NCBI GenBank assembly: GCA_028281785.1
Contig: JANQJG010000091.1
Coordinates: 1 to 64,000 of the forward strand
DNA from: Rhodospirillales bacterium
Lineage (GTDB): Bacteria > Pseudomonadota > Alphaproteobacteria > Rhodospirillales > Shumkoniaceae
Length of the DNA stretch: 64,000 nucleotides
Direction: 5' to 3'
This document shows, piece after piece, positions 1 through 64,000 of the stretch (positions within the stretch are counted from its first letter, which is position 1; each line of letters begins with the position of its first letter). The notes under the pieces were generated by a model. It did no database searches, was not told the DNA's origin, and worked only from the letters and a program-made list of their open reading frames with translations. The position numbers and the translations under genes were made by a program.

Positions 1-50
1 CCGAACACTCTCTCCACGGCATCAACACCTCCGCCAAAATGGCGAAAAGT

Positions 51-93
51 GTTACCTATGTGTCCGGTACGTGCCGTAACCTATCTCTCAGGT
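51..93. repeat. Pair of direct repeats, possible IS481-family end
   Basis: Two related 18-base motifs of the form GTNACCTATNTNTCNGGT start at 51 and 76, 25 bases apart. From memory, such motifs are common at the ends of IS481-family elements in Proteobacteria. No transposase is visible in the window, so this would be the last bases of an element lying to the left, or a relic. The family assignment is inference. Confidence 0.35.
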
Positions 94-100
94 CGCTCAA

Positions 101-130
101 AGGGGACCCGGCTCGGGTCCCCTTTGTTTG
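101..130 (+). terminator. Rho-independent-type terminator
   Basis: A perfect 10-bp stem (101-110 with 114-123) closes a 3-base loop and is followed by a T-rich stretch (TTTGTTTG). It would end a transcript entering from left of the window. Nothing gene-like is seen between here and 246. Confidence 0.7.
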
Positions 131-245
131 TGGGGACGGGGGTTCGGTGAACGAACCCAAGTTCGTGCGCAAGCCCGTCTTCGGGCGCAGCGGGCCAAGC
201 GAAGCGAGGCCAATCCCACTCCCTCCGCCACCGGGATCTCTGAAT

Positions 246-986
246 CTATTCCAAGTATTCTGGCATCGAGTATGTCTCTTCTTTAATAAAGTACTCCTTG
301 TTCTCTTCTTTTATCCGCGGCAATATTTTTAATATGTTGCGCACGTGTTTGCGCATCGCGGCCTCGCTGGCGTCCGGGTCTCTTTGCAGGATAGCCGTAA
401 CAATTTCACGATGTTGCTCGGCCGCTTCTGCAGGCACATAGGGAATCGGAAGTGAAAGGCGTCTTGATCGATTGAGATGTGCAGCCGCAACCTCGACCGT
501 TTTCCATGTGCCGGGCATCCCCGACATCTCGCAGATGAGCCGGTGGAAACTTTGGTCCAGATCGAAGAACTCATCGTGGTCTTCTTGTTCCACAGCCTTA
601 TCGAACGCCTTGAGAAGACGCAATAGCGTTTCCTCGTTCTCGCCGTTCACGCGCACCACCGCCCGCCTTGTGGTCGCGCATTCCAATGATTCCCGTATGA
701 ACTGGGCCTCCAGAAGCTGATTCATCGACAATAGCGAGACGAATGTCCCAAACTGCGGCAGGCTCTCGACGAACCCCTCATTGACCAGCTTTTTCAAGGC
801 CTGGCGGATCGGTGTACGGCTGATATTGAACCAGTCGCAAAGCTTGCCTTCGGACAGGCGTTCTCCCGGGACGAAATGAAGCGAAACAATTTCCTTGCGA
901 AGCTTTTCGTAAGCCTGGTCGGCGACGGATCGCTCGCGATCCAACTTGATTCCTTCAGAAGGTTGAAAGCTACATCCAGTTGCCAT
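246..986 (-). CDS. GntR-family transcriptional regulator, FCD type
   Basis: 246 aa from the ATG at 986; an in-frame start exists at 1103, but the extra 39 residues look non-conserved. The N-terminal winged helix-turn-helix covers about residues 15-75 and carries the typical GntR signature (LSEGKLCDWFNISRTPIRQAL). It is followed by an all-helical FCD ligand domain with candidate metal-binding His residues. FCD regulators usually repress catabolic operons and release DNA on binding the pathway's acid. The gene is divergent from the TRAP/dehydratase operon at 1253-5495, which it most likely controls. The ligand is unknown, probably a sugar acid. Confidence 0.85.
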   Translation of the reverse strand: MATGCSFQPSEGIKLDRERSVADQAYEKLRKEIVSLHFVPGERLSEGKLCDWFNISRTPIRQALKKLVNEGFVESLPQFGTFVSLLSMNQLLEAQFIRESLECATTRRAVVRVNGENEETLLRLLKAFDKAVEQEDHDEFFDLDQSFHRLICEMSGMPGTWKTVEVAAAHLNRSRRLSLPIPYVPAEAAEQHREIVTAILQRDPDASEAAMRKHVRNILKILPRIKEENKEYFIKEETYSMPEYLE

Positions 987-1111
987 CAGTTTTCCAGATT
1001 TCCAAAATTTTCCGTTAACCTGCCCAACACAGCCTGAATTGACAAGTCCGGAAACCGGCCCTCTTGCCTCCTCGGGAGGTTGACTTGCGTCCCTGGACGG
1101 CATACGCTTGT

Positions 1112-1121
1112 ATCCTAGGAT
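1112..1121. promoter_or_regulatory. Palindrome in divergent gntR/dctP promoter region
   Basis: ATCCTAGGAT is a perfect 10-bp palindrome in the AT-rich divergent region between the GntR gene and dctP. It is the best candidate operator for the adjacent FCD regulator. It does not fit the FadR consensus, so this is inference from position and symmetry only. Confidence 0.3.
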
Positions 1122-1252
1122 TTCATATGTATTATATAGCGGTTATGCCAGGAGAACAAACCAAGGGGGGGCGATGAAATTCATGGGCCAAAGAGTCGTT
1201 TGACGCGTAGAGGATGGGTTTTCGTCGGAAGATAAAGTTAGGAGCCTTGACC

Positions 1253-2224
1253 ATGAAATCTTGGATCAAAACAGCCGTCGTCGTCGGCCTCGCGTTGGCA
1301 GTCTATTCAGGCCCGACTGCGGCACAGGACGTGACACTCCGCTTCGGTCACGTGGCGAACGAGGATCACACCTGGCATAAAGGCGCGCTCAAATTCGCCG
1401 AGGAGCTTTTGGCCCTGTCGGGGGGACGCATTGAAGCCGAGATTTTCCCTAATGAGACGCTCGGCAAGGAGATGGACGTCATCAACGGGATGCAGCTCGG
1501 CACCGCCGATATGACGCTCGCCGGCGAAAGCCTGCAGAACTGGGCACCGTTAGCAGCCTTGATCGGCCTTCCCTACGCCTACAAGTCTCTTGAAGACGTC
1601 GATCAGGTCATCAACGGCGATATCGGCAAGGCGATCGAGGACAACATCGTCGAAAAGTCGCCGGTTCGCCCGATCGGATACTTCTTGCGGGATGCGCGGA
1701 ACCTGACGTCGAATCGTCCCATTAAGTCCCCGGACGAATTGAACGGCCTGAAGCTGCGAGTTTCCAACGTGCCGCTCCATGTCACCGTGTGGCGTGCCCT
1801 GGGGGCCAACCCGACGCCGATGGCGTTCTCCGAAGTTTTCACCGCACTCCAGAACGGCACCATCGACGCGCAGGAAAACCCCCTTGCGTTGATCAAGTCG
1901 GCGAACTTCTTCGAAGTCCAGGACTATGTGAACCTGACCGAACATGTCCGATCGTGGCTCTACATCATCATCGCGGACAGGACATGGGACAAACTGTCCG
2001 AAAAGGACCGCGAAATCGTGCGTGAGGCGGCGCAACGTTGCCAGGACTACGAGCGCCAGTTGTTCCTCAAGACGAAGGACGAACTCGTCACAGTTCTGCA
2101 AGAAAAGGGCATGGAACTCGTCCAAGTGGGCAAGGAGAAGTTCGCGGCCAATGCACGAGACGCGGTGCTTGCCAATGTCAGCGAAGAGATCCGCCCCCAT
2201 GCGGAACGGCTTTTCAACCGTTAG
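1253..2224 (+). CDS. TRAP transporter solute-binding protein (DctP family)
   Basis: 323 aa periplasmic receptor of a tripartite TRAP transporter. The start at 1253 has an AGGAG ribosome-binding site eight bases upstream and opens with a signal peptide ending near PTAAQD. The fold signature is visible: GKEMDVINGMQLGTADM, then the substrate-arginine region LKLRVSNVPLHV and the PMAFSEVFTALQNGTIDAQENP block, which in DctP proteins surrounds the carboxylate-binding site. It binds an organic or sugar acid and delivers it to the QM permease encoded at 2500-4289. The neighbouring dehydratase suggests an aldonate-type ligand (inference). Confidence 0.93.
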   Translation: MKSWIKTAVVVGLALAVYSGPTAAQDVTLRFGHVANEDHTWHKGALKFAEELLALSGGRIEAEIFPNETLGKEMDVINGMQLGTADMTLAGESLQNWAPLAALIGLPYAYKSLEDVDQVINGDIGKAIEDNIVEKSPVRPIGYFLRDARNLTSNRPIKSPDELNGLKLRVSNVPLHVTVWRALGANPTPMAFSEVFTALQNGTIDAQENPLALIKSANFFEVQDYVNLTEHVRSWLYIIIADRTWDKLSEKDREIVREAAQRCQDYERQLFLKTKDELVTVLQEKGMELVQVGKEKFAANARDAVLANVSEEIRPHAERLFNR

Positions 2225-2229
2225 AATGA

Positions 2230-2404
2230 TCTAGCAGTTTGCTGAAAAAGGGTTCATCCATGATTGGCCTCGTGCTTCAAGACGCTTCGCTCCCCGGCAT
2301 GAGGCCAATCTTTTCAATATCTTGCCTCATCCCGAAGAGGCGCGACGCGCCGTCTCGAAGGGCGAGGCAAGGCACGTCAACGAGTTTTTCAGCAGCCTGC
2401 TAGA
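2230..2404. mobile_element. MITE-like element with 20-bp terminal inverted repeats
   Basis: The 20 bases at 2230-2249 and the reverse complement of 2385-2404 match at 18 of 20 positions (TCTAGCAG..GCTGAAAAA). Inside are two more stem-loops: 2262-2271 pairs perfectly with 2301-2310, and 2321-2328 with 2364-2371. The element starts five bases after the dctP stop and has no coding capacity. Size, inverted ends and internal hairpins fit a miniature inverted-repeat element. Target duplications are not clear. It may act as an attenuator or 3' stabiliser for dctP mRNA. Confidence 0.65.
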
Positions 2405-2499
2405 GTGATCGCGGGTCGTCCGATGGCGACCCGCGATCACGTGCTCCCAGGAAGCGTCATGCCCGCGAATCAGGGAACGCCAGCCGTTATAGCCGTGCC

Positions 2500-3009
2500 A
2501 TGCGAAACCTCGTCGATCTTCTCGTCTGGATTTGTCGATTCGGGACCTGTGCGGCTTTCTTAGGCATCATCTATGCCGTGGTCGTGCAGATCATGGGCCG
2601 AACAGCGATCTTCCGATATTCGCCCGTCTTCACCGAGGAACTGACGCGGTTCTGCCTGCTGTGGATGGTCGCCTTTGCGGCAGGGCTCTCGCTGCGCTCC
2701 GGCGATCTGATCAACGTCGATTTCGTGTCCAGCGCCCTGCCAAGGCGGATGTCGAAAATGCTTCGGCTTGTCTGCGCGGCGATCATTGTCCTGCTCTGTG
2801 CCATGCTGCTCGAACCGGCCTGGTTGTTCATGATGATCGGGAGGGGCCAGACATCGTCGGCAATGGGCTGGAGGATGGATCTCTTCAACATGAGCATAGC
2901 CGTATTGCTGACGACGTTGATGGTGTTTGCCATGATCCAGTTCGCGTCCATTCTCAGGGAGCCCAAGGATTCCGGGCCGGCCGAGAGCGAGGTTTCGGAA
3001 AGCGACTGA
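2500..3009 (+). CDS. TRAP transporter small permease (DctQ family)
   Basis: 169 aa with four predicted transmembrane helices, the DctQ pattern, including the family's EELTRFCLLWMVAFAAG region around residues 45-62. It forms the QM membrane complex with the large permease starting two bases after its stop. The charged C-terminal tail (about 15 residues) is cytoplasmic. The start at 2500 has only a weak ribosome-binding site, and the gene is separated from dctP by the MITE-like element, so Q and M may be expressed less than P. Confidence 0.88.
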   Translation: MRNLVDLLVWICRFGTCAAFLGIIYAVVVQIMGRTAIFRYSPVFTEELTRFCLLWMVAFAAGLSLRSGDLINVDFVSSALPRRMSKMLRLVCAAIIVLLCAMLLEPAWLFMMIGRGQTSSAMGWRMDLFNMSIAVLLTTLMVFAMIQFASILREPKDSGPAESEVSESD

Positions 3010-3011
3010 AC

Positions 3012-4289
3012 ATGGAACTCCTGCTTCTTGGCGCATCGTTTGTCGTCGGGCTCATTATTGGCCTCCCGGTGGCGGTCACCCTTGGCGTCTCCTCGCTTCT
3101 CTACATTCTGGTCGCGGGCCTTCCGCTGGCGGTGATTCCGCAGAAGATGTATGCGGGCATAGATAGCTTCGTTTTGCTGTCCATCCCCGGCTTCATCCTG
3201 GCCGGCAACCTGATGAACCATGGCGGTATTACCGTCCGTATCGTCAGGTTCGCGAACGCCATCGTCGGGTGGCTGCGCGGTGGCTTGGGACTTTCGAATA
3301 TCGCCGCCTCTATGCTGTTCGGCGGCATTTCCGGAACGGCGGTGGCCGACGCGGCAGCAATCGGCGGCGTGATGATCCCCGGCATGAAAAAAGCCGGCTA
3401 TCCCGCCGATTTCTCGGCCGCCGTGACGGCTGCTTCGGCGACCGTCGGTCCCATCATTCCGCCATCCGTGCCGATGATCATCGTCGGTGCCTTGTCCGGT
3501 GTCTCGGTCGGCAGAATGTTCGTCGCCGGAGCCGTTCCCGGCGTTTTTCTGGGCCTAGCCATGATGGTAACCGCCTATATCATCGCCAGGCGACGACAAT
3601 TCCCACGGCAGCCCTGGCAGGGACTGCGCGAGCTCATTGCGTCGTTCGTGGGAGCGTTCTGGGCCATCTTCATGACGGCAATCGTCATTGTCGGTCTGCT
3701 TTCGGGAGTCATGACGCCGACCGAAACCGCCGTCGCGGCCTCGATCTACGCCTTCTTCGTCGGCACCGTCGTCTTTCGCGACCTGCCGATACGCCGGGTC
3801 ATTCCCATTCTCGTGGAATCTGCGGTCTCGTCCGGCGCCATCCTCATCCTTGTCGGATTCGCCAATGTGTTCGCCTGGATCCTCGTAACCGAGCACATCC
3901 CGAACATGATCGCGAGCTACGTGCTTTCCGTCACGGACAATCGTTACGTCGTCCTTTTGCTGATCAATGTCGTGCTGATTTTCATCGGCATGTTCATGGA
4001 GACGATCGCCGCGCTCATCATCATGTTCGTCCCTCTGCTGACGCTGGCCCAGGGGATCGGCGTGGAACCTATTCATTTCGCCGTCATCGTAGTCCTGAAC
4101 CTCATGATCGGGCTGACGACACCGCCGGTGGGCGTGTGCCTGTTCATCTGCGCCAACATCGCGCGCCGCCCCTTGCAAAGCGTCGTCGTGGCGATCCTGC
4201 CGTTCGTCGCCACAAACATCGTCGTCCTTCTGCTGGTGACGTATGTGCCGGCGATTTCCATGTGGCTTCCGGGCTTGCTCTACGACTGA
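3012..4289 (+). CDS. TRAP transporter large permease (DctM family)
   Basis: 425 aa, the usual length for DctM. The ORF is open far upstream, but ATG 3012 directly after the dctQ stop gives the standard N-terminus (MELLLLGASFVVGLIIGLPVA cut after GLPVA). The family signatures are present: IPGFILAGNLMNHGGI, SGTAVADAAAIG, IIPPSVPMII and LNLMIGLTTPPVG. It is the ion-coupled translocation subunit, working with DctQ and the receptor. The segment at about residues 350-390 carries the conserved C-terminal permease half. Confidence 0.93.
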   Translation: MELLLLGASFVVGLIIGLPVAVTLGVSSLLYILVAGLPLAVIPQKMYAGIDSFVLLSIPGFILAGNLMNHGGITVRIVRFANAIVGWLRGGLGLSNIAASMLFGGISGTAVADAAAIGGVMIPGMKKAGYPADFSAAVTAASATVGPIIPPSVPMIIVGALSGVSVGRMFVAGAVPGVFLGLAMMVTAYIIARRRQFPRQPWQGLRELIASFVGAFWAIFMTAIVIVGLLSGVMTPTETAVAASIYAFFVGTVVFRDLPIRRVIPILVESAVSSGAILILVGFANVFAWILVTEHIPNMIASYVLSVTDNRYVVLLLINVVLIFIGMFMETIAALIIMFVPLLTLAQGIGVEPIHFAVIVVLNLMIGLTTPPVGVCLFICANIARRPLQSVVVAILPFVATNIVVLLLVTYVPAISMWLPGLLYD

Positions 4290-4364
4290 TCCCAGGCTTC
4301 CCCAGTTTGGCGCAGACTTCTCAATAACGCCGACATCGATGAACCATAAGTAACCCGGTAACCA

Positions 4365-5495
4365 ATGAAAATTGTTTCGATTGAACCATTCTCCATCGAC
4401 GGTCCGGTCAGTGATTTGTGTTACGTCAAGGTGCAGACGGACGAAGGAATCGCGGGATACGGCGAGTGTTCCCTTCCCGGCAAGCCGAACGGGGTGGCCG
4501 GCGCGATACGGGATCTCGAACGATTGCTGTTGGAAGCGGATCCGACGGATTCGGAGTGGTGCTGGCAGCGTGCCTACCGGCACGGTTATTGGCGCGGCGG
4601 GCCCATCCTGACCAGCGCGATGTCCGGTGTGGACGTGGCCTTGTGGGACATCCGCGGAAAGCTGGTCGATCAGCCCATCTACAAGCTGTTGGGCGGGGCG
4701 GTCCGGAAACGGATCCGCCTTTACGCCAATCTCGGCTTGTCCGAGGATCCCGAGGTCTTCCGTCAGCGGACGCGGGCGGCCTTGGCCCTCGGCTACAGGA
4801 CGGTCAAGATCTATCCGCTGCCGCCGGTCGGATCGGTCGTCGACAAGCAGGCCCTCGCCAGTGTCGTCGCTTGCTGCGAGGCCATGCGCGAGGAACTGGG
4901 GGATCGCGATTTCGCGCTCGATTTCCATGGCAAGCTGACGGCGGCCGGCGCCATCGCCATGGAGGCCGCGGTACGCCATACGAATCCGCTATGGATCGAA
5001 GAGCCGGTCGCCGCGGAATCGCCCGCGGAACTGCGCCGCTGTGTCGAGCACTTCACGGTTCCCATTGCCGTAGGCGAAAGACTTTTCACGCGTTGGGGGT
5101 TTCGCCCAATTCTCGACGAACAGCTCGCTGGCATCATTCAGCCGGACGTGTCGAACGCCGGGGGGATCACCGAATTGTCGAAACTCGCAGCGATGGCTGA
5201 AACCTACGGCGTCGCCTTCAATCCGCATAACCCCAACGGACCGTTGCAGGTGCTGGCGTCCCTGCACTTGGCGGCAAGTGCCCAGGCGTTCGCGATGCTC
5301 GAGCATCGTCATGAGTTCCACGACGCCTTCGCCCGGATCGCTGCGCCCGTCGTTGCCGTGGAGGACGACGGATGCTGCGGCCTGCCTCCCGGCCCAGGAT
5401 TGGGAGGGACGCCGTGTCCGCGCGAGCCAGGGCAGCCGATACGGGGAAAAATCCACGAGAGCTTCCGCCGCGATGGCGGAATCGATGACTGGTGA
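4365..5495 (+). CDS. Mandelate racemase/enolase-superfamily dehydratase, galactonate dehydratase type
   Basis: 376 aa enolase-superfamily protein that should dehydrate a sugar acid to a 2-keto-3-deoxy product. Active-site residues line up with E. coli galactonate dehydratase DgoD (as remembered: D183, H185, E209, E235, H285) at a constant offset of three: D186 and H188 in DFHG, E212 in WIEEP, E238 in VGERL and H288 in NPHNPNGP. The N-terminal capping domain covers about residues 1-120 and the barrel the rest. It follows the TRAP genes by 75 bases in the same direction. Substrate identity among aldonates is not proven. Confidence 0.85.
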   Translation: MKIVSIEPFSIDGPVSDLCYVKVQTDEGIAGYGECSLPGKPNGVAGAIRDLERLLLEADPTDSEWCWQRAYRHGYWRGGPILTSAMSGVDVALWDIRGKLVDQPIYKLLGGAVRKRIRLYANLGLSEDPEVFRQRTRAALALGYRTVKIYPLPPVGSVVDKQALASVVACCEAMREELGDRDFALDFHGKLTAAGAIAMEAAVRHTNPLWIEEPVAAESPAELRRCVEHFTVPIAVGERLFTRWGFRPILDEQLAGIIQPDVSNAGGITELSKLAAMAETYGVAFNPHNPNGPLQVLASLHLAASAQAFAMLEHRHEFHDAFARIAAPVVAVEDDGCCGLPPGPGLGGTPCPREPGQPIRGKIHESFRRDGGIDDW

Positions 5496-5521
5496 GGGTG
5501 CGGGGGAATGCCCCAACGTCG

Positions 5522-5566
5522 AGGCGGCGTTTCAAGTTGTCTTGAAACGCCGCCTGGGTTTCTTGT
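5522..5566 (+). terminator. Intrinsic terminator after the dehydratase gene
   Basis: A perfect 15-bp stem (5522-5536 with 5541-5555) with a TTGT loop is followed by GGGTTTCTTGT. It lies 27 bases past the dehydratase stop and would end the TRAP/dehydratase transcript. It may also act on the opposite strand for katG read-through. Confidence 0.8.
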
Positions 5567-5682
5567 CCTTGACGTCTGCCGGTGTCCTGGGCGATCGCAG
5601 GTTTGCGGAGGCTCGATCTGGCCCTCACCCACGCTCGAACGCCGCTGGGCTTCAGCAGCCCTTGAGCGCCTCCTGACAGGCG

Positions 5683-7905
<2,223 letters not shown>

Positions 7906-7926
7906 TCAGGATGTTCGCTGCTCCTT

Positions 7927-7943
7927 TTTAGAATGATACTAAA
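7927..7943. promoter_or_regulatory. Candidate OxyR operator between katG and oxyR
   Basis: TTTAG-N7-CTAAA is a perfect 5-bp inverted repeat with the seven-base spacing of published OxyR half-operators (ATAG-N7-CTAT). It is centred about 50 bases upstream of katG and 62 upstream of oxyR, suitable for activating katG and autoregulating oxyR. A weaker ATAA-N7-TTAT module (7984-7998) overlaps the oxyR start. Recognition is inferred. Confidence 0.5.
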
Positions 7944-7996
7944 CACGGGCCATCAGGTGAATTTGAATTTTCTGATTTCTGCGATAAGATAAATTT

Positions 7997-8938
7997 ATGA
8001 TCCATATCACGCTAAAGCAGCTTCGCTATTTCGAAGCGCTGGCACGTCATGGCCATTTTGGACGCGCGGCAGATGCTTGTGCGATCTCTCAGCCCGCTTT
8101 GTCGATGCAGATCAAGGAATTGGAGGAATCGCTGGGCATCGCGTTATTCGAGAGAAGCGCAAGACAGGTCCGGCTGACCAACTTCGGAGAAGAGTTCGCG
8201 CTGCGCGTCCGCGACATCCTGCGCGCGGTCGATGAACTGGGCGACCTAGCGCGTGCCTCGCGTGACAAATTGTCGGGTCGGCTGCGCATTGGCGTGATCC
8301 CGACGGTCGCACCCTATCTGCTGCCCGCAATTATCGGGAACCTCACTCGAATGCATCCCCGGCTCGACATTCACGTGCGTGAGACGCTGACGCCGAAGCT
8401 CATACAAGAGCTGGCGGAAGGCCGGCTTGACACGGCAGTCGTTGCACTGCCGGTGTCCGAGCCCTCGTTTACCGAGGTTGCGCTGTTTGCGGAAAACTTC
8501 GTGCTGGTCCGGCCAGGCGAGGATGAAGGAAAGCCCGTGCCGAGTAGCGAATCGCTGCGCGAAATGAGACTGCTTCTGCTGGAGGAGGGGCACTGTTTTC
8601 GCGATCAAGCCCTCTCGTTCTGCAATATTCAATCGGCGCTGCCACGGGAAGTGCTGGACGGGAGTTCCCTGTCCACGCTTGTTCAAATGGTCGGCGCTCG
8701 AATCGGCGTTACTTTGATCCCGGAGATGGCCGTGGCGGTGGAGACACGCTCGGCGTCGGTGTCTGTCGATCGCTTTCAAGAGCCGCAACCATCGCGAACC
8801 ATTGGCATGATCTGGCGCAAAACGAGTCCAATGGTCAGACAGCTGTTGCAAGTTTCTGAAGTGGTTCGTCACTCGGCCGACGCATTGCGCGAGCAGCACA
8901 ATCCGGGGCCGTCATCGCGCGCGCCCCTTCTCAACTGA
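7997..8938 (+). CDS. oxyR: Hydrogen peroxide sensor OxyR (LysR family)
   Basis: 313 aa LysR-type regulator. The helix-turn-helix lies at about residues 20-45 (HFGRAADACAISQPALSMQI). The redox pair is intact: Cys200 and Cys209 in GHCFRDQALSFC, one residue off the E. coli numbering 199/208. Oxidation by peroxide forms the disulfide that switches promoter contacts. It is divergent from katG, the classic arrangement. Its last eight bases overlap the end of the convergent dctM gene at 8931, so the two transcripts collide without a spacer. Confidence 0.95.
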   Translation: MIHITLKQLRYFEALARHGHFGRAADACAISQPALSMQIKELEESLGIALFERSARQVRLTNFGEEFALRVRDILRAVDELGDLARASRDKLSGRLRIGVIPTVAPYLLPAIIGNLTRMHPRLDIHVRETLTPKLIQELAEGRLDTAVVALPVSEPSFTEVALFAENFVLVRPGEDEGKPVPSSESLREMRLLLLEEGHCFRDQALSFCNIQSALPREVLDGSSLSTLVQMVGARIGVTLIPEMAVAVETRSASVSVDRFQEPQPSRTIGMIWRKTSPMVRQLLQVSEVVRHSADALREQHNPGPSSRAPLLN

Positions 8939-10208
8939 GGAAACGGAATGGCACCAGAATCAAGTCCGGAAACAAGATGAATAGCAGGAGAACGAAGAGT
9001 TCCGTCAGCAGGAATGGCCAGATTCCGCGCACGATCTCGCCGATCTTGAGACCGCTGACCGAGCATCCGACGTAGAGCGCGGTGCCCACGGGCGGGGTCA
9101 GAAGCCCCATGCACAGGTTCAGGACCATCACGATGGCGAAATAGTAGGGATCGATGTTGGCCGCCAGGATCAGTGGATAGATCACTGGGGCGAAAATGAG
9201 AATGATCGGAGTCAGGTCCAACACCATGCCCAGGAACAGCAACAGGACATTGAGCGTGATGAGCAGCAGCAGCGGATTCTCGGTCAATCCCTGGAACATG
9301 GCGATCAGATGTTGAGGCACCTGGGCGATGGTGATCAACCAGCCGATGGTATAGGCGGTGGCCACGATGAACATCACCGAGGCCGCCCCTTTCGCCGCGT
9401 TGTAGAAAACGTTGATCAGCATCCGGAGCGGCATTTCCCGGTGAATAAACAGAGCAACCAGCAAGGCATAGACGGCGGCGACCGCGCCGCCTTCGGTGGG
9501 CGTGAAAAAGCCGAACCGTATGCCCACGATGATGATGACCGGCATCAGCATCGCGGGAACCGCGCTGACGACGATCGGAACGACCTCCTCCTTGGGGATG
9601 TGCGTCACCTGGGAATAGCCGTCCTTGCGCACGACCAGAAACCAGACCACCATGAGGCAGAGTCCGAGGAAAAGTCCGGGGAAGATCCCGGCCATGAACA
9701 ACTTGCCGATGGAGAGTTCCACGGTCACGCCCAGGATGATCAGGGGAAGGCTGGGCGGAATGATCGGCGCCATCAAGGAACTCGCGCAAACAAGGCCGGT
9801 CGAACGATCCTTCCGGTAACCGGCCATCGTCATCAGGGGAACGAGAATACTGCCCAGGGCCGAGACGTCCGCGATGGCCACCCCGGACAAACCGGCGAAC
9901 AGAATGCTGGCGAAGATGGTCACATAGCCGAGCCCGCCCCGGAAACGGCCAACCACCAGTTCGGCGAACTTGACCAGGCGTAAGGAAATGCCGCCATGAT
10001 GCATGATCTCGCCGGCCAGGATGAAGAAGGGAATGGCGGTTAAGATGTAATTCGACGTGCCGTCGATCATCTGCTGGGCCAGGATCATGGGATCGTCGAA
10101 GCCCATGTAAACCATCAGGATGATGGCGCAGAGCATGAGGACCATGCCGACGGGGATGCCGGTCGCCAACAGCACGAACAGGGAGGCGAGGAAAACGAAG
10201 AATTCCAT
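8931..10208 (-). CDS. TRAP transporter large permease (DctM family)
   Basis: 425 aa from ATG 10208, which shares one base with the stop of the upstream dctQ gene; a longer open frame upstream is not used. Family motifs include IPFFILAGEIMHHGG, LSGVAIADVSALGS, IIPPSLPLII and LNLCMGLLTPPVG. It is the translocating subunit of the second TRAP system in the window. It is well diverged from the DctM at 3012, so this is not a recent duplication. The substrate is unknown. Confidence 0.93.
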   Translation of the reverse strand: MEFFVFLASLFVLLATGIPVGMVLMLCAIILMVYMGFDDPMILAQQMIDGTSNYILTAIPFFILAGEIMHHGGISLRLVKFAELVVGRFRGGLGYVTIFASILFAGLSGVAIADVSALGSILVPLMTMAGYRKDRSTGLVCASSLMAPIIPPSLPLIILGVTVELSIGKLFMAGIFPGLFLGLCLMVVWFLVVRKDGYSQVTHIPKEEVVPIVVSAVPAMLMPVIIIVGIRFGFFTPTEGGAVAAVYALLVALFIHREMPLRMLINVFYNAAKGAASVMFIVATAYTIGWLITIAQVPQHLIAMFQGLTENPLLLLITLNVLLLFLGMVLDLTPIILIFAPVIYPLILAANIDPYYFAIVMVLNLCMGLLTPPVGTALYVGCSVSGLKIGEIVRGIWPFLLTELFVLLLFILFPDLILVPFRFLS

Positions 10209-10690
10209 CAACCTTCTTCCCGGCCAAACAGCAGTCTCGCTTGCTTCACCATCGTAAGCAGGGTCAGGAACCCCATCGCGACGCAGGCGAAGATGACCGA
10301 GTAGATGACGATGTAGTACGGAACCTTCAGCAGTTCGCCATAGGTTCCGGCGTTGGCCTCGATATAGACGAAGCCGCCCCTGGTGCAGAACCAGAGCGCG
10401 TAAAGGATGGCGACATTCATGATCAGGCCGAGGGCCGCGCGAGCCTTGGGCGACAACCCGTCCACCAACATGGTCACACGGATGTGGCTGTTGGTCTTGT
10501 AGGCAGCGACGATCCCCAGATACGACATCCAAACGAAAAGGTAACGCAGGGCTTCCTCGGTGAAAGAAATGCCGGAATGAAAGAATTTTCGTAAAACGAC
10601 GTTTACGAACACGATCAGGACCATGACAGCAAGCACCGAACCCATCAAAATCTTATAGGCGGTTCCCGCCCGCTCAAGGAATGAGTTCAT
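10208..10690 (-). CDS. TRAP transporter small permease (DctQ family)
   Basis: 160 aa with four predicted membrane helices and the DctQ-typical TEEALRYLFVWMSYLGIVAA segment cut by a conserved Glu pair. ATG 10690 is preferred to the in-frame start at 10738 because the latter would run into the hairpin after dctP and adds a polar, non-conserved leader. The stop overlaps the dctM start by one base, so Q and M are translationally coupled. Confidence 0.87.
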   Translation of the reverse strand: MNSFLERAGTAYKILMGSVLAVMVLIVFVNVVLRKFFHSGISFTEEALRYLFVWMSYLGIVAAYKTNSHIRVTMLVDGLSPKARAALGLIMNVAILYALWFCTRGGFVYIEANAGTYGELLKVPYYIVIYSVIFACVAMGFLTLLTMVKQARLLFGREEG

Positions 10691-10719
10691 GCCGCGATCC
10701 CGTGGACTCCAGAAAAACC

Positions 10720-10751
10720 GGGAAAAAGGGGCGGACACGGAGTCCGCCCCT
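10720..10751 (-). terminator. Intrinsic terminator or attenuator between dctP and dctQ
   Basis: On the minus strand a perfect 10-bp GC-rich stem (10742-10751 with 10727-10736) with a five-base loop is followed directly by TTTTTCCC. It begins 18 bases after the dctP stop. It should end most transcripts after the receptor gene, letting only a fraction continue into dctQM. Confidence 0.8.
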
Positions 10752-10768
10752 GAGTAAGGCGTTTCGTA

Positions 10769-11767
10769 CTACCGCGGGAGAGCTTCCATCTCGGCGATGA
10801 TTTCTCGAGAGCCCGGAACGTATTCATAGTACCACTCGTAGAAATCCTTCAGGGAGTCCTTCATTTCTTGGCGCATCTCGGGCGAGGGAACGATGACCTT
10901 GATGCCGTTCGATCGCATGAACTCCTTGGCCGCGACATCGTCCTTTTCGGAGATTTCCCAGTTATGCTCGATGGCCTTGGCCACGTTATCCATGAAGATC
11001 TTTTGCACATCCGGGGGAAGACCGTCGTAGAACTTCTTGTTCACCAACCAGGGATTCGCCACGAACATGTGTCGGGATTGCAGAATGTACTTCTGCACTT
11101 CCCACCAACCGGCGGCCTTCACCGTTGAGTATGGATTGTCCTGGCCGTCGACGACCTTGGTTTCCAGGGCGGTATAGACCTCGCCCATCGGCATCATAAC
11201 GGTGTTCGCTCCGAACGCTTCGAACATCTTCACGTAGATCTCGTTGGTTGGAACGCGGATTTTCATCTTTTTCAGGTCATCCATGCTTTCCAACGGAAAA
11301 CTACTGGAGACCTGACGAAAACCGTTAACCGAATAGCCGACGATCATGACCCCCGTCTTCTTGGTATAGTCGCCTGCGATTTTTTGGCCGATGGGGCCGG
11401 TATAGGCGGCCTTGACCTGTTTCCAGGTCTCGAAAACAAACGGCGGCTCCACAAGAGCCAACATCGGTTCATCTTTCTTGATCAATCCGCCGGATACCGC
11501 CATCTGGACGATGCCACGCTTGATGGAATCGATGAAGGTTTCCTCGTTGCCGAGTTGGCTGTTGGGGAAAAGCTGTATTTCCAGAACGCCGTTGGTCTCT
11601 TTCTCCACATTTGCCTTGAGGAGCTCAAGGGTGATGTGGGCGGGATGGCTGGTGGGGAAATAGTAGGCAACGCGCATGGTATATTTCTGCGCTGCCATGG
11701 CCGATCCGCAAACCGATACTGCCAACGCGGCCGCCGTGCACACTCCGAGTAGCTGTAGCTTTTTCAT
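10769..11767 (-). CDS. TRAP transporter solute-binding protein (DctP family)
   Basis: 332 aa periplasmic receptor with a signal peptide (MKKLQLLGVCTAAALAVSV, cleavage near AMAAQ). DctP signatures are present: FPNSQLGNEETFIDSIKRG, the substrate-Arg region KIRVPTNEIYVKMFEAFGA and MPMGEVYTALETKVVDGQDNP. AGGAG precedes the ATG by eight bases. It heads a P-Q-M operon on the minus strand, downstream of an FCD regulator. The ligand cannot be read from the sequence, but a small carboxylate is expected for the family. Confidence 0.93.
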   Translation of the reverse strand: MKKLQLLGVCTAAALAVSVCGSAMAAQKYTMRVAYYFPTSHPAHITLELLKANVEKETNGVLEIQLFPNSQLGNEETFIDSIKRGIVQMAVSGGLIKKDEPMLALVEPPFVFETWKQVKAAYTGPIGQKIAGDYTKKTGVMIVGYSVNGFRQVSSSFPLESMDDLKKMKIRVPTNEIYVKMFEAFGANTVMMPMGEVYTALETKVVDGQDNPYSTVKAAGWWEVQKYILQSRHMFVANPWLVNKKFYDGLPPDVQKIFMDNVAKAIEHNWEISEKDDVAAKEFMRSNGIKVIVPSPEMRQEMKDSLKDFYEWYYEYVPGSREIIAEMEALPR

Positions 11768-11834
11768 GGAAATCTCCTCTGCTATTCGAGGCGCTTAAAC
11801 CACCACGCCTTCGCCTTTTCGTCGTTTCGCGTTC

Positions 11835-11854
11835 ATGGATGCAACGACATCCAT
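11835..11854. promoter_or_regulatory. Inverted repeat upstream of the TRAP operon
   Basis: ATGGATG and CATCCAT form a perfect 7-bp inverted repeat separated by six bases, 68-87 bases upstream of dctP. In the otherwise empty 244-bp gap between the regulator and the TRAP operon it is the clearest operator candidate. Confidence 0.35.
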
Positions 11855-12011
11855 ACCGACATGCCTCCACCGGAACGGTCCGAGTGGCGCGAACTACCCG
11901 GCGAGAGACACCCAAGGCCGACACTGCCTTGACCACTTCTTTAAAAATACGTACGAAAATTCGCTCCGGAATCGCGCCAAGAGACGCCGGATACAAGTCA
12001 TTCTGTCCTCC

Positions 12012-12749
12012 CTAATCGGAATTTAAGGGCGAGCCGAAAGCGGAATTCTTTTCCATGTGATTCCGCACGCCATCTTCCAATTTCACCAGGTGTTCGTTCA
12101 GAATCCGCGCCGCCAACTCCCCCTGGCCGTTCCGCACGGCGTTGAAGATCGCCACATGTTCCCTATGGCCTTGTTTCCCGGCGTCCGGGCGGTAGATCGC
12201 CTTGCGCATCACCGCCAGCACCTTTTGGCCGAAGGACATCTGCAAGGAGGACAGCATGCCGCTGTGACCGGCGGCGCCGAGGGCGGAATGGAAGTCGAAA
12301 TCCAAAATCGCCCGATCGGGGTCATCGTCCTCGCAATCGGCCAATCGATCGAGGCAGTTCCGCATGGCGGCCAAATCGTCATCGGTCCGGCGCACGGCCG
12401 CGAGCCGCGCCAATTCGCATTCGATTCCACGTCGGGCCTCGATGATTTCGATCGCCTCCCGAGCCCCACGCACGGGAACGAGCTGAATCGACGCGCTTAA
12501 GATTGAATCGTTCAGGCTTTCGGCCACGAAGGTCCCGAGACTACCCCGCTGTTCGAGAATGCCGGAAAACACCAGGGCCTTAAGCCCCTCGCGCAAGGCC
12601 GGGCGACTGACTTGAAACATTTCAGTCAATTCCCGTTCCGTCGGAACCCGCTGGCCCGGCTTCAAGACGCCGGCCGAAATGGCCGCTAAAACCTGGTTCC
12701 GGATGGCCTCGCCTGTCGTCGACCGTTCAATCTTTTGGAACATCGACAA
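12012..12749 (-). CDS. GntR-family transcriptional regulator, FadR/FCD type
   Basis: 245 aa. The winged helix-turn-helix lies in residues 10-70 (VPTERELTEMFQVSRPALREG is the recognition region) and the helical FCD ligand domain in about 90-225, with family D-x3-H and late His positions for a metal-bound carboxylate. It is transcribed in the same direction as, and just upstream of, the TRAP operon and is its likely regulator. A FadR-type site lies 68-78 bases upstream of its own start, suggesting autoregulation. Confidence 0.88.
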   Translation of the reverse strand: MSMFQKIERSTTGEAIRNQVLAAISAGVLKPGQRVPTERELTEMFQVSRPALREGLKALVFSGILEQRGSLGTFVAESLNDSILSASIQLVPVRGAREAIEIIEARRGIECELARLAAVRRTDDDLAAMRNCLDRLADCEDDDPDRAILDFDFHSALGAAGHSGMLSSLQMSFGQKVLAVMRKAIYRPDAGKQGHREHVAIFNAVRNGQGELAARILNEHLVKLEDGVRNHMEKNSAFGSPLNSD

Positions 12750-12816
12750 ACCCTACTCCTATCGCGCCAAAGTCTACAGAGTGGTTTATCTATATGTCAA
12801 TAAATCATACTGTCTA

Positions 12817-12827
12817 TTGTCAGACCA
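12817..12827. promoter_or_regulatory. FadR-type GntR operator upstream of the regulator
   Basis: TTGTCAGACCA fits the consensus for FadR-subfamily GntR sites, TNGT-N3-ACNA. It lies in the 306-base AT-rich gap (12750-13055) between the regulator and the divergent Rieske gene, so it could govern either. Nothing else gene-like is seen in that gap. Confidence 0.45.
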
Positions 12828-13055
12828 AACCTTGAGGCCATATCTCTCGACAACATTCCTCAGGTCGATCAGAGGCGGCCGCCGCAACCGAAAATGCCGT
12901 CAGGCGGCTGGCGGCTGGAAACCGGTAACGCCCGGCGACGGCCCGCTGTACAATGGGGAGCTTGCACGAGGCGATTTGCCTTTGGCCGTCTTTGTAGCCG
13001 GCCTCTTTTTTTGAGCGCCGCTGCGATCCTCCGACGAACCCGCAGAGGAGTCCGG

Positions 13056-14078
13056 ATGACGAGTTACGCCACCAATCTCTGGTACGTCGCGATGCCGGCC
13101 CGCGAGCTCAAGCGCGGCGGCATGACTGGCCGCGAGCTCTTCGGCGAGCCGGTTCTGTTCGGCCGGCGCGCGGATGGCGAAGTCTTCGCCTTTCGCGACA
13201 TCTGCCCCCATCGCGGGGTTCTCCTCTCGGCCGGCCGCTTCGATGGCCGCGAGGTCGAATGCCCCTATCATGGCTGGCGCTTCGGCAGCGACGGCCGGTG
13301 CACCGCCATTCCGTCCCTGCTGCCGGACCAGAAGATGCATCTCGACCGGATCGGCACGCCCGCCTATCCCTGCCGGGAGAGCCAGGGACTGATCTGGATC
13401 CATTGGGGCGAGGGTGCCGCGGTCGAGGATCCGCCCGTCATTCCTGAGATCGGCGATCTGTCGCCCGGGGTCGCGGCCACGCTCGACCTCCCCTGCGATA
13501 TCGACAACGCGGTCTACGGCCTGCTCGATCCCGCCCACGGCCCTTATGTGCACAATTCGCGCTGGTGGCGCAGCCGCCGCGCCCTGCGCGAGAAGACCAA
13601 GCACTACGTTCCCAGCCGGCGCGGCTTCACGATGGCCCGGCACAGTCCGACCCAGGGCGGGCTCACTTATGCGCTGCTCGGCGGGAACGTCTCGACGGAA
13701 ATCTCCTTCGAGCTTCCCGGGCTTCGGATCGAGGTGATTCAGGGCGATCGCGGGACCGTTGGCAGCGTCACCGCGGTCACGCCGGTGACCGCCTCGCGGA
13801 CCCGGCTCTGTCATCTCCTCTATTGGACGATACCCTGGCTGACCCCGCTGAAACCCGTGGCCGGGGCCTTCGCCCGCGCTTTCCTCAAGCAGGATCAATG
13901 GATCATGGAGGTGCAGCAGCAGGGGCTGCGCCATGGCGCCCCGCAGATCCTGATCAACGACGCCGACACGCTGGTGAAGTGGTATCTTCGCCTCAAGCGC
14001 GACTGGCAGGCCGCGCAGGAAGACAACTCCGAGTTCGTCAATCCCCTGCCGGAAACCACACTCCGCTGGCAGACCTGA
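13056..14078 (+). CDS. Rieske non-heme iron oxygenase, vanillate O-demethylase/PaO type
   Basis: 340 aa starting at ATG 13056 with a GAGGAG ribosome-binding site; the frame is open further upstream without a credible start. The N-terminal Rieske domain has Cys50-x-His52 (CPHRG) and Cys69-x2-His72 (CPYHGW) binding a [2Fe-2S] cluster. The catalytic domain has Asp158, His161 and His166 in LLDPAHGPYVH, matching the mononuclear iron site. Such enzymes demethylate or hydroxylate aromatic or heterocyclic substrates with a separate reductase, which is not encoded nearby. The substrate is unknown. Confidence 0.88.
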   Translation: MTSYATNLWYVAMPARELKRGGMTGRELFGEPVLFGRRADGEVFAFRDICPHRGVLLSAGRFDGREVECPYHGWRFGSDGRCTAIPSLLPDQKMHLDRIGTPAYPCRESQGLIWIHWGEGAAVEDPPVIPEIGDLSPGVAATLDLPCDIDNAVYGLLDPAHGPYVHNSRWWRSRRALREKTKHYVPSRRGFTMARHSPTQGGLTYALLGGNVSTEISFELPGLRIEVIQGDRGTVGSVTAVTPVTASRTRLCHLLYWTIPWLTPLKPVAGAFARAFLKQDQWIMEVQQQGLRHGAPQILINDADTLVKWYLRLKRDWQAAQEDNSEFVNPLPETTLRWQT

Positions 14079-14245
14079 TGGTGGGCCTCGGACGTGGAGC
14101 ACCCGACCGGCACCTGGGGAGTGCCCGACCCCTCGACCCGCGATGAGGATTGCGGGCGCGGCCTGGCTTGACATGGCCGTCGTTGTTCCGCTCCGCGACG
14201 ACGCGTACGCCGGCCGTCTTTGGATCACACACTCAGGATGATAAG

Positions 14246-14923
14246 ATGCTGAAAGAAAGAGAAGAAATGCGCCCGACCGATCGTCTCCGTATCCAGAACG
14301 ATGGCTTTTGGCAGGCCGCGACCACTCATCGGTTCTGCAAGGAACTGGCCGAGGGCTCGCTGCCGATTGAGAAAATGCGGGCTTATCTGATCCAGGACTA
14401 TATGTTCGTTGACGGCTTCGTGCGTCTGCTCGCATCCGCCATCGCCCACGCGCCGAGCCTTGCCGACAGCGTGCCCGCCGCCCAGTTTCTGGCCGTCATC
14501 ACCGGTCCGGAAAACACCTATTTCCTGAGAGCGTTTGAAGCGCTCGGCGTTACCGACGCGGATCAGCGGGTCAACCCGGCTCCGGTCACTGCGGCCTTTA
14601 TTGATCTCATGGCTCGAGCGGCATCCTCCGGACAGTATGGGCAAATGCTGGCCGTGCTGACGGTTGCCGAATGGAGCTATCTATCCTGGGCGCGGCCCTT
14701 CAATCCGCCCTCGCCGGACCTTTCCTTCTGGTTCTCAGAGTGGATCACGCTCCATGCGGGCGAGGAGTTTGAGGGCGTCGTGGACTATTTGCGAACGCAG
14801 CTCGATCGCCAATGGGGCCATCTCGACGCGTCCGCCCGCGCGGATGTGGAGGCGTTCTTCGCTGAAGCCGTGGCACTCGAAAAGCGGTTTTTTGACGCCG
14901 CCTATCAGGGGTTTGGCGAATAG
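14246..14923 (+). CDS. TenA/THI-4-family protein, TenA_E-like
   Basis: 225 aa helical TenA fold. ATG 14246 follows AGGA by seven bases; ATG 14267 is an alternative. Family hallmarks are QDYMFVDGF near residue 50 and the helix around AVLTVAEWSYLSWA. In classic thiaminase II the latter position carries the nucleophilic Cys; here Glu stands instead, which places the protein with the TenA_E subgroup involved in salvage of thiamine pyrimidine fragments or unassigned hydrolysis. It follows the Rieske gene by 167 bases and precedes an exporter and a peptide-type ABC importer. The exact reaction is unknown. Confidence 0.75.
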   Translation: MLKEREEMRPTDRLRIQNDGFWQAATTHRFCKELAEGSLPIEKMRAYLIQDYMFVDGFVRLLASAIAHAPSLADSVPAAQFLAVITGPENTYFLRAFEALGVTDADQRVNPAPVTAAFIDLMARAASSGQYGQMLAVLTVAEWSYLSWARPFNPPSPDLSFWFSEWITLHAGEEFEGVVDYLRTQLDRQWGHLDASARADVEAFFAEAVALEKRFFDAAYQGFGE

Positions 14924-15108
14924 ACATGGGCTGGTATTTATTTTTGTTGCGTCGGCCGCTCACGGCCTGACAGGCGACCAACCCAGCGCGATTTTACCAA
15001 CGGTCCCGCGACGCCCCTGCTACCCGTTTCTGCGTCCGTGGCCGGGAGTTGAACGCGATTTCAGGGGACACGTGAATCTCCTTACCCTGAAGAAAGGAGG
15101 GGGCTCGG

Positions 15109-16011
15109 GTGCCGGCTGTATCCACAAGATCGCGGTCGTTGTTTCAGGGGGCGCTGCTGATGTTCGGCATGAGCAGCGCGGTCGCTCTCGACACGGCGGT
15201 CGTCCGGCTCGTGGTCGAGGAACTCCACCCCTTCGAGATCGCCTTCTTCCGGACGCTGTTCAGCCTCCTTTTCTTGCTTCCCTGGCTGTGGCGCGGCGGG
15301 CTCGCGGCGCTCGCCACGCGGCGTCTGCCCATGCATGTCGTGCGCGCGGCCGGCAAGCTCGCGGCGCTGGTTGCCTTTTTCTACGCCGTCTCGCTGATGC
15401 CGCTGGCGGAGGTCACGGCGGTGATGTTCGCCATGCCGCTTTTCGCCGCGATCGGCGCCTGGATGTTCCTCGGTGAGGCCATGCGTCCGGTGCGCCTGAC
15501 GGCCACGTTGCTGGGCTTCGCCGGTGTGCTCGTTGTTGTGCGTCCAGGTACCGATCTTTTCGGCATTGGCGCTTTCGCGGCGGTCGGCGCGGCGCTCGGC
15601 CTGGCCTCGGTGGCGCTGATCGTCAAATACCTCGCCCGTTTCGAACGGAGCCGGACCATCGTCTTCTGGAACTTTCTTCTCATGACCCCGATGGCGGCCC
15701 TGATCGCGATTCCGGTCTGGCAGTGGCCGAGCTGGACGGCGCTCGCCTGGCTGATCCTTCAGGGGCTGCTGGGCATGGTGGCGCAGCTCTGCTTCGCCCG
15801 GGCGGTTCAGCTCGGCGATGCCTCGACCCTGATGCCGCTCGATTTCCTGCGCCTGCCGATCGTCGCGGGAATCGCCTATCTCGCCTTTGGCGAGATTCCT
15901 GGCCTGTGGACTTGGCTCGGTGCCGGCGTGATCTTCGCGGCTACCGTCGTTCTGCTGCGTGACGAGGCCCGTTCCGGCGTGCCCATTGATTCGCGTGGGA
16001 GCGGTTGTTAG
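15109..16011 (+). CDS. EamA/DMT-superfamily transporter
   Basis: 300 aa with about ten predicted membrane helices in two EamA repeats (residues 12-140 and 150-290). The start is GTG 15109, chosen because AAAGGAGG sits eight bases upstream. Motifs typical of the family include LHPFEIAFFRTLFSLL and PLAEVTAVMFAMPLFAAIGAW. These inner-membrane carriers mostly export metabolites or amino acids. No substrate can be inferred beyond its place between TenA and the ABC operon. Confidence 0.85.
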   Translation: MPAVSTRSRSLFQGALLMFGMSSAVALDTAVVRLVVEELHPFEIAFFRTLFSLLFLLPWLWRGGLAALATRRLPMHVVRAAGKLAALVAFFYAVSLMPLAEVTAVMFAMPLFAAIGAWMFLGEAMRPVRLTATLLGFAGVLVVVRPGTDLFGIGAFAAVGAALGLASVALIVKYLARFERSRTIVFWNFLLMTPMAALIAIPVWQWPSWTALAWLILQGLLGMVAQLCFARAVQLGDASTLMPLDFLRLPIVAGIAYLAFGEIPGLWTWLGAGVIFAATVVLLRDEARSGVPIDSRGSGC

Positions 16012-16031
16012 CATTCAGTATCAATTGAAAT

Positions 16032-16055
16032 ATCGGTTTCATGACACCGGTATCA
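16032..16055. promoter_or_regulatory. Imperfect palindrome upstream of the ABC operon
   Basis: ATATCGGT and ACCGGTAT form an inverted repeat (7 of 8 positions) around an eight-base spacer, 29-52 bases upstream of the binding-protein start. It is a possible operator in the 72-base gap before the operon. Confidence 0.3.
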
Positions 16056-16083
16056 CCGCTAAAGCCAAGGGGAGGCTCTTAAT

Positions 16084-17610
16084 ATGAAATGGAGGATGAC
16101 GCTTTTCGGCTTGTCACTGCCGCTGGCGGCCGGAGCCCTGGCGATGATGATCGCCGGCGGCGCGGTCGCTCAGGACAAAACCGTCACGGTCGTGCTTTCC
16201 GAGGAGCCGGACATCGTCGATCCTTGCGAATCGAGCCGCTCCAATATCGGGCGGATCGTCAAGCAGAACATCACCGAGACCCTGACCGAGATCGACCCCA
16301 AGGACGGAAGCATCACGCCCAGACTGGCGACCGCCTGGGAGCAAGTCGATGAGCTGACCTGGCGATTCACCCTGCGCGAAGGCGTCAAGTTCCATGACGG
16401 GTCGGACTTCAACGCCGAGAACGCGGTGATCGCCATCAACCGCACGCTCAATCCCAACCAAGACTGCGAGGTCCGCCTTAAATTCTTCGGCAACATCAAG
16501 CTGATGCCGGCGGCGGTCGACACCTACACCCTGGAAGTGAAAACCGAAACGCCGCAACCCATCCTGCCCACGCTCATGGGCACCATGACCATCACCGGCC
16601 CCAAGACCCAGGAAGCCAAGGGCACGCAGAACCCCGTGGGGACGGGCCCCTACAAATTCGTCAGCTGGACTCCCGGCCAGGAGGTCGTGCTGGAGCGCTT
16701 CGACGGATATTGGGGCGACAAGCCCGAGGCCGAGGGCGCGCGCTACATCTGGCGCAACGAGTCGGCGGTGCGCGCGGCCATGGTCGCCACCGGCGAGGCC
16801 GATATCGCGCCCAACATAGCGCTGCAGGACGCGACTGACCCGAAGATGGATTTCAGCTATTTCAACTCCGAAACCTCGCGGCTGCGCATCGACTTAACGC
16901 GGGCGCCGCTCGACGACATCCGCGTCCGCCAGGCCCTCAACTACGCCATCGACCGCGAGGCCATGCGCGGCACCATCTTCAGCAAGGATGTCGTGCCCTC
17001 GACCAACCTCGTCGTGCCCAGCATCAGCGGGCATAACCCCGACCTCAAGGTCTGGCCGTACGATCCCGCCAAGGCGAAGGAGCTGCTGGCGGCGGCCAAG
17101 GCCGACGGCGTGCCGGTCGACAACGAGATCACGATCCTCGGCCGTCTCGGCATCTATCCCAACGCGACCGAGGCGATGGAGGCCACGCACGCCATGCTCC
17201 AGGAGGCCGGCTTCAACGTGAAGCTGCAGATGGTGGAGGTCAATCAGTGGGTCGATATCTTCACCCGGCCGTATGCCGAGGACCGTGGGCCCGTCCTGCA
17301 GCAAGCGCAGCACGACAACAACAGTGGCGATGCCGTCTTCACGGTCTTCTTCAAGTACGGCTGCGAGGGTCCCCAGTCGACCATCTGCGACAAGGAGATC
17401 GACCGCCTGATCGCGGAGGCGTCCGCGGCCACGGGCGACAAGCGTCGCGAGCTTTGGCAGGCGCTCTTCCGGCGCTTGCATGAAGACATCGTACCCGACG
17501 TCATGATGTTCCACATGGTGGGGTATACGCGGATCAATCCGCGGCTCGACTTCACGCCGTCGCTCTCGACCAACAGCGAACTGCAGATTTCGCAGATCAA
17601 GTTCAACTAA
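16084..17610 (+). CDS. ABC transporter substrate-binding protein, family 5 (peptide/nickel type)
   Basis: 508 aa periplasmic receptor with a signal peptide ending near GGAVAQD. SBP family 5 signatures include the segment around WRFTLREGVKFHDGSDFNAE and PVGTGPYKFVSWTPG. GGGGAGG lies eight bases before ATG 16084. Family members bind oligopeptides, glutathione, nickel chelates, sugars or opine-like compounds. It leads a five-gene importer with two permeases and a fused ATPase. The TenA and Rieske neighbours hint at a heterocyclic or aromatic solute (speculation). Confidence 0.92.
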   Translation: MKWRMTLFGLSLPLAAGALAMMIAGGAVAQDKTVTVVLSEEPDIVDPCESSRSNIGRIVKQNITETLTEIDPKDGSITPRLATAWEQVDELTWRFTLREGVKFHDGSDFNAENAVIAINRTLNPNQDCEVRLKFFGNIKLMPAAVDTYTLEVKTETPQPILPTLMGTMTITGPKTQEAKGTQNPVGTGPYKFVSWTPGQEVVLERFDGYWGDKPEAEGARYIWRNESAVRAAMVATGEADIAPNIALQDATDPKMDFSYFNSETSRLRIDLTRAPLDDIRVRQALNYAIDREAMRGTIFSKDVVPSTNLVVPSISGHNPDLKVWPYDPAKAKELLAAAKADGVPVDNEITILGRLGIYPNATEAMEATHAMLQEAGFNVKLQMVEVNQWVDIFTRPYAEDRGPVLQQAQHDNNSGDAVFTVFFKYGCEGPQSTICDKEIDRLIAEASAATGDKRRELWQALFRRLHEDIVPDVMMFHMVGYTRINPRLDFTPSLSTNSELQISQIKFN

Positions 17611-17620
17611 ACTAGGTTGC

Positions 17621-17655
17621 GGTCCGGCCGGCCCTTCCCGGGTTTGGGCCGGACC
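17621..17655 (+). repeat. Stem-loop directly after the binding-protein gene
   Basis: GGTCCGGCC (17621-17629) pairs perfectly with GGCCGGACC (17647-17655), 10 bases after the receptor stop. It has no T-run, so mRNA stabilisation or attenuation is more likely than full termination. Confidence 0.55.
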
Positions 17656-17676
17656 CACCGCCTCGGTCTGAGCCGC

Positions 17677-18600
17677 ATGGGGACATATCTCGCTCGACGG
17701 GCGGTACACAGCTTCGTTTCACTGGCGGGGCTGCTGATACTCGTCTTCTTCCTCGCCCGTTTGACGGGCGATCCCACAAATCTCTACCTGCCCCTCGACG
17801 CGACGCTCGAGGCCCGCCAGGAATTTGCGGAGAGGCACGGCTTCAACGATCCCGTCATCGTTCAGTTCGGGCGCTTCCTCTCGGGGCTCGCGGAGTTCGA
17901 CCTCGGCACCTCGATCCGCAAGCACCGACCGGCCGCTGACGTCGTTCTCGAGGCGATCCCGGTGACCCTGGGGTTGGCCGCCGTGACCATGATCGTCGCG
18001 CTCCTCGGGGCGATCGTGGTCGGCTCCCTGGCCGCCTACCGTCCTGGCCGCATCTTCGACCGCCTGGCCAGCGTGATCTCGCTGGCGAGCGCCAGCGCGC
18101 CGGACTTCTGGGTCGCCATCACCGCCATTCTGCTGTTCGCCGTGACCCTGGGCTGGCTGCCGACATCGGGCACTGGAGGCTTCGCGATCGAGTACTGGAT
18201 CATGCCGATCGGCGTCCTTCTGATCCGGCCTTTTGGACTCATGGTCCAGGTGGTGCGCGGCTCGATGCTGACCGCTCTCAGCTCGGCCTATGTCAAGACC
18301 GCGCGCGCCAAGGGCGTCACCGAACGGGCCGTGATCTTCGTCCACGCCCTGCGCAACGGCATGCTGCCGGTGATCACGGTGGCCAGCGACCAGGCCGCCG
18401 GTATCGCCAACGGCGCCGTCATCGTCGAGACTATCTTCGGCTGGCCGGGCGTCGGCAAGCTGATGATCGATTCCATTCTCTATCGCGATTTCGCGGTTAT
18501 TCAGGCGTCGATCCTGATCACCGCCGCTGTCATCTTCACCATCAATATCGTGGTCGATATCGCCTATGCCGTGCTCGACCCGCGCATCAGGCATCACTGA
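17677..18600 (+). CDS. ABC transporter permease, DppB type
   Basis: 307 aa from ATG 17677; the 20 residues available upstream from a TTG overlap the stem-loop and are not family-like. Six membrane helices are predicted. The N-terminal helix is followed by the DppB signature (AERHGFNDPVIVQFGRFLSG) and the binding-protein-dependent transport EAA loop near VKTARAKGVTERAVIFVHAL. It pairs with the DppC-type permease that starts two bases after its stop. Confidence 0.92.
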   Translation: MGTYLARRAVHSFVSLAGLLILVFFLARLTGDPTNLYLPLDATLEARQEFAERHGFNDPVIVQFGRFLSGLAEFDLGTSIRKHRPAADVVLEAIPVTLGLAAVTMIVALLGAIVVGSLAAYRPGRIFDRLASVISLASASAPDFWVAITAILLFAVTLGWLPTSGTGGFAIEYWIMPIGVLLIRPFGLMVQVVRGSMLTALSSAYVKTARAKGVTERAVIFVHALRNGMLPVITVASDQAAGIANGAVIVETIFGWPGVGKLMIDSILYRDFAVIQASILITAAVIFTINIVVDIAYAVLDPRIRHH

Positions 18601-18601
18601 G

Positions 18602-19523
18602 ATGGGCGCCGAAAGAAACACCGCCGCGGTCCCGACCGCTGCCCCGCGAAGCGGCGCTCGGGTCGTCCTCGGCCTGCTGTGGAGCGACAAGTTCGCCTTC
18701 GTCGCCGCGCTGTTCCTGATCTTCGTGGTGAGCTGCGCCGTGTTCGGTCCGCTGCTTCTGGGCGGTACCGCGACCTCGATGAATCTCAGGCTGCGTAACT
18801 TCCCGCCGTTCACCCTCGATCACGGCTGGCTGTTCGTCCTCGGCGCCGATTCGCTCGGACGCAGCATGCTCGCCCGGCTCATGGTCGCCAGCCAGAACAC
18901 CATCGCCGTGGCCGCCGCCGCCGTCGCCTTCGCGATGACCGTGGGCGGCGTGCTCGGGCTCATGGCCGGCTTCCTCGGCGGCTGGTTCGGCAACATCGTC
19001 ATGCGACTGGCCGATATCATCATGAGCTTCCCCTCGCTCCTGATCGCCGTCGTCGTCCTCTACATGTTTGAGCCGCGGGTCGCCAACCTCGTCCTCGTCC
19101 TCGGCATTACGCGGATGCCGATCTACATGCGGACCTCCCGCGCCGAGGTGCTGGAGATCCGCGAGCGCCCGTTTGTCGCCGCCGCCCGGGTCATGGGAGC
19201 CAGCTCTTTCCGGGTCGTCTTCCGGCATGTCGCGCCCACGGTTCTGCCCACCTTGACGACCATCGCCGCCCTCGACTTCGCCTTCGTGATGCTCGCGGAA
19301 TCGGCCCTCAGCTTCCTCGGCATCGGCATCCAGCCGCCGGAGATCACCTGGGGGCTGATGGTGGCGCAGGGACGCAACTATCTGAACGTCGCCTGGTGGC
19401 TGGCCTTTTTCCCGGGCCTGGCGATCATGCTCACCACGCTCTCGCTGAACCTGTTGTCGAGCTGGCTGCGCATCGCCGCCGACCCGACGCAGCGCTGGCG
19501 CCTCGAGATCCCGCGGGGCCGCG

Positions 19524-19531
<8 letters not shown>
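18602..19531 (+). CDS. ABC transporter permease, DppC type
   Basis: 309 aa from ATG 18602. A hydrophilic leader and first helix are followed by the DppC motif [15 protein letters not shown] and the EAA loop [20 protein letters not shown], which contacts the ATPase. It is the second permease half of the importer. Its last eight bases overlap the start of the ATPase gene, implying translational coupling. Confidence 0.92.
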
Positions 19532-21218
<1,687 letters not shown>

Positions 21219-21336
21219 ACGGGCAGCCCGTGGCCACTCCGCAACGGCCGCGGCATGCGCCCTCGACTCAATCCGGATACGCGCCGGCAACGTAGTGCTT
21301 TGAGACAATCATTCCAGTGCGCGACGCGGCACGGCC

Positions 21337-21737
21337 ATGACCATCACCCCGATCTATGCGGGTCTCCTGACCCTATTGTTTGTCGCGCTCAGCGTTCGGG
21401 TCATCGGCGGGCGCCGGATGGCCGGCGTCGGGCTCGGTGACGGTGGCAATCGCCTGTTGCTGAGAAAAACCCGGGCGCATGGGAATTTCGCGGAGTATGT
21501 GCCCTTCGCTCTGATCCTCATGGCGCTTGCGGAGTTGCAGCCGGCCCCGGCTGGGTCGTTCACCTGCTGGGCCTCCTCCTTCTTACGGGGCGGTCGCTCC
21601 ACGCCTATGGTTTCAGCCGAGAGCCGGAAGTCGCCCGCTGCCGCGTCCTCGGCATGGCGCTGACCTTCGGCGCATTGATCACGGGAGCCTTCGTCAATCT
21701 CGGTCTGAGCGGCGTGAAGTTCCTCGCGGGAGGGTGA
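21337..21737 (+). pseudogene. MAPEG-family membrane protein, frameshifted
   Basis: The first 67 or so codons read MTITPIYAGLLTLLFVALSV through RAHGNFAEYVPFALILMALAELQ, the MAPEG N-terminal half including the conserved N-x2-EY motif. The reading frame then changes near 21540. The third frame continues with the family's second half (GWVVHLLGLLLLTGRSLHAY, then MALTFGALITGAF) to a TGA at 21735. Together they make about 130 residues, the normal length. A single indel in a GC-rich stretch explains it, either a real mutation or a sequencing error. MAPEG proteins are eicosanoid/glutathione-type membrane enzymes. Confidence 0.8.
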
Positions 21738-21747
21738 AGCAACCCCT

Positions 21748-22536
21748 TCAGTATCCCCGACCGCCATCGATTGTGATGACCTCGCCGGTTATGAACCCCG
21801 CGCCCAGGCACAGGAATGCGATCACCTCGGCTACTTCCTCGGCGGTTCCCGCGCGCTGCATCAGGCATTTCTTGGCCACCTGCGTCCGGTGCGCGCTGCC
21901 GCGCTGAGCCGTCATCGGGGTGTCGATGAAGCCGGGCGCGACGGCATTGACGCGGACCTCCGGCGCCAGCGCCTTGGCTAGGCAGTGGGTGAGGGTGACC
22001 AAACCGCCCTTGGTGACGGAGTAGGGGATGCTGGTGCCGCTCCGGCCCGAGGCCGCCAGCGACGCGACGTTGATGATCGCGCCCCGGCTCTTGCGCAGGG
22101 CGGGTGCTGCGGCACGGGCGCAGTGGAAGGCGCCGAGCAGGTTCACCGAGAGCATCTGCTGCCAGAACGCGTCGCTGAGCCCGTCGAGCCGCTCGAACGG
22201 TATCGGGTCCTTGACGAACCCCCCGCCGGCATTGTTGACGAGCCAGTCCAGCCGCCCGAGGTCACCTAGCGCAGTCGCGACCATGGCTTCCACCGAACTA
22301 CGGTCGCCGATATCCCCTGGCGCGTCGCGCACGTCCAAACCGTCCGACGCCATCTCCTCGATTGCCTTCAAGGCGCCCGCATCCCCAGGCAGGTGATTGA
22401 CGGCAACCGTGGCTCCCAGACCGGCGAGGAGCCGCGTCGTCGCCAGACCGATGCCTGATCCGCCGCCCGTCACCAGCGCGGTGCGGCCGGTGAGGTCGCG
22501 GCCGAATAGGGCGGTTTCTTTTAGAGTCGCAACCAT
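21748..22536 (-). CDS. Short-chain dehydrogenase/reductase (SDR)
   Basis: 262 aa from ATG 22536; a TTG start at 22572 is possible. This classical SDR has the nucleotide site TGGGSGIG near residue 22, the NNAGG motif, Ser in NVASLAASG and the Tyr-x3-Lys pair in PYSVTKGG. The C-terminus FLCLGAGFITGEVITIDGG is the usual SDR ending. It is an NAD(P)-dependent oxidoreductase of unknown substrate. It converges with the MAPEG pseudogene and lies divergent from the broken htrA gene. Confidence 0.9.
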   Translation of the reverse strand: MVATLKETALFGRDLTGRTALVTGGGSGIGLATTRLLAGLGATVAVNHLPGDAGALKAIEEMASDGLDVRDAPGDIGDRSSVEAMVATALGDLGRLDWLVNNAGGGFVKDPIPFERLDGLSDAFWQQMLSVNLLGAFHCARAAAPALRKSRGAIINVASLAASGRSGTSIPYSVTKGGLVTLTHCLAKALAPEVRVNAVAPGFIDTPMTAQRGSAHRTQVAKKCLMQRAGTAEEVAEVIAFLCLGAGFITGEVITIDGGRGY

Positions 22537-22744
22537 GTTTGGAAGTGTGACCGCCAGCCAACCTGCGTGCAAGTCGAGGGTGAAAGACGGGATCGGCCCT
22601 TGTCGGACGGATTTGGGTTGGGTGGGGCAGACTCGATCGAGGCCGAGTCCCCACTATTTCAAAACAAATGGTAACAACGCGCCGCGGACCGCGGCGCCCG
22701 AGCGGGACCGGACATGAACCGCTCGGACGGACGAGGTTATGCGC

Positions 22745-23817
22745 ATGGACAGTTATCTTTCCTATCTTTTAGACAAGGCGCCTGTTGGCGAGGGTGCCGG
22801 TCGGACGGATTTCGGGTCGCCGGACGACTCGCAAATCCTGGACGCCTATTCGCGCGCCGTAACCGGTGCGGTGGACGCGGTCGCGCCGTAACCGGTGCGG
22901 TGGACGCGGTCGCGCCGGCCGTGGTGCACCTTCAGGTGAAGGGATCGGCAGAGGCATCCGGCCGACGACGGACGGGCGTTCCCCGACAGGGCAGCGGCTC
23001 GGGCATAGTCGTGGTGCCGGACGGACTGATTCTCACCAACAGCCATGTCGTGCAGGGGGCAGGTGCCATCGAAGTGACAACCGGAGAGGGCCAGACGTTC
23101 GCCGCGCGGGTGATCGGCGACGATCCCGGAACCGACTTGGCGCTGGTGCGGACCGATCAGGAGGCGAGCCTGCCCGCCGCCCGCCTCGGTGAATCGAGGG
23201 GCCTCAGGGTCGGTCAGCTGGTGATCGCCATCGGCAACCCCCTGGGCTTCGAGTGTACGGTGACAGCGGGCGTGGTCAGTGCCCTCGGGCGTTCCCTGCG
23301 CTCGCGCACCGGACGCCTGATCGACGACGTCATTCAGACGGACGCGGCCCTCAACCCCGGCAACTCCGGCGGCCCCCTGGTTACGTCGCGGGGCGAGGTG
23401 GTCGGAATCAACACCGCCGTCGTCATGGGCGCCCAAGGAATCTGCTTTGCTGTGACATGAAATACGCCCCGCATCGTATTTGGGAAAATGATACGATACG
23501 GACGGATTCGAATAGGGTATATCGGCATTGCTGGGCAGTAGGTCGCCATTCTCCGCCGGGTCGCCTGCTTCCAATGGCTGGATCAGGATTTTGGCGTCCT
23601 CGTGGCCCGGCTCGAACCCGATGGCCCAGCCGCGCGGGCGGGCTTGCGCGAAGGTGATGTGTTGCTCAGCCTTGACGGCCAACCAATCGGCGGCCTCGAT
23701 GACCTGCTGCGGCATTTGAGCGAGGAGGCGGTCGGCCGGCCTCTCGCGATCAAGGCGTTGCGCGGGGCTGGGCTTCATTCGTTCGATGTGACGCCGAACG
23801 AACGTCCCGCCGATTGA
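22745..23817 (+). pseudogene. HtrA/DegP-type serine protease, inactivated
   Basis: ATG 22745 has GAGG eight bases upstream and opens MDSYLSYLLDKAPVGEG. At 22853 a 29-bp tandem duplication shifts the frame and brings in a TAA at 22889. Removing one copy joins this leader to the protease domain, where the catalytic triad is visible: His in LTNSHVV, Asp in DPGTDLALV and Ser in NPGNSGGPL. Two in-frame stops follow (TGA 23458, TAG 23539) inside an otherwise readable linker and PDZ domain (EPDGPAARAGLREGDVLLSL). The lesions indicate real decay of a periplasmic or cytoplasmic quality-control protease. Confidence 0.88.
22853..22910 (+). repeat. 29-bp tandem duplication in htrA
   Basis: Two identical adjacent 29-base copies (22853-22881 and 22882-22910) are followed by seven bases of a third. 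Twenty-nine is not a multiple of three, so the duplication breaks the htrA frame. Confidence 0.92.
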
Positions 23818-25088
23818 TCCGGGCCTTTTCCAGCCGGCGTCCGGCCCAGCCGGCGGGCCACCCGCTCGGCCGCCTCCACACCGGTTTCGTAGGCGCCGTG
23901 AACCGTTCCATATGCGTTGACCGAACAGGCCTCCCCGGCGAAGAAGACGCGGTCCCCGACCGGCGCGCGAAGAGCTTGGCGGCTGTCCGCCTTTCCCGGT
24001 CGGGCCGAGGAGTAGCCGCCGAGAATATGGGGATCGCTGGACCAGTGGGTGGTGGCGACGCCGCAAAGATGGCGCTGGATATGCGATCCAAAGACCTCGA
24101 CGAGCTTCTCCTTGGCGAAGGCGATCATCGCCCGCGCGCCCTCGGCCTCGAGATGGGCCGCGAACCGGCCGGCGAGATATCCGACCGCCAGGTTTCGGTC
24201 GAAGGAACGGATCTGAAAGCGAATCGCCTCGAGCGTGTCATGCTCGAAATGGAGCTGGGCTGGGCCGGGCATGCCGAAGACGTCGCGGGAAAAGGCGAAC
24301 GCCACTTTCTCCGCATGGCCGAGCGGTAACCCGGCGATCGCGCCCTCGGTCTCCCCCGGAAGCAGGGGATCGAACGCCAAAGCGCCCGCCGCCAGGACGT
24401 TCGTGGAAACCGTCACGATGACGGCCCGGCAGGCGATGTCTCCCCGCGGCGTCTCCACAACGGCGGATCTGCCGCCCCAGCGCACGCGCCGGGCGGGCGT
24501 CTCCAACTGCACGGGCACGCCCTCGCCATATCGCGCGACCAGCCCGCCGAAGCCCTCTCGGATGGTCCAGTTGGACAGGCCGCCGCGGTAGCGGTGGTCG
24601 TCCAGGGTCGACAGACGGTCCGGCTCGACCCCGCTGATCGCCGCGCACCAGGAGTCGAACATGGCACGGAATCGCGACCCTTCCGGCAGAACCGTCGAGG
24701 CTGCGACGTCCTTCCCCGAAGCCCCGGATTCCTTTATCGCGGCGAAGGCCCTGGCGAAATAGTCCTCCCTTCCCGCGCGGACCGCCTCCTCGGCCCAATT
24801 GCCACGACTCCAGAGAAGGCTCTCGGCGGGTTGCCGTTCGATATGGTGGCCGGCGGTCTCGGCATAACCCGCGAACGCGTTCTCCTCGGCATGGTGAAGC
24901 CAGTGGGCCCCCCGATCCCAAGAAAGCTTGGCCAAGCGGTCCGTCCAGGCGCGCCCGCCCAGCCGTCCCTTGGATTCGAGAACAACGACCTTCAAGCCAC
25001 GTGAGAGCGCGGTCTTCGCCGCCGCCAGGCCGGCCGCGCCGGCACCGATGACAACGACATCTGGCTCTCCATCATGCCGCAAGGCCAC
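23775..25088 (-). CDS. Flavin-containing amine oxidase
   Basis: 437 aa from GTG 25088, placed just before the dinucleotide fold; the frame is open to a TTG at 25226, so the start is uncertain. The FAD-binding motif VVVIGAGAAGLAAA and the GRLGGRAWT motif are at the N-terminus, and the C-terminal FAD segment is FFAGEACSVNAYGTVHGAY. The family oxidises amines, polyamines or amino acids and releases peroxide. Its 3' end overlaps the last 43 bases of the htrA pseudogene. The substrate is unknown. Confidence 0.87.
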   Translation of the reverse strand: MALRHDGEPDVVVIGAGAAGLAAAKTALSRGLKVVVLESKGRLGGRAWTDRLAKLSWDRGAHWLHHAEENAFAGYAETAGHHIERQPAESLLWSRGNWAEEAVRAGREDYFARAFAAIKESGASGKDVAASTVLPEGSRFRAMFDSWCAAISGVEPDRLSTLDDHRYRGGLSNWTIREGFGGLVARYGEGVPVQLETPARRVRWGGRSAVVETPRGDIACRAVIVTVSTNVLAAGALAFDPLLPGETEGAIAGLPLGHAEKVAFAFSRDVFGMPGPAQLHFEHDTLEAIRFQIRSFDRNLAVGYLAGRFAAHLEAEGARAMIAFAKEKLVEVFGSHIQRHLCGVATTHWSSDPHILGGYSSARPGKADSRQALRAPVGDRVFFAGEACSVNAYGTVHGAYETGVEAAERVARRLGRTPAGKGPDQSAGRSFGVTSNE

Positions 25089-25415
25089 GCCCTCTTTTTC
25101 AGGGAAACCCTCTGCCGACTCGCGGCGGCAGAATGCCGCCGAGCCTGCCTTTGGGCACCATACCGGGCGCCCTTGGACCTCACAAGGCCGTCCTGGCGAA
25201 GCTCTTTCCCTGGCCACAAACCCCAAGAGTCCGGCGGGCTGCGGCCAACTCCCCGAGGAAAAGCAGGCCGCGCCCTAGACGGTAATTCCCGTCTGACATA
25301 ATCTATTGTTTTGAGGGATGATGGGCATCCCCCGCATCGCCGGAATGCTCGGCGCGTTCCGACGATGGCGTAACGTCGCTGGCAGGACGGCGAGACGTTA
25401 CCGTCGCAGTTGCCC
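25089..25415. other. Divergent intergenic region, no gene seen
   Basis: This gap lies between the proposed amine oxidase start and hpnI. The first 140 bases may still belong to the amine oxidase if it starts at the TTG at 25226. No convincing promoter, repeat or small gene was recognised. Confidence 0.5.
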
Positions 25416-26579
25416 ATGGATCTCGATCTGGCAGTCGATGCCCTTCTGGGTGGGTGTTTGGCAGGGATCATTTACCTGCTCGCGGGGGTCTATGCGGTCC
25501 GTCGGTTCAAGGCGTCGATCTCGAAACCGGCCACGGTCGGCTATTATCCTTCCGTGACCGTGCTGAAACCGGTCTGCGGCGACGAGCCTGGCCTCTACGA
25601 AAACCTCCGCTCCTTCTGCGAGCAGGACTATGCCGATGTCCAGGATGTCCAAATCGTGTTTGGCGCCGCGGACGAGATGGACCCGGCGGTCGGCGTGGTG
25701 CGCCGGTTGATCCGGGATCTCCCATGGGCCGATCTGACGCTCGTCGTCGACGGCCGCATCGAGGGCAGAAACCGCAAGATCAGCAATCTCGTCAAGATGG
25801 TCGCCAAGGCTCGCCACGAAGTGGTCGTCGTCGCCGACAGCGATATGCGCGTGGGCCGGGACTATCTGACTCGAGTCGTCGGGACCCTGGCCGACCGGGG
25901 CGTCGGCCTTGCGACCTGTCTCTATGTCGGGCGGCCGGTCGGGGGGCTATGGTCCGCGCTCGGCGCCATGGGGATCAACTATGGCTTTCTCCCCTCCGTA
26001 CTTGTCGGCCGTATGCTGGGCGCGCGGGCAGGATGCTTCGGTGCCACGATGGCGATTCCCCGTGACGCCCTCGAGCGGATCGGCGGTTTCGGCCCCGTCC
26101 GCGACCTGCTCGCCGAGGACTATGCGCTGGGCGCGGCGATCCAGGGCCTCGGTAGGCGAGTTGCGATCGCCCCCTACGTTGTCGATAACATCGTCTTTGA
26201 ACCCAGTTTCCGGTCCCTGTTTCGGCATGAACTGCGGTGGGCGCGAACCATCCGTTCGATCGCGCCGCTAGAATACGCCGTGTCGGTCGTCACCAATCCG
26301 GTGGCCCTGGCGATACTCGCCGTCGTTCTGACGGGATTGGAGGGCGTTGCCGTGATCCTGCTGGCGTTGGCTCTCCTGTGTCGTGAGATCATGGTCCGCG
26401 TCGTCGAACGCGTATTCGGCTTGGCTCGGGCGCCGCGCCGGTTGGTGCCGCTGCGCGACCTTCTGTCGCTCATCGTTCTTGTGGTCAGTTTTATGGGCCG
26501 ACAGGTGGTCTGGCGGGACCGCCGCTTCCGCGTCGACTCCGGGGGACGGTTGGTCGCCGAGAGCGATTCGGCGCCGTGA
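25416..26579 (+). CDS. hpnI: HpnI-type membrane glycosyltransferase (hopanoid glycolipid)
   Basis: 387 aa family 2 glycosyltransferase related to ceramide glucosyltransferase. An N-terminal helix is followed by the GT2 core: VTVLKPVCGDEPGLYENL, the D-x-D-like site VVADSDMRV, and the acceptor and catalytic motifs LLAEDYALG and RHELRWART (QRRW-like). Two or three C-terminal helices follow. In hopanoid producers HpnI adds N-acetylglucosamine to bacteriohopanetetrol. ATG 25416 is chosen over TTG 25410. The gene overlaps hpnK by four bases (GTGA). Confidence 0.82.
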   Translation: MDLDLAVDALLGGCLAGIIYLLAGVYAVRRFKASISKPATVGYYPSVTVLKPVCGDEPGLYENLRSFCEQDYADVQDVQIVFGAADEMDPAVGVVRRLIRDLPWADLTLVVDGRIEGRNRKISNLVKMVAKARHEVVVVADSDMRVGRDYLTRVVGTLADRGVGLATCLYVGRPVGGLWSALGAMGINYGFLPSVLVGRMLGARAGCFGATMAIPRDALERIGGFGPVRDLLAEDYALGAAIQGLGRRVAIAPYVVDNIVFEPSFRSLFRHELRWARTIRSIAPLEYAVSVVTNPVALAILAVVLTGLEGVAVILLALALLCREIMVRVVERVFGLARAPRRLVPLRDLLSLIVLVVSFMGRQVVWRDRRFRVDSGGRLVAESDSAP

Positions 26580-27541
26580 GCACGCGTGGCGGGGAGGGCG
26601 GTGCCGCCCAACGTTTCGGTGAGGGATTCCGGGGGGATGCCCCGCCCAAGCGACTCATCGTCACGGCTGACGATTTCGGCCTCGACCCGGCCGTCAACGA
26701 AGCCGTCGAACAGGCCCATCGCGACGGGATTCTGACCTCCGCCAGTCTGATGATCGGCGCGGCCGCGGCCGAGGACGCCGTCGCCCGCGCCCGCCGGCTG
26801 CCCGGGCTCCGGGTCGGCCTGCATCTGACGCTGAGCGATGCGCGTCCGGTCTCGCCGATCAAGGACGTATCGCGATTGGTGGCCGCCGACGGCCGATTCG
26901 TGGGCGGTCCGGTCGAAGCCGGCCTCCGCTATGCTTTGCGCCCCGGCGTTCGCCGTGAGCTGGCCGGCGAAATCAGAGCCCAGTTCGCGGCTTTCGCCAA
27001 AACCGGCTTGCCGCTCGACCATCTGAACGCGCATCAGCATCTGCACCTCCATCCAGTGATCGGCAGGCTGGTTATCGAAATCGGTCGGGAGTTCGGGCTC
27101 CACGCCCTGCGCCTGCCTTGGGAGCCCCGACACGTGATCGCGCGGGCCGAGCCAGGCGCGTCGCCCGGTTTGGTCGCCGCCGCTGTCATCCATCCCTGGC
27201 TTTCGCTGTTACGCCGTCGCGTTCGCCGGGCCGGACTCCTCGCCTGCGACCAGGTTTTCGGCCTGACCTGGAGCGGCGCGATGACGGAGGCGCGATGGCG
27301 GGCCCTGCTGCCCCATCTTCCGGACGGGCTGACCGAGATCTACTGCCACCCAGCCGCGGACTCCTTCGTCGCCCCGCAACCGGTGCCGGGCTATCGCTAT
27401 GTCGAGGAGCTGGCGGCGCTCCTTGGTCCGGAGATACGTCGTGATCTTCATCGGTATGGTATCTTGTTGACCTCCTATGGGAAGGTGGTCGGAAACAGGG
27501 GAACCGGCCCGGATGCGGGAGGCGGAAAGCAGACTCGGTGA
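26576..27541 (+). CDS. hpnK: HpnK-type YdjC-family deacetylase
   Basis: 321 aa YdjC/ChbG-like carbohydrate deacetylase. GTG 26576 overlaps the hpnI stop. The metal and catalytic motif TADDFGLDPAVN lies near residue 27, with GLHLTLSD near 82 and HLNAHQHLHLHP near 145, all characteristic of HpnK. Known HpnK removes the N-acetyl group from the sugar placed by HpnI, giving glucosaminyl hopanoid. The overlap with hpnI supports a shared pathway. Confidence 0.85.
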   Translation: MSTRGGEGGAAQRFGEGFRGDAPPKRLIVTADDFGLDPAVNEAVEQAHRDGILTSASLMIGAAAAEDAVARARRLPGLRVGLHLTLSDARPVSPIKDVSRLVAADGRFVGGPVEAGLRYALRPGVRRELAGEIRAQFAAFAKTGLPLDHLNAHQHLHLHPVIGRLVIEIGREFGLHALRLPWEPRHVIARAEPGASPGLVAAAVIHPWLSLLRRRVRRAGLLACDQVFGLTWSGAMTEARWRALLPHLPDGLTEIYCHPAADSFVAPQPVPGYRYVEELAALLGPEIRRDLHRYGILLTSYGKVVGNRGTGPDAGGGKQTR

Positions 27542-28190
27542 GGCGACCCGGCCGCGAGGTGTGTTCGGTCCGCGGCGCGCCATACTCGCGCTCGACCGGT
27601 TCCTGAGGTTGCGCATGGGCATCTTCGAGTATTCGCATGATCCCGACTGCCTTGCCCGCATCGCGATCATCCCGGCCGACGCCGATGCCCGCCTCGCCGA
27701 CGGCACGACCGTCCGCAAGGGGGATCGGGTCATTGACCTCCATTTCTGGAACGACCGGATTCCCCCAATGCCCGAGGGAGGGTTCAGCCTCGCCTGGGGC
27801 GTGCAGATGGAACGGCGGTTCGTTGTCAGCTTCCGGGCCTTGTCCGCCTATCTGGACTCCCGGCCGGACCTTCGCGATATCTCGGCCGTTCGTGCCGAAA
27901 CCGCCTTTTCCACGCGATCCGGGCCGGTCAAGATCGAGCGGATCATGGCGCGCTGGGGATTCGAATCGCACACGCCGATGGCTGCCCCCGGCCTGATCGC
28001 CCGGCTCCACCGTTTCGGCGCCGACCTGCTGCTGGCCGCCCTGACCTGGGCCTTCAACGCGGGGGCTCTGCGCCACACGGGTTGGAAACGGCGGCACGAT
28101 CGCTTCTGGATGGCGCGCAGCGTCCTAAGCGAGCGATACGGGTCGCCCGCCCGGTCACGGAGGGCGGGCAGCGGAGCACGCTCGACGTGA
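27513..28190 (+). CDS. YkoP-like domain protein of unknown function
   Basis: 225 aa from ATG 27513, inside the 3' end of hpnK; ATG 27477 is an alternative. No catalytic motif is recognised. The core around LRMGIFEYSHDPDCLARIAI and GDRVIDLHFWNDRIP resembles the YkoP-like domain often found beside polysaccharide deacetylases and glycosyltransferases. It has no signal peptide. Its overlaps with hpnK and with the next glycosyltransferase (GTGA) point to a role in the same glycolipid pathway. The name rests on remembered similarity. Confidence 0.6.
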   Translation: MREAESRLGEATRPRGVFGPRRAILALDRFLRLRMGIFEYSHDPDCLARIAIIPADADARLADGTTVRKGDRVIDLHFWNDRIPPMPEGGFSLAWGVQMERRFVVSFRALSAYLDSRPDLRDISAVRAETAFSTRSGPVKIERIMARWGFESHTPMAAPGLIARLHRFGADLLLAALTWAFNAGALRHTGWKRRHDRFWMARSVLSERYGSPARSRRAGSGARST

Positions 28191-29377
28191 TCGCCGCGCT
28201 CCTCGCGTCCCTCGCCTGGGCTGCGCTCATCGTCGCGCTCGTCCTGCGCATGTTGCGCCAATACCGGCACTTCGAGGAGGTCGGGCCGCAACCCGCCGCG
28301 ACCGCCGCGGACACTCCCGACCTCGCGGTGATCGTGCCTGCCCGTAATGAGGCCGCGCGCATCGAGCGCTGCCTGAACGCTCTTTTGAAGCAGGACTATC
28401 CTTCGTCGAGACTGCACATTGTCGTCGTCGATGACGACTCGTCGGATGACACCGCCGCCATTGTCCAGGCGGTGGTCGCGGATGCCGGGGGCGCGACCTT
28501 GTTGCGGGCTCCGCCATTGCCAAAGGGCTGGATGGGCAAGCCCCACGCCTGCCAGGCGGGAGCCGACAGCGTTCGGGCCGAGTGGCTCTGCTTCATGGAT
28601 GCCGATACCCGGGCCGAGCCCGAATTGCTCACGGCGGTCGTTGCGTTGGCACGCGCGCGGGGCCTCGACATGCTCTCGCTGGAGCCGTTTCAAGTGCTCG
28701 GAAGCTTCTGGGAGCGAGTGATCATGCCGGCCGGCTATCTGCTCGTCGCCTTTTTTCTCGATTCCGCGCGTGCCAACGACCCCAACGACCCGCAAGCGGC
28801 GGCGAATGGCCAGTTCATTCTCATCCGCCGGGAGGTGTACGACGCCGTCGGCGGTCACGCCGCCGTCCGCGACGCGATTACCGAGGATTTCGCTCTCGCG
28901 CGTCGGGTCAAGCGGGCCGGATACGGCCTGGCCATGCTTGGGGGCAGGCGGCTGATCCGGACACGCATGTACTCCGGGCTGGGGGAGATCTGGCGCGGCT
29001 TGTCGAAGAACGTCCCGGATATCGTCGGCGGTGGCGGCAAGACCGTTCTCCTCGCTCTTGCCGCGGCCCTGCTGGGGGTCGCGAGCCTTGGCCTGCCCGC
29101 CTGGACTCTGCCGCCGGCCATCGCCGATCCCACCCCGCTCCGGATCGCGGCGGCGTTTCTCTCCCTGGCCGGCACCGCGACCCTCCTCGGTCTCCATATC
29201 GGGACGGTCAGACATTTTCGGGTTCCGGCTTGGTACGGACTTCTCCTTCCGCTCGGTTCTGCCGTTGGCGCGATGCTCGCCCTCCATGCCATCTGGTGGC
29301 GTGTGCGGGGATATGTCGCTTGGAAGGACCGCGCCTACACGACCGTGCCGGAAACGCGTGGATCAGATCGCGATTAA
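28187..29377 (+). CDS. Family 2 glycosyltransferase, CrtQ/HpnB-like
   Basis: 396 aa from GTG 28187 overlapping the previous stop. An N-terminal membrane anchor is followed by the GT2 domain: VIVPARNEAARIERCL, VVVDDDSSDDT, PKGWMGKPHACQAG, the metal site FMDADTRAEPE and the acceptor-side AITEDFALARRVK. Three or four C-terminal helices follow. The KGWMGK motif is shared with CrtQ-type and hopene-associated HpnB glycosyltransferases. It is the last gene of the hpnI-hpnK operon and is likely to decorate the same or a related polyisoprenoid lipid (inference). Confidence 0.78.
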   Translation: MIAALLASLAWAALIVALVLRMLRQYRHFEEVGPQPAATAADTPDLAVIVPARNEAARIERCLNALLKQDYPSSRLHIVVVDDDSSDDTAAIVQAVVADAGGATLLRAPPLPKGWMGKPHACQAGADSVRAEWLCFMDADTRAEPELLTAVVALARARGLDMLSLEPFQVLGSFWERVIMPAGYLLVAFFLDSARANDPNDPQAAANGQFILIRREVYDAVGGHAAVRDAITEDFALARRVKRAGYGLAMLGGRRLIRTRMYSGLGEIWRGLSKNVPDIVGGGGKTVLLALAAALLGVASLGLPAWTLPPAIADPTPLRIAAAFLSLAGTATLLGLHIGTVRHFRVPAWYGLLLPLGSAVGAMLALHAIWWRVRGYVAWKDRAYTTVPETRGSDRD

Positions 29378-29498
29378 ATGGAAGCGCTCCGGGATACCAT
29401 TTCATCCCGTGAATCTGATCTGGTTCATTGAAGGAGAGCTGATCCGACAGGCTCGAACGGAAATATGCGCTGACCGTCCGGCCACCCACCCTGGTCAC

Positions 29499-29535
29499 GG
29501 ATTCGCCACAATTGCTGTCGGAATCCGCCACAATT
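29499..29535. repeat. Two direct repeats, possible IS21-family end relic
   Basis: GGATTCGCCACAATT (29499-29513) and GGAATCCGCCACAATT (29520-29535) are near-identical and closely spaced, a layout seen at IS21-family termini as remembered. No istA or istB is present. The rest of the 356-base gap 29378-29733 holds a hairpin and no gene. Confidence 0.35.
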
Positions 29536-29578
29536 TCGGGTTAGTACCTTATCCGTGAGGGGTGGCGCGGACCCCCAA

Positions 29579-29624
29579 GCCCCCGCCCGCCGGATCACCC
29601 GACGCCGCTTCGGCGGGCGGGGGC
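29579..29624. terminator. Long GC hairpin between the hpn and opg operons
   Basis: A perfect 14-bp stem (29579-29592 with 29611-29624) encloses an 18-base loop. It has no T-run on either side. It lies 200 bases past the glycosyltransferase stop and 110 before opgG, so it may separate the two transcripts or be part of a decayed element. Confidence 0.5.
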
Positions 29625-29733
29625 ACTGGGAGCCCTAAGCGGCTGTCCGTCATTGGGCACCGCCGAGGGAGTCTCCGCGCCGTCTCGCAGGGGAACTATG
29701 CTAAATCCAATCAATGAGCCGTGAGCGGCCGCT

Positions 29734-31317
29734 GTGACAAACACTCTATCCTCATCCATTCGTCGATGCGGGTGCGGGGCAAATTACCGGCGATTTCTGC
29801 GATATGCGCTTCTGGCGGCCGTGGCGCTGGTCGTTGGCTTCCCGACGACGGGTGGCGCGGAGAATGGGCCGTTCGGGTTCGAGACCGTCGTGGAGCGGGC
29901 CCGTGAGCTGGCGGCCACCGGTTACGAGGAGCCGCGCCGGAATCTTCCGCCGCCCCTCGAGTCATTGAACTATGACCGCTATCGCGACATCCGCTTCCGG
30001 CCGGACCGTGCCCTCTGGCATGGCGAACGTCTGTTCGAGGTGCAGTTCTTCCATCTCGGCTTCCTCTACAGGGAACCTGTCGGGATCCATGTCGTGGAAG
30101 ACGGCCAGACGCGACAGCTTTCCTACAGCCAGGACATGTTCACGTTCGGGCCGCAGGCACCCCGGGATCCCCTGCCCGAGGCTCTCGGCTTTGCCGGTTT
30201 TCGGGTGCACTTTCCTCTGCATGGTCCCGGCTACAAGGACGAAGTCGCGGTCTTTCTCGGTGCCTCCTATTTCCGTGTCCTCGGCCGCGATCAGCACTAC
30301 GGCGCCTCCGTCCGCGGCCTGGCGATCGACACCGCCATGCCCCGCGGCGAGGAGTTTCCCCGTTTCCGCGATTTCTGGCTGATGACGCCGGAGCCCGAGG
30401 CGACGACCCTCACCCTCTATGCCCTTCTCGACAGCCCCCGATATGCCGGTGCCTACGCTTTCGTCATAAATCCTGGAACCGAGACGACGATCGCTGTGCG
30501 CGCGGCCCTGTTTCCCCGGGCCAGGGTCGGGAAGCTGGGCCTGGCGCCGCTGACCAGCATGTACCTATTCGGCGAGCGAACCGCCCGCCGTTTCGACGAT
30601 TACCGGCCCGCGGTACACGATTCGGACGGCCTGCTGATCCACACCGGTGCGGGAGAATGGATCTGGCGTCCGCTGGACAACCCGGCGCAGCTTCAAGTCA
30701 CCGCCTTTCTCGATGAGAACCCGCGCGGCTTCGGTTTGATGCAGCGCGCGCGGGCGTTCGATCGTTATCTCGACCTGGAATCGGCCTATGAGCGCCGCCC
30801 GAGCGTCTGGGTCGAGCCGGACGGGGACTGGGGCAAGGGTGCCGTCGAACTGGTCGAGATCCCTTCGGACGAGGAGGTCAACGACAACATCGTCGCCTAT
30901 TGGCGCCCGGACGCGGTGCCGAATGCCGACGACCGGATGGATCTCGCCTACACTCTCACGGCCCGTCTCGTGGAACCCACCCGTCCGCCTCTCGGCCGAA
31001 CCGTGCGCACGCTGATCGGCTCGGCCGCCATTCCCGGCAGCGATCACAGCCCGCCGGCGGAGATGCGACGATTCGTGGTCGATTTCGAAGGCGGCGACTT
31101 GCCGTTTCTGTCAGCCGGTGAACCGGTCGAGGCCCGGCTCGCCAACTCCGCAGGCGAAGTATCCGAAGTGACGGCGCGCAAGATTCCCGACACGGGAGGC
31201 TGGCGGGTTTCCTTTCGGCTGCTGCCGAAAGGAGGAGATACGGCCGATCTGAGCTTGTTCCTCGAACATCGCGGCCGGCGCGTTTCCGAAACCTGGAAGT
31301 ATCTGTGGCGGCCATGA
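29734..31317 (+). CDS. opgG: Periplasmic glucan biosynthesis protein OpgG/MdoG
   Basis: 527 aa periplasmic protein of osmoregulated glucan synthesis. GTG 29734 gives a leader with a hydrophobic core (YALLAAVALVVGF) and cleavage near TGGAEN. Family segments include FGFETVVERARELA, FQVQFF-like FEVQFFHLGFLY, PLTSMYLFGE, PAVHDSDGLLI and the WVEPDGDWGKGAVELVEIP block. OpgG acts on the beta-1,2-glucan backbone released by OpgH. The stop overlaps the opgH ATG (ATGA), so the two are one operon. Confidence 0.94.
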   Translation: MTNTLSSSIRRCGCGANYRRFLRYALLAAVALVVGFPTTGGAENGPFGFETVVERARELAATGYEEPRRNLPPPLESLNYDRYRDIRFRPDRALWHGERLFEVQFFHLGFLYREPVGIHVVEDGQTRQLSYSQDMFTFGPQAPRDPLPEALGFAGFRVHFPLHGPGYKDEVAVFLGASYFRVLGRDQHYGASVRGLAIDTAMPRGEEFPRFRDFWLMTPEPEATTLTLYALLDSPRYAGAYAFVINPGTETTIAVRAALFPRARVGKLGLAPLTSMYLFGERTARRFDDYRPAVHDSDGLLIHTGAGEWIWRPLDNPAQLQVTAFLDENPRGFGLMQRARAFDRYLDLESAYERRPSVWVEPDGDWGKGAVELVEIPSDEEVNDNIVAYWRPDAVPNADDRMDLAYTLTARLVEPTRPPLGRTVRTLIGSAAIPGSDHSPPAEMRRFVVDFEGGDLPFLSAGEPVEARLANSAGEVSEVTARKIPDTGGWRVSFRLLPKGGDTADLSLFLEHRGRRVSETWKYLWRP

Positions 31318-33302
31318 TGGATACGACTCATTTCCTCACCGAACGCTGGTCCGTGGCGGCTCGAATCCGGGATCTGGCCGTCATCGAAACGCCCCGGCCA
31401 GGGCTCAGACGGACCGGATTTTTTGGTCTCGTCGGGCTCACGACCATTGCCGCGACCTTCGTCATGGCCGAGGTTCTCTCGGCCAACGGCATGAGCCTGC
31501 TCGAAGCCGCGGTGCTTATCCTCTTCGCCGTCAACCTGGCCTGGATCGCGTTGTCGTTCTGGACGGCCATGGCCGGTTTCGTTCTCCGCCTGTTCGACCG
31601 CGACCCGGTCAGCCTGCGTCGTCGCAAGTGCGTGCCTCGGCCGACCTCCTTTCCGCGCACCGCGATCGTCATGCCTGTCTTCCAGGAGGACCCCGCGCGG
31701 GTTTTCGCTGGACTGGAGGCCATCTACAGGTCTCTCGCCGCGACCGGCCAACTGGAGGATTTCGACTTCTTCGTCCTCAGCGACACCCGGGACGAGGGGC
31801 TGGCCGAGGCCGAGCGTGCGGCTTGGCGGGATTTCAGTCGGCGGATGGACGGCGCCCGGGTGTTCTACCGACGGCGGCGGGACAATACCGGCCGCAAGGC
31901 GGGCAACATCGCCGATTTTTGCCGGCGCTGGGGGCGGCACTACCCCTACATGATCGTCCTCGATGCCGACAGCCTGATGTCCGGCGAGACCATTCTTGAG
32001 CTTGTGTCGCGGATGGAGGCGAATCCCCGGATGGGCCTTCTGCAGACGCAGCCGGTGCCGGTCAATCGCGAAACCCTTTTCGCGCGCTTCATCCAGTTCG
32101 CGTCACGGCTCTACGGTCCGATGTTGGCCAGCGGCGCCAGCTTTTGGCAGCTCGGCGAGGGCAATTTCTGGGGTCACAACGCGATCATCCGGACGCAAGC
32201 CTTCATGGCCCATTGCGGGTTGCCCGAGCTGCCCGGCAGGCCGCCGCTTGGCGGTCAGATCCTCAGTCACGATTTCGTCGAGGCGGCGCTCCTGCGCCGG
32301 GCCGGCTGGCATGTCTGCTTTGCCGACGATCTGGAGGGCAGTTACGAGGAGGTGCCGACCAATCTGATCGACTATGCCCAGCGTGACCGCCGCTGGTGCC
32401 AGGGCAACCTCCAGCATCTCAAGCTCGTGTCGGCCAGCGGCCTGCATCCGCTCAGCCGGCTTCATTTGCTCTGCGGCGCCCAAGCGTATCTGGCCTCCCT
32501 GTTCTGGCTCGCCATGCTGGTTCTTACGACGGTCGCCATCATCGCCCACGCCCTGTCCGGACACGCCTATTTCCCCTTCGACTACCAGCTGCATCCGATC
32601 TGGCCGGTGTTCAAATCGGCGGAGATCCACCTCCTGCTCACGGTGACCATGGCTCTTCTCTGGTTGCCCAAGCTGTGGGGGTTGGCACTGGCGCTGGTAA
32701 GAGCCGAGGCTAGGCGAGGCTTCGGGGGCGCCGGACGGCTTCTCCTGAGCGCCGGTTGCGAGGCGCTCTTCTCGGTTTTGATCGCGCCGCTGATGATGGT
32801 TTTCCATACCCGCTTCGTGGTTTCGGTGTTGGCGGGGTGGAGCGTCCAATGGTCGGCGCAGGCTCGCGACGAGCGTGGCCTGGCCCTCGGCGAAGCTGCC
32901 CGGAGACTGGGGCCGTCCGTTCTCCTGGGATTGGCGTGGGGGGCGGTCCTCTGGTGGTTCGCGCCCAATTTCATCTGGTGGTTTGTGCCTATTCTCGCAG
33001 GGTTATGGCTGGGCTTCCCCCTGGCCTTGTGGTCGAGTCGCAGTGATCTCGGCATCCGGGCACGAACCAGAGGCCTCCTGCTCACGCCCGAGGAGACGGC
33101 GCCGCCCCCGGTGCTTGAAGGTTTGCGGGCGGCGCTCCGGAAGGGCGGCAGCGAAGGCGTCGGGTTGGCGGAGAGAGAGTTCCCGGAGGTTCCCGACGAC
33201 CTCATCGGCCAGATGCCGACGCAAATCCTTGAGCGACCGTGGTCTCAACCCCCTCGAACGCCCCGCCGTATCGGGGCGCCAAAGGTGTCCACGCCCGCTT
33301 GA
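31314..33302 (+). CDS. opgH: Glucan biosynthesis glucosyltransferase OpgH/MdoH
   Basis: 662 aa inner-membrane GT2 enzyme that makes the linear beta-1,2-glucan from UDP-glucose. Membrane helices flank a cytoplasmic catalytic domain with TAIVMPVFQEDPARVFAGL, the D-x-D site VLDADSLMSG, the acceptor region ILSHDFVEAALLRRAGW and the Q-x2-RW motif RDRRWCQGNLQH. ATG 31314 is used; a GTG at 31305 is also in frame. It is shorter than E. coli MdoH (about 847 aa) because of a short N-terminus, as in other Alphaproteobacteria. Confidence 0.94.
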   Translation: MMDTTHFLTERWSVAARIRDLAVIETPRPGLRRTGFFGLVGLTTIAATFVMAEVLSANGMSLLEAAVLILFAVNLAWIALSFWTAMAGFVLRLFDRDPVSLRRRKCVPRPTSFPRTAIVMPVFQEDPARVFAGLEAIYRSLAATGQLEDFDFFVLSDTRDEGLAEAERAAWRDFSRRMDGARVFYRRRRDNTGRKAGNIADFCRRWGRHYPYMIVLDADSLMSGETILELVSRMEANPRMGLLQTQPVPVNRETLFARFIQFASRLYGPMLASGASFWQLGEGNFWGHNAIIRTQAFMAHCGLPELPGRPPLGGQILSHDFVEAALLRRAGWHVCFADDLEGSYEEVPTNLIDYAQRDRRWCQGNLQHLKLVSASGLHPLSRLHLLCGAQAYLASLFWLAMLVLTTVAIIAHALSGHAYFPFDYQLHPIWPVFKSAEIHLLLTVTMALLWLPKLWGLALALVRAEARRGFGGAGRLLLSAGCEALFSVLIAPLMMVFHTRFVVSVLAGWSVQWSAQARDERGLALGEAARRLGPSVLLGLAWGAVLWWFAPNFIWWFVPILAGLWLGFPLALWSSRSDLGIRARTRGLLLTPEETAPPPVLEGLRAALRKGGSEGVGLAEREFPEVPDDLIGQMPTQILERPWSQPPRTPRRIGAPKVSTPA

Positions 33303-33363
33303 CGATATCGGATAAGGGACGCTATGCGTCTGCGGTCTCGCGGGCGTGAGGCGAACCGCTTGA

Positions 33364-34122
33364 TCAGCCGGCCAGACGCTTGAGCCGCTGGGAGGCGTCG
33401 CCGACGCCGCGCGGCTTGCCCCTTGCCTTTGCCAGGGCCGTGGCGATATGGGAATCATCGGACAAGCGGTCCGTGGACATGGCCTGCGCGACCCGTCCCA
33501 TGGCGTCTGTTTCCGCGCGGACGCGCGCGGTCTCGCTGTTCATCGCCTCGAGCGCCACGCTCACGGTGGAAAGGGCGTCCGCCAAACCCATCCCGCGGCG
33601 GCCGGCACGCTCCTCGGCGCGGCGTTTTCGCAGCTGGGCCGTCTCCATCTCGCGCCGCGCGCTCTGCAGCTGGGACCGCGAGTCCTTGAGCTTCCGCGCG
33701 AGTTCGTCGAAGGACTGGCGCAGTTCCGCGCTCCAGGCTTCCACCTCTTCATCTTCCTTTTGCTCGCGATCGAGTTCAGCTTGAAGTTCCTCGAGCCGAT
33801 CGACCAGTCGGTGGAGGCTGCTCTCGACCTCCGCCTTCCGCTCCGCGTCCTGAATGTCGTCGAGTTCCGCCTGGAGATGACGCGCGGCTTCGAGATGTTC
33901 TTCATAGGTCCGGCGGATCTGCTGCGTTTCCTGGTGTTCGCGCCGAACTTCCGCCTCGGCCTCGGCCAATCGCTGGCCCAGCTTGTGCAGCTCGGCCTCC
34001 ATCATACTGATCTGCGCGCGGCTTGCGGTTTCGGGATCGAAGGTCACGACGGCCTGCGTGAACTCGTTCAGAACCTCGGCCGCCTTACCGGTTCCGTAGT
34101 GTTTCAGGAAACGCCACACCAT
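33364..34122 (-). CDS. Coiled-coil protein of unknown function
   Basis: 252 aa, ATG 34122 with AGGAG seven bases upstream. Residues 35-165 form one long, highly charged heptad-repeat coiled coil rich in Glu, Arg and Gln. A short N-terminal segment (VWRFLKHYGTGKAAEVLNEF) could be an amphipathic membrane-binding helix. The shape recalls PspA/IM30 proteins, but their conserved start is absent, so I do not assign it. It is divergent from a small membrane ORF with an OxyR-like palindrome between them, hinting at a stress role. No homologue is recognised. Confidence 0.8.
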   Translation of the reverse strand: MVWRFLKHYGTGKAAEVLNEFTQAVVTFDPETASRAQISMMEAELHKLGQRLAEAEAEVRREHQETQQIRRTYEEHLEAARHLQAELDDIQDAERKAEVESSLHRLVDRLEELQAELDREQKEDEEVEAWSAELRQSFDELARKLKDSRSQLQSARREMETAQLRKRRAEERAGRRGMGLADALSTVSVALEAMNSETARVRAETDAMGRVAQAMSTDRLSDDSHIATALAKARGKPRGVGDASQRLKRLAG

Positions 34123-34278
34123 AGACACTCTCCTAACCCGCGATCTTTTGTTTGGTTACATCCGTGGGCAGGAGATGAGGGCTGATCCAAGGCAACGCAA
34201 ATCGATTTATATGCCGCGCTTGATAGATAAAACCGATCAGCCGCCGATGTGAACTTCGCGACCGTTCAATGACGAGCG

Positions 34279-34304
34279 ATAGACTTAAGCTATCAATATT
34301 CTAT
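34279..34304. promoter_or_regulatory. OxyR-type palindrome ATAG-N7-CTAT-N7-CTAT
   Basis: ATAG (34279-34282) and CTAT (34290-34293) are seven bases apart, inside the longer palindrome GATAG..CTATC. A further CTAT follows after another seven bases (34301-34304). This is the OxyR tetranucleotide spacing. It lies in the 264-base divergent region between the coiled-coil gene and the small membrane ORF. A weaker ATAG-N7-CGAT is at 34223-34237. Confidence 0.5.
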
Positions 34305-34386
34305 ATCCAATCGATTATTCTGATCACTTGGGAGTAACCAATTGGAGTAGTGCGAGATAACTCGAAATCATTAGGAGGGCGGTGAG

Positions 34387-34611
34387 ATGAACCCTACCTC
34401 TGACATGGCGATCAATGTGACAAACCAAATTGCCGTCACGCGTGTCGTCGCCATCACGGGCGTTTCGGCGATGCTCGCACTCATCCAGGTTCCCGAGCTT
34501 CGGGCGGCGCTCTTTCATTCGCTGATGTTTCTTTCGATGGTGGTCAGCGCTGCTGATCGCGTTGTTCACGCGGGCGCCTTTTCATGGTCCGAGCATCTCG
34601 CGATGGGATGA
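34387..34611 (+). CDS. Small hydrophobic protein, possibly frameshifted
   Basis: 74 aa. The start is supported by AGGAGGG eight bases upstream. Two hydrophobic stretches (VVAITGVSAMLALIQV and LFHSLMFLSMVVSAA) suggest a small membrane protein. The stop comes at 34609. In the +1 frame a plausible continuation reads RWDEAAAFLFLAIGAGAFV and further to a TGA at about 34708, with a third hydrophobic segment. The native protein may therefore be about 107 aa and broken here by an indel. No family is recognised. Confidence 0.5.
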   Translation: MNPTSDMAINVTNQIAVTRVVAITGVSAMLALIQVPELRAALFHSLMFLSMVVSAADRVVHAGAFSWSEHLAMG

Positions 34612-34736
34612 GGCGGCGGCCTTTCTGTTCCTGGCCATCGGGGCTGGCGCGTTTGTCGATCACGAAGCCCTTGCGGCACTCGCTTGGGAAGAGTCTGCCG
34701 CTGGTTCATGAGGACCGTGTGGGCGGGGGTCTCTGC

Positions 34737-35114
34737 TCAGCCGGCTGTCTCCTCGATGGAGTCCATCCTGTCGGCGTAGAACGCCATATGGTCCTTGATG
34801 TCGGCCACGGCCGGAAAGGGCGCTTCATAGGACCAGACGGCGTTCTCGGCCGACCGTCCATCGACGTCGACGCTCCAATAGGCTGCGTCGCCCTTGTAGG
34901 GGCAACGGGTCTGACGGTCCGTGCGCCTGAGGTGCGCCATGTGCACGTCCTCGCGTGGGATGTAGTGCACCGGGGGCAGGCTGGCCTCCCGCAACATCAA
35001 GGCGTGACGCGTATCCGCGATGGTTCGGCCGTGGAAACGGACTGTTACCCGGTTCGGGTTGAGGTCGATGGTGATCGGGTGGTCAGGGCCTGGGATCTTC
35101 ATCGCAGTCTCCAT
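34737..35114 (-). CDS. DUF427-family protein
   Basis: 125 aa from ATG 35114; ATG 35102, which has GGAG upstream, is an equally good start giving the usual KIPGPDHPI opening. The whole protein is one DUF427 domain: VRFHGRTIADTRHALMLRE, the PVHYIPREDV motif, then CPYKGDAAYWSV and a C-terminal YADRMDSI. The molecular role of the family is not established. It is divergent from the exported superoxide dismutase with 143 bases between starts. Confidence 0.88.
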   Translation of the reverse strand: METAMKIPGPDHPITIDLNPNRVTVRFHGRTIADTRHALMLREASLPPVHYIPREDVHMAHLRRTDRQTRCPYKGDAAYWSVDVDGRSAENAVWSYEAPFPAVADIKDHMAFYADRMDSIEETAG

Positions 35115-35257
35115 CTCGGTTTCCCACCTATGTAGGAAGCGTGAATACCGGCAGCGACGGCTTAAGACGGAATTCCGAGGCGGGGTTGTCCGCGGGACAC
35201 GAGACTTTCCCAAAGATTTCGTTCCCCGATCCCTTTCCACATAGATGGAGAAACGAC

Positions 35258-35950
35258 ATGCACCTTGATCGACGACGGTTCGTTCAGGGCACCGGCGCGG
35301 CCCTTCTAGCCGGGCTCGCTCCGACATTTACAGGTGTTGCGCGAGCCGCCGCGCCCTTCGCGCATCCGCCCTTGCCCTATGCCGAGGCCGCGCTCGTCCC
35401 GACAATCTCAGAGCGGACGGTTCGGCTTCATTACGGCGTTCACCATGCGGGCTATTTCCGCAATCTCAACCGACTGGTCGAGGGGACCGACTTCGCGGAC
35501 ATGGGCCTGGAGGACGTGGTGCGGAAGACGGCCGGTCGGGCCGAGCATTCGGGCGTCTTCAACAATGCCGGGCAGGCCTGGAATCACATCGTCTACTGGG
35601 AGCAGATGACCCCGGGCGGACCGTCCGCTCCTGGCGGCGATCTGGCTCGCATGATCGATCGGGACTTCGGCGGTTTGGCCGATTTCCGAGCGGCGTTTCT
35701 GAAGCAGGCCACCGGCGTCTTCGGGAGCGGCTGGGCTTGGCTGGTACTGGAAGAGGGCAAGCTCGCCCTGATGGGCACGCAGAACGCGGACAATCCCCTG
35801 GCCCATGGCAAGGCCACGCTCCTCGGTATCGATGTCTGGGAGCATGCCTATTACCTTGACTACGAGAGCCGGCGGGGGGCACATGTGACCGCGGTGCTCG
35901 AAAAGCTCGTCAATTGGGACGTGGTCGCGGGACGTCTCGCGGCCAAGTGA
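35258..35950 (+). CDS. sodB: Tat-exported Fe/Mn superoxide dismutase
   Basis: 230 aa. The N-terminus DRRRFVQGTGAALLAGLAP is a twin-arginine signal with cleavage near ARAA, so the enzyme should fold with its metal in the cytoplasm and be exported. The mature part is an Fe/Mn-SOD: first His ligand in LHYGVHHAGYF, second in AWNHIVYWEQM, then Asp and His in DVWEHAYYLDY. GGAG precedes ATG 35258 by seven bases. It removes superoxide in the periplasm. It is followed in the same direction by an OxyR paralogue. The Fe versus Mn preference is not certain. Confidence 0.9.
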   Translation: MHLDRRRFVQGTGAALLAGLAPTFTGVARAAAPFAHPPLPYAEAALVPTISERTVRLHYGVHHAGYFRNLNRLVEGTDFADMGLEDVVRKTAGRAEHSGVFNNAGQAWNHIVYWEQMTPGGPSAPGGDLARMIDRDFGGLADFRAAFLKQATGVFGSGWAWLVLEEGKLALMGTQNADNPLAHGKATLLGIDVWEHAYYLDYESRRGAHVTAVLEKLVNWDVVAGRLAAK

Positions 35951-36098
35951 CGCCGGGGTTATCGACCGGTAAAGGCACCGCGTTGGTGGACGGGCGGGTT
36001 GCATAAGGCGGGCACAGACCCATTCTTAGCTGTGGTGACCGGGTTCGGATCGGCGCGCAGGCGCCGCCGGTCCGGTTGCGTTGCAGGGAGCCCATGCC

Positions 36099-37025
36099 AT
36101 GCCGACGCTGAGACAGCTTCGCTATTTGGTCGCCGTGGCCGACACGTTGAATTTCCGGCGTGCCGCCCAGGCCTGCCATGTAAGCCAACCGACTCTCAGC
36201 GCCCAGCTCAGGGCCCTGGAGGAACGGCTCGAGGTGCAACTCGTCGAACGCAGCCGCCATCGGGTCCTGCTGACTCCCATCGGCCGGGAGATCGCCACCC
36301 GGTCCCGCGAAGTCCTGGCCAGCGTCCAGGACATCGTCGACATCGCCGACCGCGGCCGCCACATCCTGGAAGGCATGCTGAAGCTGGGCGTGCTTCCGTC
36401 GCTTGGACCCTATCTGCTGCCGCATGTCCTGCCTTATCTCAAGGTGCGCTATCCCAAGCTCGCGCTCTATCTGCGCGAGGATACCGCGGGGCGCCTTCTG
36501 CGCCAGCTCGACGATGGTGATCTCGATCTCCTGATCTTTCCCCTTCCCGTGACCCGCGACGGCTTCGACTACACGCCCCTGTTCGATGAACCCCTTCTGA
36601 TTGCCTTTCCAAGGGAACACCCGCTTGCGAATAAAGAGAGGCCTCGCGGGCGCGACCTAAAGGGGGAGACGATCCTCGCGCTCGAGCGTGGGCACAGCCT
36701 TCACGACACGGTGCTCGACCTGGCCCGCGAGCACGGGGCAAAGCCGCTTCTGGATTTCGAGGCGACCAGCCTGGATACGCTGCGGCAGATGGCCACGATG
36801 GGGGTCGGCGCGACCTTTCTGCCCGCGCTTTACGTCAAGGCGGAGGCCGTCGACGACCCGCAGATCGCGGTGCGGCATTTCTCGGACCCTGAACCCAAGC
36901 GTCGCATCGGCCTGGTTTGGCGCAGGAAGTCGGCGCGGCGGAGCGAATATCTCGCACTGGCGACACATGTGCGTGACGCCCTGGCCGACAGCGTGCCCGA
37001 GGTCATGTTGTTGAGCCGGGATTAA
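36099..37025 (+). CDS. OxyR-like LysR regulator lacking the redox cysteines
   Basis: 308 aa LysR-type protein with clear OxyR-like architecture: helix-turn-helix near FRRAAQACHVSQPTLSAQL and the VLPSLGPYLLPHVLPYLK start of the sensor domain. At the redox-loop positions it has Ser200 and Ala209 (GHSLHDTVLDLA), where OxyR at 7997 has Cys200 and Cys209. It therefore cannot form the peroxide-sensing disulfide and must respond to another signal or act constitutively. GGGAG precedes ATG 36099. It lies just downstream of the SOD gene, and an OxyR-type palindrome follows 44 bases after its stop. Confidence 0.88.
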   Translation: MPTLRQLRYLVAVADTLNFRRAAQACHVSQPTLSAQLRALEERLEVQLVERSRHRVLLTPIGREIATRSREVLASVQDIVDIADRGRHILEGMLKLGVLPSLGPYLLPHVLPYLKVRYPKLALYLREDTAGRLLRQLDDGDLDLLIFPLPVTRDGFDYTPLFDEPLLIAFPREHPLANKERPRGRDLKGETILALERGHSLHDTVLDLAREHGAKPLLDFEATSLDTLRQMATMGVGATFLPALYVKAEAVDDPQIAVRHFSDPEPKRRIGLVWRRKSARRSEYLALATHVRDALADSVPEVMLLSRD

Positions 37026-37068
37026 ACCATGAGCCCGATTCGGACGGGATGGGTGACGGTGCCGCAAA

Positions 37069-37089
37069 TTGATAGAATTTATCTATCAA
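37069..37089. promoter_or_regulatory. OxyR-type palindrome TTGATAG-N7-CTATCAA
   Basis: A perfect 7-bp inverted repeat around a seven-base spacer contains ATAG-N7-CTAT, the OxyR half-operator. It is the strongest of the three such sites in the window. It lies after the Cys-less OxyR paralogue and upstream of the zeta-like/ftsH/mrp genes, although those begin 685 bases away. Confidence 0.5.
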
Positions 37090-37773
37090 AAGTGAATTAA
37101 AATACAGTTTGCGTTATCAGGGCCGGACTTCCATTTTCTCTTGGGTGAGGGGCCGATTGAATGTCTCGGGAATAATCGCCGGCCCGGCGGCGGTTATCCA
37201 TGGCCCCCAAGATCCGGACATTTGATCACCCCTCACCTTCGATTTCCTTCGGCGACCGACTTATGTCGGGCAGCACCGTGGCCGCCGAGGTCAGCCGAAC
37301 GACGGAGGTTATGAGCGTGATACAATCCGTATTGAGCGCGCGCGCCCTATGGGCTCAGCTCCCGGTTTTATCGGCGAAGCAGACCCCGGCCGCGATCACC
37401 TCGGTTGATCTGGAAACTGCGGTGGACAAAGTACCGCCGCCTGCGGAGAGCGGGCGCGGCCAAGTCGTCGATGTCGAGGTGTGAGCCCTTGCTTTTTGCG
37501 GGCAAGTGAATGGAGGAACGCAGTTATCGGCTTGGCTTTGAACGGACGCATGGATGAGCCGTCCGCAAGTGGCCATGGCTGCCTCGGGGAGCGTGGATGG
37601 CGTGCCGCCCGGCATATCGGGATCGTGGCGGGAGCCGTCGAATCCCGCCTTCAGCGGCGGTCTGGGGGCATGGGCTTTCCGCGTGGCCGGCGCATTCGGC
37701 ACGTCAATGCCTTGGCGGTCTATCGCGTCCGCTGACCGGCAATTACGAACCGAATTCGTGACGGAGAAGAAGG
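37090..37773. other. Long intergenic region, possible small ORF at 37311-37484
   Basis: This 684-base stretch has no recognisable gene. A 58-codon ORF at 37311-37484 (or GTG 37317, with GGAGG eight bases upstream) has a ribosome-binding site but no recognisable domain. Several overlapping open frames at 37481-37907 look like codon-bias noise. The region probably holds the promoter of the zeta-like/ftsH genes and perhaps a leader RNA or degraded gene. Confidence 0.4.
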
Positions 37774-38133
37774 ATGGTTGCACTCAACAAGAAAGCGAAG
37801 GGCGAGGAGGCAAAACTGAGCATCGGCCAAGAGCTGGCCTTCAAGATCAAGGCTCGGCGCAACCGGCTCCTTGGGCTTTGGGCGGCGTCGCGCATGGGCT
37901 TCGATGATGATGCGAGCCTCGACTATGCGCAGGGGATCGTGGGTCAAGGCGTGGTTGCCACGGACGAAGAATTGGCGCGACTGGTTTCAGCCGATCTGTC
38001 CGTGAGTGGTATTGAGGATTCCGCGGCCGGCGTCGTCCACGAACTGAACCGGCTCGATGAGTTGGCGAGAATGGAACTCGGCGCCGTGGATGGAGGCTCG
38101 CCGGGCTCGGAGAGCCGGGCGGACGGCCCGTAA
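37774..38133 (+). CDS. DUF1476 protein, paralogue of ATP synthase inhibitor zeta
   Basis: 119 aa. The core ELAFKIKARRNRLLGLWAAS with the following MGF..ASLDYAQGIV is the DUF1476 signature of the alphaproteobacterial F1-ATPase inhibitor zeta. In characterised zeta the inhibitory region is the extreme N-terminus, usually TTFDDREKAFE-like; here it is replaced by a basic VALNKKAKGEE. The protein is also about 15 residues longer at the C-terminus. GGAG lies seven bases before ATG 37774. It is followed after 39 bases by ftsH. It may be a zeta variant with altered activity; function is inferred from family only. Confidence 0.8.
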   Translation: MVALNKKAKGEEAKLSIGQELAFKIKARRNRLLGLWAASRMGFDDDASLDYAQGIVGQGVVATDEELARLVSADLSVSGIEDSAAGVVHELNRLDELARMELGAVDGGSPGSESRADGP

Positions 38134-38172
38134 TTTCGGCGTCAAGTTGATCGAAGGGTAGGCGGAAAAAAA

Positions 38173-40131
38173 ATGGGTCCGAACAAAACCGGTGGAAATC
38201 GGATGCCGATCCTGCTGTTTGCGGGTCTGTTTCTTGTTTCCCTCTACCTTTTGTTCTCGTCAATGCAGTCCGAGAACAGGTCCGTGGACCGTGTCGAGGT
38301 GTCGTACAGCGAGCTTCGGGACGCCGTGAAGGCGGGTTCTGTCGTCGCCGTTACCCTTCATGGGCGGGACATCTCGGCCCAAGCGACAGACGGTCGTACG
38401 CTCGTGACACACGCTCCGAGTGATCCCGAACTGATGCCGCTCTTGGAAGAAAACGGCGTCAGTATCACCGTGAAGCCGGTGGAAAGTGGCCCTTCCATTC
38501 TTGGAATCCTTTTGTCCTGGCTGCCCTTCCTGCTGCTGATCGGTGTCTGGATTTACTTCATGCGTCGTGGCCAGGGAGGAATGGGCAATCTGATGGGCTT
38601 CGGTAAGTCCCGGGCCCGCCTCCTCGAGCGGTCCGGCACGCCGGTCACGTTTGCCGATGTCGCCGGGGTCGACGAGGCCAAGCAGGAGCTGGAGGAAGTC
38701 GTCGAGTTTCTCCGCAGGCCGCAGAAGTTCACGGGCATCGGCGCGCGCATTCCGACCGGCGTTCTTCTTTCCGGACCACCGGGAACCGGCAAGACCCTGT
38801 TGGCCCGGTCGGTCGCCGGGGAGGCCAACGTGCCCTTCTTCACGGTGTCGGGTTCGGATTTCGTCGAGATGTTCGTCGGCGTCGGCGCGTCCCGCGTGCG
38901 CGACATGTTCGAGCAGGCCAAGCGCAACTCGCCCTGTATTCTTTTCATCGACGAGATCGATGCCGTCGGCCGTCATCGGGGCGCTGGCCTCGGCGGCGGG
39001 CATGACGAGCGGGAGCAGACACTCAACCAGATGCTCGTGGAGATGGACGGCTTCGAGGGCAACGAAGCCGTGATCGTGATCGCCGCCACCAACCGTCCGG
39101 ACGTGCTCGACCCCGCGCTGCTCCGGCCCGGGCGGTTCGATCGTCAGGTTGTCGTCCCCAATCCGGACATTCTCGGACGCGAGCAGATTCTATCGGTGCA
39201 TATACGGAAAACGGCGACCGCCGCGGACCTGGATTTGCGGGCGATCGCGCGGGGAACGCCAGGCTTTTCCGGCGCGGATCTGGCCAATCTCGTGAACGAG
39301 GCCGCGTTGCTGGCCGCGCGTCGGAACCGCCTCAACATCGGCATGGATGAACTCGAGGCCGCCAAGGACAAGATTCTGATGGGCGTCGAACGCCGCTCGT
39401 TGGTTATGAGCGACGACGAGAAGGCCCTCACCGCGTATCACGAGGCCGGTCACGCGCTCGTCGCCTTGTTCGCCGACGGCCATGACCCGCTGCACAAGGT
39501 CTCCATCATTCCGCGCGGTCGCGCGTTGGGTGTGACCCTCGCCTTGCCGGAGCGGGATCGCCACGCCTACTCACTGAAGGAGCTCCGGGCGCGTTTGGCC
39601 ATGATCTTTGGCGGCCGTGTTGCCGAGGAGTTGATTTTCGGTACGGAAAACGTAACCACCGGCGCGGCCAGCGACATCCGCCAGGCCACGGATATCGCCC
39701 GGCGCATGATCACGGAGTTCGGTTTCTCCGACAAGCTCGGCCGGCTGCGGTTCGCGACGAACGAGGAGGAGGTGTTCCTCGGCCGCTCGGTGACCGAGCG
39801 CAAGAATATCTCGGATGCGACGGCCGAAATCATCGATGCGGAAATCCATCGGCTCGTGAGTGAGGCCCAGGCCGAGTCGCGCCGCATTTTAACAGAGCGG
39901 ATGGACGCCCTGCATACCCTCGCCAAGGGGTTGCTGGAACATGAGACGCTGTCCCGCGAGGAGATCGACGCGCTGCTGCGCGGCGAGCCGATCCAGCGGG
40001 ATACACCATCCGACCCCGACGGCAGTCTTCAGCGCGATCGTCGGCGTCCCGGCACGACCGTGCCAAAGAGCGGCAAGGGGCGGCGGCCATCGGGCGGCAA
40101 ACTACAGCCCGGCCTCCAGGCCGGAACCTAA
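38173..40131 (+). CDS. ftsH: ATP-dependent zinc metalloprotease FtsH
   Basis: 652 aa membrane AAA+ protease. Two N-terminal helices (residues 11-30 and about 107-127) flank a periplasmic domain. Walker A GPPGTGKT starts at Gly201, Walker B is ILFIDEID, and the arginine finger region is RPGRFDRQV. The zinc site HEAGH is at residues 423-427, with the third ligand in the family's later Asp region. It degrades damaged or unassembled membrane proteins and some regulators. Its setting next to zeta-like and Mrp genes is unlike the usual tilS-ftsH context, so it may be a second copy with a special client set. Confidence 0.95.
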
Positions 40132-40209
40132 GCGGCCGGCATCGAACACGCGGCCGAGGATATAAGGCGTGAAGCCCAGTAAGGTGGCCAAGAGGGGGGG
40201 CCATCCGCA

Positions 40210-42513
40210 ATGACCATCGTGTCCATCGAACGTCCGGATCTTGTGGCCAGCCCCCATTCTCGCCTGACTTCGCGTTTCGCGGGATGGGTGGGGTTTTTTC
40301 TGGCCGCCGGCCTCACCGCGTTCTTCGCCAGCAAGGTGCCGGTCGTGGCCGCGGGCGAAACCTTGCGATGGACCGTCGACTGGGTGCCGACGCTGGGCTA
40401 TCAGCTGTCCTTCTATGTCGACGGGCTCAGCCTTCTGTTTGCGTTGCTGATCTCGGGAATCGGCGCATTCATCTTCCTCTACACTCCGGTTTACCTCAGC
40501 GCCTATCGCCATGCGTCGCGCCTGGTTGTCGTCCTCATCCTGTTCATGATTTCCATGCTCGGCCTGGTTATGGCCGACGACATGATCGCCTTGTTCGTGT
40601 TCTGGGAGCTGACCACCATCACCTCCTATATTCTGATCGGCTTCGATCACGACAACGCCAAGGCGCGCCGCTGTGCCCTGCAGGCCTTGCTGGTGACGGG
40701 GGCAGGGGGGCTGGTGATGCTTGCCGGGTTCGTGCTTCTCGGCAGCGCCGCCGGCACTTTCCAGCTTTCGGAGCTCAAGGCCCAGGGATTCCATCTCGCG
40801 GAACATGCGGCCTACCTGCCCATCCTGATCCTGATACTCATCGGCGCCTTCACCAAATCGGCCCAGATCCCGTTTCATTTCTGGCTGCCCAACGCGATGG
40901 CTGCCCCGACTCCCATCAGCGCCTATCTGCACTCCGCCACCATGGTCAAGGGCGGGGTCTACCTCATGGCGCGCATGCATCCCGTTCTCGGGGGCACACC
41001 CGAATGGGCTTGGATTCTGACTATCATCGGTGCCGCGACGGCGGTGGTGGCGTCGGTCTTGGCGCTCCGCCAGACCGACCTCAAACTCGCGCTCGCCTAC
41101 ACCACGGTCATGGCGCTGGGGACACTGACCATGTTCCTGGGCGCCGAGGCCGGCGTCGCCATCGCCGCCGCGGTCACCTTCCTTCTTGTCCACGCGCTCT
41201 ACAAATGCGCCCTGTTCCTGGTCGTGGGAATCATCGACCACGGGACGGGCACGCGCGACGCCCCCCGCCTTGGCGGTCTTGCCCGGGCGATGCCGATCAC
41301 CACCGCCGCGGCCGCCGCGGCCGCCCTTTCCATGGCCGGTTTCCCGCCTTTTCTCGGGTTCATCGGCAAGGAGCTCAAGTATGAGGGGGCGCTGGCCATC
41401 GCTTCGGAGCCGGGGTTGGCCATCACGGCCGCCGTCGCCGCCAATGCAATGATGGTGGCGGTGGCGGCGATCGTCGGCCTTCGTCCGTTCTTCGCCCGGC
41501 CCGTGGCGACGCCGAAGGTACCCCATGAGGCACCGTTCCGCATGTGGATCGGGCCTGTCACCCTGGCCGCGCTCGGGCTGTTTTTCGGGCTCGTGCCGCC
41601 GCTTGTCGCGAACGGGCTGGTACAGCCGGCGGTCGCCTCCGTGCTGGGTGCGCCGCAGGTCGTCAAGCTGGCCCTATGGCACGGGATCAACCTGCCGCTC
41701 CTGCTCAGTGTCGTCACCCTCTTACTCGGCGTGCTCGTCTATGTCCGGCATCTCCAAATCCGTGACAGCCTCGCAGCGTTCGAGGCGCGGCTGCCGACCG
41801 ATACGGATCGCGTCTACGATCTCTCGATTGATGCCCTGAAGGACCTCGCCGCCTGGCAGACCCGCCTGATTCAGAGCGGGGTTCTGAGGCGCTATCTGTT
41901 CGTCGTCTTCGCCGTTGTCGTCCTGGCCGTCGGGGGGACTCTGCTGATGAAAGACGGGCTGCGCCTTCCCCAGGCTTGGCCCGACGTACCGCTCCCGGTC
42001 TGGGGCATGACCGCCCTCGTGCTGGCCGGCGCCGTCCTAACCGTTCTCGCGAAATCCCGTCTGCTCGCGATCTGCGCGCTGGGCTCCGTCGGCTTCGGCG
42101 TGGCCCTGATCTTTCTCATGTACGGCGCGCCGGACGTCGCCATGACCCAGCTTCTGGTCGAGATCCTGTTCGTAATCATCATTGCGATCGTGCTTCTGCG
42201 GCTGCCGCGCTTCGGCAAGAGGACGGCGGGTTTGGGCGCTTCCCGATGGCAGGACGGGGTGCTCGCGGTCGGAACCGGTCTGGTGACCACGGCGCTGATG
42301 CTGGCGGCGACCCGGGGTCCCATCGATCGCGAGATCACCGCCTATTTCGAAGCCAATAGCGCAACCGAGGCCTATGGCCGCAACATCGTCAACGTGATCC
42401 TCGTGGATTTTCGGGCGCTTGATACGCTCGGCGAGATCCTGGTGGTGGCCGTGGCGGCCTTTGCCGTGGTCGGTCTGGTCAAGCTGCGCCAGCGGCGGTG
42501 GAGGGCGTCATGA
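40210..42513 (+). CDS. mrpA: Mrp Na+/H+ antiporter subunit A
   Basis: 767 aa. The N-terminal two thirds is a NuoL-like proton channel with about 14-16 helices, including the conserved [16 protein letters not shown]-like region and the Lys-bearing [20 protein letters not shown]. The C-terminal part (about residues 560-767) contains the DUF4040/MbhD- and MbhE-like helices peculiar to MrpA. It starts 78 bases after ftsH in the same direction. The stop overlaps mrpB (ATGA). It is the large subunit of the seven-protein secondary antiporter. Confidence 0.95.
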
Positions 42514-42911
42514 GGTCGCTCATCCTGTCGACCGCGGTCCATCTGCTATTCGGGCTGATGATTCTCTTCTCGTTGTTCTTGCTGCTTCGCGGGCACAACC
42601 TCCCGGGCGGCGGCTTTGTCGGCGGCCTGGTGGCGGCGATCGCCTTCACCCTTTTTGCCATCGCCGACTCGGCGGCGGCGGTACGTCGCGTTCTGCGGAT
42701 CGACCCGCGCTATCTGGTGGTGGCGGGCTTGGCGGTTGCGCTTCTGTCGGGGTTGTTCAAGGCCGCGGCGGGCATGCCCTATCTCACCGGTGCCTGGGTT
42801 CACCCCGGCGGACTTCCCCTGGGAACCCCGCTGCTGTTCGATGTCGGCGTCTATCTGACGGTGGTGGGATCCGTCCTGACCCTGGTGCTAACCATGGAAG
42901 AGGAGCGGTAA
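42510..42911 (+). CDS. mrpB: Mrp Na+/H+ antiporter subunit B
   Basis: 133 aa from ATG 42510 inside the mrpA stop; a GTG at 42498 is less likely. Four membrane helices are predicted, with the MrpB motifs [21 protein letters not shown] and [18 protein letters not shown]. It is an essential small subunit of the Mrp complex. The gene ends two bases before mrpC. Confidence 0.94.
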
Positions 42912-42913
42912 GC

Positions 42914-43312
42914 ATGGAAACCGTTCTCGCCATCCTCGTCGGCTCCCTCGTTGCCGCGACCGTGTTCCTGATGCTCAGCCGCAATATCGTGAAGTTCCTC
43001 TTCGGGCTCGTGCTGCTCGGCAACGCGGCCAACCTGCTGATCTTCGCCGCCGGCCGCCTGACCTACGCGCGGCCGGGCCTGATCCCGGACGGCGCGGCCG
43101 CGCCCTTAGGCGACGTCGCCAACGCGCTGCCGCAGGCGATGGTTCTCACCGCGATCGTGATCGGCTTCGGCTTGACCGCCTTTGCCTTCGCGCTTGTCTA
43201 CCGGGCCTACCAGGAGCTCGGCACAACCGATACGGACGAGATGCGGGTCGCCGAGCCGCCGCTCGATGCTTCCCAGCTCGACACCCCGGCACAGGACCGG
43301 AGGGCGGCATGA
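42914..43312 (+). CDS. mrpC: Mrp Na+/H+ antiporter subunit C (NuoK-like)
   Basis: 132 aa from ATG 42914 with AGGAG eight bases upstream. Three helices resemble NuoK, with [20 protein letters not shown] and the [14 protein letters not shown]-like segment ([17 protein letters not shown]) carrying the proton-path residues. The C-terminal 30 residues are hydrophilic. A longer open frame upstream is a shadow through mrpB. The stop overlaps the mrpD ATG. Confidence 0.94.
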
Positions 43313-44817
43313 GCTGGTGGCCCGTCCTCCCGATCCTCGTGCCGCTCACGACGGCGATCCTGGGCTTCGCCGCCATGCGCTCGCTCCGGGCGCAGAAGGT
43401 GATCAGCATTATTGGCGCGGCCGCGCTCCTGGTCGTGTCGATCGGCCTGCTCGATCGCGTCTGGGGCGGCGGCATCCTTGTCGCCCAGATGGGGAACTGG
43501 CCGGCGCCCTTCGGCATCTCGCTGGTCGCCGACGCGCTCAGCGCCGCGATGGTGTTCATCACCGGCGTGATCGGGATCGCGGTGGCCGTCTATTCGCTGG
43601 CCGATATCGACCGCCGCCGTAACGCCTTCGCCTTTCATCCCCTGCTGCATGTGCTTCTGACCGGGGTCTGCGGCGCGTTCCTCACGGGTGATCTGTTCAA
43701 TCTCTATGTCTGGTTCGAGGTGATGCTGATCGCCTCTTTCGCCCTGCTCGTGCTCGGCGGCGGCCGGGCGCAGCTCGACGGGGCGGTGAAGTATGTCGCC
43801 CTCAACCTGATCTCGACCCTGCTCCTGCTCAGCGCGGTCGGCCTCCTCTACGGCATGACCGGCACCCTCAACATGGCCGATCTGCATCTGAAGGTGCAGG
43901 AGGTCGAGAACACCGGGCTGCTGACGGCGGTGGCGGTGCTGTTCGCCGTCGCCTTCGGCATCAAATCGGCGGTGTTTCCGTTGTTTTTCTGGCTCCCGGC
44001 CTCTTATCACACGCCGCCGGTCGCCATCTCCGCCTTCTTCTCGGCGCTGCTGACCAAGGTCGGGGTCTACGCCCTCATCCGTACCTTCACCCTGATCTTC
44101 ACCCATGACGTCGGCTACACTCATACGGCGCTGCTGGCCGTCGCCGCGCTGACGATGATCACCGGGGTGCTCGGCGCCGCCGCGCAGAACGAGATCCGAC
44201 GCATCCTCTCCTTCCATATCGTCAGCCAGATCGGCTACATGGTGCTGGGGCTGGCGTTGTTCACGCCGCTGGCGCTGATCGGGGCGGTCTTCTACATCCT
44301 CCACCACATCATCGTGAAGGCCAACCTGTTCCTGATCAGCGGGGTCGTGAACCGGACCGCGGGGTCCTTCGACCTGGATGCGCTCGGCGGCCTCTATAAA
44401 TCGCGTCCCTTCCTCGGCGTGCTGTTTCTCATTCCGGCCCTGTCGCTGGCCGGCCTGCCGCCGCTTTCCGGATTCTGGGCCAAGCTCATCCTGATCAAGG
44501 CGAGTCTGGAGCTCGAGGCCTATGTCATTTGCGCCATCGTCCTCCTGGTCGGATTGCTGACGCTGTTTTCGATGACCAAGATCTGGCACGAGGCGTTCTG
44601 GAAGCCGCGTCCGGTACCGCGTGAGAACCCGTTCGCCGCGGCGGTCGTCGGGCGTCGGGAGATGGCCCTGCTGATGACTCCCATCGTCGCCTTGGCGAGC
44701 CTCACGGTGGCGATCGGCCTCTATGCCGAACCCTTGATGGACCTCTCGGCACAGGCGGCGGCGCAGCTCCTCGATCCGAGCGACTATGTGCGGGCGGTGC
44801 TCGGAGGCGTGCCATGA
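43309..44817 (+). CDS. mrpD: Mrp Na+/H+ antiporter subunit D (NuoN/NuoM-like)
   Basis: 502 aa with about 14 helices, homologous to the antiporter-like subunits of complex I. The conserved Glu is in [16 protein letters not shown], the Lys in [20 protein letters not shown], and the broken-helix region in [20 protein letters not shown]. It forms one of the two proton channels of the Mrp complex with MrpA. It overlaps both neighbours by four bases (ATGA). Confidence 0.95.
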
Positions 44818-45203
44818 TCGCGGAAGGACTTCGGCGCGCCTGGAAGGCCATCTCGCTCGGTGTCTACTTTCTCTACGAGCTGGTGGTCGCCAGCCTGCGT
44901 GTCGTCTGGGACGTGATCACGCCAACGATTCACAGCCGCCCCGGGGTGGTCGCCGTCCCCCTCGACGCCGAGAGCAATATCGAGATCACCCTCCTCGCCA
45001 ATATGGTCTCCCTGACACCGGGAACCCTCAGCCTCGAGGTGTCGGCGGATCGGCGGACGCTCTTCGTGCATGCGATGTTCATCGATGAGGTCGAGGACAT
45101 TCGCCGCGAAGTAAAGGGGGGCATGGAACGGAGATTACTGGAGGTCACGAGATGCCGTTCACCGGAACCGGACTTGTCGCCTGGTCCGTCGATCTCGCGC
45201 TGA
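44814..45203 (+). CDS. mrpE: Mrp Na+/H+ antiporter subunit E
   Basis: 129 aa. Two helices at the start ([20 protein letters not shown]) are followed by the cytoplasmic domain with [19 protein letters not shown] and [10 protein letters not shown], both typical of MrpE. Most MrpE proteins end near ERRLLEVTR; here the frame continues for 16 more residues and overlaps mrpF by 52 bases. The extension may simply reflect loss of the ancestral stop. Confidence 0.9.
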
Positions 45204-45457
45204 TCCTGCTGCTCGCGGCCGTGGCGCTGACCCTGATCCGCATGGCGCGAGGACCGAGCCTTCCCGACCGCGTGGTCGCGCTCGACCTTCTGGCCGTGCT
45301 CAGCATCGCGCTGATCGCGGTCTTTGCCGTGGCCACCGAGCAGACGGCGTTTCTCGACGTCGCCATCGCCTTGGCCCTGACCGGCTTCCTCGGGACCGTC
45401 GCCTTCGCCCGCTACGCCGAGCGCCGGCGCCGGGACCGGCGGACCGATAGAGCATGA
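45152..45457 (+). CDS. mrpF: Mrp Na+/H+ antiporter subunit F
   Basis: 101 aa with three predicted helices. The MrpF signature MARGPSLPDRVVALDLL follows the first helix, with the conserved Asp in this loop, and FLDVAIALALTGFLGTVAFARY forms the last helix. A GGAGG motif lies upstream inside mrpE. The 52-base overlap with mrpE should couple translation. Confidence 0.93.
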   Translation: MPFTGTGLVAWSVDLALILLLAAVALTLIRMARGPSLPDRVVALDLLAVLSIALIAVFAVATEQTAFLDVAIALALTGFLGTVAFARYAERRRRDRRTDRA

Positions 45458-45461
45458 AGGT

Positions 45462-45848
45462 ATGCCGATGGCCGATATCCTGACCGCCTTTTTTCTCGTT
45501 ATCGGGGCCGCTTTCGCCTTCGTGGCCGCGCTGGGGATCGCCCGCATGCCCGACATCATGATCCGCATGCACGCCTCGACCAAGGCGGGAACCCTCGGTG
45601 TCGGCCTGATCGTGACCGCCGTCGCCATCCACTTCGCGGAGTTGGGCGTGGCCGTGCGGGCGGTCGCGATCATCGCCTTTCTGCTTTTCACGGCGCCGGT
45701 CGCGGCCCACGCCATCGCCCGCGCGGCCTATCGCACCGGCGTCAGGCTTTGGGAGGGCACGGTGATCGATGAACTCGGCCGGGACGTCTCCACGCCGGCC
45801 GTCACGGAAACCACAACCTCTCCGCAAATGGGACGGAGGACATCATGA
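45462..45848 (+). CDS. mrpG: Mrp Na+/H+ antiporter subunit G
   Basis: 128 aa with three helices and the MrpG motif IARMPDIMIRMHASTKAGTLG, then a C-terminal APVAAHAIARAAYRTG segment. ATG 45462 and ATG 45468 are both possible; AAGG is better placed for the second. It completes the Mrp operon. Its stop overlaps the uspA ATG, placing the stress protein in the same transcript. Confidence 0.93.
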   Translation: MPMADILTAFFLVIGAAFAFVAALGIARMPDIMIRMHASTKAGTLGVGLIVTAVAIHFAELGVAVRAVAIIAFLLFTAPVAAHAIARAAYRTGVRLWEGTVIDELGRDVSTPAVTETTTSPQMGRRTS

Positions 45849-46816
45849 AGCGTTTCAAGAACATCCTGCTTGTCTACGATCGCCGGGTCGCCAACGAGAC
45901 GACCATCACCCGGGCGACGGAGCTGGCCCGGCGCAACGAGGCGCGGCTGACATTCGTCGAGGTGATCGAGGATCTGCCCGGCGATCTTCGCCTGCTGGTC
46001 TCCGGAGGCTCCCGGAAGAGCCTGGAGGAAGCTTTTCTCGAAGAGCGCGAAGAGCGGCTGCGGCGCATGGCCGTGTCCATCGAGCAGGCGGGGGTCGCTG
46101 TCGAAACGAAGGTTCTTGTCGGCACGCCGTTCTTGGAGATCGTACGCGAGGTCATGCGCAACGAGCGGGATCTCGTCATCCTGTCGGCCGAGGGCCGGGG
46201 AGGGCTGAAGAATCTGCTCTTCGGCAGCACCTCCATGCACCTCATGCGCAAATGCCCGACGCCGGTATGGGTCGTCAAGCCGTCGGCCGAGCGCAGCGAC
46301 TACGCCAGCATCCTTGCCTGCGTCGATCCGAGTACGGAGAACGGCAAGGACGCGCTGAACGTCCAGATCATGGATCTGGCAACGTCCCTGGCAGAGCTGG
46401 AGGGCGCACGGCTGCACATTGCCCATGCGTGGGAACTGATCGGAAAGGATTTGGTGGCCAGCAAGTCGGAGCTGCCGGCGGGGGTGCTTGACAGCATCAA
46501 ACTGAAAAACCGAGACCTGCACGCCGAACGGCTTCAGGGATTGCTCGGCAGATACAGCCTCGAGAAGCTCGACCACGAGATTCATCTGGTCGAGGGGGAT
46601 CCGCGCGCCGTCATTCCCGAGATCGCGCAGAGCCGGTCGGCCGACCTGATCGTGATGGGCACGGTTTGTCGGACGGGAATTCCGGGCTTTTTCATCGGCA
46701 ATATCGCCGAGGAGGTGCTGATCCAGGCCGAGTGCTCGGTCCTCACCGTCAAGCCGGAAGGTTTCCGCACGCCCATCGAGGTCAGCGAATATGTGAGTTC
46801 CCGTTCCGCGGCCTGA
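45845..46816 (+). CDS. Tandem-domain universal stress protein
   Basis: 323 aa with two UspA domains. The first (residues 1-140) has the opening KRFKNILLVYD and a loop resembling the ATP-binding pattern near GRGGLKNLLFGSTSMHLMRKCPTPVWVVKP. The second (about 150-315) ends VMGTVCRTGIPGFFIGNIAEEVL and SVLTVKPEGF. This is an UspE-like architecture. It overlaps mrpG (ATGA), which suggests co-regulation of the antiporter with general stress signalling. Confidence 0.93.
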   Translation: MKRFKNILLVYDRRVANETTITRATELARRNEARLTFVEVIEDLPGDLRLLVSGGSRKSLEEAFLEEREERLRRMAVSIEQAGVAVETKVLVGTPFLEIVREVMRNERDLVILSAEGRGGLKNLLFGSTSMHLMRKCPTPVWVVKPSAERSDYASILACVDPSTENGKDALNVQIMDLATSLAELEGARLHIAHAWELIGKDLVASKSELPAGVLDSIKLKNRDLHAERLQGLLGRYSLEKLDHEIHLVEGDPRAVIPEIAQSRSADLIVMGTVCRTGIPGFFIGNIAEEVLIQAECSVLTVKPEGFRTPIEVSEYVSSRSAA

Positions 46817-46881
46817 CCCTGGCTCCACGACGGTATCGCTGCCGTCCGATCAGTCCGGAAGCTTGCGATTTGGCGGAACCT

Positions 46882-46917
46882 GAAATGGGGGCGTCGGTTC
46901 GCCCTAACCCCCATTTC
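46882..46917 (+). terminator. Stem-loop after the mrp-uspA operon
   Basis: GAAATGGGGG (46882-46891) pairs perfectly with CCCCCATTTC (46908-46917) around a 16-base loop, 66 bases after the uspA stop. There is no strong T-run. It is probably the 3' boundary of the operon. Confidence 0.5.
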
Positions 46918-46978
46918 GCCTTGGTTGCATTGAACAAAAGTACGCTGAGCGAAGCCAAGGACTTTTGGTCACGGACAA

Positions 46979-47166
46979 TTATTTGATGTCGCCGATGGCC
47001 GTGACGAACAGGCTCATGCCGACCGGCGGCGTGGCCACGCCGATCATCAGATTGAGCACCATGATGACCCCGAAATGGACGGGGTCGACCCGACCGAGAC
47101 GATCAAGGGCAGCAGGATCGGCGTCATCAGGATCGGTACCGCCCTGGCCTCGATCAGCGCGCCCAT
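46979..47166 (-). pseudogene. 3' fragment of a TRAP large permease (dctM) gene
   Basis: On the minus strand, MGALIEARAVPILMTPILLP from 47166 is a DctM helix. A one-base shift near 47090 then leads to VDPVHFGVIMVLNLMIGVAT and PPVGMSLFVTAIGDIK, ending with TAA at 46979-46981. These are the last 60 or so residues of a DctM protein. The rest of the gene is missing, and the fragment is frameshifted. It differs from both intact DctM genes in the window, so it is a relic of a third TRAP system. Confidence 0.8.
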
Positions 47167-47571
47167 GATGGGCCGGGGGTCGCGGCGCGGAGGTCTTTCA
47201 CGGAAAGGCGTCGCCCTCTCGGCTTGGCTGTCCGTCTTCTCCGGCAACGCGCACGCGGACTCCTCCAAGAAAATCCAGCCTCCCATTGACCTCTTTCTTC
47301 TCCGACGCTGAAATGCCGAACCTCTTCCGTCGACATTTCATGGATCGTTTCTTGACGCGATGGATCATTTTCGGTCAGCGAATTTAGTGAGGCAATCTGT
47401 TGCAAATGATAAAAACTCAATAGATAGAGCAAAAAATATAACTCGAATTGATGATTCGATGTCGCCCCTGATTCAACCTCCCGCCGTCAGAATGCCTCAA
47501 AAAAGTCGGATATTGCCTTAGGATGCCCCGTCGATCCGACCGAATACGGTCCCGAGAGTCGTGGAGGAAGC
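47167..47571. other. Intergenic region without a recognised gene
   Basis: The stretch contains short minus-strand open frames that may be scrambled TRAP or regulator remains, and then an AT-rich segment (47380-47470) unlike its surroundings. The latter may contain the promoter of the cyclase gene. A GGAGG ribosome-binding site precedes 47572. Confidence 0.4.
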
Positions 47572-49437
47572 ATGACGAACGAGACGGCGCCCCGGGCCTC
47601 GGGATGGCCCATCGGCATGGTATTGATCTTTGGCTTTGGCGGGCTGGTTCTGGCCGCCGTCGGCATCGTGCTTTATCTCGGCTTTTCCAGTGCCGCTCAG
47701 AACACCCGTGCCTTTCTGCACGCCCGCGCGGAGAGCATTCTCGATGACTTGGTCACCGAAATCGATTTCCAACTGCGGCCGGTTGCCGAGCAGGCGGATT
47801 GGATTGCCGAGAGGGTCGCCAACGGAACCCTGGATCCGAAATCGGAAGAGGCATGGGACGCTTTCGCCTCCGGCGTTCTTGCGGCAAGCCAGCAGGTGAC
47901 GGGCATTGCCTTTATCTTGCCGGAGGGCACCGCCCACATAGTCCGACGCAGGCGAGACCAGCTTGACGTCGAGGATCGGCTGGAGCGCCCCGTTCCCGAG
48001 AGCGTGATCGCGGAGTTCCTGAATCCGTCCGGCGAACCTCGATCCTTTTGGACGGACCCGGAATTCGCGCCCGGCCGGCGCGATGTGGTGTTGCTGCAGC
48101 ATACGGCCCTGTACAAAGACGGTGCGTTCCTCGGCATTCTGGTCCAGGGGGTGCGGATTTCCGATCTTTCCCGTCCCCTAGTTGAGGTCGCCGGGCCGTT
48201 GGGGGTCACACCCTTCATCCTGGTCGGGGGGACCCGGGTGCTCGCCCATCCCCGGCTCGCGGCGGGGCCGGTTGATCCTGGGCCCGTGGGGCAGGGTAGT
48301 CGCGCCCGACGAGCGCCTGCCGATCGCGAAACCCCGGCCTTGCCCGGGCTGCGTGAACTCGGGGATCCGGTTCTCGCCGAGATCTGGAGTCCGGACGAGT
48401 TTCCTCTGACGCTCATGGGGGAGCTGGAGCGGTTTCAGGCCAAGGGCGTGTGGGTCGACGGTGAACGCCGGGTCTTCGTCTATCGCGAGATCAGCGGCTT
48501 TGGCCCCGACCCCTGGATCGTCGGCGCCCATCTCAACCCCGATCTCGCCAACGAGGAAGTCGAGCAGTTCTACCTTTCCGGCGCCGCTGGCCTTGCCATC
48601 CTCCTGATCGCCGTCGCCGCCGCCGTGTTGATCGGACGGCGGACAAGCCAGCCCGTCCAGCGCTTGGCGCGGGCGGCCGAGCAGATCAGCGACGGGCGCC
48701 TCGACGATTTTCAGCCCTTGCAGCCGGGCTTCTTTCGCGAGCTCAACGAGGCCGGCCGGTCCTTCAACGCCATGGTCGAGGGGTTGCGCGAACGCCAGAT
48801 GATTCGCGATCTGTTCGGCAAGTACGTTCCCGAGACGGTCGCGGCCGCCCTGATGAAGGACCGCGGTCAGCTTGAGCCCCAGGCCTCCCAGGCGACCATC
48901 CTGTTCGTCGATCTGGAGGGGTTCACGACGCTATCAGAAGTCCTCAAGCCGGGCGAGATCGTGGATCTGCTCAACAGCTATTTCTCATCCGTCGTCGCCG
49001 TGCTGGAACGGCATGGCGGGGTCGTCACCCAGTTCCAGGGGGATGCCATCCTGGCGATCTTCAACGTTCCCGTACCCAATCCGGATCACGCCGGGCGGGC
49101 GCTGCGGGCCGCCGTCGAGATCCAGCGGGTCGTCGGCGCGGAAACCTATGCCGGACGCCACCTGGCCTGCCGCATCGGTCTGAATACCGGCGAGGTCGTG
49201 GCCGGCAGCGTCGGCGCCTCGGGGCGGCTGAACTACACCGTGCACGGCGACGCCGTCAATCTCGCGGCGCGGCTGGAGCAGCTCAATAAGGAATTCGGCA
49301 CGCGCATCCTGGCGGCCGAGACGACCGCGTCCGCCTCCGAAACGCCGATGCGTCCGGTCGGCGAGGTCACGGTGCGCGGCAAGACCTCATCCGTGAAGAT
49401 CTTCACCCTCGACGGTGCGCGGCCGGACGAGGCTTGA
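47572..49437 (+). CDS. Membrane adenylate/guanylate cyclase with HAMP domain
   Basis: 621 aa. A first helix (residues 14-38) is followed by a periplasmic Cache-like sensor region to about 335, a second helix (342-362), a HAMP domain (RRTSQPVQRLARAAEQISDG) and a class III cyclase domain (about 410-610). Catalytic Asp residues are in FVDLEGFTTLSEV and FQGDAILAIF; the purine-side block is GLNTGEVVAGSVGASGRLNYTV, cut here after NY. It should make cAMP, or less likely cGMP, in response to an external ligand or stress. GGAGGA lies before the start. Confidence 0.92.
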   Translation: MTNETAPRASGWPIGMVLIFGFGGLVLAAVGIVLYLGFSSAAQNTRAFLHARAESILDDLVTEIDFQLRPVAEQADWIAERVANGTLDPKSEEAWDAFASGVLAASQQVTGIAFILPEGTAHIVRRRRDQLDVEDRLERPVPESVIAEFLNPSGEPRSFWTDPEFAPGRRDVVLLQHTALYKDGAFLGILVQGVRISDLSRPLVEVAGPLGVTPFILVGGTRVLAHPRLAAGPVDPGPVGQGSRARRAPADRETPALPGLRELGDPVLAEIWSPDEFPLTLMGELERFQAKGVWVDGERRVFVYREISGFGPDPWIVGAHLNPDLANEEVEQFYLSGAAGLAILLIAVAAAVLIGRRTSQPVQRLARAAEQISDGRLDDFQPLQPGFFRELNEAGRSFNAMVEGLRERQMIRDLFGKYVPETVAAALMKDRGQLEPQASQATILFVDLEGFTTLSEVLKPGEIVDLLNSYFSSVVAVLERHGGVVTQFQGDAILAIFNVPVPNPDHAGRALRAAVEIQRVVGAETYAGRHLACRIGLNTGEVVAGSVGASGRLNYTVHGDAVNLAARLEQLNKEFGTRILAAETTASASETPMRPVGEVTVRGKTSSVKIFTLDGARPDEA

Positions 49438-49446
49438 AAAACGCGA

Positions 49447-49872
49447 TCAAGCTTCGTCGGAAGACACGGGACGGCGCGTGGACTTGATCGTTTTGCGCCG
49501 ACGCTTGGCGACCAGCCGCCGCTCTATCGCGGCCCGACTCGGCTTGGTCGGGCGGCGCGGTTTCGGCCGCGTCGCGGCCCGGCGGATCAACTCGATCAGG
49601 CGGTCGAGCGCCTCACGGCGATTGCCGTCCTGGGTCCGCTGGCGGCGCGCGTCGATGACCAAAACGCCGTCGCCGGTCAGGCGCCGTCCGGCCAGACGCA
49701 TCAGGCGAATACGCACATCCTCCGGGAGCGACGCCGAGCGCGCCACGTCGAAACGCAACTGGACGGCGGTCGATACCTTGTTGACGTTCTGTCCGCCCGG
49801 GCCGGAGGCGCGCAAGAAGTGAAGCTCGATCTCGCGCTCGTCGAGAGCAATGGTGGACGTGACCACAATCAT
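49447..49872 (-). CDS. arfB: Ribosome rescue peptidyl-tRNA hydrolase ArfB
   Basis: 141 aa. The release-factor-like GGQ motif is at residues 26-28 (ASGPGGQNVNKVSTAV), and the basic C-terminal tail (KPRRPTKPSRAAIERRLVAK, then KRRRK) is the part that enters the empty mRNA channel in ArfB/YaeJ. It rescues ribosomes stalled on non-stop mRNA. It is convergent with the cyclase gene, with nine bases between stops. Confidence 0.95.
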   Translation of the reverse strand: MIVVTSTIALDEREIELHFLRASGPGGQNVNKVSTAVQLRFDVARSASLPEDVRIRLMRLAGRRLTGDGVLVIDARRQRTQDGNRREALDRLIELIRRAATRPKPRRPTKPSRAAIERRLVAKRRRKTIKSTRRPVSSDEA

Positions 49873-49939
49873 GGCTCCGGACGGAGCGTCCCCTCCACAG
49901 GTTTCCCGGAGCCCCGCACGCGGCCGCGCCCCGAAGGCG

Positions 49940-50464
49940 TCAGTGCATTGCGCCGTGCCCTTTGTGCCCGCCGCTCATGCCGCCCATACTCCCCTTCGCG
50001 CCGGCGGCGCGGATGGGGGCCTCGACGGTGATCTTGCCGGCCTTTTCGAAAGTCAGGGTCACGGTCAGCACCTCGCCCTCCTTCAAGGGCGCGTGCAGGC
50101 CCATCAGCATCACGTGCAGCCCGCCGGGTTGCAGGACGGTGGGCTCCCCGGGATGGATCTCGATGGCGTTGACTTGGCGCATCTTCATCACCCCGCCTTC
50201 CATCAGAACGGTGTGCAGCTCGACCTTGCCGGCGACCGGCGACTCGGCCGCGAGCAAGCGATCCATCTGCTGCCCGGCATTGACCAGGGTCGCATAGGCC
50301 GCGCCTGCCTTGGCCATCGGGCTGGCGGACGCCCGCGCCCAGGGCTCCGAAACCACGATCGTCCCCACCTTGTACTCCGCCGCCTGGGCGATGCCCGTTC
50401 CGGCAACGGTCACGGCCGCCACGATCGCCAATCCCCAACCGATGGCATGTTTCCATACCCGCAT
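49940..50464 (-). CDS. Periplasmic copper chaperone PCu(A)C
   Basis: 174 aa from ATG 50464, GGAGG upstream; TTG 50482 is possible but unlikely. A signal peptide with cleavage near AQAAEY precedes the PCuAC domain. Copper ligands follow the H-x-M..H-x-M pattern: HTVLMEGGVMKMR and GLHVMLMGLH. The tail GSMGGMSGGHKGHGAMH adds Met and His copper sites. Such proteins deliver Cu(I) to cytochrome oxidase. It lies 27 bases after the epimerase-like gene on the same strand. Confidence 0.92.
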   Translation of the reverse strand: MRVWKHAIGWGLAIVAAVTVAGTGIAQAAEYKVGTIVVSEPWARASASPMAKAGAAYATLVNAGQQMDRLLAAESPVAGKVELHTVLMEGGVMKMRQVNAIEIHPGEPTVLQPGGLHVMLMGLHAPLKEGEVLTVTLTFEKAGKITVEAPIRAAGAKGSMGGMSGGHKGHGAMH

Positions 50465-50491
50465 AATCTGCTGTCCTCCCAACTGGTCCGA

Positions 50492-51400
50492 TCAATTCAC
50501 CTTCACATCGGATACGGATTCGATCCCGTCAAGACCGAAAGCCCGCCGGGCCGCGTCCCATTCCCTCAGGATGAACTCGCGGCCGTGCCGGGCCAGCTCG
50601 TCGCTGTCCTCCCACATTCGGCGCCAGAGCGCCATGCCGGCGGCAAGTCCGGCCCCCGCGATGCCCCCGGAAAAGGCCTCGAACCCCAACGGGCCCGTGT
50701 AGTCGATGCGAGCGAGGGCGCGGAAGGCGGCGCGGAAATCGACATTGCCGGTGCCCAGGCGGCCGCGATGACTCTCGCCGATCTCGAAATAGCCGAGCTT
50801 GTCGGCGCAAAGCTCGATCACGCGCCCGAAATCGGTCTCCTCGATGTTCATGTGGTAGGTGTCGAGATGCACGAAGATGTTGTCGGAGCCGGTCGCCGCG
50901 ATATGCGTCATTGCCTGCTCGCCGGTCGTCAGAAGGTTGGTCTCGTAACGATTCACAACCTCAAGGGCGAGGGGGAAGCCCGCCGCCTTGGCCTTTTCGG
51001 CCGCGCGCGCCAGAACCTCGATGCTGTGGCGGCGTCCGGCTTCCGTCGGCAGGCGCAGGTGTTTCGCCAAGGCGGAGTAATAGACCCCGCCAAGGCGGCG
51101 CGAGCCGAGATCGCGGGCAACGCTGATCGCGTCCATGATCAGGGTCTCGCCGCGCGCCACGGTCTCCGGATCGTCGCTTGAGATGTCCGTGCCCAGATCG
51201 AGGGCCAAGCCGTTGACCGGGGCAATGCGGTTTTCCTCGAGAATCGGACGCAGCCGATCGGGGTTGACGACAGAGAGATCCCGCAGCGGGATCACGACCT
51301 GATCGAAGGCCGCGGCCGCGGCCGCGGCGATCGCGCGGCGCCCCTCCTCATCGTTCCATTGCGAGGCCCAGACATGGGAATGCACACCCAGTGTGTTCAT
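50492..51400 (-). CDS. Sugar phosphate isomerase/epimerase-like TIM barrel protein
   Basis: 302 aa xylose-isomerase-like barrel of the D-tagatose 3-epimerase group. The metal ligands fit the family: Glu in LALEVVNRYE, Asp in FVHLDTYHMNIE, His in GESHRGRLGTG and Glu in LGFEAFSGG. It probably interconverts ketoses or erythrulose-type sugars. The substrate is not determined. No obvious pathway partner is adjacent. Confidence 0.88.
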   Translation of the reverse strand: MNTLGVHSHVWASQWNDEEGRRAIAAAAAAAFDQVVIPLRDLSVVNPDRLRPILEENRIAPVNGLALDLGTDISSDDPETVARGETLIMDAISVARDLGSRRLGGVYYSALAKHLRLPTEAGRRHSIEVLARAAEKAKAAGFPLALEVVNRYETNLLTTGEQAMTHIAATGSDNIFVHLDTYHMNIEETDFGRVIELCADKLGYFEIGESHRGRLGTGNVDFRAAFRALARIDYTGPLGFEAFSGGIAGAGLAAGMALWRRMWEDSDELARHGREFILREWDAARRAFGLDGIESVSDVKVN

Positions 51401-51487
51401 GAACCTGCCCTCCCTGTTTTTTTATGATTGGTTCGACGGCACCATACCGCCCCCCGCATCGCCTTGAAAGCGCCGGGGGAACACCGA

Positions 51488-52141
51488 CTAAATCTCTTCC
51501 TCCGCGATGGTGTAAGGCTCCGCAGCAGCCGCGGCGGCCCAGTCCCGGAGATCGGGCCAGGCCCAGACGGCTTCGGCATAGGCGCGGCAGACATCGCTCA
51601 TCGCCACGTCATAGGTACGAAAACGGCTCACCACGGGGGCGTAGAAGGCGTCGGCCAGGGTGAAGCCGCCGAACAGGAAAGGGCCGTCCTCCCCGGCGCG
51701 GTTCCGGCAGGTTTCCCAGATCTGTTGAACGCGCGCGATATCGGCGTCGACCTCGGGGCTGCGGCCCTTGCCCGGCAGCCGCGCCCGGACGTTCATCGGC
51801 ATGCCGCCGCGGAGCGCGGCGAAGCTCGAATGCATCTCCGCGCAGATCGAACGGGCAAAGGCCCGCATTCCGGCATCCGCGGGCCACGGTCCGGCCTCGG
51901 GAAATCGCTCGGCCAGGTATTCGGCGATGGCGAGCGTGTCCCAGATCGTGATGTCCCCATCCTTGAGCACCGGCACCCGGCCCGACGGCGAATGGGCCTT
52001 GATCGCCGCTTCCGTTTCGGGGCGGCTCAACGGGATCAGCAGTTCGTCGAATTCGGCGCCCGTTTTCTTGAGCGCCAGCCAGGCGCGCAAACTCCAGGAC
52101 GAATAGTTCTTGTTGCCGATGACGAGGGTAAGCCGGTTCAT
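51488..52141 (-). CDS. Glutathione S-transferase family protein
   Basis: 217 aa from ATG 52141, with AGGAAAGGG upstream; an in-frame start at 52183 adds a non-conserved leader. The thioredoxin-like N-domain begins LTLVIGNKNYSSWSLRAWLA, and the cis-Pro and glutathione contacts lie in GRVPVLKDGD and WDTLAIAEYL. A helical C-domain follows. The likely catalytic residue is a Ser of the NYSSWS motif. It acts in detoxification or stress, substrate unknown. Confidence 0.9.
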   Translation of the reverse strand: MNRLTLVIGNKNYSSWSLRAWLALKKTGAEFDELLIPLSRPETEAAIKAHSPSGRVPVLKDGDITIWDTLAIAEYLAERFPEAGPWPADAGMRAFARSICAEMHSSFAALRGGMPMNVRARLPGKGRSPEVDADIARVQQIWETCRNRAGEDGPFLFGGFTLADAFYAPVVSRFRTYDVAMSDVCRAYAEAVWAWPDLRDWAAAAAAEPYTIAEEEI

Positions 52142-52288
52142 GACCCTTTCCTGTCTCGCGGGTTCGCGCGATCCCGGCGCCATAGCCGTCGGCGCGGGTT
52201 CGGATCAAGGTGACGTCGACAGTTCGTTAATACAGTCTGGCGTGACGCCGCTTCCTGTGACACCACGAGCCGCCTGCTAGTGTGATGG

Positions 52289-52327
52289 TTCCGAAGTTCG
52301 GTACATTATGTGTGCCGAACTTCGGAA
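52289..52327. repeat. Perfect 13-bp inverted repeat, REP-like
   Basis: TTCCGAAGTTCGG (52289-52301) is exactly inverted at 52315-52327 around a 13-base loop. It lies in the 264-base gap upstream of the GST gene and is one of two adjacent hairpins. Confidence 0.75.
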
Positions 52328-52355
52328 GCTGAATCACACGAGAATCAACAAGTCA

Positions 52356-52406
52356 GTGTGCCGATTCACGCGAGATTCAATGTAGCGAATCTCGCGATCG
52401 GGACAC
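52356..52406 (-). terminator. Extended hairpin directly after the heme monooxygenase gene
   Basis: A perfect 10-bp inner stem (52369-52378 with 52387-52396) is extended outward by 9 of 10 pairs (52356-52365 with 52397-52406) across a three-base bulge. It touches the stop codon at 52406-52408 of the minus-strand monooxygenase gene. It may terminate or protect the heme-operon transcript. Confidence 0.6.
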
Positions 52407-52726
52407 TAGGGCGTCTTCTTCATTCCCAGTACGACTTCGAAGCCCTCGAATTGAGGGCCGCCAACGTAGAAATCCTTGGTTTGACCGGCGTTTCTGTGCG
52501 CCTCTCGGAAAGCTTCGGACCTCGTCCAAGCTTCAAAGTCGGCCTGGCTGCGCCAGATCGAATGGCTGGCATAAAGCACGTGGTCCTCTGCTTCGGGGCC
52601 CTTGAGCAGATGGAATTCGACGAAGCCCGGCACGCCCTTCAGGCGGCTGTCGCGGCCGCGCCAGACACTTTCGAACGCCTCCGCATGGTCCTTGCGCACG
52701 CGGAAGCGGTTCATCGCAATAAACAT
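52406..52726 (-). CDS. IsdG-like heme-degrading monooxygenase (ABM fold)
   Basis: 106 aa antibiotic-biosynthesis-monooxygenase fold. Three residues match the IsdG-type heme site: Asn6 in AMNRFRV, Trp in HSIWRSQADFEAWTRSEAF and the following His in REAHR. With reductant such enzymes open heme and release iron. It is the last gene of the heme-import cluster, 43 bases after hmuV, which supports the role over a generic monooxygenase. Confidence 0.82.
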   Translation of the reverse strand: MFIAMNRFRVRKDHAEAFESVWRGRDSRLKGVPGFVEFHLLKGPEAEDHVLYASHSIWRSQADFEAWTRSEAFREAHRNAGQTKDFYVGGPQFEGFEVVLGMKKTP

Positions 52727-52769
52727 GGCGGTTTCTCCCGTCTGTCTCGTTTCACGTCGTCAGCCGCGG

Positions 52770-53552
52770 CTAAAGCGGCACCAATTGGGGACGGCCTCGG
52801 TTGGGATGCCGTTGTATGGTGACCCGAATATCGAAGGCTTTTTCGATTTGGTCTTCCGTCAAGACCATGTCGACCGGTCCCTCGGCTTGTACCTGGCCGT
52901 CGACAAGCAGCACCATCCGGTCCGCGTAGAGCGCGGCGAGGTTGGGATCGTGGAGCACGGCCAGCACGCCAATCCGCCGGTCGGACATGCGGCGCGCAAA
53001 ATCGAGTAGGCGGTGTTGATGGGTCAGGTCGAGGTTGTTGGTTGGTTCGTCGAGCAAGAGATATCGCGTAAGATCGTCGCTTGGCTCCGGCCAAATCTGG
53101 GCCATCACGCGGGCCAGTTGTACACGCTGGCGTTCGCCACCCGATAAGGTGGTGTAGACCCGCTCCGCCAGGCGTCCGGCATCGACTTCTTCGAGCGCTG
53201 CGGCGGCGATGTCGAGATCGCGGACACGGCTTGAGCTGCCGCTATGTGCGCTGCGGCCCATCAAGACCACCTCCAGCGCACGGAAAGGGAAGGACAGCTC
53301 CAAGGACTGCGGCAGCACGGCCCGGCGGCGCGCCAGATCCGCAGGGGACCATCGGCCCAGCGACCGGCCGTCGAGGGTCACAACCCCCTCTCCGGGCATG
53401 AGCGCACCCGAGAGCAGGTGCAGCAGGGTCGACTTGCCCGCGCCATTCGGACCGATCACGGCGGTGAACCCGCCCGGTTGCAGCATCACGCTGACATCGC
53501 GAAGGATCGTGTGCCCTTGCCGGGCGAAATGAAGACCGTTTCCGCGCAGCAT
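52770..53552 (-). CDS. hmuV: Heme ABC transporter ATP-binding protein HmuV
   Basis: 260 aa ATPase: Walker A GPNGAGKST near residue 36, signature LSGGERQRVQLARVM, Walker B YLLLDEPTNNLD and H-loop AVLHDPNLA. The segment FPFRALEVVLMGRSAH is typical of HmuV-type heme importers. It energises import through HmuU, whose gene ends seven bases upstream. Confidence 0.93.
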   Translation of the reverse strand: MLRGNGLHFARQGHTILRDVSVMLQPGGFTAVIGPNGAGKSTLLHLLSGALMPGEGVVTLDGRSLGRWSPADLARRRAVLPQSLELSFPFRALEVVLMGRSAHSGSSSRVRDLDIAAAALEEVDAGRLAERVYTTLSGGERQRVQLARVMAQIWPEPSDDLTRYLLLDEPTNNLDLTHQHRLLDFARRMSDRRIGVLAVLHDPNLAALYADRMVLLVDGQVQAEGPVDMVLTEDQIEKAFDIRVTIQRHPNRGRPQLVPL

Positions 53553-53559
53553 TACGGCA

Positions 53560-54657
53560 TCACCAGAGGCCCAGGCCGCGCCGCCGCATAAGCAGCCAAA
53601 GGAAGAAAGGACCGCCGACGCAACTCGTCAGAATGCCGATGGGAAGTTCGGCCGGAAGCACCAGTGTGCGCGCCAGGAGGTCGGCGAGCAGCAGCAAGGT
53701 CCCGCCGAGCAGAATGCAGGCCGGCAGAAGAAGCCTGTGATCGGGACCGAGGGTCAGGCGCAACAGATGCGGAACCACGAGTCCGACGAAGCCGATCACG
53801 CCGGTCAGGGCCACGGACGCTCCGACGGCAAGCGCCGCGAGCAGCACGACGAATCGCTTAACCCGTTCGATGTTGAAACCCAGATGAAGCGCCTCGACTT
53901 CGCCAAGCAGCAAGCCGTTGAGCGGACGCGCCAGGACCGGCAAGGCGAGCGTTGGCAAGAGCATCAGCGGGGCGGCAAGCAGCAGCCGGTCCCATGTCAC
54001 GCCTCCAAGGCTTCCAAGCAGCCAGAAATTCAGATCACGCAAGGCCTGATCGTCGCTGACGAAGATCAGCAGACCGATCGCCGCGCCGGCCAGGGCGTTT
54101 AGCGCAATACCGGCCAGCAGCATGGTCGCCACCTCGGTGCGCCCATCGCGGCTGGCGATGCGATAGACCAGCCAGGTCGTGGCGAGCCCGCCGGCAAAGG
54201 CGCTCAGCGGCAGCAAGTATGCGAGCGGGTCGGGCGACAGACCCAGCACCGGCAGGCTGCCACCGAGAACGATCACCACGGCGGCGGCCAGGGCCGCGCC
54301 GGTGGATACGCCTATCAAACCGGGATCTGCCAAAGGGTTCCGGAAGAGGCCTTGAAGGGCGGCGCCGGCAATGGCGAGCGCTGCGCCAACCAGGATCGCC
54401 AGGCAGGCGCGCGGAAGACGAATTGTGAGGAGTACGGTCTCTTGCACCGGCGCATGCATCGATAGCCGGGCAAGGCCCACTTGTTCCAGGAAGATGGACA
54501 TAACTTGCAGGGGAGAGATGGCGACCGCGCCGATGCCGACCGACAGGAGGAAGGCGCTCCCCAGTCCGCAGAACAGAAGCAGCAGGGCGGTTCGCGTGCG
54601 CGCGGCTTGGCTGCGAAGGACGTCGGCTGCGTCCGTCATCGGCGCGCATTCGCTCAC
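53560..54657 (-). CDS. hmuU: Heme ABC transporter permease HmuU
   Basis: 365 aa FecCD-family permease with about ten helices. Family motifs include RLPRACLAILVGAALAIAGA, LQGLFRNPLADPGLIGVS and FVGLVVPHLLRLTLGPDHR. GTG 54657 overlaps the hmuT stop (GTGA) and is used; ATG 54639 is an alternative. It forms the inner-membrane channel for heme delivered by HmuT. Confidence 0.93.
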   Translation of the reverse strand: MSECAPMTDAADVLRSQAARTRTALLLLFCGLGSAFLLSVGIGAVAISPLQVMSIFLEQVGLARLSMHAPVQETVLLTIRLPRACLAILVGAALAIAGAALQGLFRNPLADPGLIGVSTGAALAAAVVIVLGGSLPVLGLSPDPLAYLLPLSAFAGGLATTWLVYRIASRDGRTEVATMLLAGIALNALAGAAIGLLIFVSDDQALRDLNFWLLGSLGGVTWDRLLLAAPLMLLPTLALPVLARPLNGLLLGEVEALHLGFNIERVKRFVVLLAALAVGASVALTGVIGFVGLVVPHLLRLTLGPDHRLLLPACILLGGTLLLLADLLARTLVLPAELPIGILTSCVGGPFFLWLLMRRRGLGLW

Positions 54658-55514
54658 CGCGCATCCATGAGTGTGGGGTGCAGCGCCTGCGCCAACAGCG
54701 CCACGGCTTCGGGTGTGCGCGGGCCGAAGCCCAGCAGCAGCAATCCATTCAGTGCAACCAACCGACCTGCCGCGGCGGCCGGACTTGCGCCCAGCTCCGG
54801 CCGGCTGAGGATGGCCTTCCGGCCACCGAGCCGCTCGAGCGTCCGCTCGGTGACGAGTATCACGTCCGGTCTTGCCGCCGCGGCAGCCTCCGGCGACAAC
54901 GGTTTGAAGCCCGAAAACTGCGCGAGGGCGTTTTGCCCGCCGGCCAAGTCGATGATGCCGGCCGCCGAGGTGTTCTTGCCGGCCGCCAATGGCGCGCCGT
55001 TGCCGACCGACAGTAGGAAAATCACCCTTGGCCGTTCGGTGACGGCGGCCAGTTTACGCGCCACGCCGCGTTGAGCCTCGTCGATGCGCGAATTGAGGGC
55101 ATCGCCTTCGCTTGCGAGATCAAGCGCGGCGGCTACTTGCCGAACCTTCTCGTGCATGCCGTTCAGACTCGGTTCGTCGGGTATCAGCACAATCCTCACG
55201 CCCGCCGCCCCTAGCTGGTCGATCGTCGTCTTCGGCCCGGCGTCCTCGATCAAGAGGAGGAGGTCGGGTTCGAGCGCGAGGATGGGTTCCGCCGAAAGGC
55301 GGCGCATATAGCCTACATCCGGAAGTTTATCGGCGGCCGGTGGGTAGCTGCTCGTACTGTCGACGGCGACGAGCCGCTCCGCGGCGCCGAGGGCATAAAC
55401 GATCTCCGTAATCGAGCCGCCGACAGAGATCAGCCGCTGTTCTTCCGCCGCAACCGGAGATGTAAGGGCTGTACATAGAAGAAGCGCATACAACCAAATT
55501 TGTAGATGTCGCAT
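54654..55514 (-). CDS. hmuT: Periplasmic heme-binding protein HmuT
   Basis: 286 aa with a signal peptide ending near PVAAEE. It is a class III (BtuF/FhuD-like) binding protein with RLISVGGSITEIVYALGAAE and the heme-ligand region VDSTSSYPPAADKLPDVGYM; the conserved Tyr in SYPP is the expected heme ligand. It captures heme in the periplasm. The outer-membrane TonB receptor is not encoded in this window. Upstream, 55608-55627 is a weak imperfect palindrome that might be an iron-regulator site. Confidence 0.92.
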   Translation of the reverse strand: MRHLQIWLYALLLCTALTSPVAAEEQRLISVGGSITEIVYALGAAERLVAVDSTSSYPPAADKLPDVGYMRRLSAEPILALEPDLLLLIEDAGPKTTIDQLGAAGVRIVLIPDEPSLNGMHEKVRQVAAALDLASEGDALNSRIDEAQRGVARKLAAVTERPRVIFLLSVGNGAPLAAGKNTSAAGIIDLAGGQNALAQFSGFKPLSPEAAAAARPDVILVTERTLERLGGRKAILSRPELGASPAAAAGRLVALNGLLLLGFGPRTPEAVALLAQALHPTLMDAR

Positions 55515-55697
55515 GGTCGCCGTCCCACTATGTCGCTCTGTAACCGATCCTCGCCTTGAGTTGCCCTTGCCCCAACCGATCAGAATTTGAGGTTATGCTG
55601 AAAGTGCTTTGCGTTTGCAATGCGAAAAGTAAGGTTGGCGTGAAGTTGGCTCCCGCACCGTGCGCGTCTTCCGGACATCAGGACAGAGGAGAGAGAG

Positions 55698-55867
55698 ATG
55701 ATCGGACAAACCCTTCCCGACGTCACATTCAAGACACGGGTCCGAGACGAGTCGGTCGGCGGGTTACATCCATACCGGGGGAAAATCGGACCACGGCCGA
55801 TTGGCTTCAGGGGCGCCGTTTTGGATCAAGGGGTGTTTTGATCGGCGTTGTCGGGGCGCTATGGTAG
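55698..55867 (+). pseudogene. Truncated, frameshifted peroxiredoxin gene
   Basis: After a GGAGAGAG ribosome-binding site, ATG 55698 reads MIGQTLPDVTFKTRVRDESV, the strongly conserved start of a glutaredoxin/glutathione-type peroxiredoxin (Prx5-like), then GG and PY. Near 55775 the frame shifts and continues as ENRTTADWLQGRRF and GVLIGVVGAL, again the family, before a TAG at 55865. The catalytic Cys region and all downstream sequence are gone, replaced by the aminopeptidase start. This is a relic. Confidence 0.75.
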
Positions 55868-55901
55868 CGCGCTGGGGGTATCGAAATCGGAGGTGTGACG
55901 G

Positions 55902-57320
55902 ATGGGCGGACTGTCGGACTATGTCATCGAGGCGCGGAACGGTGACAGTATCCCCATCTCTCCGCTTGCCGCGCCCGAGCTCGAGGCCTGGCTCTCGGAG
56001 CAGCCGCCGGAAGTCACGAATTGGGTCGAGGCAGTTCATTTTCGTGCGGAGCCCGGGGAAGTTTGCCTGCTTCCCGGCGCGGCTGGCCGGCCCAGCCGCG
56101 TGCTCATGGGAGTCGAGCCGGACGAGCCGCTCTGGGACTGGGGCGCCGCGCCGGGGCGGGTTCCTCCCGGCGAGTATCGCCTCGACAGCGATTCGTCCGG
56201 TGGCGAGGACCTGGATGCCGGCGCGCGGGCGGCGCTCGGATGGGCGCTTGGGAGCTATCGGTTTCGGCGGTACAAATCCGAATCACGCGTGGCGGCGGCG
56301 AAACTGGTCTGGCCCACGGGATGCGACCGTGCGCGGGTCCGCCGCGCTGCCGAGGCGACTTTCCTGGTGCGGGATCTCGTGAACATGCCGGCCTTGGATT
56401 TGGGGCCGGAGGAGCTGGCGACCGCCGCGCGCGAAGTGGCCCGGACCCATGAGGCGCGGTGTCGCGTGATCGTCGGCGACGCCCTTCTTAAGGCCAACTA
56501 CCCGGCCGTCTACCTTGTCGGCCGCGGCAGCCCGCGCGCGCCAAGGCTTATCGACATCCGATGGGGCCGCCCGGGCGACCCCCGGGTAACCCTTGTCGGC
56601 AAGGGGGTGTGCTTCGACACCGGCGGCCTGGGACTCAAACCCAGTAACGCCATGCGCGTGATGAAGAAGGACATGGGTGGCGCGGCGCATGTCCTCGGCT
56701 TGGCGGACATGATCATGTCGGCCGGGTTGCCCGTCCGGCTCCGCGTGCTGATCCCGGCCGTGGAGAACAGCGTCTCCGGCGACGCCATGCGTCCGCTCGA
56801 TGTCGTGACCACGCGCAAGGGGCTGACGGTCGAGATCGGACACACCGACGCGGAAGGGCGGGTCATCCTGGCCGACGCGCTGGCCGAGGCCTGCCGGGAA
56901 AAGCCGGCGATGGTCGTCGACCTCGCCACTTTGACCGGCGCGGCCCGGGTCGCCCTGGGCCCCGATCTGCCGGCGATGTTCAGCAATGATGACGACGTCG
57001 CGGAGGACCTGCTGCGGCACGGGATCGCGGAGTCGGACCCGGTGTGGCGGTTGCCCTTGCATGCTCCTTACCGGCGCCTGATCGAGGGTCAAGTCGCCGA
57101 TCTGACCAACTCGGCCAAGGTTCCTCAAGCGGGGGCCATTACGGCGGCGCTATTCCTGCAAAGCTTCGTGGAGCCCGAGATTCCCTGGGTCCACCTCGAT
57201 ATCCTGGCCTGGAACCCTCAGTCCCGGCCGGGGCGGCCGGAAGGAGGGGAGGCGACGGCCATGCGCGCCTTGTTCGCGATGCTCGAGGCACGGTTTGGCG
57301 CCGGCAATCCCTTGTCCTGA
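55902..57320 (+). CDS. Leucyl aminopeptidase (M17 family)
   Basis: 472 aa M17 peptidase. An N-terminal domain of about 150 residues is followed by the catalytic domain: TLVGKGVCFDTGGL, the Lys/Asp metal site MKKDMGG (Lys255-256, Asp257) and the catalytic block HTDAEGR at residues 314-320 with Arg320. The usual motif is NTDAEGR, so the first position is altered. It removes N-terminal residues from peptides in the cytoplasm using two metal ions. No neighbour clearly shares its role. Confidence 0.93.
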   Translation: MGGLSDYVIEARNGDSIPISPLAAPELEAWLSEQPPEVTNWVEAVHFRAEPGEVCLLPGAAGRPSRVLMGVEPDEPLWDWGAAPGRVPPGEYRLDSDSSGGEDLDAGARAALGWALGSYRFRRYKSESRVAAAKLVWPTGCDRARVRRAAEATFLVRDLVNMPALDLGPEELATAAREVARTHEARCRVIVGDALLKANYPAVYLVGRGSPRAPRLIDIRWGRPGDPRVTLVGKGVCFDTGGLGLKPSNAMRVMKKDMGGAAHVLGLADMIMSAGLPVRLRVLIPAVENSVSGDAMRPLDVVTTRKGLTVEIGHTDAEGRVILADALAEACREKPAMVVDLATLTGAARVALGPDLPAMFSNDDDVAEDLLRHGIAESDPVWRLPLHAPYRRLIEGQVADLTNSAKVPQAGAITAALFLQSFVEPEIPWVHLDILAWNPQSRPGRPEGGEATAMRALFAMLEARFGAGNPLS

Positions 57321-57376
57321 TGTACTTCCTGCGGCTAAAGAAAAGATTCGGCCTCGAAACGAATGGACTCTGACTG

Positions 57377-57745
57377 GTGGTCCGACTTACGGAAATGGAG
57401 GCGCTGGATCTTTGGCGCCGTGCCATGCTTGCCGGGGTGCGTGCGAACGCGCCGGATCTGTCGGCGCGCCAGATGACCCTCCTGCTGACGGTCTACCTGA
57501 CCGCTCCACCCCATACGGTGCGGGGGTTGTCGTCTGAACTCAATGTGTCCAAGCCGGCCATCACCCGTGCTCTCGACCGGCTCAGCGAGCTGGGGTTGAT
57601 TCGGCGCAAGATCGATGACGCCGACCGGCGCAGCGTCCTCGTGCAGCGGACGGTTCGCGGTTCGGTCTATCTGAGGGATTGGGGCGAAATGATCGCTGCG
57701 GCCGGAGCCGAGCTCCCTGGCGGCAAGACCGGTCCAAGATCGTGA
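57377..57745 (+). CDS. Short MarR-family transcriptional regulator
   Basis: 122 aa from GTG 57377; ATG 57395 is possible. The winged helix-turn-helix is complete: TVRGLSSELNVSKPAITRAL, then LSELGLIRRKIDDADRRSVLV. The C-terminal dimerisation helix is much shorter than in typical MarR proteins of 140-150 aa. It may still dimerise through its N-terminal helices or be a trimmed gene. The target is unknown; it lies 56 bases after the aminopeptidase. Confidence 0.82.
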   Translation: MVRLTEMEALDLWRRAMLAGVRANAPDLSARQMTLLLTVYLTAPPHTVRGLSSELNVSKPAITRALDRLSELGLIRRKIDDADRRSVLVQRTVRGSVYLRDWGEMIAAAGAELPGGKTGPRS

Positions 57746-57770
57746 TGGAGCGGCTCGAGCGGGAAGCGTC

Positions 57771-58154
57771 TCAGTGCCGAGTCGTGATCGCGGTGATCGC
57801 CTTTTGGACGAGTTCGAGCAGCAGGCGGTCGTCCAGCGGCTTCTCCAGGAAGTCCATGGCTCCCGCATCCAGCGCGCGCGTGGCCATCTTCACGTCGCTA
57901 TGCCCGGTGATCAGGATCAAGGGGATGTCGATGGACCGGTCGGCCAGCTCCTTCTGAAGTTCCAGGCCGGTCATTCCCGGCATGCGCACATCGGCCACCA
58001 CGCAGCCGGGCTGGCCGGGCGCATAGAAGTCCAGAAACTCGGCCGCGGAGGCAAATGTGCGGACCTGGTAACTGCCGATCTGAAGCAGCCATGCGAGCGA
58101 GTCACGGACGGCGTCGTCGTCGTCCACCACGAAAACCACGGGCTCGCGAGTCAT
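57771..58154 (-). CDS. Single-domain response regulator, FixJ-receiver type
   Basis: 127 aa from ATG 58154. It consists of one receiver domain: acidic pocket at residues 11-14, phospho-acceptor Asp55 in VADVRMPGMTGLELQ, Thr in LITGHSDV and Lys in FLEKPLDD. No output domain follows; the frame ends naturally. It is very similar to the receiver of the FixJ-like protein at 58297 and probably arose by duplication. It may act as a phosphate sink or an inhibitor for the same kinase (inference). Confidence 0.88.
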   Translation of the reverse strand: MTREPVVFVVDDDDAVRDSLAWLLQIGSYQVRTFASAAEFLDFYAPGQPGCVVADVRMPGMTGLELQKELADRSIDIPLILITGHSDVKMATRALDAGAMDFLEKPLDDRLLLELVQKAITAITTRH

Positions 58155-58296
58155 CACATCGACGGAACCGGGCAATGGACGTCACTCCCCATTCAGCTTT
58201 GGATTGGTTCGTGTGAGGGGTCATCCTCACGGCCAATGGTAGGGTCGGCCGGGGAAATGAGAAATAGGGGGAAACCCCCAAAAAGCTAGGGGAAAT

Positions 58297-58917
58297 TCAC
58301 GAGGAGTGCTGTTGTAGGAGCGTCACCATCTTGACAAGATCAGCGAGGGAGCCGGCCTCTGTCTTCTCCATGACCCGAGCGCGATGGGCCTCCACCGTTT
58401 TCTCGCTGAGCCCGAGGTTGAACGCGATCCGCTTGTTCGGCTCGCCGGACACGATCAGGTCAAGGACTTGTCGTTCCCGCGGCGAAAGAAGGTCGAATCG
58501 TCGTTGGATATGCTCGTGTTCGACCTGCGCCTCGATCGTCTCCCGGTTTCTTTCCAGCGCCTTCTGAACCAGGTCCAGAAGGGCCTGGTCGTTGAACGGC
58601 TTCTCGATGAAGTCGAACGCGCCGCCCTTCATCGCGCGCACGGCCATCTGGACGTCGCTATGTCCGGTGATGATGATGACGGGAAGCTTCGTGGAGCGCG
58701 ACGCAAGTTCTTCCTGGAGTTCCAGACCGCTCATCCCCGGCATGCGAACGTCGACCAGGACGCATCCGGGCTTGTCCGGATCGTAGGCGTCCAGGAACTC
58801 CGGCGCCGACGCGTAGGTCTCGACGTCCAGATCGACCGACGCCAGAAGCCATCGTAGTGAATCCCGAACCGCGGGGTCGTCGTCCACCACGAAGACCGTC
58901 GGCTTGTGCTCCTCCAT
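58297..58917 (-). CDS. FixJ-family two-component response regulator
   Basis: 206 aa from ATG 58917, with AGGGGA upstream; the long open frame further upstream is ignored. The receiver has Asp56 in LVDVRMPGMSGLELQ and Lys in FIEKPFND. After a linker the LuxR-type helix-turn-helix reads LSPRERQVLDLIVSGEPNKR and LGLSEKTVEAHRARVMEKT. FixJ/TtrR-like regulators respond to redox or oxygen signals through a partner kinase, which is not in this window. Confidence 0.93.
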   Translation of the reverse strand: MEEHKPTVFVVDDDPAVRDSLRWLLASVDLDVETYASAPEFLDAYDPDKPGCVLVDVRMPGMSGLELQEELASRSTKLPVIIITGHSDVQMAVRAMKGGAFDFIEKPFNDQALLDLVQKALERNRETIEAQVEHEHIQRRFDLLSPRERQVLDLIVSGEPNKRIAFNLGLSEKTVEAHRARVMEKTEAGSLADLVKMVTLLQQHSS

Positions 58918-59407
58918 TTTTTTCCCCTTTGAGCCCCGTTTTTCCCGGTGGAGGAACGGGGTCAGCGATTCGGTGATCGCGACAGACGACCACGCCGCTT
59001 CCCGCGGGCAACGCCGAATACGAAAAATTGGCGAGCGCCGGGCGCGACTCGGATTCTCCGGAGCCCCTTGCGAAATCGAGCGTCCTGTTGCGCGCATGTT
59101 ACAGGAAAGTAAAGGGCGACGGCAAATGCTGCCTGTGGCATGCCCGGTTTTTTTGGCGGTGGCGAGGGTGTGGCATCCAGGCATCTCCGGGGTGTCAGGC
59201 TGGCCGTCGCCTGCCTGCCGTCCAGGCCCGAATCGGCGGGCCCGGTGTTGACAGCATAGGTACAGATCATACAAGTTGACGACTAGCCTGCTCTGTCGGC
59301 GGCCGCCGCTCGTCCGACCCGGCCACAGATGCTTTTTCATGCCGGCATCTCGACGGCCGCGGAAGGCCGCCCTCCCTGACGCGAAGCGATCAACGGGGAA
59401 ACCGTCG
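58918..59407. other. Divergent intergenic region with a candidate promoter
   Basis: The 490 bases between fixJ-like and sulfatase genes hold no recognised gene. TTGACA at 59248-59253 followed after 16 bases by TACAAG is a possible sigma-70 promoter for the sulfatase. The open frames here on both strands are not protein-like. Confidence 0.4.
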
Positions 59408-60847
59408 ATGTCCAGACCGAATATTCTTCTCATTGTGACCGACCAGCAACGGCGGGACACCGTCGGGGCCTTTGGCAGCCCGATCTGCCGAACCCCCGCG
59501 ATGGACGCGCTCGCCGCCCAGGGAATGTGTTTCGACCGTGCCTACACGCCGGTCGGCCTATGTTCTCCGGTCCGCGGCTCGCTGTTTACCGGCACCTATC
59601 CCCATGAGCACGGGGTGCTGAACAACGTCTCCCTGCATCCGATCCGCGTCAGCCTGCCGGCGGTCGCCGATCGCCTGACTCCGGCGCTTCGGGAGGCGGG
59701 CTACCGGCGCGGCTATGTCGGCAAGTGGCATGTCAGCGAGCGGGACACTCCGCTCGATTTCGGCTTCGAGGACTACTACTCCCTGGGCGACTACGTGGCT
59801 TGGCGCCGGGAAAAAAACCTCCCCCTGCCCGAAACCTTCTGGAACTATGTTACCCAGGCCGCCGAGGTCGATCCCGCGGGGGTCGAGAACTCCCGCCCGG
59901 CCTGGCTCAGCGATCGCGCCATCGAGTTGATCGACAAGTACAGCGCCGGTGGCGACGCGCCCTTCTTCCTTCGCCTCGATTTCCATGGGCCGCATTTCCC
60001 GAATGTCGTGCCGGAGCCCTACATGTCCATGTATCCGCCGGCGGAGATCCCGCCCTGGCCCAATTTCGACGATCCGCTCACGGACAAACCGGCCGTGCAG
60101 CGGATCAAGCTCAGGCATTGGGACACGGCGACCCGCCCCTGGTCGGAATGGGCGCCCCTCGTCGCCGCCTATTTCGGCGAGATTTCGCTGATCGATTCAC
60201 AGGTCGGACGGGTGCTCGGGCATCTCGACGAGAAAGGGCTGACCGACGACACCCTGGTCATCTGGACGACCGATCACGGCGATACCTGCGGGTCCCATCG
60301 GATCTGCAACAAGGACTACACGATGTACCAGGAGATCTACCGGGTGCCGATGATCATGCGGTGGCCCGGCGTGATCGCGCCTGCCACGCGGACCAGTCGC
60401 TACAGCCATCATTTCCTCGACCTCTTCGCGACGTTTCGCGACGTCGTCGGGGCGGGGCTGCCCGAGGGTTGCCACGGCCGCAGCCTGCTGCCCATCCTGC
60501 GCGGCGAGCCGGTGGCCGACTGGTCGGAGGAGGCGTTCTGCCAGTTTCACGGCTGTCATATGGGCCTCTACACCATGCGCATGCTGTGCAATGATCGCTT
60601 CAGCTACATCTATCACGCCAACGATATCGACGAGTTCTACGACCTCGAGGCGGATCCTCACGAGCTCAGGAACCTCGCCGAGAACCCAGGCGCCCTGGCG
60701 CCCGCGCTGGTGGGGATGAAAGATCGCATGGTCGACTGGATGGAGGCGACCGCCGACCATCTGCACAACGAATGGACGGTCATGTGGCTGACCGATGATC
60801 CGGCGCGCGCCCAGCGGGCGCCCGGGCGTCGTCGTACCGCCTGGTAG
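59408..60847 (+). CDS. Type I sulfatase family hydrolase
   Basis: 479 aa from ATG 59408, GGGGA eight bases upstream. The metal site opens ILLIVTDQQRRDT. The formylglycine motif is Cys52-Ser-Pro-Val-Arg (LCSPVRGSLFTG), so a formylglycine-generating enzyme is required. Further active-site blocks are YVGKWHVSE, FLRLDFHGPHFPN and WTTDHGDTCGSHRICNKD. It has no signal peptide, so it is cytoplasmic and likely acts on choline-sulfate-like or sugar sulfates or phosphonate monoesters. The substrate is unknown. Confidence 0.92.
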   Translation: MSRPNILLIVTDQQRRDTVGAFGSPICRTPAMDALAAQGMCFDRAYTPVGLCSPVRGSLFTGTYPHEHGVLNNVSLHPIRVSLPAVADRLTPALREAGYRRGYVGKWHVSERDTPLDFGFEDYYSLGDYVAWRREKNLPLPETFWNYVTQAAEVDPAGVENSRPAWLSDRAIELIDKYSAGGDAPFFLRLDFHGPHFPNVVPEPYMSMYPPAEIPPWPNFDDPLTDKPAVQRIKLRHWDTATRPWSEWAPLVAAYFGEISLIDSQVGRVLGHLDEKGLTDDTLVIWTTDHGDTCGSHRICNKDYTMYQEIYRVPMIMRWPGVIAPATRTSRYSHHFLDLFATFRDVVGAGLPEGCHGRSLLPILRGEPVADWSEEAFCQFHGCHMGLYTMRMLCNDRFSYIYHANDIDEFYDLEADPHELRNLAENPGALAPALVGMKDRMVDWMEATADHLHNEWTVMWLTDDPARAQRAPGRRRTAW

Positions 60848-61352
60848 CCGTCCCACGGTCCCTCGACGGCATTGAGGTCGGTCCAAAGGCCCGAGAGCGA
60901 CCATGTCCCCGTGCAAAAAAGAGAGGGAGCTTGAAATCCTTCGATCGACACGGCGATGACCTCGGCTCCGCCCGCCCGTGGGCTCCTTCGCCGACCTCCT
61001 CCTTGCTGCTTCTCAAAGCTCTGAACACCGGTTTGCGCAGGCTCGTACAGGCCTCTGGAAAGAGGTAGAAATTCCCCTTTTGGATACAAATGAAATACTG
61101 AAAGCGAACCCTTCCTGGCCTCGCGGGGAGCATTCGAGGAGTCCCGCGCAACCCTTTCGGATAGTCATTAACCCATTGGATTAAAAGCAAAATTCGGCGT
61201 AAAGGATTGCTTACAAGGGGCCCCGTTTCTGGTATTGATATCCGCTATAAACGGATAAGCGATTCTTTCACCGAAGCTTGATGCGACTATAACTTGGGGG
61301 TTGCGGGGTTTGTCGCTAACCTCCCGCCGTGGGCAAGCACAGGAGGGACATT
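60848..61352. other. Intergenic region without a recognised gene
   Basis: This 505-base gap has no credible ORF on either strand. Its last 160 bases are AT-rich and probably carry the promoter of the gene at 61353. A TATCCG-N7-CGGATA inverted repeat lies just upstream in that part (about 61240-61258). Confidence 0.45.
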
Positions 61353-61862
61353 ATGACGACATCTGAGATCAACGACCCCGTGGCCGTTTATGGGCGTGAG
61401 CTGTCCGAGGTCGTTTCTCTCATGCGTCGGAGGGACGACAACGGCGACACTTTTGGAGCAGACGTCGCCAAACTTCGCCTTGAGGGTCTGGAAAGCGTCA
61501 TCATGACGACCGATGCGCGGAGTCTGGAAGGCGCGGCCTACCAGGTTATGCTGGCTCTCAGCGAATTCGAGCAGGTCAAGGAAGGTACCGCCGAAAACGG
61601 GGCTGACGCCGCCGCGATCAAGATCCGGGCGGCTTGTGCCTCGGCGGTCAGGGTTTTGATGCGCGAGGCGGGAATCGACCCCGAAAACGAGGCCTTCGAT
61701 TATCATATGGGCAGCGTCCTCAACGGCGGCGAGCGGCCGGCGGATGACTCCGAATCCGAGGCCGACTCGGAACCGAAATCGGCGCCGGCGCCGCAGGCGA
61801 TCTCTCCGACATTCGGGGAGAACATCGCGCCGTCGGCCGAGGGCTCGTCGGACTGGATGTAG
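61353..61862 (+). CDS. Conserved-looking hypothetical protein
   Basis: 169 aa from ATG 61353, supported by AGGAGGG close upstream; the in-frame ATG 61329 lies before that site. Residues 1-115 are predicted helical and soluble (VAVYGRELSEVVSLMRRRDD, GAAYQVMLALSEFEQVKEG). The last 50 residues are acidic, Pro- and Ser-rich and likely disordered. There is no signal peptide or membrane segment. No family is recognised. It converges with zur, with a shared hairpin between them. Confidence 0.75.
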   Translation: MTTSEINDPVAVYGRELSEVVSLMRRRDDNGDTFGADVAKLRLEGLESVIMTTDARSLEGAAYQVMLALSEFEQVKEGTAENGADAAAIKIRAACASAVRVLMREAGIDPENEAFDYHMGSVLNGGERPADDSESEADSEPKSAPAPQAISPTFGENIAPSAEGSSDWM

Positions 61863-61881
61863 GGGCGAGAGCTTGGCGGGC

Positions 61882-61909
61882 TGAAACCTCGCCTTCGGGC
61901 GGGGTTTCA
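61882..61909. terminator. Bidirectional UUCG hairpin between hypothetical gene and zur
   Basis: TGAAACCTCGCC (61882-61893) pairs with 61898-61909 (one G-T wobble) around TTCG, giving the very stable C(UUCG)G tetraloop on the plus strand. It sits between two convergent stops and includes the zur stop codon. There is no T-run, but it probably serves both transcripts. Confidence 0.6.
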
Positions 61910-62347
61910 CTTGTGCCCGGCGTGCTGGATCGGCGGTGAACCCGCCGCGCAGGCTTCGCAGAGGCCGCGAATTTCGATCGTGGTCTTCTTGATTCCAAAA
62001 CCTTCCCCTTCGGCCCAATCGGTCAGCCGATGGGTCAGCTTGGGATCACTGAATTCGATAACCCTTTCGCATATCTCGCAGATCGCGAAACCGATCACGC
62101 TCTGGCGCGTATGGTCGTGATGCGTGCAGGCAACGAAGGCGTTAATGCTTTCCAGCCGGTGGATCAGGCCACGTTCGAGAAGCTTGTCCAGCGCGCGATA
62201 GACCTGCTGCGGCGCGCGAAGCCCGTTCTTGCGCAGCAAGTCGAGAATCGAATACGCGCTGAGCGGCCCGTCCGCATTGTAAAGCGCGCTGTAAACGAGA
62301 GACTGATTTTTCGTCAGGTCTCGAGTCGCGTGCAGGCTAGTCGTCAT
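61907..62347 (-). CDS. zur: Zinc uptake regulator Zur (Fur family)
   Basis: 146 aa from ATG 62347, which lies 8 bases inside the znuB 3' region, so the two genes overlap by 11 bases. The winged helix (AYSILDLLRKNGLRAPQQVYRAL) is followed by the metal-binding half with HHDH, the CEIC and CEAC cysteine pairs for structural zinc and His in the C-terminal tail. With zinc bound it represses zinc uptake genes. It ends the znuC-znuB-zur operon. Confidence 0.92.
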   Translation of the reverse strand: MTTSLHATRDLTKNQSLVYSALYNADGPLSAYSILDLLRKNGLRAPQQVYRALDKLLERGLIHRLESINAFVACTHHDHTRQSVIGFAICEICERVIEFSDPKLTHRLTDWAEGEGFGIKKTTIEIRGLCEACAAGSPPIQHAGHK

Positions 62348-63170
62348 GACTGGCGCTCCTCGTGAGAGAATTCCAAATGCCGAGCAGCCGGTGCAAGGGC
62401 AGCAGGCTGGCGACGAACAGGGCAAAAGCCGTCACCACGATCGATGGGCCGGACGGCGTGTCCCATTCGAGGGAGCCGAACAGCCCGCCGACGACGGCCG
62501 CGACGCCCGCCAACGCGGCGAGAACGGCCATCTGTTCTGGCCCCTGAGCGAAGCGGCGCGCGGTCGCCGCCGGGATGATCAGCAGCGCCGTGATCAGAAG
62601 CACGCCGACGAGCTTGAGCGCGATCGCGATGACCATCGCCATCAACAGCATGAAAAGGAACTCCATCCTGCCCGGGGCCAAACCTTCGGCCTGCGCAAGC
62701 TCGCGGCTAACGGTCGCGGCGAAAAGCCGGCGCCAGACCCAGGCGAGAACACCGAGAACAGCGGCACCTCCGGCGTAGATCACCGCGATCTCGGCAACCG
62801 AAACGGCCAGGATGTCACCGAAAAGGAATCCCATCAGGTCGACGCGCACCCAGGTCATGAACGCCAGGCAGACAAGGCCGATCGCCAGGGTTGAGTGGGA
62901 CAGCAGCCCCAGAATGGCGTCGGAGGACAGGCCGCCCCGCCTTTGCAACACCAGCAGCGCCAGCGAAACAATCGTGGCGACCGCAAACACGCCAAGCGTC
63001 GTATGAACTTCGAACAACAGCGCCAAGGCCACGCCAAGCAGCGCCGAATGCGACAGCGTGTCGCCGAAATAGGCGAGCCGTCGCCAGACGATGAAACAGC
63101 CGAGCGGCCCCGCGACCAGGGCGACTCCGATCCCGGCGGCCAGCGCGCGGATGAAGAAATCGTCAAGCAT
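62337..63170 (-). CDS. znuB: Zinc ABC transporter permease ZnuB
   Basis: 277 aa from ATG 63170, which overlaps the znuC end by eight bases; a longer frame to 63317 is a shadow. It is an ABC-3 family permease with about eight helices: PLGCFIVWRRLAYFGDTLSH, the EAA-like loop around EGLAPGRMEFLFMLLMA and KLVGVLLITALLIIPAATAR. It carries zinc received from ZnuA across the inner membrane. ZnuA is not in the window. Confidence 0.94.
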   Translation of the reverse strand: MLDDFFIRALAAGIGVALVAGPLGCFIVWRRLAYFGDTLSHSALLGVALALLFEVHTTLGVFAVATIVSLALLVLQRRGGLSSDAILGLLSHSTLAIGLVCLAFMTWVRVDLMGFLFGDILAVSVAEIAVIYAGGAAVLGVLAWVWRRLFAATVSRELAQAEGLAPGRMEFLFMLLMAMVIAIALKLVGVLLITALLIIPAATARRFAQGPEQMAVLAALAGVAAVVGGLFGSLEWDTPSGPSIVVTAFALFVASLLPLHRLLGIWNSLTRSASHDD

Positions 63171-64000
63171 GGCGGCCTTTCGAAATCGGTGGGACGACCT
63201 CATCCTCGCTGGGGCCGAGCCCCGTCGCGTCGCCTGATATGGCGGCGTGATGCCCGTCTCCCGGATGGCAGTGATCGGTGATCGAGCCGTCCGCGTGGCG
63301 CACCCGGCCATCGGCAAGATGCCTGTGGTCGTGATGGTGCTCGTAGACCGCGAGCGCGGCGGCGGCGTGGTCGCCGAACAGAAGCCGGTATTCCGGGCTG
63401 TCCGCCACCGCCTTGGGTGTGCCCTGGCAGCAGATATGGCCGTTTAGGCAAATCACCTTGTCCGTTGCGGCCATCACCACATGCAGATCGTGGGAGATGA
63501 GAAGAACGCCGCAGCCAAGGCGATCCCGAATCCCGGCGATCAGGTTGTAGAGCGCAATCTCGCCGTTGAAGTCGACCCCCTGGACCGGCTCGTCAAGAAC
63601 CAGCAGATCCGGCCTCCGGGCGATGGCGCGGGCGAGCAAGGCCCTTTGGAACTCGCCGCCCGACAGGGTCTGCACCTGCGAACCCGCCAGATGGGCGATC
63701 CCGACCCCGTCCAGGGCGTCCTCGATTTCGCGTTTGGACAGCCTGGATGTCAGCCGCATCAGCCGTTCGACGGTAATCGGTACGGTCCAATCGATATGCA
63801 GCCTTTGCGGCACGTATCCGACCCGGACACCCGGCGAGATCGTGGCATGCCCCTCGTCCGGGGCCAGGATACCGAGCGCCATCTTGGCCGTCGTCGACTT
63901 GCCGGATCCGTTCGGCCCGATCAGGGTCACGATCTCGCCCCAGTTGACAACGAGATCGACATTGCGCACCAGCCAGTGCCCGGCACGATGAATGCCGGTG
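63163..64000 (-). CDS. znuC: Zinc ABC transporter ATP-binding protein ZnuC (5' end beyond window)
   Basis: At least 279 codons; the frame is open to the window end, and the residues before the internal GTG at 63969 (GIHRAGHWLVRNVDL) still look family-like, so the true start lies outside. Walker A is GPNGSGKSTT, signature LSGGEFQRALLARAI, Walker B LLVLDEPVQGVD and H-loop LLISHDLHVV. The C-terminus is rich in His and Asp (YEHHHDHRH, HCHPGDGHH), which may bind zinc. It energises ZnuB. Confidence 0.93.
   Translation of the reverse strand, partial: TGIHRAGHWLVRNVDLVVNWGEIVTLIGPNGSGKSTTAKMALGILAPDEGHATISPGVRVGYVPQRLHIDWTVPITVERLMRLTSRLSKREIEDALDGVGIAHLAGSQVQTLSGGEFQRALLARAIARRPDLLVLDEPVQGVDFNGEIALYNLIAGIRDRLGCGVLLISHDLHVVMAATDKVICLNGHICCQGTPKAVADSPEYRLLFGDHAAAALAVYEHHHDHRHLADGRVRHADGSITDHCHPGDGHHAAISGDATGLGPSEDEVVPPISKGRHA

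Follow-up and report, generated by a model that had tools for sequence, protein, structure and literature searches.

Gene organization of the locus

The window, by which we mean the whole 64,000-nucleotide stretch analysed (positions 1 to 64,000 of contig JANQJG010000091.1, assembly GCA_028281785.1, from a Rhodospirillales bacterium), contains an operon of four intact open reading frames on the forward strand. These are hpnI (25416..26579, ATG start at 25416, with TTG at 25410 as an alternative), hpnK (26576..27541, GTG start), a gene for a YkoP-domain protein of 225 amino acids (27513..28190, ATG start) and a GT2 glycosyltransferase gene, here called gene 4 (28187..29377, GTG start). As the first-pass annotation had described, each gene overlaps the next, in order by 4, 29 and 4 bases, and the identities that it gave to the genes also hold: HpnI, HpnK and YkoP score over their cut-offs, and gene 4 is HpnB-like at a score below cut-off. 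An alternative ATG of the ykoP gene, at 27477, would extend its overlap with hpnK to 65 bases. Upstream of hpnI lies a weak sigma-70-like promoter match (25293..25322, forward strand, 9/12 matches); one such match in 25100-29800, where shuffling predicts 0.5, is not evidence of function. An Rfam scan of 23000-32000 gave no match.

HpnI and HpnK

The HpnI product matches TIGR03472 at 434.5 bits (curated cut-off 310), is 56% identical to the HpnI of an Azospirillaceae MAG and, when compared with five HpnI proteins, retains the DSD, DY and RW motifs. It has three hydrophobic stretches and also matches Pfam Glyco_transf_21, a family that takes in ceramide glucosyltransferases. Its sequence predicts a GT2/GT21-type glycosyltransferase that would transfer GlcNAc to bacteriohopanetetrol (BHT). 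HpnK matches TIGR03473 at 361.5 bits (curated cut-off 232.6) and PF04794 at 236.8 bits, and comparison with five HpnK proteins shows that it retains DDFG and the HxxxHxHxHxHP block; the conserved DD and the histidine block are what we take to be the metal and catalytic residues of YdjC enzymes. HpnK is predicted to be a YdjC-type deacetylase removing the N-acetyl group. We infer both reactions from knowledge of the families. The window copies are the genome's only HpnI over cut-off and its only HpnK, and in trees of 38 hand-picked loci out of 90 (37 and 36 rows, window included) they sit among copies mostly from hpnI-hpnJ-hpnK loci.

Hopanoid genes elsewhere in the genome

When the genome's own proteins were used as tblastn queries (E<=1e-3), Shc, HpnH, HpnG, HpnE, HpnD, HpnC, HpnM and HpnN were absent from the window and HpnB matched only gene 4 there (30%); a Methylobacterium HpnJ query likewise had no match in the window at this threshold. 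The earlier remark that no shc, hpnH or hpnG lies nearby is correct for the window and does not extend to the genome, where a search for these three genes, proposed in the same annotation, found all of them over cut-off. Contig C171 carries hpnN, hpnH, hpnG, shc, hpnE, hpnD, hpnB and hpnC together with an hpnM-like gene, with scores over cut-off for HpnH (552 bits), HpnG (198), HpnC (276), HpnD (329), HpnE (387) and HpnB (546, cut-off 379.25), and the genome has two shc genes (796.6 and 776.2 bits). The backbone pathway is therefore encoded, and a genome with no hopanoid synthesis genes is not what we are dealing with. The distance of hpnI and hpnK from the main cluster is ordinary, because hpnI-hpnJ-hpnK is likewise apart from it in three genomes of the same family (within the 14 kb read).

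For hpnJ, a gene whose absence the first-pass annotation did not raise, eight candidates were scored and no match was found at E<=0.001 in this 97.5% complete genome. An oddity is that the hpnJ model gave sub-cut-off matches in 14 of 14 control genomes and none in this one. As hpnJ was not found, BHT-glucosamine or a derivative of it is the expected product, not the cyclitol ether.

Passages of PMC12583986 and PMC5462960 cite Schmerk et al. (2015) for hpnI-hpnJ-hpnK as the genes of the BHT cyclitol ether. Our operon resembles that system in its coupled genes, in HpnI and HpnK proteins over curated cut-offs and in the presence of a hopanoid backbone in the genome; it differs in that hpnJ was not found in the genome and that two further overlapping genes are added. 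The pathway described in passages of PMC12583986 reaches BHT glucosamine in two steps, those of hpnI and hpnK, and the same source gives a precedent in Rhodoligotrophos appendicifer, which has hpnI/hpnK without hpnJ and whose hopanoid polyols were 100% BHT glucosamine. We found hpnI-hpnK without an adjoining hpnJ at five loci, which represent three settings. One locus is on a Paraburkholderia graminis plasmid, one is in a Sphingomonadaceae MAG and three are in Eremiobacterota MAGs, where the order is hpnK-hpnI and one locus is cut inside hpnI. These loci are like ours in that HpnI and HpnK are adjacent and HpnJ is absent from the locus, but they have no YkoP match, and gene 4 finds a match only in the Sphingomonadaceae MAG, at its HpnB gene.

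The YkoP-domain protein

The YkoP-domain protein has no hydrophobic membrane stretch and matches PF22790 at 40.9 bits (cut-off 27), covering positions 43-183 of 183. The three other YkoP proteins, from Thermomicrobium, Paenibacillus and Bacillus, have scores of 136, 183 and 205 bits among them, which marks the window protein as a divergent member of the family. A profile made from those three proteins alone detects it at 24.1 bits (E 1.3e-6, with the search space set to 1000 sequences), and G-x6-D-x4-[LI]-H-[FL]-x-N and a GF pair are common to all four. A single-sequence structure model reached a mean pLDDT of 34, and a search by sequence for relatives of solved structure returned none at E<=1.

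The settings of the other YkoP proteins bear on its role. In Paenibacillus cellulosilyticus YkoP is fused to Polysacc_deac_1, and in Thermomicrobium roseum it ends a row of DUF2334 (annotated as a polysaccharide deacetylase), GT2, GT2 and YkoP. Both place YkoP with a sugar deacetylase, as here, and Thermomicrobium adds two glycosyltransferases; they differ from our operon in that the deacetylases are of the Polysacc_deac_1 or DUF2334 type and not YdjC, and no hopanoid link is shown for them. A third plasmid-borne YkoP, that of Bacillus velezensis, has no adjoining deacetylase, and for B. subtilis passages of PMC6212828 describe an S477-ykoP operon that pairs a possible regulatory RNA with YkoP, a protein without a known function. 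These associations lead us to propose that YkoP is a partner of the deacetylase. To the earlier view of YkoP as an undefined partner, two other bacteria thus add ties to a deacetylase and a third YkoP adds none.

Among 385 genomes of the class and 398 of the phylum, the window's genome is the only one with a PF22790 match over cut-off. The model also passes in three of 14 control genomes (Bacillus subtilis, Thermus composti and Deinobacterium chartae) and in neither of two Deinococcota plasmids. The window protein as a tblastn query matched no plasmid at E<=0.01; a 199-residue part of it gave five weak plasmid records at E<=10, of which the Thermomicrobium one is YkoP by Pfam scan. A contig scan with YkoP found no relative among 63 stretches. 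Two weak rows, G075 (E 6.4e-4, with two internal stops) and G266 (20.8 bits, below cut-off), are not counted as real. Among the open-access papers listed as matches to YkoP or PF22790, none is on hopanoids by title.

The gene 4 glycosyltransferase

Gene 4 encodes a protein with GT2 motifs and four hydrophobic stretches. It shares the GT2 superfamily and its catalytic motifs with HpnB and the CruG-type glycosyltransferases of carotenoid clusters, but it falls under both cut-offs (TIGR03469, HpnB, 194.3 bits against 379.25; CruG, 174.9 against 600) and outside both clades, the HpnB branch (25 rows, 12 of them labelled HpnB) having support of 100/97 and the carotenoid clade 96/83. Score and placement together rule out HpnB itself. 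As gene 4 forms a long branch, its exact place in the tree is unsure; its closest relatives in the sequences searched are only 39-41% identical, and a match is also present in genome G577 of the class. We propose that this GT2 glycosyltransferase adds a second sugar, as its association with hpnI and hpnK suggests. Among the listed literature matches on disaccharide or composite hopanoids, none is on hopanoids by title.

The acceptor could be another lipid. The GK..AC, GQ and G[LF]SKN-like motifs of gene 4 are also found in the glycosyltransferases of carotenoid clusters, as would be expected if it glycosylated a carotenoid and the operon served two isoprenoid lipids. We judge this very improbable: the best crtI-family score in the genome is 43.4 bits, short of the cut-off of 238.1, which disfavours a carotenoid acceptor, and the tree (96/83) places gene 4 apart from the carotenoid clade. 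HpnI and HpnK might instead have been recruited for a different deacetylated aminosugar glycolipid, ceramide-like or polyprenyl for example, with gene 4 extending it. The Glyco_transf_21 match of HpnI, the position of the operon apart from the core hpn cluster, the distinctness of gene 4 from HpnB and the Thermomicrobium row, which has no shown hopanoid link and whose glycosyltransferases fell outside the HpnI-model scan, would all fit such a lipid. It seems unlikely to us, since HpnI and HpnK pass curated cut-offs and have tree neighbours mostly from hpnI-hpnJ-hpnK loci, and since the backbone is encoded in the genome that has them as its only HpnI over cut-off and only HpnK.

Conservation of the cassette

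The conserved four-gene set that the first-pass annotation had looked to was not found in any other genome examined, relatives included. A YkoP match was present in 0 of 90 loci, and in 0 of the 88 that were examined and have HpnK, so a canonical HpnK can evidently do without YkoP. With no second instance of the set found, conservation offers no proof that the genes function jointly.

In tetranucleotide composition the cassette falls within the range of the window. Its correlation (4 kb) with the hpn contig and contig C121 is 0.873, and the window's own 4-kb chunks range from 0.825 to 0.911; loci from other genomes, three of the same family, two of the order and three named ones, lie at 0.667-0.848, slightly overlapping the window's range. 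The idea of a contaminant contig is unsupported, the cassette lying within the range of the window.

It is possible, if somewhat doubtful, that only hpnI and hpnK matter here, making plain BHT-glucosamine as known species do, and that YkoP and gene 4 are merely carried along and do something unrelated, such as work on another envelope glycan. The two-step route to BHT glucosamine by hpnI and hpnK in the published pathway (passages of PMC12583986), the lack of conservation of the set and the B. velezensis YkoP without a deacetylase beside it all agree with this. Against it stand the overlap of all four genes, by 29 bases between hpnK and ykoP, a composition that is not that of a fresh insertion, and the YkoP-deacetylase ties in Thermomicrobium and Paenibacillus.

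A proposed glucosaminyl-hopanoid pathway

Tentatively, and with somewhat less than even confidence, we favour a glucosaminyl-hopanoid operon without hpnJ, to which a YkoP partner of the deacetylase and a second sugar transferase have been added. HpnI would place GlcNAc on BHT supplied by the C171 cluster, and HpnK would take the acetyl group off the GlcNAc-hopanoid. Without HpnJ the glucosamine would not be contracted to the cyclitol ether, and BHT-glucosamine would stay. The YkoP-domain protein may aid the deacetylase on a membrane lipid, or pick its substrate, and gene 4 may then add a further sugar to the glucosaminyl hopanoid or a related lipid. In favour of this model, HpnI and HpnK exceed their cut-offs with their motifs kept, the backbone cluster is in the genome, HpnJ has no match at E<=0.001 and the four genes overlap; the R. 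appendicifer precedent, the ties of YkoP to deacetylases in two unrelated settings and the GT2 motifs of gene 4 in a genome without crtI over cut-off point the same way. Counting against it are the absence of the set from the other genomes examined, the B. velezensis and B. subtilis contexts of YkoP, the divergence of the window's YkoP, the lack of a close relative of gene 4 among the sequences searched, the 0/88 HpnK loci and the oddity of the hpnJ model.

A broader and rather unlikely proposal is that YkoP is a general helper of deacetylases acting on lipid-borne aminosugars, recruited separately to Polysacc_deac_1-, DUF2334- and YdjC-type enzymes, and here to a hopanoid pathway ending in an undescribed glycosyl-glucosaminyl hopanoid, not in the cyclitol ether. 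If the favoured model is true, it would give YkoP, a domain of unknown function, its first testable role, show a second route by which a glucosaminyl hopanoid is completed when there is no HpnJ, and predict a new hopanoid glycolipid. Hopanoid polyols serve as biomarkers (PMC12583986), and unrecognised end products therefore matter to how biomarkers are read.

As to origin, vertical inheritance of hpnI and hpnK with the family is unsupported: in the trees of hand-picked loci both group with Azospirillaceae, apart from G010, G035 and G053. The cassette is not marked by its composition as a fresh insertion, and an old transfer may be compatible with it; its GC, 0.67, is the highest among five parts of the window (the others 0.611-0.667).

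The cassette and its genome

The four genes at 25416-29377 on the + strand (hpnI, hpnK, a YkoP-domain gene and a glycosyltransferase gene, here gene 4) are all intact and overlap by 4, 29 and 4 bases, so the arrangement described in the first-pass annotation stands. HpnI scores 434.5 bits against a curated cut-off of 310 and HpnK 361.5 bits against 232.6, and alignments with five relatives each show that both retain motifs that we take to be catalytic. The YkoP-domain protein (40.9 bits, cut-off 27) contained no hydrophobic stretch in a simple scan, while gene 4 (28187-29377) encodes a GT2 glycosyltransferase with four. Upstream lies a divergent FAD amine oxidase-type gene; downstream, past a gap of ~350 bases, are mdoG/mdoH (opgG/opgH)-like genes (29734-33302), a pair associated with periplasmic glucans. 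MdoH copies in three same-family genomes show just 48-50% identity, on contigs different from those with hpnI.

The window itself lacks shc, hpnH and hpnG, but the genome (5.24 Mb in 254 contigs; completeness 97.5%, contamination 3.7%) contains all three, which settles the doubt that their absence raised. It encodes two squalene-hopene cyclases that pass the cut-off, one on contig C171 and one on C121. Around the C171 shc are hpnN, ispH, hpnH, hpnG, hpnE, hpnD, hpnB, hpnC and an HpnM-like gene, all over their own cut-offs except HpnM (98.7 vs 160.1). The second shc is full-length (8960-11014 of its C121 locus, L004). It lies outside the hpn cluster, adjoins glyQ/glyS and has a polyprenyl diphosphate synthase-type gene nearby.

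The genome contains one HpnI over cut-off and one HpnK. HpnJ has no match at E<=0.001. The organism thus has the genes for the hopanoid backbone and for the glucosamine step, and apparently lacks the cyclitol-ether step. The HpnJ model behaves oddly, giving below-cut-off matches in all 14 control genomes and zero here. Acidobacteria SD1 and SD3 carry hpnI and hpnJ without hpnK (PMC5462960), and partial sets therefore have precedent. According to PMC12583986, the hopanoid polyols of Rhodoligotrophos appendicifer, which is without hpnJ, are 100% bacteriohopanetetrol (BHT) glucosamine, and this compound stays abundant in many species with all three genes. We predict with good confidence that HpnI and HpnK act on BHT in this organism.

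Conservation and ancestry

Five same-family genomes were available, the window's own included. HpnI exceeds its cut-off in three of the others, always in the order hpnI-hpnJ-hpnK; the fourth (73% complete) has no HpnI over cut-off, and no YkoP match turned up in any of these four. We examined 90 loci, of which 7 come from family and order relatives, 3 from plasmids and the other 80 from a species-level collection, as the best-scoring of its 129 HpnK loci. By tblastn (E<=1e-20), 77 carry hpnI, hpnJ and hpnK, five hpnI and hpnK without hpnJ, four hpnK only, two hpnI and hpnJ, and two hpnJ and hpnK, the incomplete classes being upper bounds because contig ends cut several loci. YkoP matches at E<=1e-3 occur in 0 of the 90, and gene-4 matches at E<=1e-10 appear solely beside HpnB matches (L074, L095, L119). 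Conservation of the four-gene set was thus not borne out, as none of the searched relatives has it; within what was searched, it extends hpnI-hpnK in a rare or unique way and is not a conserved system. The collection may omit this genome and very near ones, so that a close relative carrying all four genes could have gone unseen.

Trees built from 38 chosen loci set both HpnI and HpnK of the window apart from the same-family copies. HpnI pairs with a copy from an Azospirillaceae MAG (98/97), and HpnK belongs to a group of eight rows (95/89) whose other members come from Azospirillaceae, from Acetobacteraceae/Acidocellaceae and from two further MAGs, of which one bears the label Nitrosovibrio. 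Judging by these placements, hpnI/hpnK were likely transferred in the past or reflect hidden paralogy; tetranucleotide composition gives no sign of a recent arrival.

The two added genes

YkoP is rare in this phylum: at E<=0.001, PF22790 found 2 of 385 class genomes (one below cut-off) and 1 of 398 phylum genomes (the window's own) in overlapping samples, and the window protein as query matched 2 of 199 order genomes, one being its own and the other showing only a weak row interrupted by two stops. Three of 14 control genomes score over cut-off (Bacillus subtilis, Thermus composti and Deinobacterium chartae). Following up a weak plasmid match (E=7) gave a Thermomicrobium roseum protein that is a YkoP (136.3 bits), the last of a row DUF2334-GT2-GT2-YkoP whose DUF2334 gene is annotated as a polysaccharide deacetylase. 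Used as query, it found a polysaccharide deacetylase-YkoP fusion in Paenibacillus cellulosilyticus (118.9 + 183.1 bits) and a lone YkoP with no adjoining deacetylase in Bacillus velezensis (205 bits). A deacetylase is thus fused or in the same row in two of three named records, a small sample of plasmid records only, and a profile built from the three recovers the window protein at 24.1 bits. The tie is an association only, and we tentatively propose that the window YkoP may help deacetylation.

Gene 4 was considered as HpnB or CruG and scores below both cut-offs. A 34-protein tree places it on a solitary long branch, excluded from the group that holds HpnB (100/97) as well as from that of the carotenoid clusters (96/83), and joined weakly to the HpnB side (81/44). 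Its short motifs GK..AC, GQ and SKN match the carotenoid-cluster type, where HpnB has GKLWAV, GGC and ART. All four named carotenoid-type relatives have an annotated crtI in their stretches, and in three of them the glycosyltransferase gene immediately follows an acyltransferase gene, while in the fourth the two are one gene apart; no crtI-family protein scores over cut-off in the window's genome. The best match of gene 4 among 199 order and 385 class genomes reaches 39%. Of the four class matches, the three inspected (L170, L171, L172) are HpnB genes within hopanoid clusters, and the tree puts an order match (L173) with the carotenoid type. The simplest proposal left is that the acceptor may be a hopanoid or a hopanoid-like lipid; that gene 4 adds a sugar to the hopanoid is a tentative reading, which we hold to be somewhat less likely than not.

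Other hpn loci

Three Eremiobacterota MAGs (L086, L118, L120) have the order hpnK-hpnI in loci without an hpnJ match, L120 breaking off within hpnI; two of these loci also contain matches to shc, hpnH, hpnE and hpnD. Methylobacterium bullatum (L046) has, by eye, an SPFH/band-7-looking ORF between hpnJ and hpnK (5195-5986). In Paraburkholderia graminis (L047, NZ_CP024936.1), hpnI and hpnK overlap (3674-5822 of the locus), with no hpnJ in the stretch read and a lysylphosphatidylglycerol synthase domain gene a few genes off; the plasmid is typed as conjugative, and here a mobile element carries hopanoid decoration.

Follow-up and report, generated by a model that had tools for sequence, protein, structure and literature searches.

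The window, which is the whole 64 kb stretch of DNA analysed here, contains an OxyR-like regulator gene that follows a superoxide dismutase gene, and a canonical oxyR located elsewhere. The latter is identified as canonical because it diverges from katG, from which it is separated by 112 bp. The genes needed for the comparison are:

5683..7884, minus strand: katG (PRK15061, 1348 bits; cut-off 981)
7997..8938, plus strand: canonical OxyR with C200 and C209, the comparison protein, divergent from katG
35141..35950, plus strand: Fe/Mn superoxide dismutase (Sod_Fe_N/C) with a Tat-like leader, RRRFVQG
36099..37025, plus strand: OxyR-derived LysR-type regulator with S200 and A209 replacing the redox cysteines, an intact ORF of 308 aa

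OxyR is the textbook thiol switch. The window's canonical OxyR has cysteines at residues 28, 200 and 209. In the protein encoded at 36099-37025, serine occupies the position of the peroxidatic Cys199 (residue 200) and alanine that of the resolving Cys208 (residue 209), exactly as the preliminary description of this DNA had read them. The sole cysteine of the protein is Cys26, which lies in the DNA-binding domain. The regulator comprises the Pfam domains HTH_1 and LysR_substrate and its top NCBIfam match is PRK11151 (OxyR) at 264 bits, with the runner-up family at 152 bits. The equivalog cut-off of PRK11151 is 329 bits and both this protein and the window's canonical OxyR (248 bits) fall below it. 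The predicted structure has an OxyR-like fold (pLDDT 89.6), and the best Foldseek match to the model is 4x6g.

Relatives of the regulator were first sought in genomes from its own family and order, and a profile of these was then run through the order, class and phylum. In the closest matches from the family and order (mostly 44–54% identity), the peroxidatic cysteine is gone and the second cysteine is present. Across the family found with the profile, position 200 is R, H, Y, L, Q, T, A or S, and position 209 is usually Cys. The main tree was built from 134 proteins with both cysteine columns removed. Here, the regulator falls within a clade of 47 rows (SH-aLRT 100) that is nested among canonical OxyRs, and a mixture-model tree of 56 rows agrees, with a 23-row subset of the clade supported at 100/100. 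The peroxidatic cysteine is absent from every one of the 47 members, so its absence from the window protein is not due to chance. At the base of the clade, the window regulator is sister to the regulator of locus L171, which comes from another family and is 67% identical. The second cysteine, C208, is kept in 41 of the 47 members including that of L171, and was therefore most likely lost secondarily in the window protein.

The tree placement and profile scores together exclude a CbbR- or CysB-like identity and uphold the earlier reading of an OxyR paralogue that lacks redox cysteines. The comparison with CbbR was made by profile score (NF045990, 97 bits as against 264 for OxyR); the tree covered CysB and E. 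coli NhaR. Judged from its sequence, then, the 36099-37025 protein is an OxyR descendant minus the peroxide-sensing cysteines. A separate OxyR-like group has a GDG motif, with Gly in place of Cys199, and mostly retains the second cysteine (L126, L127, L177, L178, L183, L185 and L186). It was considered as part of the clade and rejected, as it falls outside, is without antiporter neighbours and represents another loss of Cys199. At L126, L127 and L177, and at the Cys-containing L176, a related gene adjoins the regulator; in L126 this encodes a 280-aa protein with sigma-70 regions 2/4 (RpoH-like).

The loss of both cysteines could be taken as the mark of a functionless, decaying OxyR duplicate. 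This is extremely improbable, as the ORF is intact and closely matched by its sister from another family, many columns are invariant in the alignment of the Cys-less clade, and both the operator and the neighbourhood are conserved as explained below.

The sensor domain appears to have been remodelled instead. In OxyR structures, the residues lining the pocket for peroxide include T100, T129 and H198. In the clade H198 (35/47), T100 (40/47) and R266 (47/47) are largely kept, and three pocket residues change together: T129 becomes P in 40 of 47 members, R201 becomes H in 37, and residue 218 is D in 43. Of the functions proposed in the preliminary description, ligand sensing is the best reading of this domain, and a reversible ligand- or ion-dependent change may take the place of the disulfide. 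It is also conceivable that the regulator senses redox state through another residue, either the second cysteine of most relatives, as its retention in 41 members might suggest, or Cys26, which is present in the window protein. As C208 is lost in the window protein, Cys26 sits at a position that varies across the clade alignment and the clade's neighbours are not redox genes, such a sensor is quite unlikely.

Gene neighbourhoods were compared with fixed queries over approximately 5 kb on either side of 49 clade loci and 76 canonical OxyR loci, the latter chosen by similarity to the query. NhaA, MrpA, SbtA or SulP is found near 33 of the 49 clade regulators and near none of the 76 canonical ones, counts whose independence, as expressed in Fisher p-values, is overstated because the loci share ancestry. 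Singly, NhaA is present at 20/49, MrpA at 8/49 and SbtA at 7/49 loci; the 16 loci without any of the four transporters within ~5 kb include some contig ends. Universal stress protein (Usp) genes are nearby at 18/49 clade loci versus 0/76. The opposite is observed for AhpC, AhpD or rubrerythrin, which are found at 0/49 clade loci versus 33/76 canonical loci. In the first relatives examined, the regulator adjoins or diverges from nhaA and a gene for a UspE-like protein, and in further relatives the neighbours are an mrp operon, SbtA/SbtB or SulP. At L257 (5001-7178), a tandem pair of clade regulators lies next to an mrp operon. TerC-family genes occur near the clade regulators of L265 and L272 (both divergent) and L175, and also at 4 canonical loci, and at L246 and L248 an isocitrate dehydrogenase gene, with no transporter, is beside the regulator.

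Further support came from homologues fetched separately from plasmids as a check, six of them Cys-less and two with both cysteines. The neighbours were taken from the record annotation in five cases and, for Paracoccus aminovorans, from a sequence search. Every one of the six Cys-less homologues adjoins NhaA or Mrp: Mrp and Usp in Tateyamaria, Mrp in Ketogulonicigenium, NhaA in Novosphingobium, Ensifer and Paracoccus aminovorans, and NhaA, Usp and carbonic anhydrase in Actibacterium. Each also has an exact ATAG-N7-CTAT site immediately upstream. Of the homologues with both cysteines, the one in Paracoccus alcaliphilus is next to ahpCF, and the Azospirillum copy is unannotated and without an exact site. 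On plasmid pT173d of Ensifer canadensis (L296, L302), two copies lie ~5 kb apart, a Cys-containing one next to katG and a Cys-less one next to nhaA.

These neighbourhoods bear on what had been proposed from the window alone. There, the regulator was noted to follow an exported superoxide dismutase gene, which is correct, and a check for a Cys-less clade conserved with sod was proposed; the clade exists, while the linkage to sod does not, as a superoxide dismutase is found at 1 of the 49 loci, namely the window itself. A partnership with sod is rejected on this count. That the protein serves as a local regulator of the dismutase gene, which lies 148 bp upstream and in the same direction, is very unlikely for the same reason and because the gap between the two genes contains no ATAG-N7-CTAT site; the gene at 35141-35950 is probably not part of the system. 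Similarly, since sod is private to the window, peroxide genes are absent from the clade loci and transporters are present at 33 of them, the further layer of peroxide control that had been envisaged is unlikely. Judged from the close relatives, the regulator most likely acts on Na+/H+ antiporters and bicarbonate transporters, and not on peroxide defence.

In the window, the genes downstream of the regulator and on the same strand fit this assignment. They are preceded by a putative operator, and the list includes a second exact site from elsewhere in the window:

34278..34294, no strand: second exact site, GATAGACTTAAGCTATC, with ATAG-N7-CTAT at 34279-34293; intergenic, upstream of the minus-strand gene at 33364-34128
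37071..37087, no strand: putative operator, GATAGAATTTATCTATC, with an exact ATAG-N7-CTAT at 37072-37086; between the regulator and the zeta-ftsH-mrp-usp genes
37774..38133, plus strand: ATPase inhibitor subunit zeta homologue, which in L171 is also between the regulator and mrpA
38173..40131, plus strand: FtsH protease (TIGR01241, 833 bits against a cut-off of 600)
40210..42513, plus strand: MrpA Na+/H+ antiporter subunit (Proton_antipo_M, MbhD, MbhE)
42419..43312, plus strand: MrpC-containing ORF (Oxidored_q2 at residues 170-276)
42498-42911: probable mrpB, an ORF overlapping the MrpC ORF, assigned by position and size only
43309..44817, plus strand: MrpD (Proton_antipo_M)
44814..45203, plus strand: MrpE (MNHE)
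45152..45457, plus strand: MrpF (MrpF_PhaF)
45462..45848, plus strand: MrpG (PhaG_MnhG_YufB)
45845..46816, plus strand: UspE-like universal stress protein, overlapping mrpG; homologues flank the regulator in relatives

The gene order in L171 is regulator-zeta-mrpA-mrpD, and this shared order links the mrp operon of the window with its regulator despite the intervening ftsH. The window's genome has no NhaA and has one SbtA, which is located away from the regulator locus.

The OxyR array, as given by its consensus (PMC10580950), has ATAG-N7-CTAT as one of its halves. The palindromes that the preliminary description had placed near 34279 and 37069 are real, and are the only exact copies of this pattern in the 64 kb (shuffle mean 0.07). 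The site at 37072 is the best of the 13 exact sites in the genome when compared to the clade consensus (21/23), and lies ~690 bp before the zeta gene and 3.1 kb before mrpA; an equivalent site is present in L171 at 3695, again with the regulator on one side and mrp on the other. Across the clade, an exact site is found upstream of the regulator in 30 of 48 regions (shuffles average 0.09 and reach at most 1; the reversed pattern gives 1), and in 5 of 23 regions upstream of canonical OxyRs. In 26 of 34 clade regions, a second half-site, ATnG, is located 22–23 bp away on the transporter side, with ~1.1 expected per offset. That of L171 is exactly 22 bp off and faces mrp, and that of the window is degenerate and weak (ACTG at -22). 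Viewed as a sequence pattern, the palindrome with its offset half-site resembles the usual LysR layout of recognition and activation sites. Genome-wide, the 13 exact sites compare with 25 for the reversed pattern and are mostly inside ORFs, so that there is no enrichment; the attempt to derive a genome-wide regulon from them was dropped, and the regulon is therefore probably small and local.

Near the other exact site, at 34279, there is a one-mismatch copy at 34222-34238. Downstream of both, the minus-strand gene at 33364-34128 encodes a coiled-coil protein of 254 aa with no match in Pfam. Elsewhere in the window, the plus-strand gene for the MdoH glucan glucosyltransferase (31305-33302) overlaps an ORF at 29734-31317, also on the plus strand, whose 527-aa product has no NCBIfam match and is possibly MdoG-like.

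As the operator is of the OxyR type, the recognition-helix residues Q29, P30 and S33 are retained, and a canonical OxyR coexists in the window, the protein could be a peroxide-blind competitor or modulator at OxyR's own ATAG-N7-CTAT sites, tuning katG and other peroxide genes. Against this, the 400 bp upstream of the katG-linked oxyR contain no exact site (the best has 2 mismatches), and the conserved neighbours of the clade are ion transporters, with AhpC, AhpD or rubrerythrin near none of its loci. This role is unlikely.

Building on the sequence, tree, operator pattern and neighbourhoods described above, it is instead quite probable that this is an OxyR-derived regulator in which peroxide sensing has been exchanged for another signal, related to Na+, pH or bicarbonate, and which controls Na+/H+ antiport, either by activation or by repression. 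The ancestor would have been an alphaproteobacterial OxyR whose peroxidatic cysteine was lost once, in the common ancestor of the clade, with remodelling of the sensor pocket; the window protein would then have lost the second cysteine as well. The DNA-binding side would still be OxyR-like and would bind ATAG-N7-CTAT together with the half-site approximately two helical turns toward the transporter gene. Candidate targets in the clade are the Na+/H+ antiporter (NhaA or Mrp), SulP or Na+-dependent bicarbonate transporters, the UspE-like protein and, usually, the regulator's own gene. For the window protein, the most likely target is the zeta-ftsH-mrpA-G-uspE operon, reached via the 37072 site. 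As its signal, the protein would read a reversible state of a ligand or ion, linked to Na+, pH or inorganic carbon, using the cleft that contains Cys199 in OxyR.

With the OxyRs of E. coli, Pseudomonas and Corynebacterium, the window protein shares sequence family, tree placement, fold and the ATAG-N7-CTAT operator. It differs from them in having neither the peroxidatic nor the resolving cysteine, T129 and R201 are replaced in its clade, and the clade has Na+/H+ and HCO3- transporters in place of peroxidases as its neighbours. In E. coli, NhaR is a LysR-type activator of nhaA in response to Na+ and high pH (PMC6307784), and is thus similar in being a LysR regulator linked to a Na+/H+ antiporter. 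NhaR is, however, a distant long branch that groups outside OxyR with CysB in the 134-protein tree, a weak placement given the long branches, and it is absent from the best 25 of the 53 NCBIfam matches of the window protein. The antiporter link apparently arose independently in the two.

The cyanobacterial CcmR/NdhR has a regulon of sbtA/sbtB, ndh-I3 and the mnh operon (PMC3401165), which combines SbtAB with an Mrp/Mnh-type operon as do the clade neighbourhoods. CcmR differs in being a homologue of CbbR, the profile that the window protein matches so much less well than OxyR. As the antiporters, SbtA/SbtB, SulP and, once, carbonic anhydrase recall the CcmR regulon, Na+, pH and inorganic carbon are the leading candidates for the signal. 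LsrB/VtlR is described as a redox-responsive lineage apart from OxyR and unique to Rhizobiales (PMC11975290), and is similar in being a second LysR regulator alongside OxyR in alphaproteobacteria.

More broadly, and with slightly less than even confidence, the clade may represent a widespread proteobacterial family: OxyR minus its peroxide switch, with a cleft that senses pH, Na+ or inorganic carbon, and with a unified Na+/H+/HCO3- regulon (NhaA, Mrp, SbtAB, SulP and UspE) that parallels CcmR from a different LysR branch. Open-access literature yielded no description of a Cys-less OxyR paralogue family, or of an OxyR tied to nhaA, NhaR or Mrp, which counts as a weak negative. We know of no NhaR equivalent in alphaproteobacteria, and the clade points to a Na+/H+ antiporter regulator in this class. 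LysR control of Na+/H+ antiport is already known from NhaR, and here it would have been reached from OxyR. The clade also provides a natural experiment in the conversion of a covalent redox sensor to another use, with fold and operator kept and the thiol switch gone. In public annotation, clade members are often named "hydrogen peroxide-inducible genes activator" (Novosphingobium, Ensifer, Actibacterium), so that deducing peroxide regulons from the name would give wrong results. On pT173d of Ensifer canadensis, both copies bear this name.
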